Positions 1 to 34,111 of a stretch of DNA of 34,111 nucleotides are shown here, piece after piece. The position numbers were made by a program, and so were the translations under genes. The notes beneath the pieces are model-generated. The model saw nothing but the letters and a program-made list of their open reading frames with translations. It did no database searches and had not been told where the DNA came from. Position 1 is the first letter of the stretch; each line of letters starts with the position of its first letter. This DNA is from Ignavibacteriota bacterium. GTDB lineage: Bacteria; Bacteroidota; Ignavibacteria; UBA10030; UBA6906. The DNA is taken from assembly GCA_016218065.1 (NCBI GenBank), contig JACRFA010000174.1, forward strand, positions 1-34,111. The letters run 5' to 3'.

Positions 1-1
1 G

Positions 2-394
2 GGTGCACCGGGCGGGACATCGAAATACATTTCCGTTGCTGAACTGCGCGTGTATCGTTCAGGCGCAACCGCTGTGCGATCAAACGGACAACCGGACGAG
101 TTCATGCTCTCGCAGAACTATCCCAATCCGTTCAATCCTTCCACGACGATTCAGTTCAGCCTACCGAATACGAGTCGCGTGTCGATAGCCGTCTTCAATA
201 CACTCGGACAGAAGGTGCGAACGTTGGTTGATCGTGAATTGCCTGAGGGTTCGCATCAGATTTCGTGGGACGGAAAAGGGGACGCAGGAGGGATCGTTCC
301 ATCAGGCATGTACTTCTGCCGGATGTCTGCTTTGAGTTCTTCAGGGCAAGGAAGCGAATTTGTATCTACTCGAAAAATGATTCTGACAAAATAG
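2..394 (+). CDS. C-terminal part of a T9SS-sorted secreted protein (5' end outside window)
   Basis: The reading frame is open from the first bases, so the window starts inside the gene. The GTG at 50 is internal. The visible 130 residues begin with a short beta-rich stretch (SKYISVAELRVYRSG) and then a complete sorting domain: [18 protein letters not shown], a strand resembling VSIAVFNTLGQKVRTLV, then SGMYFCR and a tail ending KMILTK. Domains of this type direct folded proteins across the outer membrane through the type IX system, where they are cleaved or anchored. The catalytic or binding part lies upstream and cannot be identified. A strong terminator follows the stop codon. Confidence 0.85.
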   Translation, partial: GAPGGTSKYISVAELRVYRSGATAVRSNGQPDEFMLSQNYPNPFNPSTTIQFSLPNTSRVSIAVFNTLGQKVRTLVDRELPEGSHQISWDGKGDAGGIVPSGMYFCRMSALSSSGQGSEFVSTRKMILTK

Positions 395-413
395 AAGTCA
401 GCACAACTCCTTC

Positions 414-452
414 AACGCCTCGTCTGTGATCCGGACGAGGCGTTGCTTTTCT
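414..452 (+). terminator. Rho-independent terminator after the first gene
   Basis: A perfect 11-bp stem (AACGCCTCGTC, 9-nt loop, GACGAGGCGTT) is followed by GCTTTTCTT. It lies 20 bp after the stop of the first gene and 12-20 bp before the stop of the convergent mannosidase gene. No T-run follows on the minus strand, so it is mainly a plus-strand terminator. Confidence 0.85.
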
Positions 453-463
453 TGGGGTAGTCG

Positions 464-1813
464 TCACTTCCTCCACGTGTTCCGCAGCGGATGTGCCTCC
501 GTAGTGAAAATGATTTCGTTGAAGGGCAGCGTTGCCGGCGGGGAAAAAAGCAAGTACAAATACTTCAGCGTCTCAGCAAAGAAGAAACTTTCCATGCCGT
601 CTGCCTTCTCTTTTGTAATCACATCGCTGAGATAGGCATAGCCTGCTTCTGTCCGACAGTATTTCACCAGACTCCTGAAAAGGTTCTCCCCCATCCGTAC
701 GTACGCCGAATCCTTCGTGAAGTGAAAGAGGTAATATGCTGATTCTATGATCTCGGGCCGGAGATAATATTCTTTCGCAGTTGCCTGCATGCTCGCGTAG
801 TCGATGCGTTCAGGCTCGATGCCGTGCAACGTCCACATTCGGTAACAGGATTCCTGCAATTTACTTGCGCGTGCTAAATCGCCGGATAGTGCAAGCACCG
901 CCGGGAAGAATGCTTCAAGCGAGCCGAATCGTGTTTCGATGAGCTTGCCGTTTTCCATATCAACTCGTCCATACCAGAAGCCGTTGTGGAGCGTGTCTGC
1001 GAGATATGTGTTCACCGCGCCGATGCTCTTCTCCCACATCTCCTTGCATTCTTGATCGTCGAAGAGAAGCCATGCCTTCAACAGATATTCGTAGTACGAG
1101 TCAATTGCGCCTCCGATGTGACTCGTCTTCCTCACCCATTCGCCGCTCTCAACGTTGATCACCGTTCCGACCAATCCGGTTTTTGATCGACGCTTGAACA
1201 GCTCGACCAATGCTCGCTTTGCCTTATCATAAAAGATTGGATTGCCGGTGAGCTTGCTCAGCGTTCCGAACTCGAGCAGGCACGTCCCAATCTCTGCCGG
1301 ATTGTTGAGCGAGTCGCGGATCTTTCCGGTTTGCAAGTGAACATATCGGTAAGGCATTCCCGTTGGTGTGTCGAAGATTGGCAGAAGTCGATTGCCAAGA
1401 TCGTGTGCGAGATCGAGAAAGCGTTTGTCTCCGTCAAGTTGATACGCGGAAAGCAATCCACCGAGCAGCCGAATCGTCACTTCGAAACTCTGCACCTCGA
1501 TGTCCTTGTCGAACCGCAGACTATCAAGAATGAGTTGCTTTGTTTCGGCCGCTTCCGATTTCAATCCCATCAGAAGTAGAACGTCGTATGCGTCCACCGG
1601 TGTCATGTACAATGAAGCGCCGTACCAATCATGCGGAGTTTTGCTGAGCGGTTGCAGAGCATCGTGCCCCCATGCGTAACGCTTGTAGCCGTTCCATGCG
1701 TGAAGAAATTCCCGTTTCACTGCATCCGCCAAAACCTCTTGAGCAACGGCGGACTCCGGTCGGAGGAACGCTGAAAACGCAATCATTGCAGCCAGCCAGA
1801 TCGAATGTCGCAT
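464..1813 (-). CDS. Secreted class I alpha-mannosidase, glycoside hydrolase family 47
   Basis: GH47 enzymes are calcium-dependent inverting alpha-1,2-mannosidases with an (alpha/alpha)7 barrel. The motifs appear in family order: RYAWGHDALQPLS (45-57), TPVDAYDVLLLMG (71-83), FEVTIRLLGGLLSAY (110-124), FDTPTGMP, EIGTCLLEFGTLS, HIGGAIDSYYEYLLK (232-246), YLRPEIIES (350-358), DGMESFFFAETLKYLYLLF (405-423) and TTEAHPL (437-443). By analogy with the human ER enzyme, the acidic active-site residues would be Glu111, Asp238 and Glu354, and Thr438 would bind calcium. The chosen start gives a signal peptide ending near AVAQ and has AGGA seven bases upstream. A longer frame adds 24 residues upstream but is less likely. 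The length (449 aa) is that of a bare catalytic domain, with no sorting domain. The family is best known from eukaryotic glycoprotein processing, so a bacterial member next to a TonB receptor probably degrades imported or extracellular mannans or glycans. Confidence 0.9.
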   Translation of the reverse strand: MRHSIWLAAMIAFSAFLRPESAVAQEVLADAVKREFLHAWNGYKRYAWGHDALQPLSKTPHDWYGASLYMTPVDAYDVLLLMGLKSEAAETKQLILDSLRFDKDIEVQSFEVTIRLLGGLLSAYQLDGDKRFLDLAHDLGNRLLPIFDTPTGMPYRYVHLQTGKIRDSLNNPAEIGTCLLEFGTLSKLTGNPIFYDKAKRALVELFKRRSKTGLVGTVINVESGEWVRKTSHIGGAIDSYYEYLLKAWLLFDDQECKEMWEKSIGAVNTYLADTLHNGFWYGRVDMENGKLIETRFGSLEAFFPAVLALSGDLARASKLQESCYRMWTLHGIEPERIDYASMQATAKEYYLRPEIIESAYYLFHFTKDSAYVRMGENLFRSLVKYCRTEAGYAYLSDVITKEKADGMESFFFAETLKYLYLLFSPPATLPFNEIIFTTEAHPLRNTWRK

Positions 1814-1887
1814 AAGATTCCTGTGGTGTGAAAGGAAATGCTCACTCAAGATACGGGAAAGAAGGGTCAGAAAACCACTCCGCACAG

Positions 1888-1918
1888 TTGGAAGTTTCGG
1901 GGGTGATAGTTACCTTTA
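1888..1918 (+). promoter_or_regulatory. Possible Bacteroidota-type promoter
   Basis: TTG (1888-1890), a 20-bp spacer and TACCTTTA (1911-1918) resemble the Bacteroidota sigma-ABfr consensus TTG-N19-21-TAnnTTTG, differing only in the last base. It lies about 95 bp before the small membrane-protein gene, in the divergent gap with the mannosidase gene. Confidence 0.35.
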
Positions 1919-2013
1919 TGCGGCTCCTCTTCGTTTCCCTGAAAAAAATTCCAACGCTTCTGAAGTATCGTGATGCGAGATGAGCCGCACGAATCGATCT
2001 ATAACAAGGTCTC

Positions 2014-2553
2014 ATGCGACGCTTCTGCGCTCTTATTTTTCTCTTCCTCTATCTCTACAACATTGTGGGGTACCTCGCAGTGTTTTCGGTGATACAGTAT
2101 CGTATCCGGGAGGAGATCAAAGGGATGCTGAAGGCAAGTGTCCCTGAGACTCAGCTCGAGTATCTCTCCTTTCATACTGCATCGCTTCAGCGTGGCGAAT
2201 GCGCAGTGCAGTGGATCGAGGATCATGAGTTCAGATATCACGGGCAGATGTTTGATATTGTCAGAACGGTGATGAGCGGCGACACGACGACGTTCGTGTG
2301 CATCAACGATCGGCAGGAAGAAAAACTCTTCGCGCATCTCGACAGTCACGTTGCGCGACAGATGGCCAACTCAAGCACGCCCGGCAAACTCGATTCGTTC
2401 AAGGATGCGTTTCAGGATTCGCTCAGAACGTTCACCATTCCCTCCCACGATCTGCAATGCTCGTCAGAGATTATTGATTCTGCCACAGACAAGTACATTT
2501 CTGTAGCGCTTGATGTTCCGTTTCTTCCTCCCCGGCAAATCTCAACCACATAA
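2014..2553 (+). CDS. Small membrane-anchored protein of unknown function upstream of a TonB receptor
   Basis: The function is not recognised. The 179-residue product has one hydrophobic segment at residues 5-27 (ending VFSVIQYRI) followed by a soluble region with EFRYHGQMFDIVR near residue 72 and DRQEEKLFAHLDSHVARQ near residue 98. The shape and the motif 'EF.Y.G.MFDIV' recall a poorly described Bacteroidota family of short single-pass proteins often found just upstream of TonB-dependent receptors (from memory). The next gene is such a receptor 185 bp downstream, so a linked role in metal or substrate uptake is plausible but inferred. The gap between the two holds no ORF. It has a weak stem (GCCTGC/GCAGGC at about 2565-2587), too small to call a terminator. 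Confidence 0.7.
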   Translation: MRRFCALIFLFLYLYNIVGYLAVFSVIQYRIREEIKGMLKASVPETQLEYLSFHTASLQRGECAVQWIEDHEFRYHGQMFDIVRTVMSGDTTTFVCINDRQEEKLFAHLDSHVARQMANSSTPGKLDSFKDAFQDSLRTFTIPSHDLQCSSEIIDSATDKYISVALDVPFLPPRQISTT

Positions 2554-2738
2554 CGCGTGAGACGCCTGCACGGTTGCGCAGCAGGCTTCACATCCATCCC
2601 CATCGTAATTCCCAAAGTTGCGCCAGGCCGACAGGCTGTCGTTCACACGCGTGTATCATTTGCTTTTTCCAGAGAGAAGCCCGTATCACTCTTCGTAAAA
2701 TCAGGGAACTATGAAACTGAACATACAGGAGCAAGCGT

Positions 2739-4859
2739 ATGAACTACATGTTACACATGGGCAGGGCGTGTACCGCGGTTATCGCGGTTGTGCTTGCAGT
2801 TCCGTTTGCGTTCTCGCAAACACAACCGGACACGACACGCACGTACCAGATTGATGAAATCATCGTAAGCGGTACACGCACACCGACCAAGGTCATCGAC
2901 ATTCCGTACTCGGTGCAGCGCATCAACAACTTTGAATACAAGTTCGACAAAAAGATCGGCATCAACGATGTTCTCGGCGGAACGCCGGGGCTGTTTATGC
3001 AATCGCGCTACGGCAACCACGACGTTCGCATTTCGATCCGCGGTTTCGGCAGCAGATCGAATACCGGCATCCGGGGCGTGCGCATTCTACAAGACGGCAT
3101 TCCCGAGTCGGAGCCTGATGGACAGACCCGCATCGAGTCAATCGATTTCCAAAACATCGGAAGCATCGAAATTGTGAAAGGAAACGCCTCATCGTTGTAC
3201 ACGAACGCGCCGGGAGGCGTCATCAACTTCATCAGCGATCTTGGCTTCACGGCGTCTTCCGTTACTCAGTTCAATGAATTCGGGTCGTACGGTCTGAGCA
3301 GCAACGGTTTCAAAACAGCGGTGAAGACCGACGAGTACAGGTTTCTCGCGACGTACAACTATCACTCTGCGCGAGGATACCGCGTGCACAGTCAGGACTA
3401 CTGGCATATTTTCAACTCAGCGCTGGAAACGCAACCGACAGAACACTCGAAGCTGAGCTTGGTCGGCTATTATGTCTCAGGCCTTATCAAGCTTCCGGGT
3501 TCGCTGACAAAGGCGCAGTTCGAGAAGGATCCGTTTCAGCCGAATCCTCGCGACGTGAGCCGCGACGCAAAACGCATCTCGAAGAAAGGAAGACTCGGCG
3601 TGCGGTTTGAAACTGCGCTCGACGAGGAGCGGCACAACGAGCTTGAGGTAACAGGATATGGCACAATAAAGTACTTCGAGCGAACAGCGGCAACCTACCG
3701 CGTCTTCAACCGCAGCGGCGTTGGCGCAAGCGGGCGTTTCACCAACCGCTCGGCAATTGCCGGACATGATAATGAATTCTCTTTCGGCGGCGATCTATTC
3801 TATCAGGCAGGTCCCATTGAAGAGTACGATAATCTGGCCGGCGTCAAAGGAGATATTCTCTCTCTTCTCAGCGATGAGACGATCTCCAACGCCGGCTTCT
3901 ATCTTCAGAATTCGTTCAGTATCATCAACCAGCGGATGCGGATGCTCTTGACGGGTCGTTACGATAACGTCGTCTTCATCAATAACAATCAACTTGGTGC
4001 AGTGCAGAATTCGAAGCGCACATTCGGAAAGTTCACGCCGAAAGTGGCGCTCAATTACAAGCTAACGCCGACCATCGCGCTCTATACATCGTACGGTCTG
4101 GGCTTCGATACTCCTGCGGGCAACGAGCTTGATAACTTTCCCATCAGCTCGAATACAACGCTGACGTTGAACCCTGACTTGCAGCCACAGACATCGAAAA
4201 ATTTCGAGATCGGCATCAAGGGATCATACTCTGTCGATGAGGTACAGTTCTTCCGGAAGGTGTTCTTCGAGTTGACCTTCTTCAACACAACGATCAAAGA
4301 CGAGGTCGTCCCCTTCGACATCGACGGGGCTGTGTACTTCCGTAATGCCGCGAACACAAAGCGTACGGGCGTCGAGATCGGGGCCGACGCGGAATTCACG
4401 TACGGCCTCCGCCTGAAGACCGCCTATACGTTTTCGAACTTCAAGTATGACGAATACAACGCGTTGAGCTATGTCGGCGACGCCGTTCTCGCGCAGCGCT
4501 TTTCGGGGAATGTCGTTCCCAGTGTTCCGAAAGACAATTTTTCGGTCACGCTTTCATACACTCGCGTGTTGCACGATTATGTCACCGGATTCGTCAAGAC
4601 TCACTACATGAATATCAGCGGCATGTACGTTGACGACCTGAACTCCCACAAGACCGCGGGATATCAAATTCTCAATGCTTCAGCCGGATTCGATTTTCAG
4701 TTTGATCGCATCAACGTCTTGCTGTCAGGGGGAGTCAACAATATCGCGAACAAAACTTACGTGGCGTTCATCAACATCAATGCGGCACGCAAGGATTTCT
4801 ATGAAGCAGGCGAGCCGCGCAATTATTATGGTGGCTTGAATGTTGGCTTTTCGTTATAG
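2739..4859 (+). CDS. TonB-dependent outer-membrane receptor (iron/siderophore type)
   Basis: The protein imports a ligand across the outer membrane using TonB-ExbBD energy. A signal peptide (hydrophobic to about residue 27, ending FAFSQ) is followed by a TonB-box-like segment DEIIVSGTRTPTK (43-55). The plug domain follows (residues 50-170): VLGGTPGLFMQSRYGNHDVRIS, IRGFGSRSNTGIRGVRILQDG, IEIVKGNASSLYTNAPGGVIN. The rest is a beta-barrel that ends in a short strand (GLNVGFSL). The total of 706 residues is normal for the family. There is no N-terminal carboxypeptidase-like or STN signalling domain, so self-regulation through an anti-sigma factor is not suggested. AGGAG lies seven bases before the ATG. 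The plug style is closest to FecA/iron-chelate receptors, but the ligand cannot be read from sequence. The nearby mannosidase leaves carbohydrate uptake open. Confidence 0.9.
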   Translation: MNYMLHMGRACTAVIAVVLAVPFAFSQTQPDTTRTYQIDEIIVSGTRTPTKVIDIPYSVQRINNFEYKFDKKIGINDVLGGTPGLFMQSRYGNHDVRISIRGFGSRSNTGIRGVRILQDGIPESEPDGQTRIESIDFQNIGSIEIVKGNASSLYTNAPGGVINFISDLGFTASSVTQFNEFGSYGLSSNGFKTAVKTDEYRFLATYNYHSARGYRVHSQDYWHIFNSALETQPTEHSKLSLVGYYVSGLIKLPGSLTKAQFEKDPFQPNPRDVSRDAKRISKKGRLGVRFETALDEERHNELEVTGYGTIKYFERTAATYRVFNRSGVGASGRFTNRSAIAGHDNEFSFGGDLFYQAGPIEEYDNLAGVKGDILSLLSDETISNAGFYLQNSFSIINQRMRMLLTGRYDNVVFINNNQLGAVQNSKRTFGKFTPKVALNYKLTPTIALYTSYGLGFDTPAGNELDNFPISSNTTLTLNPDLQPQTSKNFEIGIKGSYSVDEVQFFRKVFFELTFFNTTIKDEVVPFDIDGAVYFRNAANTKRTGVEIGADAEFTYGLRLKTAYTFSNFKYDEYNALSYVGDAVLAQRFSGNVVPSVPKDNFSVTLSYTRVLHDYVTGFVKTHYMNISGMYVDDLNSHKTAGYQILNASAGFDFQFDRINVLLSGGVNNIANKTYVAFININAARKDFYEAGEPRNYYGGLNVGFSL

Positions 4860-4871
4860 TTGTTCACCGGT

Positions 4872-4897
4872 GCCGGGAGTCTTTTCTGACTCCCGGC
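4872..4897. other. Intercistronic hairpin between receptor and Asp-box gene
   Basis: A perfect 10-bp stem (GCCGGGAGTC, loop TTTTCT, GACTCCCGGC) lies 12 bp after the receptor stop. No T-run follows and the next ribosome-binding site starts 11 bp later. It looks more like an mRNA 3'-end stabiliser or processing site than an efficient terminator. Confidence 0.6.
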
Positions 4898-4920
4898 TAT
4901 GATTCACAAGGAGGCCTTTG

Positions 4921-6576
4921 ATGAAAACGCTCACACGCTTCGCCTGCTGCGCTCTGCTGCTGATTGCGCACATAGCTTTCGCTTCCGATGGAAGCAATTT
5001 TGCCAATCGGTCGGCATCGCTGCAGTTCGGTCCACCATTTCGGCTCTATCCCAGCAGCACACGTCAAACCGAAACATTCATCACGCGCAATCCGATCAAC
5101 AACAATATTCTCTTTGCTTCGGCAAATACCATCGGTCCAACCGGTTTCATCAGCGAAGGCGTGTATGTTTCGACTGATGCGGGCCAGACCTGGACCGGCA
5201 ACGACACCTGCACCGGCGGACCCGTGCTCGGGTTCCACAAAGGAGATCCGGCAATAGCAATCGACCGAAACGGGACATTCATCTTGGTGCGACTTGGATT
5301 TTCGCCCGGCGCGTTTTCTCACTGGTCAACAACAAACGGCCGCACGTGGACCAACCAAAAGACAATTTCCACCGACGATCAAGATCGCGCGTCGGTCGCT
5401 TCCGATCCGCTGGCGGCAAGCGCATTCTTCGGCAGAACTTATGCAACATGGGTTCGTCTCGCTCCGCCGTATCGCATCTACTACTCCTATACTGATGATG
5501 GCGGACTGAACTGGACTGTACCCGCGAGCATGAACAATCCCTCTCAGCGAGGCCAGGGCGCGGAAGTTTCCATCGGTCCCAACGGGCGCATCAATATCTG
5601 CTGGGCGGGCGTCATCCCAAGCTCACCGTACACGGAAGATTTTGTTGGCTTCGCCACATCGACGGACGGCGGCTCGACATGGACGGTGACTGAAAACGCA
5701 TACGACATGAATGGCATTCAGGGCACCTTCACACAAAAAGGAAACATCCGCGTCAACGGACTTCCGAAAATCGATACCGATCGCACCGGTGGTCAGCGCA
5801 ACGGATGGATCTACATCGTGACAACGCAAAAAAACCTCGCGCCCGCCGGCTCCGACCCCGACGTCATCATCCATCGCTCGACCGATAATGGCCAGACGTG
5901 GCTTCCCGGCGTTCGCGTCAATCAAGATCCGCTCAACAACGGAAAGTATCAGTACTTTCCCGCGATTCATGTTGACGATGGAGGCGGCGTGAATGTTCTG
6001 TATTACGACGATCGAACAACAAACATCGACTCGGCGGGCGTTGCGGTCTCGCGGTCGGTTGATGGCGGAGCGACATGGACAGACTATCGTCTTGTCGATC
6101 GCCACTTTAGACCTCAGCCGATCAGCAGCAGTTTTGGACAAGGTTACCAAGGAGATAACATTGGCATGACATCAGTCGGCAACACGCTGTGGCCGGTTTG
6201 GATGGATAACTCAAGCGGCATCTATCAGATCTGGACGTGCCCGATCAATCTCTCGTCAGTTTCCGTTGACGCAATCGATCAGACGATTCCCGCGCTGTTG
6301 AAGCTCAATCAAAATTTTCCGAACCCCTTTAATCCAGCAACAACAATTGGGTTTGAGGTTCCGAGTTCGGGCATGCCTGCCGGTAGGCATGGGTTTGTGT
6401 CGCTCAAGGTCTTTGACGTTCTCGGAAGAGAAGTCGAAACTCTGGTTCACGAGGATCTGAAGGGAGGCAACTACACACGAGTGTTCGATGGTTCACGGCA
6501 TCCGAGCGGCGTGTACTACTATCGTCTCACGACCAGTGCGTTCTCGGTTACAAAGAGTATGGTGTTGATGAAATAA
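4921..6576 (+). CDS. Secreted sialidase-fold (Asp-box repeat) protein with T9SS sorting domain
   Basis: The start is the ATG six bases after a full AAGGAGG; the adjacent in-frame TTG is less likely. A signal peptide (1-21, ending AFAS) is followed by a six-bladed propeller marked by Asp boxes: STDAGQTW (~84), STTNGRTW (~136), YTDDGGLNW, STDGGSTW, STDNGQTW and SVDGGATW. Such folds occur in sialidases and other glycosidases, but also in non-enzymatic surface proteins. The sialidase arginine triad is not evident, so activity is uncertain. The last ~95 residues are a sorting domain (QNFPNPFNPATTIGFEVP ... VFDVLGREVETLV ... SGVYYYR, tail MVLMK). An in-frame palindromic insertion (SSGMPAGRHG) splits the first strands of that domain. 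It may be cotranscribed with the receptor (61-bp gap with a hairpin). Confidence 0.85.
   Translation: MKTLTRFACCALLLIAHIAFASDGSNFANRSASLQFGPPFRLYPSSTRQTETFITRNPINNNILFASANTIGPTGFISEGVYVSTDAGQTWTGNDTCTGGPVLGFHKGDPAIAIDRNGTFILVRLGFSPGAFSHWSTTNGRTWTNQKTISTDDQDRASVASDPLAASAFFGRTYATWVRLAPPYRIYYSYTDDGGLNWTVPASMNNPSQRGQGAEVSIGPNGRINICWAGVIPSSPYTEDFVGFATSTDGGSTWTVTENAYDMNGIQGTFTQKGNIRVNGLPKIDTDRTGGQRNGWIYIVTTQKNLAPAGSDPDVIIHRSTDNGQTWLPGVRVNQDPLNNGKYQYFPAIHVDDGGGVNVLYYDDRTTNIDSAGVAVSRSVDGGATWTDYRLVDRHFRPQPISSSFGQGYQGDNIGMTSVGNTLWPVWMDNSSGIYQIWTCPINLSSVSVDAIDQTIPALLKLNQNFPNPFNPATTIGFEVPSSGMPAGRHGFVSLKVFDVLGREVETLVHEDLKGGNYTRVFDGSRHPSGVYYYRLTTSAFSVTKSMVLMK
6372..6391. repeat. Palindromic repeat inside the coding region of the sorting domain
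   Basis: CATGCCT and AGGCATG flank GCCGGT, giving a 7-bp stem. In protein terms it adds roughly SGMPAGRHG between FEVP and FVSLKVFD, where the other sorting domains in this window usually run straight on. The base pattern (CCTGCCGGTAGG) is typical of short mobile palindromes. Confidence 0.65.
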
Positions 6577-6630
6577 CCTGCGACTGATCATGGACTTTCA
6601 CTTGGTCGCTATGTCCTTCGGAAACGCACT

Positions 6631-6957
6631 TTAGTTTTGGAGCAACGAGTCGCGAATATCTTCAAACGCAAGCGAAGCCGAAAAGGGAATGAGTGCTTCA
6701 GTTACTACCTTTTCTACCTCCCTTAGTCGTCGTAATGCGATCTCGATTTCTCTCGTTGGTGTCTTCTGAGTCTTCTTCACAAGCCGTGAAGCAGAACTAT
6801 GGTGCGTCCCTTCTTGAAACAATACAGTACCCTCGCCGCTCTGTTTCTTCCGGTGATTCGCACCTCGAAGAGATTGCGTTTACCTTCCATTTTCTTGGAT
6901 AACGATCAAAGTGTGAACGGATTTTCCCCATGATGCTGAGAAAGCATTCTTCTAAAG
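6631..6957 (-). pseudogene. Broken HigB/RelE-type toxin (Gp49-like) remnant
   Basis: Read on the minus strand, three pieces line up with the Gp49/HigB toxin family: HHGENPFTL, an in-frame TGA (6906-6908), SLSKKMEGKRNLFEVRITG ... RVLYCFKKGRTIVLLHG, then a one-base deletion near 6780-6782, after which the frame resumes as VKKTQKTPTREIEIALRRLRE. The family core is 'LWEVRI ... R.LYFF..G.IVLLHGF.KKTQKTP..EIE.A..R'. The N-terminal third is missing, because only about 55 bp of minus-strand sequence separate the first recognisable piece from the MazF stop codon. No HigA antitoxin follows. The gene is therefore dead through truncation, a nonsense codon and a frameshift. Confidence 0.78.
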
Positions 6958-6959
6958 AT

Positions 6960-7301
6960 TCAGAGACGGAAATGTTTGCGAAGATAGTGTGCGATTTGTT
7001 CCATCACGGATTGGTCTGCTTCCCCTATCCGATGGACAAATCTTCGTTTGTCGAACGATGAAACCTGATGGACTTTGAGGAGTGAGTCATGGAGCAACCG
7101 ATTTCGTTCGGTCTTCATCAGAAGAACATCGTCGCCATCTCTCTTTTCGATTTTTGATGACACCGGCACAACCGTGACCAAGTCAGAATGCTCTGTCACG
7201 ACATTAGACTGAATCACCAATGCCGGACGCATTTTTTGGTATTCCCGCCCTACACTTGGATCAAAATCCACAAGGTAGATATGTCCGAAAAGAATCTCCA
7301 C
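6960..7301 (-). CDS. mazF: MazF/PemK-type endoribonuclease toxin
   Basis: The family cleaves mRNA at short sequences and is held inactive by a cognate antitoxin. The 113-residue protein has the MazF core: GHIYLVDFDPSVGREYQKMRPALVIQSN (6-33), the VTVVPVSSKI strand (~42-51), LLHDSLLKVHQVSSFDK (~69-85) and a C-terminal helix EQIAHYLRKHF. It starts at a GTG whose G is the last base of the upstream antitoxin's TAG, so translation is coupled. It appears intact. Its 3' end abuts the broken HigB remnant. Confidence 0.88.
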   Translation of the reverse strand: MEILFGHIYLVDFDPSVGREYQKMRPALVIQSNVVTEHSDLVTVVPVSSKIEKRDGDDVLLMKTERNRLLHDSLLKVHQVSSFDKRRFVHRIGEADQSVMEQIAHYLRKHFRL

Positions 7302-7516
7302 TACCTGAGTGAGAGATAGTGTCGTATCTCTTCCGGATCGAGAAAATCTCCGTCAGAGGTGTCCTGAAGCGAAGCCGACTCGATATCTGCGAAGCCGACA
7401 TCGTCTGTCTGCTCATCCTTCAACACTGTGACGAGAAGTTTATCCGATGTTTGCAATTGCAACGGATCTTCGAGTCGGATATTTTTCCCGTCAAAATACG
7501 CGCGGGCAGTTTGCAT
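7301..7516 (-). CDS. Antitoxin partner of the MazF toxin
   Basis: This 71-residue protein begins MQTARAYFDGKNIRLEDP, the opening of short antitoxins often annotated as MazE-like or DUF2281-like that precede PIN or MazF toxins. The start is chosen because GGAGG lies six bases upstream; an ATG 24 bases earlier lacks such a site. The N-terminal half is a beta-rich DNA-binding-like region and the acidic tail (DDVGFADIESA ... GDFLDPEEIRHYLSL) would wrap the toxin. It shares one base with the toxin start codon. It probably represses its own promoter in the 7517-7600 region, by analogy with the family. Confidence 0.78.
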   Translation of the reverse strand: MQTARAYFDGKNIRLEDPLQLQTSDKLLVTVLKDEQTDDVGFADIESASLQDTSDGDFLDPEEIRHYLSLR

Positions 7517-7654
7517 GTGTCCTCCAATTCCGGTTTGCATCTACCTGTATCAACCTACAAAGTGGTTGAAAGAAAAGCAAACAAGAGAGTGAAGCAAATA
7601 CAAAGCCCACCCCCATGAAGGCGATGGGCTTGGGTCAGACGAGAAACGCAGGCA

Positions 7655-7742
7655 TGATTTGTTTGACCAATAAGAATTTCTTGTTGAAACATAACTCCGT
7701 GTCGAGCCTCTCGAAGCATTACCAGCTTGCAGAGGAAAGAAG
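7655..7742 (-). pseudogene. Remnant of a T9SS sorting-domain tail
   Basis: On the minus strand this encodes FFPLQAGNASRGSTRSYVS followed by TRNSYWSNK, which aligns with the end of the Asp-box gene 0.8 kb away (YRLQAGDASTGSARSFVATKKLLLL). It has no start, no domain upstream and no sensible stop. It even keeps the same 24-bp inserted repeat (7696-7719). It is a scrap of a duplicated 3' end of that gene. Confidence 0.65.
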
Positions 7743-7745
7743 TAA

Positions 7746-7873
7746 ACCCCGCCACAAATGTGACGGGGTCCTTGTTTTGCCAATGGTTCGTTGGACACGG
7801 AGTTCTCGACGGCGTCAGCGGACAGGCGGTAGTACCGACGAGGTCTGATTGCCCAACGAGGTCATCGGAGCAA
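7746..7873. repeat. Terminator-bearing repeat, copy 1
   Basis: About 128 bp nearly identical to the copy at 8403-8527: a 3-bp indel in the T-rich stretch after the hairpin, one change in GACACGG/GACGCGG, and a few changes near the right end. It starts with an imperfect palindrome (CCCCGCCACA ... TGTGACGGGG) that works as a terminator stem on the minus strand. Its right end carries the codons LLR-stop of a sorting-domain tail, preceded by PKQDA on the minus strand. The repeat therefore spans the last codons plus the 3' untranslated region of a T9SS gene. Confidence 0.75.
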
Positions 7874-7993
7874 GGCATCTTGTTTCGGCCAGTTCGCCGC
7901 CAACGAGAATTCGCGCCAACCGGCTGAGGGACAGACCGATTTATCGAGTGTTGCGGATGTTGATTTGAACATAGCAATCAGCTACATTGAACC

Positions 7994-8155
7994 ATGCGAG
8001 TATACTTCGATAACTCAGCGCTTCAACGACCGCTTGATACGAAGAATCAAGCCCGAATTATCTTGGAGGCTGAGGCTGTTCTTGTGCTCGTTGCGGCGCT
8101 CGAAGAGAAAAGGTACGAGCTTGTTGGCTCTCAGGTTGTAGAGTTGGAGAACTAA
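7994..8155 (+). pseudogene. Truncated PIN-domain (VapC-like) toxin
   Basis: The 53-residue product starts MRVYFDNSALQRPLD and continues RIILEAEAVLVLVAALEEKR and YELVGSQVVELEN, matching the first third of a PIN-domain family whose members start 'M.VY.DN...NRPFDDQ..RI.LE.EA'. The conserved acidic residue Asp6 and the Glu-rich helix are present, but a TAA right after LEN removes the remaining ~100 residues, including the other metal-binding acids. The DNA after the stop does not resume the domain in any frame I read. It is probably a non-functional toxin fragment. Confidence 0.7.
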
Positions 8156-8159
8156 GATT

Positions 8160-8372
8160 ATGACAGGATACGACAAATCTTTAGCCGAAATTAACGGAGA
8201 AGCGATACGCATACTCTGCCGAGAAATCGGACTCGTGAACACGATCCGTTTTCTGAACCAATACACTGCCGGATTGGGGGACTACACGGAAGAACGAAAG
8301 AAACTATTCGGCGCAATGCCTCTCGATCAAATCACTTCCGAGATTAAGCAAGCTCGACAAAAAGTCAGTTAG
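8160..8372 (+). CDS. Small partner protein of a PIN toxin (putative antitoxin)
   Basis: This 70-residue protein (MTGYDKSLAEINGEAIRILC ... GLVNTIRFLNQYTAGLGDYTEER ... LDQITSEIKQAR) looks like a small soluble helical protein. The 'VNTIRFLNQ.T.G.GDYTEER' core is a widespread family of unknown structure that I recall as the neighbour of PIN genes of the truncated type seen just upstream, with a presumed antitoxin role. Here it follows the toxin fragment by 4 bp, whereas the family's usual order (from memory) is partner first. The reading frame is intact although its toxin is not, so it may be an orphan antitoxin. Confidence 0.65.
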   Translation: MTGYDKSLAEINGEAIRILCREIGLVNTIRFLNQYTAGLGDYTEERKKLFGAMPLDQITSEIKQARQKVS

Positions 8373-8393
8373 ACGAAATCCACCACTTCCGTT

Positions 8394-8425
8394 GAAAACG
8401 AGACCCCGCCACAAATGTGACGGGG
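8394..8425 (-). terminator. Rho-independent terminator for the YCF48-like gene
   Basis: On the minus strand CCCCGTCACA, AT and TGTGGCGGGG pair with one C-A mismatch and are followed by TCTCGTTTTC. It lies about 90 bp after the stop of the minus-strand Asp-box gene and forms one edge of the duplicated repeat. Confidence 0.7.
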
Positions 8426-8527
8426 TTGTCTTGCCAATGGTTCGTTGGACGCGGAGTTCTCGACGGCGTCAGCGGACAGGCGGTAGTACCGACGAGGTCT
8501 GTCAGCCTAACGAGTTCATCGGAGCAA
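8403..8527. repeat. Terminator-bearing repeat, copy 2
   Basis: This is the second copy of the element at 7746-7873. It overlaps the last four codons and stop of the YCF48-like gene, so the repeat unit is that gene's 3' end plus untranslated region and terminator. Between the hairpin and the stop lies a ~90-bp segment rich in short palindromes (GTTCTCGAC, GGCGGTAGTACCG). Confidence 0.75.
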
Positions 8528-9841
8528 AAGAAGCTTTTTCGTTGCGACAAAACTCCGTGCTGAGCCTGTCGAAGCATCGCCTGCCTGTAGGCGATAGAAA
8601 TACGTTCCCGACGGCATGTTCTTCGCATCCCACTCGGTTTTGAATGTGCCCGCGTTCAAATGTTCATTTACAAGCGTGGCTACTTCTCTGCCGAGGATGT
8701 CGAAGATTTTCAATGACGCTTCGGATGATTTGGGCAGAGAGAATTCTATTGTTGTTGTGGGATTGAAGGGATTGGGATAATTCTGCTCGAGGCTGAACAC
8801 AGCCGGCAACATTTCGTTCGGCTCCGTCGCTTCCATCACCCTGTTCTTGTATTTGTACACGAAGCCCGAATCAGTCACCAAATAGCCGGTGAGCGAATCG
8901 GTGAAGGTAAGATCGTACGGAATGCGCCAGCCCAATGTATCGACGATGTTCCATGTGCGTGCTGTGTCGTACGTAACCATCAGCGTATTGCCAACCGGCA
9001 CCCAGGCTTCCCGCGGCGTACGCCACGACATCGCCCGCGGCTGACCAAAGATCGCGAGATAGGTGTATTCCCATGTCCTCCCTCCATCACTTGAGCGAAT
9101 CATGCTTGCCCCAAAATCAAAGTCGCCGGCAATGCCAATGAAGTTCAACGAGTCGACAAAGTGCATTTCATACACCGGTTCCGGACTCACATTCAGGACA
9201 AACCAGTTCTCGCCGGCATTGGTTGTTACCCAGAGTGCGCCTGCAAAATCCAGCGCCCCACCCATGCCGAAGCCAACTTCCTTGGAGAAGAATCTGACAT
9301 TGAGAATCGCCATCTGCGAAAGCTCAGACGAATCCACGCGTGCACGCGTCCATGTGAGACCACCGTCTGTCGTCTTTTCAATGTCTCCCCCCTCGCCCAC
9401 CATCCACCCATCGAGTGAATCAAAGAACGTGAGAGCGTGAAAATACTTTCCCCAAATCGGATATTGCGCGGCATGCCAGGTGTTTCCACCGTTTGTAGTT
9501 CTGATAATCCGCGTCCCGAAGAACGTCGCTGTGTCGATGTAGTCGTCCCAACACAGTCCCCACCCGTAGCGATCATTGAGCATGAAGAGGCAATGAAAAT
9601 CTCCGGTCACGCCTGAATGCTGTTGTTCCCAGCTGCTTCCCCCGGTGGTTGTTCTGAAGATCACTCCCTCGCGCCCGCAGACCCATCCGGTTGCGCTGTC
9701 GATGAAGCTGAGCCGCCGCAGATCTTTCGTCGTCGGCTGTGCAATCGATCGCCACGGAGATTGAGCGAATGCGCTGTACGCGAGAATCGGGAACAACGCG
9801 GTCAGCAGAAAAAAGCGATGAATCACAGAAGTAGATTTCAT
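8516..9841 (-). CDS. Secreted YCF48-like beta-propeller with T9SS sorting domain
   Basis: The start is set at MKSTSVIHRFFLLTALFPIL, a signal peptide ending AFAQ. The open frame extends 42 residues further upstream but without signal-like sequence. Asp-box blades repeat about every 45-55 residues: TTTGGSSW, TTNGGNTW, TTDGGLTW, TTNAGENW, SSDGGRTW and a degenerate TYDTARTW, each preceded by a 'FFDS..GW..G' strand. This is the YCF48/Hcf136-like propeller arrangement seen in many secreted proteins of this phylum, usually without known activity. The sorting domain starts [18 protein letters not shown] and ends KKLLLLR. A 9-residue in-frame insertion (DASTGSARS) sits just before FVATKK. The metalloprotease gene lies 118 bp upstream on the same strand. 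Confidence 0.85.
   Translation of the reverse strand: MKSTSVIHRFFLLTALFPILAYSAFAQSPWRSIAQPTTKDLRRLSFIDSATGWVCGREGVIFRTTTGGSSWEQQHSGVTGDFHCLFMLNDRYGWGLCWDDYIDTATFFGTRIIRTTNGGNTWHAAQYPIWGKYFHALTFFDSLDGWMVGEGGDIEKTTDGGLTWTRARVDSSELSQMAILNVRFFSKEVGFGMGGALDFAGALWVTTNAGENWFVLNVSPEPVYEMHFVDSLNFIGIAGDFDFGASMIRSSDGGRTWEYTYLAIFGQPRAMSWRTPREAWVPVGNTLMVTYDTARTWNIVDTLGWRIPYDLTFTDSLTGYLVTDSGFVYKYKNRVMEATEPNEMLPAVFSLEQNYPNPFNPTTTIEFSLPKSSEASLKIFDILGREVATLVNEHLNAGTFKTEWDAKNMPSGTYFYRLQAGDASTGSARSFVATKKLLLLR
8554..8577. repeat. Short dispersed repeat inserted in-frame in a sorting domain
   Basis: On the minus strand the 24 bases contain ATGCTTCGACAGGCTCAGC, a sequence like the widely scattered 'TTCGACAGGCTCAG' intergenic repeats of environmental bacteria. 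It adds eight residues (DASTGSAR) between LQAG and SFVATKK. Its diverged twin is at 7696-7719. Confidence 0.6.
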
Positions 9842-9920
9842 TGAAGTGAAAAAGTGTTCAATGCAAATGTATGGAGGGAGAAGTGGAGAATCAACGGCGC
9901 GGGGAAAAAATGTCGCATTG

Positions 9921-9941
9921 TCATTCTGAACTTCAGAATGA
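9921..9941. repeat. Perfect palindrome between the protease and propeller genes
   Basis: TCATTCTGAA, C, TTCAGAATGA forms a 10-bp inverted repeat with a one-base centre. It lies about 20-40 bp past the metalloprotease stop. On the minus strand the T-run (ATTTTTTCCC) starts some 10 bases after the stem, so termination is uncertain. It resembles the common GTCATTCTGAAC intergenic repeat. Confidence 0.6.
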
Positions 9942-9959
9942 AACGGCAGTGGCAGGATC

Positions 9960-12050
9960 TCACTCAAGCAGCAACATTTTTTTTGATTGAGTGAAGCCCG
10001 GAGCGATCAAACGATAGATGTAAATGCCGCTCGCCAAACGCGACGCATCGAACACAACGGACCTATGCCCCGGCGGTTCGATGCCGTCAACCAACGTTGC
10101 AACTTCGCGCCCAAGAAGGTCGAATACCTTCAGTGTAACAAATCCTGAAGGGATCCCTACGGAGAATCTGACCGTTGTTGTTGGGTTGAACGGATTCGGA
10201 TAATTCTGAAAGAGCTGGCACTCATGAGGCGACTCAGTCACCGCGTCATCCACTTCACTCACTGAACTCGCGTTGCATTGAAAGACTTCCGACCATACTG
10301 AAGTCTTTCCTTGCACATCACGCACACGCACACAGTAACGTACCGGAATTGTACCGCTCGTGTCACAGGTTATCGTCTCATCCGTCCACGCCATCGTCGA
10401 TCCCTGAAATATCGATGCCCAATTGTCATTTGCAACTTGTCTCTGCAACTCAGACCAGTTCACGTCCGCTTCAAGCGGCTGTCCCTCGCTCCACTGGCTG
10501 CCCCATGCAAGCGAGAGATGTGGTGAAGATGCCGTTGCCCCGAGATACCGTCGTGCCGGCGAACCATCCAACGGGTTAGAATATGACCGAAGCGTGATGA
10601 CGCCATCCTGTTCAGAGAGTATCTCAATGCAGAATGAAGTTTGTTGGTTCTGCCATGTGTTTGTGTTGGGATTGCTGTAAGTAGAAAAAACAGGATCACT
10701 CGCATTGAAAGAACCGCTGAACTGATCACCGGCGGAAAAGACTCCGCACTGCAATTGTCCTGAAGGATCACTGAAGGCTTGCAGCCAATTTATCGCGCTT
10801 GTGCCGTTCGGAATTTGATCGCGATGCGACAATCCAACTGGATGAGGAGATTCCTTTCGAAACACAGGCAAAGTTCGGGCGAAGCACTGCGTTGTTGTCG
10901 AAGGATTTCCCCATCTCCAGCTTCCATCGGATGGCTTGATTCTAAAATTGTCCGTTTCCGAACACGGACTCTGTTGGTGGAGAACCCAAACACCTTTGTC
11001 GCTCGTATTGATTGTCACATCGTCAAACATCGAGCGTTGCTGATGGTTTTCGATGTAGAAATACTCAAAAGGCTCGCCATTCTGCGGATGGTATTTGAGC
11101 GCCGCTCCGCTGGTAAGATAGTCCGTAAGCGCAATGTCCTGATCGCGAGGTATATCGGGAACAACGATCCAGCCAAGCCGTTCGCGTTCGAACGCATTCG
11201 CGCACGATGCGACGCGCTGATTACTGCAAAGAATTCCCCAGTACGCATGCTTATCGCTCAGCAACTCACTGTTGTACGGATGCAGTTTGCCAAGCAGCCA
11301 GTGACCCAATTCGTGCACCATCGTTTGCATGACTTTCTGCGGCGAGTCACTGTAAATGTACTGGCACGTGATTCCCGACCCGCGAGGATAGGGAAGATAC
11401 GCCGGATATCCGGTTTCTATTCGTATCCCGTCAACCGTGAAGCCTGGCCAATATCCAAGCGACGCTTCGCCTAGATACTCGAACATGTTCGTCCGCCACA
11501 CCATAATGATCATGTCCACCAGACTATCGGGTGTTTGGGCATGATGATAGTCTGACAACTTCGTCCACTGATCATACTGACGGAAATCGATCAGCGGATC
11601 AACCTGCTCTTGCAGAAGATTCTTGTTCGCGCGCCCGTACGCCCCCTGGCGATACTCTTCTTGCGAGTGCGTTGACTCGATCCAGATTGCCTCGCCGACA
11701 AGGTTGAACTGTCCGAGTGACATTTGCCGGAAGTAATTTGTGAGATTGAATGATGCAGATGATCGCGTAAGCGTGTCGGGATCGATGAACTGTTGCATGA
11801 ACTGCGGCGGCTGATGCCTCTGCCAGTACGGATGAGGCGTGCTGTCGTCGGGGAAACTCGCGAACACAATCAACACGCGCAGTGTACCCTTTGCCGTCAT
11901 GTAAATGCCACCGGTATCCGCAAAGGCCACCGAGTTCACTGGTGTTGAGTGCGCAGAACAGAGCTTTTCATCCTTCGCTTGCGCAATCGTACTACCGAAA
12001 ACAGCATTGGCGAGGAACAGAACGGTAAGTATGTTTCGGTGTAAACTCAT
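9960..12050 (-). CDS. Secreted zinc metalloprotease (HExxHxxGxxH) with T9SS sorting domain
   Basis: The signal peptide covers residues 1-24 ([20 protein letters not shown]). The motif [12 protein letters not shown] at 246-257 supplies three zinc-binding histidines and the general base Glu247, the metzincin-type arrangement. The preceding region ([12 protein letters not shown] near 58, [16 protein letters not shown] near 102) matches the start of M6/immune-inhibitor-A-like peptidases, in which 'S.G.F...G' strands precede the active site. Cysteines are frequent for a cytosol-free secreted protein (QCGVF, SFCIEI, CDTSG, CVRVRD), suggesting disulfides. A fibronectin-like region ([18 protein letters not shown]) leads into the sorting domain [17 protein letters not shown] ... 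[12 protein letters not shown] ... KKMLLLE. The start is the ATG giving a proper signal peptide; no clear ribosome-binding site is seen. Confidence 0.85.
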
Positions 12051-12078
12051 CACGACCAATATGCAAAACAGTCGCCTT

Positions 12079-12113
12079 GAAAAGCAAAGGCAGGCAACAT
12101 CTCGCTGCCTGCC
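12079..12113 (-). terminator. Rho-independent terminator after the octaheme cytochrome gene
   Basis: On the minus strand GGCAGGCA, a 9-nt loop and TGCCTGCC are followed by TTTGCTTTTC. It lies about 40 bp after the cytochrome stop and before the metalloprotease start, so the cytochrome gene is probably its own transcript. Confidence 0.75.
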
Positions 12114-12149
12114 CTCGCGTTACTGATTCAAGAAAAATCCAACCCGTCG

Positions 12150-14267
12150 TTACTTCATCATGATCATCTTCTTTGTCATCACAAAGCTGCCGGCCTTCAC
12201 GCGATAGAGATACATGCCGCTGGCAACTCTTGCGCCGTCGTTGTTTGTTCCGTTCCATGTCGCTTCGGCATTGCCCGAACGAAGTGTCTCATCAAGAACT
12301 GTCTTCACCAATGCACCGGTTATGTCAAACACTTGGAGCGTTACATGTTGATCGCTCGGCAGTGAGAACCGAATATTGGTTGTCGGGTTGAAGGGGTTCG
12401 GATAGTTCTGGGCAAGCGCGAACTCTGTTGCCGTTCCCGGCAGTTGCTTCACGGAATTCGTGAGCGGTGTCCAGCCCAGGGCTTGATACAAAATACGCAC
12501 AGCATACTTCGAATTATGTACGCCCTTGCTTCTATCTTCCAGGACAAACTTGTATGCCCATATGCCGCGCAGATAATCAAGCCGGTTTGCGATCAACGCC
12601 GAATCCGCGGCCGTGACTGTTCCACCACCGACAACTTCTCCATTTCTCTGTGGCAGCACAGCCTTCAATCTATCAAGCAATCCTTGAATTTCCGTTTGTA
12701 CACCTTCGATCCGTCCGTTCCGATCAAAATCGTAGAATGCACGAATGTCATTGAAGTCTTCAATCTCACCGTGGCAGCTCTTGCAAACAGTCACTGCTCT
12801 GAAACCATAGGTCGTATCCGTCATGCTGAATGAATGGTTTGCGAGAGTGTTGTTGCTGCGCATTCTTCCTTGCATATGGCAAGTGACGCATCCGCCTTCA
12901 AGCCCTGCGTGAGTCGCGAGGCCAACAAAGCTGGAGTCTGTTTGAGATCCGTTCGCACCGTACAACATATCAGTTTGCATGTTGTAGTGGGGATAGAAGC
13001 GGGATGAAAATCCGAAGTACGGCGGTTGAGTAGCTTTGATGCGAACGTTGATGCTGTAGCGCGATGAATGGCAATTGCCACAGAGGTGGCCAGGGCTTGT
13101 TCTGAGGTTCGCCGGAAGTACGTATCCATTGCGAAGTGAGTCGCCCTTAAGAGTCATCGTGCGGAGTTGTTTGGGATTGCTGCTGCCGTGCGGATCGTGG
13201 CATACCTGGCAACTGATTGATGTGCCCGCATCTCTGCTTGCAACCCATCCTGCAGCAAGTCCGGTTGTATCCTTGTTGTGGTCCATGTAGTACATGAAAC
13301 CTTTGCCTGTGTGGCAAGGCTGGCAGTTCGAGCGGCCACCTTCGGAGGCTCCACCATAGAGCAACTTCGCATGTCCCGACGTATTGTAGTATGTTCCAAG
13401 GCTGTGGCGTCCTGAACCATCATGGCATTGATTGCAAACGTCGCCGCTGAGTGTCTTTCCAACCTTCATCTTGTCTCCGGTCAACTTATGGTCGCCGGCC
13501 GGACCGTGGCACTGTTCGCACCCGACATTCGCTTGCATCTTCTGGTTTGCATTCAGCATGTTCCATCTGCTGGTGTCACCTGTTGTAATCCAATAGTCGC
13601 CGCCAAAGAATTCAAGGCCCTGGTACCATGTGTTGAGCCACCCGGTCGTGCCCTTTACTTGGAACCCAAAATTGTTGTTCGCAGCCAGCGTGTCATATCC
13701 CGTTGTGTGGCACTTGATGCAGCCATTCGCATACGCACCCTTTCCGCGTTCAACTTCGAGGTAGCCAGTCGTTCCGCGCTTGAGCATTGTTCCGTGAACC
13801 GAGGCTGCCCAGCTTGTTTTGATCGCTGCCGCTGTTGGATGGCAGAAGCAACCCGCCTGGGCATCGGCGCCCACGCCAACGTATGTGCTTGCCCACACGG
13901 TGTCGCTTGCTGATTGAGAACCGACTGTTGAGGTGACAATATATTGACCACCAACATCAGCCTTGAAACTGTTCATGAACTTGCCCGCCGCGCTGTCCAA
14001 CACTGCAGCCGATCCGGCTGGTAGTGTCAGAGTCCATGCTGGCGAGCCTGTTGCTCCCGACCCCAGTGTATCAACTTTGAAGTAGGCTCTGGATTGAATG
14101 CCGATTGAGCGCAGACCCGGCGCAATGTTCCAAGCCGAACCGGAAGGCAGTTGGTTCAAAGATCGTCCGACTGTTTTCACCTTGATTGCTGCCGTTGAAT
14201 CGGCAACAACCGCGAACACGAGGCCCAAGATGATCAACACCGAACAGATAGAAACGAAGCGTTTCAT
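12150..14267 (-). CDS. Octaheme c-type cytochrome carrying a T9SS sorting domain
   Basis: The protein carries a signal peptide (1-27, hydrophobic VLIILGLVFAVVA) and an Ig-like N-terminal region (to ~130). Eight CXXCH haem sites follow: CIKCH 183, CEQCH 250, CNQCH 278, CQPCH 315, CQVCH 353, CGNCH 396, CVTCH 460 and CKSCH 495. A ninth, shortened CFCH site is at 140. Extra histidines (SVHGT, DHNKD, TSPGH, THAG, NHSF) could be distal ligands. After the haem region an EF-hand-like loop (DFDRNGRIEG, ~513-522) precedes a helical linker, then the sorting domain [18 protein letters not shown] ... SGMYLYRVKAGSFVMTKKM. Cytochromes of this kind mature in the periplasm, and the sorting domain implies export to the cell surface. 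A role in extracellular electron transfer or a surface reductase is inferred. The gene has its own terminator. Confidence 0.88.
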   Translation of the reverse strand: MKRFVSICSVLIILGLVFAVVADSTAAIKVKTVGRSLNQLPSGSAWNIAPGLRSIGIQSRAYFKVDTLGSGATGSPAWTLTLPAGSAAVLDSAAGKFMNSFKADVGGQYIVTSTVGSQSASDTVWASTYVGVGADAQAGCFCHPTAAAIKTSWAASVHGTMLKRGTTGYLEVERGKGAYANGCIKCHTTGYDTLAANNNFGFQVKGTTGWLNTWYQGLEFFGGDYWITTGDTSRWNMLNANQKMQANVGCEQCHGPAGDHKLTGDKMKVGKTLSGDVCNQCHDGSGRHSLGTYYNTSGHAKLLYGGASEGGRSNCQPCHTGKGFMYYMDHNKDTTGLAAGWVASRDAGTSISCQVCHDPHGSSNPKQLRTMTLKGDSLRNGYVLPANLRTSPGHLCGNCHSSRYSINVRIKATQPPYFGFSSRFYPHYNMQTDMLYGANGSQTDSSFVGLATHAGLEGGCVTCHMQGRMRSNNTLANHSFSMTDTTYGFRAVTVCKSCHGEIEDFNDIRAFYDFDRNGRIEGVQTEIQGLLDRLKAVLPQRNGEVVGGGTVTAADSALIANRLDYLRGIWAYKFVLEDRSKGVHNSKYAVRILYQALGWTPLTNSVKQLPGTATEFALAQNYPNPFNPTTNIRFSLPSDQHVTLQVFDITGALVKTVLDETLRSGNAEATWNGTNNDGARVASGMYLYRVKAGSFVMTKKMIMMK

Positions 14268-14726
14268 GTTGAAGTTTTCCTTTCTTTTGTATTGAGTAAG
14301 TCAAGTCCGCTGAGACGGACCTGGTAGAACGAAGCTGAAAATCTCACTTCACGACACCGAAGAATAGCCAATAGGCGTGCCAGCGAGAAACTGCCCAGTA
14401 GTCGGTGATTTCGGAAGCAGTATTTATAAATGGAGAATCGCTTGTCGAATCATGAAGAAAATCGGAGATGTACCGTTGACAGAAAAACGGAGATGCCCAA
14501 CTGTTAAATCGGATGATTTAGTCTTATTACTAATAGGAATCTTTCTTCCAGATTTGAGAAAACTCTCAACACCTTCGCAAGTGGTAATGCGTAGCTGGTT
14601 AGTTCATAAACACGCGAGGCGTCCCGCATCTCACGAAGTTGTGCAACACGCGTTAGGCATTTTTTTCTGTGAGGAAGAAGAAATGGGCAGGTCGAAAAAG
14701 GAGGGTCACACGGAAGATCGAACCAC
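14268..14726. other. Gene-free interval between cytochrome and uvrC
   Basis: No convincing gene, RNA or repeat was found. The left part must hold the cytochrome promoter (minus strand); the ribosome site is probably AAAGGAAAA about 10 bases before its ATG. The right part is A/T-rich (around 14510-14560 and TTTTTTT near 14660) and receives the end of uvrC. A plus-strand frame of 120 codons crosses it but encodes no recognisable or signal-bearing protein. Confidence 0.6.
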
Positions 14727-16631
14727 TCACAAATCTTGAGCTTTTGAACTCAAGACCTGAACCTCAGACTCTGACGCAATTCCCGCAAAGTACTCGGCGA
14801 TCTTTGAAGCTACCTTCTCACCAACAACCTCAGCGATTTGTCCCTGCGTCGCGAACTTCACGCCTTGAACGGAACCGAACGCTTCGAGAAGCTCCTTCGC
14901 TCGCTTCTTGCCGATGCCTTCGATGAGATCCAATTCCGTTTGAAGCGTCCGCTTCGCTCGAAGCGAGCGGTGATACGTGATAGCAAATCGGTGCGCTTCA
15001 TCTCTAACTTGCTGAAGAAGTCGAAGTCCTGATGATGATTTCGGGATCAGTTCAGGCTCACTCTTTTCGGGAAGGAATACTTCCTCGAGTCGCTTTGCCA
15101 AACCAATGATGGGCTGACTTTGAATGCCGAGCTTGTTCAGAACCTCCATCGCACTCGAAAGCTGACCTTTGCCTCCGTCAACCATAATCAGGTCCGGCAT
15201 CTCCGAACCTTCGTTCAGCACACGCGCATACCGTCGTTCGACAACCTCGCGCATGCTTGCAAAGTCGTCCGGCCCCACCACGGATCTGATTTTGAATTTT
15301 CGATACTCGCTCTTTTTCGGCTTGCCATCAACAAACACAACCATCGAGGCAACGGGGTCTGTTCCCTGAATGTTCGAATTGTCAAAACACTCGATCCGCC
15401 GGGGAAGCTTGGGCAAACGAAGATCACGCTGCAACGCAGTCACTGCGTGGGGAACGTAGTCTGCCCGTTTCATTTTCTGGATCTTCAATTCATCAAGCAG
15501 GAACTTTGCATTGCTTTGCGAAAGGCGGACAAGCTTCGCTTCTTCTCCCTCGGTCGGAAAGAGAAGTGTCACTGCATCGCCCCGCTTTTGTGACAGCCAG
15601 CGCTGAACAGCTTCAGTATCTTCGATGGAGCCTGAAAGGAAAATCTCCTTCGGAATGTCTTCGGCATCGAGATAGTATTGTTGCAGCAAAGCCTCCAGAA
15701 CTTCCGCTGCAGGCTTCTCGTCAACATTGTTCATATAATAATGCTGACGTCCAATCAGCTTCCCATCACGAATCTTGAACACGACGCCGCATGCATCGTC
15801 TCCTTCGGAAGCAAATGCGACGATGTCGCGATCAATCGGGTCAAGATCGACTGCTTTCTGTTTTTCAGAATATGCTTGAAGTCCCTTGATGCGGTCCCGC
15901 AGGGTTGCCGCCTCTTCAAACTTCATCTCCGCCGCAACGCGTTCCATCTCCTCCTGAAGCAGCTGAATGAGGGTTTCTGTTTTCCCTTGCAGCAGCTGGG
16001 CAACCTGATCGATCATCGCGTTATAGCGTGCCTGCGTTACGAGGCCTTCACACGGCCCTTCGCATTTCTTGATGTGGTAATCGAGACAGACTTTGATCTT
16101 TCTCTTCTTGATCGCATCGTCGTCGATGAAGTAGTTACAACTGCGAATCATGAAAATGTCGCGAACTGTCTTGAGCGCGGCGCGGACATTCTTCACGTCC
16201 GTGTACGGACCAAAATACCGTGAACCATCGCGCCGAATCTGCCGCGTGATGAACACGCGAGGAAATGGCTCGTTGGTGATAACGATATAGGGATAGCTCT
16301 TGTCGTCTTTGAGATTGACGTTATACCGTGGCTTGAACTTCTTGATGAGGTTCGCTTCGAGAATGAGCGCCTCGACTTCGGAGTCAGTGACAATGATCTC
16401 GAGGTCAGTCGCCTTCGACAGCATCTTGTCGATGCGGGCTTCGACATTCCGCGACTTCTGGAAGTACTGCCGTACACGATTGCGCAGATTCTTTGCTTTG
16501 CCAACGTACAGCACTTTTCCATCGGCATCTTTGTGTTGGTACACGCCGGGACCAGTCGGCAAATTCACGAGCTTTTCCTCGACTGTCGCCGCTTCGCTTG
16601 TGATTCTTATGGTGAGATGTTGGGATTCCAT
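14727..16631 (-). CDS. uvrC: Excinuclease ABC subunit C
   Basis: UvrC makes both incisions in nucleotide excision repair after UvrAB finds the lesion. The GIY-YIG nuclease domain is at 25-110 (GPGVYQHKDADGKVLYVGKA, NLRNRVRQYF). A Cys-rich patch VCLDYHIKKCEGPC follows near 181, then the UVR domain that binds UvrB (EMERVAAEMKFEEAATLRDR, ~227-246). The RNase-H-like 5' nuclease contains IECFDNSNIQGTDPVASMVVF (~392) and LIMVDGGKGQ (~458). Tandem helix-hairpin-helix motifs (LIEGIGKKRAKELLEAFGS) close the protein. The length of 634 residues is normal. It lies 15 bp after the M1 peptidase gene on the same strand, so the two are probably cotranscribed. Confidence 0.97.
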   Translation of the reverse strand: MESQHLTIRITSEAATVEEKLVNLPTGPGVYQHKDADGKVLYVGKAKNLRNRVRQYFQKSRNVEARIDKMLSKATDLEIIVTDSEVEALILEANLIKKFKPRYNVNLKDDKSYPYIVITNEPFPRVFITRQIRRDGSRYFGPYTDVKNVRAALKTVRDIFMIRSCNYFIDDDAIKKRKIKVCLDYHIKKCEGPCEGLVTQARYNAMIDQVAQLLQGKTETLIQLLQEEMERVAAEMKFEEAATLRDRIKGLQAYSEKQKAVDLDPIDRDIVAFASEGDDACGVVFKIRDGKLIGRQHYYMNNVDEKPAAEVLEALLQQYYLDAEDIPKEIFLSGSIEDTEAVQRWLSQKRGDAVTLLFPTEGEEAKLVRLSQSNAKFLLDELKIQKMKRADYVPHAVTALQRDLRLPKLPRRIECFDNSNIQGTDPVASMVVFVDGKPKKSEYRKFKIRSVVGPDDFASMREVVERRYARVLNEGSEMPDLIMVDGGKGQLSSAMEVLNKLGIQSQPIIGLAKRLEEVFLPEKSEPELIPKSSSGLRLLQQVRDEAHRFAITYHRSLRAKRTLQTELDLIEGIGKKRAKELLEAFGSVQGVKFATQGQIAEVVGEKVASKIAEYFAGIASESEVQVLSSKAQDL

Positions 16632-16646
16632 ACTGTTCGCAGCGCT

Positions 16647-18701
16647 CTATCGAATCAAGCACATTTTTCTTGTCAGCGTAGAGCCACCCGCGCTAAGTCT
16701 GTACACATACACGCCGCTGGATATACCTGTTCCGCTAAACACTCTCTCATGACGTCCGGGCTTCAGCTCGTCATTCACCAACGTTGCCACTTCGCGACCA
16801 AGCATGTCAAAAACCTTCAACGACACAAATCGTGTGGTGAGAGAAATCGAACTGCCAGAGCCTCCCCGTTCATCAGGAAGGCCGGCAATCTCAAACCGTA
16901 TTGTCGTCGAAGGATTAAAGGGATTGGGATAGTTCTGCTCCAACTGAAATACGTATGGCCGCCGGATCTCTTCAACGACATCCGTAAACGAAACCATCTG
17001 CTTCAAAATCCATCCGTCAGGATCGAAAATCACGCTGTCCGGCTGAGTCGAAAGTGGAAGCTTGAATGTCTGGAGGCGAAGACTATCATGAACAATGTAG
17101 TCGCGAGTGTTTGCCCCGAAGTAAGCACGAACGCGGATCGGCATCTTAAATATCGGCCACGCTGCTTCCTGGTTTTGCTGAACTGTGTACGTCAGCGTGT
17201 CGGCGTTCCACGTGAACCTCGTCGCATACTTTGGCCATCCCTTGCCAAAGATCCATTGGTTGAAGAACCAGCTCATGTCTCGCCCGGCAACGGAGTCGAC
17301 GACATTCTGCAACTCAGATGTGATTGCACTTTTGCCTGCGTACTTCGCCTGATATGCGCGCAGCGATTTGAAGAACACCGAATCGCCGACTACGCCGCGC
17401 AAAGTGTGCAACACCCACCCGCCTTTCGAGTACACGGCCCGGGTGAAGAGATCAAACCCCTGTCCCACCGGATCGTAGATCGCGCCTTGCCACGAGACGA
17501 ACTGAAATTGACTGAGCGTATCGCGCATGTAGGCTTTCAGTGAATCGAAGCCATAAAGATGTTCGCGCCAGAGCGCTTCGCAGTACGTCGCGAAACTTTC
17601 GTTCAGCCAGATGTCTGCCCATGTGCCGCATGTAACGTTGTCGCCCCACCACTGATGCGCCAGCTCGTGCGACACAACCCAGTGGCTCGTAGCATAGTAA
17701 CGGTTCATCGTGGTAATGGTCTGATGTTCCATGCCGAGGTAACCAAACGGAACAATCGCCGTCATGCCGTATTTGTCGAACGGATACTCGCCAAACAAAC
17801 CGGCGTACGCGGAGACCATCTGTCTGACAGTCGGCAGAAACGCGGCGGTCCAAGCGGAATCGACGAACGGCACGGCATTCCACGAGTAGTACTGCAACGG
17901 AATCGTGTCGCCTGTGGACTTGATGTATGGAAGGGACGAAACGGAAAACCGCGAGACCGTCATACAAACAAGGTGAGTCGCGATGGGTTGGCTCTGCAAC
18001 CAGCGCCACGTGAGTGTTCCATCCAGATTATTCGTCGTGCCGAGAAATTTACCGTTGGAGGCGGCGACGTAGCCGCTGGAAACAGTCACGTTAATCTCAG
18101 CCGTCGCTTTCTCCCACGGCTGATCGTAACATGGAAACCAGAACCGCGCATCCGACGGCTCAGAGAATGTGTAGCCAAGGTTTGCGGGAAGACCTATTGT
18201 GTCTCTGAAGAAATAGAATCCCTGCCGCGAACTTGTTCGTCGGAAGTTCTGCAGACGATGATATGCGATGTCGATCAACAATGTATCGCCCGCATGTCGC
18301 GTCTCATTCAACGGAATCGTGAACGTCTCTGTGAGCGAATCAAGCTGTGCCGACTTCGCCACCCCGTCGACGCGTACCGTGTCGAGCGCAAGTCCAACGG
18401 AATTCAGAACGAGTGAATCGACGTTCCGCTTCAGCTTCATTTTCATGAAACATCTTCCCGCCAGCGCATCGGATGTCATGGGAAGCGTGATGTCGAGTTT
18501 GTAGTGAAGCATATCAAAGGGCTGCGGACCTTCATACGCATCCATCACCAACGCGTGCGATGTCAGGTATCGCAGATCCGGCAAACCGATCCTTCCCTCC
18601 TTTTCAACCGGGACTTGCCGATGTTGGGCCACGACTCTGAGCACAACAACCAGAATCCAGAATCCCAGAGCCAGAATCCTTCGCCTATTCAAATGCTTCA
18701 C
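16647..18701 (-). CDS. M1-family aminopeptidase with T9SS sorting domain
   Basis: M1 enzymes are zinc aminopeptidases. The signal peptide (1-25) ends VVAQ. The catalytic core has HELAHQWWGD at 345-354 and the third zinc ligand Glu368 in WLNESFATY, with exactly 18 residues between, plus a substrate-side motif YLGMEHQT (321-328) in place of the classic GAMEN. A tyrosine in AVYSKGGWVLHTLR fits the transition-state Tyr. The sorting domain follows ([18 protein letters not shown] ... [18 protein letters not shown] ... RKMCLIR) and carries an extra loop (GLPDERGGSGSSISLTTR). The start is a GTG with GGAG five bases upstream, overlapping the transporter gene end by 17 bp. Cargo status implies digestion of peptides outside the cell. 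Confidence 0.92.
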   Translation of the reverse strand: MKHLNRRRILALGFWILVVVLRVVAQHRQVPVEKEGRIGLPDLRYLTSHALVMDAYEGPQPFDMLHYKLDITLPMTSDALAGRCFMKMKLKRNVDSLVLNSVGLALDTVRVDGVAKSAQLDSLTETFTIPLNETRHAGDTLLIDIAYHRLQNFRRTSSRQGFYFFRDTIGLPANLGYTFSEPSDARFWFPCYDQPWEKATAEINVTVSSGYVAASNGKFLGTTNNLDGTLTWRWLQSQPIATHLVCMTVSRFSVSSLPYIKSTGDTIPLQYYSWNAVPFVDSAWTAAFLPTVRQMVSAYAGLFGEYPFDKYGMTAIVPFGYLGMEHQTITTMNRYYATSHWVVSHELAHQWWGDNVTCGTWADIWLNESFATYCEALWREHLYGFDSLKAYMRDTLSQFQFVSWQGAIYDPVGQGFDLFTRAVYSKGGWVLHTLRGVVGDSVFFKSLRAYQAKYAGKSAITSELQNVVDSVAGRDMSWFFNQWIFGKGWPKYATRFTWNADTLTYTVQQNQEAAWPIFKMPIRVRAYFGANTRDYIVHDSLRLQTFKLPLSTQPDSVIFDPDGWILKQMVSFTDVVEEIRRPYVFQLEQNYPNPFNPSTTIRFEIAGLPDERGGSGSSISLTTRFVSLKVFDMLGREVATLVNDELKPGRHERVFSGTGISSGVYVYRLSAGGSTLTRKMCLIR

Positions 18702-19614
18702 TCAATCTCCCATACACTTGCTTTCCATTCGCGACTAAAAGTCCAACCAGGACAAACGCCGCCCCCACAAACACATTCGGGTCGAGCGACTCAGCCAGTA
18801 CTGCCGACCCTAACACGACTGCAACAATCGGCGTAATGAAACTGATAAGCGATAGGTACACCGCCTGAACGCGTTTCAGCAGCCAAAAATACGCTGCGAA
18901 CACAACCACAGATCCGATCGTGCCGAGGTACACGATCGAGCCAATCGACGCAGCGTCCCACACAACAGACGCGTGCGATTCCAAAACAAAACTCATTGCC
19001 ACAAGAATCACGGCGCTCGCAGACATCCCGACAAAATTGAATGCAAAGGGACTAATGTTGTGGCCGATCTTTTTGACGAGGACGAGACTGTAAGCTTGCA
19101 TGATTGTCGTCGCGACGACCATTGCCATGCCGAGCAGCGTTCGCGCGTCGGCAACATGCACGTCGCCGGCAAAGATGACGACCAATCCCGCAAAGGCAAG
19201 TCCGATGCCTGCAACCTTGAACACGTTGAGCGGCTCCTCTTTCAACATCACGTGCGAAAAGATTCCAACCCAAAATGGATACGCCGCGAAGAGAATGCTC
19301 GCCAGACCGGTAGGCACGTATTGCTCCGCCCAGTAGATGAAGGCAAACGGGATCGAGTATGAAAGGAAGATGAGCACGCCGTACATCTTCTTGGCGTCGG
19401 CAGTCATCGGAATCTCGATCCGTTGCACCTTGATGATGAGCCAGAGAATCACTCCCGCAATTGCGAATCGAAGTCCCGCGCCAAGCAGCGGCGGCACGCC
19501 CGACAATCCGATCTTGATCGCAAGCCATGTCGATCCCCAAACAAAACACGCTGTGGCAAATGCCAGGTAGATTTTTATGCGTTCACTGTTCAATGGCGCC
19601 TCAGTACTGTTCAT
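18685..19614 (-). CDS. EamA/DMT-superfamily inner-membrane transporter
   Basis: The protein has about ten hydrophobic segments arranged as two EamA repeats. The first starts IYLAFATACFVWGSTWLAIK with the usual WGS motif and 'LLGAGLRFAIAG'. The second starts near LLGMAMVVATTIMQAYSLVL and ends with FITPIVAVVLGSAVLAESL and VLVGLLVAN, typical of the family's last two helices. Members export small metabolites such as amino acids or nucleobases; the substrate cannot be told. The start is set at MNSTEAPLNSERIKIY, which leaves the standard length of 309. An in-frame extension upstream has no hydrophobic helix. It leads the minus-strand run with the peptidase and uvrC, and is divergent from the YbaK gene. 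Confidence 0.9.
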   Translation of the reverse strand: MNSTEAPLNSERIKIYLAFATACFVWGSTWLAIKIGLSGVPPLLGAGLRFAIAGVILWLIIKVQRIEIPMTADAKKMYGVLIFLSYSIPFAFIYWAEQYVPTGLASILFAAYPFWVGIFSHVMLKEEPLNVFKVAGIGLAFAGLVVIFAGDVHVADARTLLGMAMVVATTIMQAYSLVLVKKIGHNISPFAFNFVGMSASAVILVAMSFVLESHASVVWDAASIGSIVYLGTIGSVVVFAAYFWLLKRVQAVYLSLISFITPIVAVVLGSAVLAESLDPNVFVGAAFVLVGLLVANGKQVYGRLSEAFE

Positions 19615-19766
19615 CACATGTTGGCAGAAAGCTGCTTGCAAGGTAAGGAGATTGTGCGAGTGAGGCAAAGAATTCGAGAAGTTGATAAGATGTTGGATGT
19701 CTGCTATATTGTTCGTGCTTCCTTGTAGTACCAGCGCTCCCATGCACACGAATCCGATTCTCAACC

Positions 19767-20255
19767 ATGAGCAAACAAGATATCCCGACAACCCAGGCGG
19801 TTCGCGTGTTGCGGGCGAAACAAATTGAGTTCACTCCCCACTTCTATGCGTACGAAGAACGCGGAGGAACGCGCCTTTCGGCGGAGTCTCTCGGCGTTCC
19901 CGAGCATGCGGTCATCAAAACCATCGTCCTCGAGACACAGGAGAAGAAACCGCTGATCTGCCTGATGCATGGCGATCAGGAAATCTCCACGAAGAATCTC
20001 GCGAGATTTCTTGGCGTCAAAGGAGTCGTTCCGTGTGAACCGGCGACCGCAGGCAAACACACAGGCTACATGGTCGGTGGAACAAGCCCATTCGGAACGA
20101 CCAAGATACTTCCGGTGTATGTTGAATCATCGATCTTGAATCTTGAACGCATCTACATCAACGGAGGTAAGCGGGGATTTCTTGTTGAGATGAATCCAAG
20201 AGACATCTCCCAGGCAATCGACGTCACCGAAGTTAACGTCGCGATCACCAATTGA
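19767..20255 (+). CDS. ybaK: YbaK/EbsC-type Cys-tRNA(Pro) deacylase
   Basis: The family removes cysteine wrongly charged onto tRNA-Pro. The 162-residue protein has the single YbaK fold: VRVLRAKQIEFTPHFYAYEERGGT, SAESLGVPEHAVIKTIVLE with the central KT lysine, LICLMHGDQEISTKNLARFLG, and the glycine-rich loop GYMVGGTSPFGTTKILPVYVE. The C-terminal part (INGGKRGFLVEMNP) closes the pocket. It heads a plus-strand run of four genes. Confidence 0.92.
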   Translation: MSKQDIPTTQAVRVLRAKQIEFTPHFYAYEERGGTRLSAESLGVPEHAVIKTIVLETQEKKPLICLMHGDQEISTKNLARFLGVKGVVPCEPATAGKHTGYMVGGTSPFGTTKILPVYVESSILNLERIYINGGKRGFLVEMNPRDISQAIDVTEVNVAITN

Positions 20256-20292
20256 CGACTCCCGTGCCAACACTCTCTTATGCGCACTGCCG

Positions 20293-21057
20293 ATGACTGA
20301 CTCCCTCTGGACAATCCCGATTTTGTTTCTCACCGGTGCTATTGCCGGATTGGTGGATTCGATTGCCGGCGGTGGCGGGCTTATCACCATACCGGTCATG
20401 TTGAGCATTGGACTGCCGCCTCAGGTTACATTGGGCACGAACAAATTTCAAGCGAGCTTCGGCAGTTTCACGGCGGCGGCGTACCACGTGCACAAGAAAA
20501 ATGTCGATCTCAAAGACGCGTGGCTCGGCATCGTGTGCACATTGATTGGCGCGGCCATCGGCACATGGGGCGTGCAACAAATTGATGCGCAAGCGCTCGG
20601 TAAAGTTATCCCGTTCCTCCTCGCCGGCATTCTCGTCTATACATTCTTCACACCATCACTCGGCGAAGTTGACAGCGCGCCGAAACTGCGCAAGAATGTT
20701 TTCTATCTCATCATGGGACTGGCTCTTGGCTTCTACGATGGGTTCTTCGGTCCCGGTGTCGGATCGTTCTGGGCAATCGCGTTCGTTGCGTTGCTCGGCT
20801 TCAATCTTTCGCGGGCAACCGGCTACACGAAGCTTATGAACTTCGTGAGCAACATTGTATCATTGATCGTGTTTGCGATGGGTGGAAACGTCTGGCCGGT
20901 GTTTGCTATCCCGATGGCTGTTGGTCAGATCGTTGGCGCCCGATTAGGCTCAGGTCTCGTCGTGAAGCGCGGCGCGGCGTTCATCCGTCCTGTCTTCGTC
21001 ACCATGGTGGTCATTATGATTTTCAAAGTCTTCTACGACAAATTCATTGCACAGTAA
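20293..21057 (+). CDS. TauE/SafE-family (YfcA-like) permease
   Basis: The 254-residue membrane protein has about eight helices. The first repeat has GAIAGLVDSIAGGGGLITIP and TLGTNKFQASFGSFTAA; the second has GLALGFYDGFFGPGVGSFWAIAFV and RATGYTKLMNFVSNIVSLIVF. The two glycine-rich motifs and the 'TNK.Q' and 'T..TK..NF.SN' strings are those of YfcA. The family moves organosulfur or other small anions; the substrate is unknown here. It sits 37 bp after the ybaK gene, and the deaminase follows two bases after its stop. Confidence 0.92.
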   Translation: MTDSLWTIPILFLTGAIAGLVDSIAGGGGLITIPVMLSIGLPPQVTLGTNKFQASFGSFTAAAYHVHKKNVDLKDAWLGIVCTLIGAAIGTWGVQQIDAQALGKVIPFLLAGILVYTFFTPSLGEVDSAPKLRKNVFYLIMGLALGFYDGFFGPGVGSFWAIAFVALLGFNLSRATGYTKLMNFVSNIVSLIVFAMGGNVWPVFAIPMAVGQIVGARLGSGLVVKRGAAFIRPVFVTMVVIMIFKVFYDKFIAQ

Positions 21058-21059
21058 CC

Positions 21060-21515
21060 ATGCACCCGACCATTGATTATCAGGCAATGTTGGATGTTGC
21101 AATCGAAGAAGCCCGTCGCGGTCTTGCAGAGGGGGGCATTCCCATCGGGGCCGCGATCTACAACAACAAAGGCGTGTTGCTCGGCCGCGGACACAACCGT
21201 CGCATTCAGGAGAACGATCCGTCGGTTCATGCTGAAACGGACGCGTTCCGAAAAGCAGGACGCCAGCAATCTTATCGCGACAAGATCATGGTCACCACGC
21301 TCGCTCCCTGCTGGTATTGCAGTGGGCTTATCCGTCAATTCAAGATCGGAACAGTGGCTGTGGGCGAGTCCGTGAACTTTCAAGGCGGCATCGAGTGGCT
21401 TCGGGAGAATGGAGTGAAGGTCGTAGATTTGCATTCACAGGAATGCATAGCGATGCTCGCCGATTTTATCAGCACGCATGCGGAAATCTGGAATGAGGAT
21501 ATCGGAGAGGAATGA
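21060..21515 (+). CDS. Cytosine deaminase (yeast FCY1-like)
   Basis: The zinc-dependent deaminase motifs are HAE at 57-59 (general acid Glu59) and PCWYC at 83-87 (zinc cysteines 84 and 87). The opening (YQAMLDVAIEEARRGLAEGGIPIGAAIYNNKGVLLGRGHNRR), the 'VAVGESVNFQGG' strand and the last residues (EIWNEDIGEE, compare DWFEDIGE in yeast cytosine deaminase) make it closer to the fungal FCY1 type than to TadA or CDA. It probably converts free cytosine to uracil for salvage. The start lies two bases after the permease stop, so the two are translationally linked and the permease may carry a related substrate; this is inference. Confidence 0.85.
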   Translation: MHPTIDYQAMLDVAIEEARRGLAEGGIPIGAAIYNNKGVLLGRGHNRRIQENDPSVHAETDAFRKAGRQQSYRDKIMVTTLAPCWYCSGLIRQFKIGTVAVGESVNFQGGIEWLRENGVKVVDLHSQECIAMLADFISTHAEIWNEDIGEE

Positions 21516-21541
21516 TTTGCTATCTTACACAGAGGAACATT

Positions 21542-21700
21542 ATGGAGATCAGAAAAGAAATCATCCGTAACGGCGTCAGCTTCGGGACCGCGCTTTCCAT
21601 TTGCATTTCGTGGTCAATCAACCACTCGGTGCTGTGGGCAATCGTGCACGGCTTCTTCTCGTGGTTGTACGTTGTGTACTACTGGATTTTTCTGCGTTAG
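21542..21700 (+). CDS. Small conserved membrane protein
   Basis: The 52-residue protein is MEIRKEIIRNGVSFGTALSI, then SWSINHSVLWAIVHGFFSWLY, ending YWIFLR. The 'GTALS...SWS.NHSVLWAI.HG..SW.YV.Y' pattern is a small widespread family with two hydrophobic stretches and no known role. The start is the ATG with AGAGGA five bases upstream; the in-frame upstream codon is less likely. It is the last gene of the plus run and overlaps the convergent era stop by four bases. Confidence 0.8.
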   Translation: MEIRKEIIRNGVSFGTALSICISWSINHSVLWAIVHGFFSWLYVVYYWIFLR

Positions 21701-22617
21701 AGTTTGTATCCGAGGCGCGAGAGAGCGGCCGCGTTTCCCCGCCACTCCTTTTGTACCTTCACGTGCAACTCAAGAAACACGGGCTTATGGAGAAATTTCT
21801 CAATCTCCTTGCGCGCTTTGGCGCCGATCTCCTTGAGCATCTCCCCCTTCTTGCCGATCAGGATTCCCTTCTGCGAGTCGCGCTCCACATAGATGTCGGC
21901 GCTGATGAACGTCTTGCCGACTTCCCGTTCTTTGAACTCCACGATGTCGACTGTGGTTGAATAGGGAATTTCTTCTTTCGTGGCAAAGAAAATTTTCTCG
22001 CGAATAATTTCGCTCACAAAGAAACGCTCGGAGTGTTCGCTGACAATATCGGTGGGATACATCGGCGGGTGTTCGGGAAGCAGTTTGACGAGTGTCGTTA
22101 CGAGATCCTGAGTTCCCTCGTGCTTCAAAGCGGAAATCGGGAAAATGTCTTTGAACGGAAATGCCTTCGAATAGAAATCGATGATCGGGAGGATGTTCTG
22201 CTTTTCTATCGCATCAATTTTGTTGATGACAAGAAAGACAGGAGTCTTCAGTCCCTTCAATCTCGAGAACGCGTCATCGTGAGTCAGATCCTGATCAATG
22301 TTGGGTCGGGTCGCATCGATCATAAACACCAAGGCGTCGGCATCCTGAATCGCCGAGGACGCAAACTCCATCATCACTTCCTGCAGCAAGTATTTTGGTT
22401 TGATGATGCCCGGCGTGTCAAGGAAGATCATTTGATATTCCCTGGTGGAGAGGATGCCGAAGATCTTGTGCCGGGTGGTCTGTGCTTTGGGCGTAACAAT
22501 GGAAATCTTCTGCTGCAACAACGCATTCATGAGTGTCGACTTGCCAACATTCGGTTCCCCGATAATTGCCACATAGCCGCACCGAAAATGGTCAGCAAGA
22601 TTCAGTTCTTCGTTCAT
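21697..22617 (-). CDS. era: GTPase Era
   Basis: Era binds the 3' end of 16S rRNA and assists 30S assembly. G1 is GEPNVGKST (20-28), the switch-I threonines lie in AQTTRHKI (46-53), G3 is DTPG (67-70) and the NKID motif is near 133. The KH RNA-binding domain (KGILIGKKGEMLKEIGAKAR, ~253-272) precedes the ending LELHVKVQKEWRGN. Length 306 is normal. It lies 88 bp after the DUF2442 gene with a terminator between, so it has its own promoter. Confidence 0.97.
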   Translation of the reverse strand: MNEELNLADHFRCGYVAIIGEPNVGKSTLMNALLQQKISIVTPKAQTTRHKIFGILSTREYQMIFLDTPGIIKPKYLLQEVMMEFASSAIQDADALVFMIDATRPNIDQDLTHDDAFSRLKGLKTPVFLVINKIDAIEKQNILPIIDFYSKAFPFKDIFPISALKHEGTQDLVTTLVKLLPEHPPMYPTDIVSEHSERFFVSEIIREKIFFATKEEIPYSTTVDIVEFKEREVGKTFISADIYVERDSQKGILIGKKGEMLKEIGAKARKEIEKFLHKPVFLELHVKVQKEWRGNAAALSRLGYKL

Positions 22618-22630
22618 ACCTTCTCCATAG

Positions 22631-22655
22631 ACAAAACCCCGTCATGAAAACGGGG
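22631..22655 (-). terminator. Terminator between DUF2442 gene and era
   Basis: On the minus strand CCCCGT, TTTCATG, ACGGGG forms a stem followed by TTTTGTC. It ends the glnB-DUF4160-DUF2442 transcript before era. Confidence 0.8.
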
Positions 22656-22705
22656 CGAGTGATCATACATGGATAAGACGACGACATTCGTTCAAAGAAC
22701 GAGTG

Positions 22706-22978
22706 TTACGCAGCCGAAGGAATAACGCCCGGCGCAGGCGCGCCGCGCAGCAGCCCTTCGGTACTCAGATCTTCGTCAATATCAGGCCAATGTATGTGGA
22801 ACCCTGCTCCAGCGATTCGCCAATTCGTTCGCTGGGCCGGAGAAGCGTGAAGCAAACGCGGATACCAGGCCAGAGGAACAATAATCGTTCTGCCATCGAA
22901 TAGATCTACACCTATGGTATCCTCAGTGAAGTGAACATTTCGTACGCGTTCACCCGGTTTGACGTCTGATGTGTTCAT
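22706..22978 (-). CDS. DUF2442-family protein
   Basis: The 90-residue protein has VRNVHFTEDTIGVDLFDGRTIIVPLAWYPRLLHASPAQRTNWRIAG-type sequence, matching DUF2442: a beta-hairpin with 'DGR.I.VPL.WYPRL..A...R..W...G.G..IHWP.IDEDLS..GLL'. Proteins of this family are nearly always paired with a DUF4160 gene, as here (29-bp overlap). They are suspected toxin-antitoxin-like pairs, the DUF2442 member being the likely DNA-binding antitoxin; no mechanism is proven. A hydrophobic end (GAPAPGVIPSAA) is usual. Confidence 0.88.
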   Translation of the reverse strand: MNTSDVKPGERVRNVHFTEDTIGVDLFDGRTIIVPLAWYPRLLHASPAQRTNWRIAGAGFHIHWPDIDEDLSTEGLLRGAPAPGVIPSAA

Positions 22979-23195
22979 TCCATGCCTCTATGCATTCATG
23001 CTTTCGTTCAACCAGAATTCGTTCGATCTCCCGTAGTTCTTTTGGCGTATACCCAAGGTTTCTTGTCAAAGCGACAGGCTGCAGCCAAAATTTTGCAGAG
23101 CATTCGTCGCGATCAACATGCACATGCAACGGCTCGCGAAGATCATGGCTGACAAAGTAAACCCGGTACGGTCCATGGAGGAAAACAGTCGGCAT
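22950..23195 (-). CDS. DUF4160-family protein
   Basis: The 81-residue protein reads MPTVFLHGPYRVYFVSHDLR, EPLHVHVDRDECSAKFWLQP, VALTRNLGYTPKELREIERI and ends with a basic helix. The 'PTV....G.R.YF.S.D..EP.HVHV....AKFWL.PV.L..N.G' pattern is DUF4160. It starts three bases after the glnB stop (TAGtccATG), so it is translationally linked to the PII gene. The functional meaning of the DUF4160/DUF2442 pair is unknown. Confidence 0.88.
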   Translation of the reverse strand: MPTVFLHGPYRVYFVSHDLREPLHVHVDRDECSAKFWLQPVALTRNLGYTPKELREIERILVERKHECIEAWNEHIRRQTG

Positions 23196-23198
23196 GGA

Positions 23199-23552
<354 letters not shown>

Positions 23553-23555
23553 TTA

Positions 23556-23862
23556 CTACTCAATGATGTTCATACGTTGATATTCCCCTTTGTCAATCAT
23601 CTCAGACACCAATCGGGCAAGAGGTTGAAGAGTGGGATGAAGGTTATCATGCGCACGCAGGAGAAAGACCACAATAGGAAACTTGTCGAGATTCTGTTGG
23701 TATTCCAAATTCTTGTCCGCAGTGATGAGCGCTTCAAATCCTTTCCAAGTCATCAAGCCCAAAAGCTCTCCGTTCTTCTTACCTATCCATCCCATATAAT
23801 CGACCGTGTACACTTCATGCTGTGCACCGAGGTCGAATCTCAGCATATGAGGAAGATTCTCA

Positions 23863-23879
<17 letters not shown>
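23556..23879 (-). CDS. DUF5615 PIN-like toxin
   Basis: The protein starts MKILLDENLPHMLRFDLGAQ, with the DEN motif typical of DUF5615 (Mut7-C/PIN-like), followed by HEVYTVDYMGWIGKKNGELL and FEALITADKNLEYQQNL (the 'L.T.D.....Q' core). The 107 residues fit the family. In the usual view these are RNase-fold toxins held by a DUF433 partner. The upstream DUF433 gene overlaps its start by 17 bp, matching that pairing. The gene ends 18 bp before glnB. Confidence 0.88.
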
Positions 23880-24349
<470 letters not shown>

Positions 24350-24354
24350 CTAGA

Positions 24355-24561
24355 TCATATCATTTGGAAATTGCGCGTGACTTTTACAAACTTCCTTTTG
24401 CCGTTCTGTCCCTTTCTTTCCCGGATAGGTATTTCTTTCTGGACAAACTCGATGGTGGCTCCATTGGGAATCTGATCAAGAACATTGGGATGCTTGAGAA
24501 CATGTCGCATAAAATCGAACGCAACGTCTATGTTATGCTCCACCATTTCCTTCTTTGTCAT
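24355..24561 (-). CDS. Small DUF5647-like protein
   Basis: The 68-residue protein (MTKKEMVEHNIDVAFDFMRH, VLKHPNVLDQIPNGATIEFV, then a basic VRNF-type end) resembles DUF5647: 'N...A..F..Y.L.HPE..D.IP..A.I.F'. Family function is unknown. The upstream gene overlaps it by 29 bp, so they form a two-gene cassette between secA and the truncated glnB. Confidence 0.65.
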   Translation of the reverse strand: MTKKEMVEHNIDVAFDFMRHVLKHPNVLDQIPNGATIEFVQKEIPIRERKGQNGKRKFVKVTRNFQMI

Positions 24562-24877
24562 TCTTCATTCTCCTCAAATACTGTTTCTTATACCATCGCC
24601 AATGGTCTTTTATGTCTTGATGGGCGTATAACAGCGCGTCTTCAAGCCTCTCCATCGCGATACTTTGCTTTTCCTTGCCCCCCTTGGGCAGGAGAGTATC
24701 CCGATGGAAGAATCCATGAGCACAATCGTACCTGACGATCGGTAACCAACGCTCCCCGTACAACGATTCGTATTGCACTACAAGGTCTATCACTCTTCCC
24801 CTGTCGGTAGTGAACCTCACCCTCAGCCGCTCATTACCTGATGCATCAAGCTTGTGGAGATATTCCGTCGTCTTCAT
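24533..24877 (-). CDS. Uncharacterised cassette protein (DUF7718-like)
   Basis: The 114-residue protein has RLRVRFTTDRGRVIDLVVQYE, ERWLPIVRYDCAHGFFHRD and an Asp/Glu-Lys-rich helical end (HQDIKDHWRWYKKQYLRRMK). The 'F..E.G.V..FVVQYE......W.PIVRYD..HGF.H.D' core is a small family that I recall only as a domain of unknown function (DUF7718 is the label I associate with it, unverified). Partnered with the DUF5647-like gene. It starts 35 bp after the secA stop and probably is transcribed with secA. Confidence 0.65.
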   Translation of the reverse strand: MKTTEYLHKLDASGNERLRVRFTTDRGRVIDLVVQYESLYGERWLPIVRYDCAHGFFHRDTLLPKGGKEKQSIAMERLEDALLYAHQDIKDHWRWYKKQYLRRMKNDKEGNGGA

Positions 24878-24912
24878 TCAACAGAGAGTCTGATTCAAGA
24901 ACTACAAATGGA

Positions 24913-27900
24913 CTACCTTCCGTGACACTGCTTGTACTTCTTTCCGCTGCCGCATGGGCACGGATCGTTGCGCCCGATTTTTTCGCCGACATGAATTGGC
25001 TGCGGCTTGCCTGCTTTCGCTTCAGGCGGCGCTTGCGCTTCACCGCCGGGAACAGGCTCACGATTCCCGCGGAATCCCAGTCCACCGGCTTCCTCGTGCG
25101 ACGTTCGTATCTGTTGCGGTCGACGCGGCCCTCGCATCGGCAACTGCTGCGTCTCCACCGGATATAGCTTGAACGCAGTCGTGACGATCTCCGTGTTCAC
25201 CTGATCGAGAAACTCCATGAACATGTTGAACGCCTCGGTCTTGTACTCGACAATCGGATCCTTCTGCCCGTATGCGCGAAGGTGAATTCCCTCTTTCAGA
25301 TCATCCATCTCACGCAGATGATCCTTCCACTTTTCATCGACGACACGAAGCACAACCATCTTCTCGATTTGCGCCATCATCTCGTGGCCGAGTTTCTCCT
25401 CTTTCCGTCTGTAGAACTCACGAGCCGCTTTGATGATCTCGTCGCGGACGCCATCCTTCCCGATCGACTGAAACTGCTGGGGAGCAATCTGCAGGTCCAC
25501 GAGAAGTTGGGAGCGTAAGTCGTTCTTGAGAGCCTCGATTTCCCCTTCATCGTAATACTTCTCGACAAGTTTCTGGGCTAGCTCATCGACAAGATCCAGA
25601 ACGTCATCTTTGATGCGATCGCTGACCAGCGCCCGGCGCCGACGCGTATAGACAACCTCGCGCTGCTGGTTCATCACGTTATCGTACTCCAGCAGCCGCT
25701 TACGGATGCCGAAGTTGTTTTCCTCAACTTTCTTCTGAGCGCGCTCAACAGATTTCGTAATGAGCGGATGCGTGATCACTTCGCCCTCTTTGAGACCAAG
25801 CCGCTCCATGATGCGCGCAATGCGGTCGCTTCCGAACAAGCGCATCAAGTCATCTTCGAGCGAAAGGAAGAACATCGACGAGCCAGGGTCGCCCTGACGA
25901 CCGGCGCGCCCGCGCAACTGGCGATCGATACGCCGCGCTTCATGGCGCTCCGTGCCCACGATGTGAAGTCCGCCGGCATCGCGTACACCGGGGCCAAGCT
26001 TGATATCCGTGCCGCGTCCCGCCATGTTTGTTGCAATCGTGATCGCGCCCGGATTGCCGGCGTGAGAGACGATTTCCGCCTCGCGTTGATGCTGCTTCGC
26101 ATTCAACACATTGTGCGGAATACCTTTGCGCTTGAGCATGCGGCTCAGCGTCTCCGACACTTCGACGCTCGTGGTTCCAACAAGCACGGGTCTCCCCTTC
26201 GACCGCATCGACTCGATCTCTTCAAGCACCGCGTTGTACTTCTCGCGCTTCGTCTTGTAGATGACGTCATCAATGTCGTCGCGAACCATTGGCTTGTTCG
26301 TCGGAATGACGACGACGTCAAGTTTATAGATATCGAAGAACTCGCTCGCCTCAGTCTCGGCCGTACCTGTCATGCCCGCGAGCTTCTTGTAGAGACGGAA
26401 GTAATTCTGCAGCGTGATCGTCGCAAGCGTTTGCATGTCGCGCTCAACCTTCACGCCTTCCTTCGCTTCAATCGCCTGATGCAATCCATCAGAGTAGCGT
26501 CTGCCCGGAAGAAGACGACCGGTGAACTCATCAACGATCTGCACTTTGCCATCGTCCGTCACGACGTACTCATCATCTTTCGCATAAAGAGAATACGCGC
26601 GCAGGAGTTGGTTCACGGTGTGAATCCGGTCGCTGCGCTCCGCGTACACTCGGTTCAACTCATCTTTCTTAAGCTGAATTTGCTCTTTCGATAGCGACTG
26701 ATCATTCTCCAGAATGCTGAATTCCGTGCCGAGGTCCGGAAGGATGAAGAAATCCTTGTCGCCGCCGCCTGCAAGCAACTCGCGTCCTTTTTCCGTCAGA
26801 TTGATTTGGTGATTCTTTTCTTCGATGGCATAATAGAGTTCATCGTCGATTTCGTGCATGCGAGCAGATTGATCGCGCAGGTATTCTATTTCCGTTCGCT
26901 GCACCAATGATTTGTTTGAGGGATCGGATAACACCTTCATCAAGCGCGGATGCTTCGGAAGCCCGCGATTCGCGCGCAAAAGTTGAACGCCGGCCTGCTC
27001 TTCTTTCTCATCACCCAGAAGCTTCTCGGCTTCGGCAACGATTTTCGAGATGTAACTCTGCTGGGCATTCACGAGTCGCTCGACCCGCGGCTTCATCTCG
27101 TTGAAGCGTTGATCTTCGCTCGATGTTGGTCCGCTGATGATGAGCGGCGTTCGCGCTTCATCGACCAACACCGAGTCAACCTCGTCGACGATCGCATAGT
27201 AGTACTCGCGATGCACAAGGTCGATCTTGTCAACCACCATGTTGTCGCGCAGGTAATCGAAGCCAAACTCATTGTTGGTTCCGTAGGTGATGTCGCAACC
27301 GTATTCTTTCCGACGTTGAAATGAATCCATTGTGTTCTGAATGCACCCAACGGTCAGCCCGAGGAACTCGTACACTTTGCCCATCCACACACTGTCGCGT
27401 TTTGCGAGGTAGTCGTTCACCGTTACAAGGTGAACGCCGCGACCCGGGAGCGCATTCAAATACACCGGCATCGTCGCAACGAGTGTTTTCCCTTCGCCCG
27501 TTGCCATTTCGGCGATTCTTCCCTGATGCAGCACCATGCCGCCGATGAGCTGCACGTCGAACGGGATCATATCCCACACAACCGTATTACCAAGAATGTC
27601 AAACTTCTGCCCGACCAATCGTCGGCATGCATCTTTCACTGCGGCAAATGCTTCGGGGAGTATTTCGTCAAGCGCATCTCTCGTGATCTCGTTGCGCTCC
27701 TTCTCCAACTCATCGAGATGAGTTGCGAGCGCGTCGCGCTCTGCTCCCTCTGTCCCTTGCAGTTGCTCCTTCACGGATGCGATTTCGGTTTCGACATCTT
27801 TGAGAGCTTCGGCGATCCGCGAACGGAACTCCGGAGTCTTGGCCCGCAGTTCATCGTCCGAGAGCTTCTGATACTCATTGTAGTATCCGTTGATCTCGTC

Positions 27901-27972
27901 CACTAACGGTTGAAGAGATTTGACGTCGCGTTCGTGCTTACTCCCAAAAATCTTCTTCAAAACCCCAAGCAT
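24913..27972 (-). CDS. secA: Preprotein translocase ATPase SecA
   Basis: SecA drives secretory proteins through SecYEG. The start is [18 protein letters not shown]; a nine-codon longer frame lacks the usual opening. Walker A is GEGKT at 159-163 and Walker B is [16 protein letters not shown]. The family motif [10 protein letters not shown] and the arginine-rich [15 protein letters not shown] follow. Compared with E. coli there is an insertion of ~45 residues (60-100: [10 protein letters not shown] ... EKERN), a charged coiled-coil seen in Bacteroidota SecA. The end is the SEC-C zinc site ([16 protein letters not shown]). Total 1019 residues, within the phylum's normal range. The 80-bp tail remnant downstream duplicates its last codons. 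Confidence 0.97.
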
Positions 27973-28048
27973 CACACACCAAATGTTGTGTCTGTTCAAA
28001 AAATTCGACTAAATATAGCCACAATTCCGAGGACAAACAAGGTAACGC

Positions 28049-29917
28049 TTGAGCCACTCAACGGGTACACAACGCATCTCCACACAATTTTTCCTTGTCG
28101 CCGCTGCTTGTTTCGTCATCGTCGCGGCGCAAGCAATTGTGTACGGACCATCGCTCTCTCATCCCTTCATTGCGTACGACGACAACACGTACGTGTACGA
28201 GAACAGGAACATCCACTCGCTGAGCTGGCAGTCCGTCGAAAATTTGTTTTCTCGTTCCTACTTTCATTCATACACGCCGCTAGCGTTGCTCTCGCATGCA
28301 ATGGACTTCGCCATCTGGCAGACGAACGCGTTCGGACATCATTTGACCAGCATGCTGCTTCATTGCGCGAATGCTATTCTGTTCTTTGTCGCATGCCTGA
28401 AGTTGCTCTCGAAGGTACATTCAGTTGAACCAGAGAACAACGTAACCGGACAGTTCACCAACGCCCCGACACGTACGATCATTGCTTCGTTCGCCGCAAC
28501 ATTGCTCTACTCCATTCATCCACTGCGTGTAGAAAGTGTCGCGTGGATCTCCGATCGAAAAGATCTGTTGATGACGTTCTTCCTTCTTGTCTCGACGCTG
28601 TTCTATGTTCGTCATGTCGAGCGGAAGAGCGACGAAGTTTCCCTTCGCTGGTATCTTCTTTCGGTAGGATGTTTCCTGCTTGCACTTTTATCAAAGAGCG
28701 TCGCCGTTGTCTTGCCGCTTCTCTTTTTTGTGTTGGATTGGATATTGCTTCGATCTCCCGGCGATCAGCTTGGCCGACGCCGATTGCTGATCGAGAAACT
28801 TCCGTTCCTCTTCTTGAGCTTGATATTCGCTTTGATTGCGCTCGGCGCAGCGCCGAAGACGAAGCTCAACATCATCGTCGCACAGATGTCGTCGATCGAG
28901 CGGACACTTCTGCCGCTGTATTCGTTAACGTTCTATCTCGCAAAAACACTCTGGCCGCAAAGCATAACGCCAATCTATGATGCGCCGGGATTCTGGCTGA
29001 TTGTTGTCGGAGGCTCGATCAGCATTCTGATTTCAGTTTGCACCGTCGTCTTAGCGCTTCAAGGACAGCGCGGGTGGCTGGCATCGTGGCTCTCGTATGC
29101 AATCCTGCTCGCGCCTACGTTCGCGTTGTCATCGGGAATACAACCCTGGGCTGATCGCTATGCGTATGCTGCGTCGATTCCTCTGACGATCGGTGTTGGC
29201 GGATTGCTCGATTTCTTCTGGAGAAAGAAGAGAGTGTCACGCTCTGTGCTACTCTTCGTCCCAGCGGGTGTCGCGGTCCTTTTCGGAATTCTCAGCGCGA
29301 GACAAGTGCATCTCTGGAGCGATGCCGAAACCCTTTGGCGACATGCGGTTCAGGTTTCTCCACGCGTTCCGGCAACGCACGAAAATCTGGGGCTTGCACT
29401 CTCGAGCGGCGGCAATTCCGAAGCAGCGAGTCAGATGTTTCGAAAGGCAATCGCCCTCCATCCGACATACGCCGAAGCGTTGTTCAACCTTGGCGTGATG
29501 TTCGAGCGCCGGGCATTCATCGATTCGGCTGAATACTACTACGCGCAAGCGATTCTTGCGGACAGCACATTTGCAGACGCGTACACGAACCTCGGCAACA
29601 TCTACGTGAGTCGTGGCATTAACGAGACCGGCATTGCGCTCTACAACCGTGCGGTGACAATGAATCCTTCCGACGCAGATGTTTACTATAACCTGGGATA
29701 CGCGTATTATCAGAGTGGAGATAAGTCGCGAGCGGTTTCGTTTTTCGAGAAGGCCATCGTTCTTTCGCCTAACTATGCAAAAGCGCATTTCAATCTTGGA
29801 TATGTCCTTCTCGAAATGCACAACGAGGAGCGAGCATTGGCTTCGTTGATTCGCGCCGCACAGCTCGGCTCAGAGGAGGCTCAGAAACTGTTGCACGCCA
29901 ACGGACATTCGTGGTAA
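28049..29917 (+). CDS. TMTC-like multi-pass membrane protein with TPR domain
   Basis: The N-terminal ~430 residues hold about ten hydrophobic helices, with the GT-C-style motif YDDNTYVYEN near 43 and the family strings FGHHLTSMLLHCANAILFF, HPLRVESVAWISDRKDLL and LSKSVAVVLPLLFFVLD. The C-terminal ~190 residues are about five TPR repeats (ENLGLALSSGGNSEAAS, FNLGVMFERRAFIDSAE, TNLGNIYVSRG, YNLGYAYYQSGDKSRAV, FNLGYVLLEMHNEERAL). This layout is that of TMTC proteins, O-mannosyltransferases in animals; the bacterial members are uncharacterised and may transfer sugars from a lipid carrier. The start must be the TTG at 28049, since TAA lies just upstream in frame. Confidence 0.85.
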   Translation: MSHSTGTQRISTQFFLVAAACFVIVAAQAIVYGPSLSHPFIAYDDNTYVYENRNIHSLSWQSVENLFSRSYFHSYTPLALLSHAMDFAIWQTNAFGHHLTSMLLHCANAILFFVACLKLLSKVHSVEPENNVTGQFTNAPTRTIIASFAATLLYSIHPLRVESVAWISDRKDLLMTFFLLVSTLFYVRHVERKSDEVSLRWYLLSVGCFLLALLSKSVAVVLPLLFFVLDWILLRSPGDQLGRRRLLIEKLPFLFLSLIFALIALGAAPKTKLNIIVAQMSSIERTLLPLYSLTFYLAKTLWPQSITPIYDAPGFWLIVVGGSISILISVCTVVLALQGQRGWLASWLSYAILLAPTFALSSGIQPWADRYAYAASIPLTIGVGGLLDFFWRKKRVSRSVLLFVPAGVAVLFGILSARQVHLWSDAETLWRHAVQVSPRVPATHENLGLALSSGGNSEAASQMFRKAIALHPTYAEALFNLGVMFERRAFIDSAEYYYAQAILADSTFADAYTNLGNIYVSRGINETGIALYNRAVTMNPSDADVYYNLGYAYYQSGDKSRAVSFFEKAIVLSPNYAKAHFNLGYVLLEMHNEERALASLIRAAQLGSEEAQKLLHANGHSW

Positions 29918-29948
29918 CAACTTTTCATCCGACCAATCAAACAAACCT

Positions 29949-31460
29949 ATGAAATGCCATACGTGGTACCATTATTTGGTGAGCGCGGGCTTCGCGCTCC
30001 TGCTCGCCGGTTGCGCAACAACTCGCCAACAACAACAGCCGCCGCGACCCGACGTGGAAAGCGAGCCGCTCTTCGAAAAACCGAGCATGCTCACAACGCT
30101 CAGCGCATCGCCGTACGCGATGCTCAAAGCCAAGATCGATTCGCTGATTCCCGACTCGCTGTTTCCGCCGGCGCACATCGGAATCAAAATCGCCTCGCTG
30201 AAGACCAAGGAAACGTTGTACGAGCTTAATGCCAACTCGCTATTCAATCCGGCGTCCAATCAGAAGCTCTACACATCCTCCACCGCATTGTCGAGGCTCG
30301 GGCCGTCTTACGAGCTAGCAACAGTCGTCAGCATCGACACGCTCACCAATACGATTTTCATCAAAGGATATGGCGACGGCGTGTTCTCGACAGAGAATCT
30401 TGATTCACTTGCGCGAGCAGTGAAAGCACGACTTCCGTTCGGGCGCACGTGGCGCGTCGCAGGGGACGTCTCGTACTTTGACAGTGAGTTTTGGGGATAT
30501 GGTTGGAACTGGGACGATGAGCCTGAAGCGTATCAGATGTTTCTCACGCCGCTGATCTTGAACGGAAACACAATTCGATTGATCGCGAAGCCCGGCTTGC
30601 GCGTCGGCGATAGCGTGTTGGCCTTCACGAGACCGGCAACGAACTTCGTCTCGATACTGAACAATGCCACAACAGCGGCAGACACGGACACCGTAGCGCT
30701 GAAACTCTCGCGTAAGTGGCGCGAGCGCTCCAATGTGCTTACTGTGGAAGGCGGAATGCGGCTCAGCGACAAAGCAGACAGCACCGACCTGAGCGTGTGG
30801 CAACCCGAGCGCTACACGGTTCAAGTCTTTGCCGAACGAATGAAACAATACGGCGCGATCATTCATGAAACGGCAATCGATACGGTATCACCTTCTGCAT
30901 TCGAGGTCGCTCGCTTCTCGCACAAGCTCGACACCGTGATGACGTACTTGAACAAAGAGAGCGACAATCTCTCCGCCGAAACATTCTTGAAAGTGCTGGC
31001 GGCAGAAAAGAAGGGAACGCCCGGCTCGGCGGAAACCGGAGTGACTGTCGTGAAAGAGTTTCTCGCAGAGCACGACATCGATACGACGAAAATCAGAATC
31101 GTTGACGGCTCAGGCTTGTCGCGTATGAATTTGATTTCGCCCGCCGCGACGGTTCGTCTGCTCGAGGCGATGTACGGCTCGCCGCACTTCATGACATTCT
31201 ATCGATCGCTCCCTATTGCTGGCTTTGACGGCACAATCCGCAGCAGGATGCGACGCACACCGGCTGCCGGAAATCTGCACGCAAAAACCGGCACGCTCTC
31301 CGGCGTGACTGCGCTTTCCGGTTACGTCAAAGGTGCCGACGATGAGTGGTTCGCGTTTTCGATGATGATGATGAACTACCCCACGCAGGCGCGAGTGTAT
31401 CGCCGCGTGCAGGATAGAATCGGGGTGTTTTTGAGCAGACTTTCTCGCGAGGCGTTCTGA
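29949..31460 (+). CDS. dacB: Lipoprotein D-alanyl-D-alanine carboxypeptidase/endopeptidase (PBP4, peptidase S13)
   Basis: The S13 family trims and hydrolyses peptidoglycan peptides. The lipobox LLLAGC (Cys22) indicates a lipoprotein anchor. The serine site SNQK (103-106, in NPASNQKLYTSS), the second motif SDN (in KESDNLSAETFLKVL) and the KTG triad (in LHAKTGTLSGVTALSGY) are present and in order, and the domain insertion between SxxK and SxN has the normal PBP4 extent. GYGDG replaces the more usual GGGDP strand. It follows the TMTC-like gene by 31 bp, so the two may be coexpressed. Length 503 fits the family. Confidence 0.93.
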   Translation: MKCHTWYHYLVSAGFALLLAGCATTRQQQQPPRPDVESEPLFEKPSMLTTLSASPYAMLKAKIDSLIPDSLFPPAHIGIKIASLKTKETLYELNANSLFNPASNQKLYTSSTALSRLGPSYELATVVSIDTLTNTIFIKGYGDGVFSTENLDSLARAVKARLPFGRTWRVAGDVSYFDSEFWGYGWNWDDEPEAYQMFLTPLILNGNTIRLIAKPGLRVGDSVLAFTRPATNFVSILNNATTAADTDTVALKLSRKWRERSNVLTVEGGMRLSDKADSTDLSVWQPERYTVQVFAERMKQYGAIIHETAIDTVSPSAFEVARFSHKLDTVMTYLNKESDNLSAETFLKVLAAEKKGTPGSAETGVTVVKEFLAEHDIDTTKIRIVDGSGLSRMNLISPAATVRLLEAMYGSPHFMTFYRSLPIAGFDGTIRSRMRRTPAAGNLHAKTGTLSGVTALSGYVKGADDEWFAFSMMMMNYPTQARVYRRVQDRIGVFLSRLSREAF

Positions 31461-31491
31461 CAACTTGGAGTGTAGTTGTGTTTGTTAGATT

Positions 31492-31537
31492 GATCGGGCC
31501 ATTGTCAACATGGTTCACATAGACCAATGACCCGATC
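31492..31537. other. Inverted repeat between convergent genes
   Basis: GATCGGGCCATTG and CAATGACCCGATC pair over 13 bp with one mismatch around a 20-base loop. No T-run follows on either strand, but the position between two convergent gene ends suggests a bidirectional 3'-end structure. Confidence 0.55.
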
Positions 31538-31574
31538 TCCCGTCGACTGAATCTCTAACTCCAGCACATGCAAG

Positions 31575-32111
31575 TCATTTGAGCAAGAGTAGCTTTTTCG
31601 TATTAACGAAGCTTCCTGCCTGCAGTCGATAAACGTACATGCCGCTTGCAAGTCCATTGGCATCGAAGACCAGCCGGTATCTTCCCGGCTCTTGCACGTC
31701 ATCAAAGAGTGTCGCGACCTCCTGCCCCAACAGATCATACAACTTCAACTGCACTCTGTTTGCGGCGGGAATCTGATAGCGTATTGTTGTCGTCGGATTG
31801 AATGGATTTGGATAGTTCTGTTCCAGATCGAATGTCGAGGGGATCCCTTCACGCAATTCGGGGACTGAAACTATCCCACCGCCAAGTCGCGTAGCGCCGG
31901 AAAGGAAACCGACAAGAATCACGTCGCCACCGCCGGCGCTTCGTCCAATCGCAGCTTCTCCCACAAATGCTCGCACGACATTTCCTGAACCACTCTGCAC
32001 TCCGTAGCCTGTGCCAAACGCAGAAAGAGGAATTGCAACGGGCTGAGCAAATACGGTCTGCACAGACGCACACAGCAATGCTGCCATCGCAACAGTGAAT
32101 AACTTCTTCAT
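31575..32111 (-). CDS. Small secreted protein that is mostly a T9SS sorting domain
   Basis: A signal peptide (1-22, ending VFAQ) leads to a ~60-residue Gly/Ala-rich beta region (FGTGYGVQSGSGNVVRAFVG, GGGDVILVGFLSG), and then a complete sorting domain [18 protein letters not shown] ... DLLGQEVATLFDDVQEPG ... KKLLLLK. The mature N-terminal domain is too short for an enzyme. AAAGGAG lies six bases before the ATG. It follows the 466-residue secreted gene by 42 bp on the same strand and is probably its partner. Confidence 0.85.
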   Translation of the reverse strand: MKKLFTVAMAALLCASVQTVFAQPVAIPLSAFGTGYGVQSGSGNVVRAFVGEAAIGRSAGGGDVILVGFLSGATRLGGGIVSVPELREGIPSTFDLEQNYPNPFNPTTTIRYQIPAANRVQLKLYDLLGQEVATLFDDVQEPGRYRLVFDANGLASGMYVYRLQAGSFVNTKKLLLLK

Positions 32112-32153
32112 TGATGTCTCCTTTCTTTCAATGTTGGATTCATTCGCGATTCG

Positions 32154-33554
32154 CTATCGAAGCGTGATGTGCACAGGAATCGTTCTGCTGCCTGCGGTCG
32201 CTTGCCCAAGCGCAACCCCGATCACCGGAGTTCCTTCGCTCACGGTCATGCCGTCAACTTCGCGCGTCTTCAACGGACGAACACTTCCCGCCACTTCTGC
32301 TGCAGTGAGTCGCTGCCCCACGGAAATCGGCGCGCTCGGATCAACCTTCACCTGAGCAACTCCCATGACCGTGAGTGCAACGTAATCACCCGGCTGGGCT
32401 GGACCCGCGACGCTGTGCATGCTCATCTCGTCTTTTCCCGGCGCAGCTTCCCACACCATCCGACTCTTCACAACGCCGACCACGCCAGCGAATTGTTTGT
32501 TATCCGCCAAACGTACCAGAGGCAACGAGGACTGACTTCCCGGAATCGGATCCGCCAACCCTGCCGCAGCAACGACGTCGCCTTCCGTGAGCGCTGAAGT
32601 CCCTCCGACTTTGGCGACAAGCGAGTACTCACTTGCAAAGACATTGCCTGCTTCGATATTGTCAACAGTGTAGAGCGCCCACTGGCCCGATGCGTTTTGA
32701 GTGTTGGGCCAAAGCCCGTAGTTCACAACACCGGGACTTGGGATGTACACGCCATAGTTTGAATGGTTCGGAGCCGATCCGAGCTGAATGGCATCGTCGC
32801 CTGTGGCATTGGTTCGAATGCCATCGTTTCCTGTCGAATTCTCGATCACCAAACTGTAGTCGGCGCTCGGGCCAATTCGAAGTCCACCGGTTGCAGGCAC
32901 TGTTAACCTAATGCCGGCTAAATAAAGGCGCCACCGCGATGTGTCGCCATCGTAATACGTCCATGCTCGAAAAGCTCCGTTCGTTGCGTAACCGTAGAAA
33001 GGCCAGCTGGCGGCATCCGATCCTTCCACATACATGCCGGTGTATTCTTTCGCTGTTGCTGTTCCTCGCGTCCCAAAAACTTCATTACCCGAAATTGGAG
33101 CTGATCGACCAATGAATACTTTCCCGCTGTCGTAGTAGAGAGTCGTACCGTTATATTTCCACTGCGCGGTCCCACCTTGCGCGGGGTTCAGACTGTAGGC
33201 GGACGATGCAAGTTTGATACGCGGCGACAGCTCGGCGCCTGCACCGACTTGCGTGCTGATCCAGTACGGAACTGCCCATGTAATTGATCCCGGAAATGCT
33301 GTCACGTCGCCAAGATACGTCGAGAAGATTCCATCACGAACAGTCACGTTTTTTGCTTCCGTCCAAAGCGCAGCTCCTCCGCTTGCGGCGCCGTAGAGCC
33401 GGAACGTCATCGAGTACGAACCATCGGGTCGCGGAACACCAAGCGTATCAGTAAGCACGCCTTGATACGAAAGTTGCTTCGGCACTTGCGCGCGTGTCTG
33501 GAAAGCGACAAACGCAGCAAGAACAACCAATCCAACAATACCCCTGTATCGCAT
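32154..33554 (-). CDS. Secreted structural/tail-fibre-like protein (LSYQGVLTD family)
   Basis: A signal peptide ends TRAQ (residue 23). The opening VPKQLSYQGVLTDTLGVPRPDG, FRLYGAASGGAALWTE and the 'PRIKLASSAYSLN' strand make up a domain repeatedly seen in secreted proteins of Ignavibacteria-like and Chlorobi-group genomes. The middle is a beta-rich stretch resembling phage tail-fibre or trimeric passenger repeats (STGNDGIRTNATGDDAIQLG). The C-terminal 130 residues (EGDVVAAAGLADPIPGSQS, DYVALTVMGVAQVKVD, VGQRLTAAEVAG) look like a carbohydrate or oligomer cap. There is no sorting domain, so it may leave by another route or stay periplasmic. GGGAGG precedes the ATG by six bases. The role is unknown. 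Confidence 0.75.
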   Translation of the reverse strand: MRYRGIVGLVVLAAFVAFQTRAQVPKQLSYQGVLTDTLGVPRPDGSYSMTFRLYGAASGGAALWTEAKNVTVRDGIFSTYLGDVTAFPGSITWAVPYWISTQVGAGAELSPRIKLASSAYSLNPAQGGTAQWKYNGTTLYYDSGKVFIGRSAPISGNEVFGTRGTATAKEYTGMYVEGSDAASWPFYGYATNGAFRAWTYYDGDTSRWRLYLAGIRLTVPATGGLRIGPSADYSLVIENSTGNDGIRTNATGDDAIQLGSAPNHSNYGVYIPSPGVVNYGLWPNTQNASGQWALYTVDNIEAGNVFASEYSLVAKVGGTSALTEGDVVAAAGLADPIPGSQSSLPLVRLADNKQFAGVVGVVKSRMVWEAAPGKDEMSMHSVAGPAQPGDYVALTVMGVAQVKVDPSAPISVGQRLTAAEVAGSVRPLKTREVDGMTVSEGTPVIGVALGQATAGSRTIPVHITLR

Positions 33555-33980
33555 ACGAACCTCCCTTGTTAATTGTTGATGAATGGTGGTACCACGAAAT
33601 TACGACGACTCTCTCAACCTTCAAAAACCACAAATATCATTCCCCTCAGTCGAGTGCGGATTGGAACCTCAAATGAATTGCAGCAAGAATAGACTGTGCA
33701 GCTTTCGAGAAACGGCGGATACGAGATAGCAACTAACATGCGCTACACAAAGAGTGCGGCAAGAGTTGTTGGAAAGGAATGCGGAAAGAATCATTACTCA
33801 CATCCCGCAAAAATGATTGAGTGACTTGTTCGCTCAACGGTGCGGCGCAAGATAGAAACGGCATTGTTCAATGTCAAGAAATAAAACTTTGGAGTTTGAG
33901 GATTTCGATTTTTTGGTTCGGAAAAATCGAACAGAACGCAAACAAGATGCGAGCAGGGATATCGATTTCATGTAAGTAAC
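33555..33980. other. Intergenic region without gene
   Basis: No coding region, RNA or clear promoter was recognised. The left edge must hold the promoter of the minus-strand LSYQGVLTD gene. The middle is A-rich with short AT tracts (around 33880-33930). Confidence 0.6.
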
Positions 33981-33984
33981 CATC

Positions 33985-34103
33985 CTGTCGCTACGCGACG
34001 GAGTTGGTTGTTGATCTGTGAGCCCGACCTTGAAAGGTCGGGCTAATTTCGCGCGGCCACTACGTGGTAAGCAAGGAGATAAACGCTCGTCCCAGAGGGA
34101 CGG
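33985..34103. repeat. Run of four short hairpins
   Basis: Four stems follow one another: CTGTCGC/TAC/GCGACGG (33985-34001), AGCCCGACCT/TGAA/AGGTCGGGCT (34021-34044), CCAC/TAC/GTGG (34057-34067) and CGTCCC/AGA/GGGACG (34088-34102). The second is perfect for ten base pairs. Loops are TAC or AGA in the short ones. The run reaches the window end, so its extent is unknown. Confidence 0.7.
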
Positions 34104-34111
34104 AATGAACA

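What the first reader, a model, noticed from the sequence alone, without database searches (positions are those of the whole stretch)
12150..14267. Octaheme cytochrome c sent out through the T9SS
Eight CXXCH sites (and a shortened CFCH at 140) sit in the same polypeptide as a complete sorting domain. Haem attachment occurs in the periplasm, so this cytochrome would be folded with eight haems and then moved to the cell surface. The known extracellular cytochromes of other phyla use porin-cytochrome conduits or type II secretion, so a T9SS-exported cytochrome would be a different route to surface electron transfer. The EF-hand-like loop (DFDRNGRIEG) between the haem and sorting parts may be a calcium-set hinge.
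Basis: partly seen in the sequence, partly recalled or inferred. Interest (0 to 1): 0.8.

Follow-up and report, generated by a model that had tools for sequence, protein, structure and literature searches.

The report
Exported nine-haem surface cytochrome
This gene encodes a predicted electron-carrying protein with nine haem sites and a tag that should send it to the cell surface through the type IX secretion machine; the combination is conserved across a class of mostly uncultured bacteria and suggests a so far undescribed way of placing the outer end of a respiratory chain outside the cell.

Summary
The gene is on the minus strand (12150-14267, 705 aa), with eight CXXCH (0.015 expected in shuffles), a CFCH and a type A T9SS sorting domain (TIGR04183 40 bits, cut-off 23). 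It is better called nonahaem: all 18 Cys of the mature protein lie in nine haem motifs, and 28 orthologues share nine further invariant His. The haem core is not MtrC- or OmcS-like; it groups with OcwA, the nonahaem cell-surface terminal reductase of Thermincola (profile E 1.4e-41; fold Z 15.1). The genome encodes Sov/SprA, PorU, PorV and at least 150 sorting-tail matches. Every intact full-length nonahaem orthologue checked carries the tail; relatives in other phyla lack it. Two more T9SS-tailed multihaem proteins sit near an MtrA-MtrB pair in the same genome, and in several relatives the orthologue adjoins a multihaem/quinol-oxidising cluster. Best reading: a T9SS-exported, OcwA-type surface terminal reductase. 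The EF-hand-like loop lies inside the haem domain and is not a hinge. Export, haem loading and substrate are untested. No paper found in the open library describes this pairing.

The parts
12150..14267 (-). Gene for a 705-aa T9SS-tailed nonahaem c-type cytochrome
   Evidence: orthologues
14187..14267 (-). Sec-type signal peptide, residues 1-27 (MKRFVSICSVLIILGLVFAVVADSTAA), no lipobox
   Evidence: sequence inspection; no signal-peptide program was available
13884..14180 (-). N-terminal Ig/PKD-like beta domain, residues about 30-128
   Evidence: AlphaFold model, pLDDT mostly 70-84 in this part; matches to Ig-like domains at model 1-105
13839..13850 (-). Haem site 1, CFCH (CX1CH), residues 140-143; canonical CXXCH in most orthologues
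13707..13721 (-). Haem site 2, CIKCH 183-187
   Evidence: invariant in A1
13506..13520 (-). Haem site 3, CEQCH 250-254
13422..13436 (-). Haem site 4, CNQCH 278-282; invariant His288 follows and aligns with OcwA's HH281/282 distal pocket
13311..13325 (-). Haem site 5, CQPCH 315-319
13197..13211 (-). Haem site 6, CQVCH 353-357
13068..13082 (-). Haem site 7, CGNCH 396-400; invariant His427 follows, in the segment of OcwA's HH380/381 pocket
12876..12890 (-). Haem site 8, CVTCH 460-464
12771..12785 (-). Haem site 9, CKSCH 495-499
12702..12731 (-). EF-hand-like loop DFDRNGRIEG, residues 513-522, a probable Ca2+ site at the start of the C-terminal helix bundle
   Evidence: D/D/G/E columns invariant or nearly so in 28 orthologues; calcium binding itself is inferred
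12471..12701 (-). Three-helix bundle, residues 523-599, carrying invariant His584-Asn (GVHN), as in the NrfA/OcwA group
   Evidence: model helices at pLDDT 71-93
12153..12428 (-). T9SS type A C-terminal sorting domain, Ig-like beta sandwich, residues 614-705
   Evidence: TIGR04183/PF18962; model matches to PorU, PorZ and mirolase CTDs

Best explanation
The protein is a cell-surface terminal electron-transfer cytochrome of the OcwA/NrfA structural group, delivered by the type IX secretion system. Proposed path: (1) Sec export to the periplasm (signal peptide visible in the sequence). (2) Haem attachment at nine sites in the periplasm (inferred from motifs; haem 1 through an unusual CX1CH). (3) Folding into a nine-haem core closed by a C-terminal three-helix bundle with a probable Ca2+ loop (supported by profile and fold match; model confidence moderate). 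(4) Recognition of the C-terminal domain, passage through Sov/SprA with PorV, cleavage and surface attachment by PorU (machinery genes shown; transport inferred). (5) At the surface it takes electrons from an outer-membrane conduit or from sibling multihaem cytochromes and passes them to an extracellular acceptor such as Fe(III) minerals, humics, shuttles or another cell (inferred from OcwA and from gene neighbourhoods).
For: Tail above curated cut-offs with the expected fold. Sov/SprA 1014 bits, PorU 732 bits, PorV 294 bits and at least 150 sorting-tail matches in the genome. Tail present in every intact full-length nonahaem orthologue inspected, including all 28 loci of the phylum-wide sample, and absent from homologues of Planctomycetota, Verrucomicrobiota, Armatimonadota, Bacillota and Methanoperedens. 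All 18 Cys of the mature protein are in haem motifs; nine proximal plus nine other invariant His in 28 orthologues. Best solved relatives are cell-surface cytochromes: OcwA (A3 profile 146 bits, E 1.4e-41; Foldseek rank 1; VIA Z 15.1, rmsd 4.0, 325 aligned) and C. ferrireducens 6qvm (Z 15.9, rmsd 4.5, 332 aligned). OcwA is a proposed cell-surface terminal reductase (PMC6703420); in C. ferrireducens the related OmhA is sheared from the cell surface and found on magnetite (PMC7829351). In relatives the gene adjoins 13-haem, 19-haem, cytochrome b and NapC-like genes (L170, L185, L186; the 13-haem gene in L169) or the 12-, 5- and 4-haem genes (L173) of the same kind of cluster.
Against: No experiment. 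In the window's own genome the gene stands alone beside uvrC and a peptidase, with no electron-transfer partner next to it. The motor part GldM/PorM and the PorP family were not detected, though those searches had no positive control. The haem core was modelled without haems and with a shallow alignment (mean pLDDT 68.6). The NrfA resemblance also allows a nitrite or other small-molecule reductase, and OcwA itself reduces nitrite slowly.
Confidence: 0.68

Rival explanations
1. Surface-exported small-molecule reductase (nitrite, hydroxylamine or sulfur compounds): an NrfA-like enzyme placed outside the cell for detoxification or respiration, not an end-point for minerals.
For: NrfA, octahaem nitrite reductase and MccA are the next structural and profile relatives. 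The two invariant His that match OcwA's open-haem pockets are kept.
Against: No CXXCK catalytic motif; closer to OcwA and 6qvm than to NrfA by profile (146 and 114 bits against at most 83 for nitrite reductases); no obvious reason for a soluble-substrate enzyme to be exported; genomic links are to multihaem and quinol-oxidising clusters.
Confidence: 0.17
2. Periplasmic or outer-membrane-retained cytochrome whose C-terminal beta domain serves as an interaction or anchoring module, with no export.
For: The tail is also FlgD-Ig-like (PF13860), and export is not demonstrated.
Against: Above curated T9SS cut-offs; same tail as at least 150 places of this genome, which has Sov, PorU and PorV; in the model the tail matches T9SS sorting domains of PorU, PorZ and mirolase.
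Confidence: 0.08
3. Extracellular haem or iron storage, or a redox-scavenging structural protein of the surface layer.
For: N-terminal Ig/PKD-like domain and the large sorting-tail repertoire.
Against: Nine covalent haem sites, nine further invariant His and an OcwA-type haem order fit electron transfer better.
Confidence: 0.05

Closest known systems
OcwA of Thermincola potens (PDB 6i5b)
   Same: Nine haems, NrfA-type core with C-terminal three-helix bundle, cell-surface terminal reductase; best profile and Foldseek match
   Different: OcwA is from a monoderm, has no sorting tail, carries a beta-sheet insert between haems 1 and 2 and HH pocket motifs. The window protein lacks room for that insert (39 residues between motifs 1 and 2), has single His at the pockets, adds an N-terminal Ig-like domain, an EF-hand-like loop and the T9SS tail
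Undecahaem S-layer cytochrome of Carboxydothermus ferrireducens (PDB 6qvm) and OmhA of the same species
   Same: Related core (Z 15.9; profile E 7e-32) and a cell-surface electron-transfer role (PMC7829351)
   Different: Eleven haems, Gram-positive host, no T9SS tail
MtrC/OmcA/UndA outer-membrane decahaem cytochromes
   Same: Proposed place at the outer surface as last carrier
   Different: Ten haems in another fold, lipoproteins; only weak haem-motif profile hits (E 3e-4 or weaker); no lipobox here
NrfA / octahaem nitrite reductase / MccA
   Same: Same structural superfamily
   Different: Catalytic haem with CXXCK or other special motifs, five or eight haems, periplasmic
T9SS type A substrates (gingipain-type CTD)
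   Same: Sec signal plus C-terminal Ig-like sorting domain
   Different: No multihaem cytochrome was mentioned among T9SS substrates in the papers found

Membership tests
T9SS type A secreted protein | C-terminal type A sorting domain over curated cut-off | tested here: met
   TIGR04183 40.0 > 23; PF18962 35.6 > 27; fold match to PorU/PorZ CTD
T9SS type A secreted protein | Host encodes translocon, sortase and shuttle | tested here: met
   SprA/Sov, PorU, PorV over cut-offs
T9SS type A secreted protein | Host encodes motor/ring (PorK/L/M/N) and PorP | tested here: inconclusive
   GldM, GldM_4th and PorP models gave no hit, but no control genome rang; PorK, PorL, PorN not searched
T9SS type A secreted protein | N-terminal Sec signal peptide | tested here: met
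   n-h-c pattern by inspection; no predictor on hand
T9SS type A secreted protein | CTD-dependent appearance outside the cell | not testable with these tools
   needs mutants or proteomics
OcwA-type nonahaem | Nine haem c sites | tested here: met
   8 CXXCH plus CX1CH; 9 CXXCH in most orthologues
OcwA-type nonahaem | Common core fold with C-terminal three-helix bundle | tested here: met
   the model is of moderate confidence
OcwA-type nonahaem | Beta-sheet domain between haems 1 and 2 | tested here: not met
   motif 1 ends at residue 143 and motif 2 starts at 183; OcwA's insert is residues 75-156
OcwA-type nonahaem | Open haems 2 and 5 with HH pocket motifs | tested here: inconclusive
   single invariant His288 and His427 at or beside the places; coordination cannot be read from sequence
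MtrC/OmcA | Ten haems in MtrC-type domains, lipoprotein signal | tested here: not met
   nine sites, no lipobox; MtrC profile hits only E 3e-4 or weaker; the Pfam MtrC II/IV match of 39.5 bits covers residues 269-363 only
OmcS filament cytochrome | Six-haem OmcS fold | tested here: inconclusive
   weak profile hit over about 50 positions; not listed in the fold searches
Octahaem reductases (ONR, OTR, HAO, MccA) | Eight haems with a special catalytic haem motif | tested here: not met
   nine sites, no CXXCK or CX15CH

The most novel reading that the evidence does not exclude
A whole class of bacteria delivers its outermost respiratory cytochromes by the T9SS in place of the lipoprotein/T2SS route. 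Covalently haem-loaded nine-haem proteins pass the Sov channel and then dock on MtrAB-type or other conduits at the surface. In part of the clade, haem c is attached to a CX1CH motif.
Probability: 0.45. Interest if true: 0.8.

Novelty: new variant of a known kind. Interest (0 to 1): 0.62.

Why it matters
How Ignavibacteria and their relatives bring electrons to iron minerals and electrodes is poorly understood, although their genomes are rich in multihaem cytochromes (PMC7399161). If the T9SS places OcwA-type cytochromes on their surface, it joins two fields that were kept apart, gives a simple genetic test (delete porV or sov and measure surface haem and Fe(III) reduction), shows that the T9SS can move large haem-loaded cargo, and gives OcwA, known from a Gram-positive, a diderm counterpart with a defined export route.

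Tried and rejected
MtrC/OmcS comparison: only haem-motif-level hits. EF-hand as hinge between haem and sorting parts: rejected, since the loop is followed by the helix bundle with invariant His584 and lies about 100 residues before the tail. The strict octahaem label: rejected. A claim that all nine haems are bis-His was considered and dropped, because OcwA also has enough His but keeps haems 2 and 5 open and haem 9 His/Met. T9SS motor genes by GldM/PorP models: no signal and no working control. The first full-length structure model had low confidence in the haem part, so the core was folded alone. Only one genome-contig scan was available, so the named taxonomic spread is partial. Ten literature searches found no paper joining T9SS export and multihaem cytochromes; the library is open-access only, so absence there is weak evidence. 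The M. roseus multi-omics paper discusses respiration, but the passages read do not treat surface cytochromes.

Full report
Observation. The ORF lies on the minus strand, window:12150-14267, 705 aa. It has eight CXXCH and one CFCH. Shuffling the composition gives 0.015 CXXCH on average, at most 2 in 20,000 trials. Cys8 is in the signal peptide, and the other 18 Cys are all in the nine haem motifs. The C-terminus matches TIGR04183 and PF18962 above their curated cut-offs. The finding did not give the strand; otherwise it is accurate.

Nonahaem, not octahaem. In 28 orthologues (alignment A1) each of the eight CXXCH is invariant, the His of the CFCH site is kept in 27 of 28, and there are exactly nine further invariant His (P0001 residues 158, 260, 288, 299, 360, 427, 453, 478, 584). 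The first site is CX1CH in 19 and CX2CH in 25 of the sequences classified, and CX3CH in one. In the wider class it is canonical CXXCH almost throughout. So the nine-haem form is probably ancestral, and the window's clade has a shortened first motif with both Cys retained. Haem binding at CX1CH is inferred, not shown.

Fold. A profile of the haem core finds OcwA of Thermincola potens first (E 1.4e-18 with A1; E 1.4e-41 with A3), then the undecahaem cytochrome 6qvm of Carboxydothermus ferrireducens, then nitrite reductases. An AlphaFold model of the core (20 sequences, mean pLDDT 68.6, pTM 0.67) gives the two OcwA chains as the only Foldseek hits under E 0.001. The VIA look gives 6qvm Z 15.9 (rmsd 4.5, 332 aligned), W. 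succinogenes NrfA Z 15.1 (rmsd 4.4, 270 aligned) and OcwA Z 15.1 (rmsd 4.0, 325 aligned), which are tied. OcwA has nine haems: six bis-His, one His/Met, two open (haems 2 and 5) with HH pockets, and a C-terminal three-helix bundle (PMC6703420). In the window family His288 aligns with HH281/282 and His427 lies in the HH380/381 segment. Whether haems 2 and 5 are open here cannot be read from sequence.

EF-hand-like loop. DFDRNGRIEG (513-522) is conserved in the orthologues (D, D, G, E columns). The helix bundle with invariant GVHN (His584) follows, aligned to the same bundle in OcwA. The loop is therefore inside the haem domain, and a structural Ca2+ site at the start of the bundle is more likely than a hinge.

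Export. The genome (5.17 Mb, 97% complete) has SprA/Sov, PorU and PorV. PorU seems split over two contig ends, with its C-terminal part next to porV. All intact full-length nonahaem orthologues looked at carry the tail: those, the named and neighbouring loci, and all 28 loci of the phylum-wide sample. Homologues of other phyla lack it, and in the tree tailed and untailed rows are strongly clustered (3 changes against 12 expected), though deep branches are weak. Motor genes were not found, but those searches had no positive control.

Distribution. 63 of 100 relatives have a match (E <= 0.001), and 46 of 296 genomes in a phylum-wide draw at E <= 1e-20, in 40 of 139 genera. The closest named hits are Ignavibacteriae/Ignavibacteria MAGs, among them an Ignavibacterium sp., and two Bacteroidota-labelled MAGs.

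Partners. In the window the gene stands between uvrC and a sorting-tailed peptidase-like gene. In the same genome, contig C29 encodes an MtrB/PioB porin (PF11854 329 bits; TIGR03509 245.5, cut-off 240), a DmsE/MtrA-type decahaem (TIGR03508 234.5, cut-off 192) and, within 10 kb, two more multihaem proteins with T9SS tails, of 7 and 8 CXXCH. Contig C157 carries a cluster of 13-haem (with b561 domain), 19-haem, cytochrome b561, NapC-like six-haem, Rieske, cytochrome b, 11-haem and 4-haem genes. In G034, G054 and G076 the nonahaem orthologue stands directly beside the 13-haem gene of this kind of cluster, in G092 three tailed genes stand before it, and in G064 two tailed genes stand among its 12-, 5- and 4-haem genes. 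This is association, not proof of a pathway.

Mechanism. Sec export, periplasmic haem attachment, T9SS passage, surface attachment, then electron transfer from a conduit to an extracellular acceptor. The signal peptide, the tail and the machinery are shown by sequence; haem loading, passage, location and acceptor are inferred. The literature says T9SS effectors are proposed to fold in the periplasm before transport (PMC10202324), which suits haem attachment before export.

Novelty. Both halves are known kinds: OcwA-like nonahaem proteins of Gram-negatives have been noted in a phylogeny (PMC7829351), and T9SS tails are common. Ignavibacteria are known to have porin-cytochrome complexes (PMC7399161). 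Ten searches of the open library found no paper that joins T9SS export and multihaem cytochromes. Subscription papers were not searched, and database annotations may already carry both labels. I therefore rate it a new variant of a known kind.

Noticed in passing
window 13839-13850 (residues 140-143) and orthologues: The first haem motif varies in spacing (CX1CH in 19, CX2CH in 25, CX3CH in 1 of the sequences classified) while both Cys and a following invariant His are kept. CX1CH is not a haem c motif I know, and a search for it in the open papers gave one paper, which I did not open.
   Followed up: partly
L153 (G000:C29) 3766-8290 and 11746-15225: MtrA-like decahaem and MtrB/PioB porin within 10 kb of two other T9SS-tailed multihaem proteins (7 and 8 CXXCH), with no MtrC-type gene seen: a possible MtrAB conduit with T9SS-delivered outer cytochromes.
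   Followed up: partly
L154 and L155 (G000:C157): Large multihaem cluster with Rieske, cytochrome b and a 13-haem protein fused to a cytochrome b561 domain; includes a 5-haem homologue (391 aa) with a lipobox-like signal in place of the T9SS tail.
   Followed up: partly
L156 6835-11799 (G000:C147): Adjacent ORFs with 20 and 42 CXXCH motifs.
   Followed up: no
window 2-394, 4918-6576, 8516-9967, 9960-12059, 16647-18701, 31575-32111: Six other ORFs of the window carry the same NYPNPFNP-type sorting tail, among them a peptidase-like protein and an M1-type aminopeptidase-like protein.
   Followed up: no
L169, L171, L172, L174: Longer tailed relatives of 920-1000 aa form a separate clade in the tree, often next to the shorter orthologue.
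   Followed up: no
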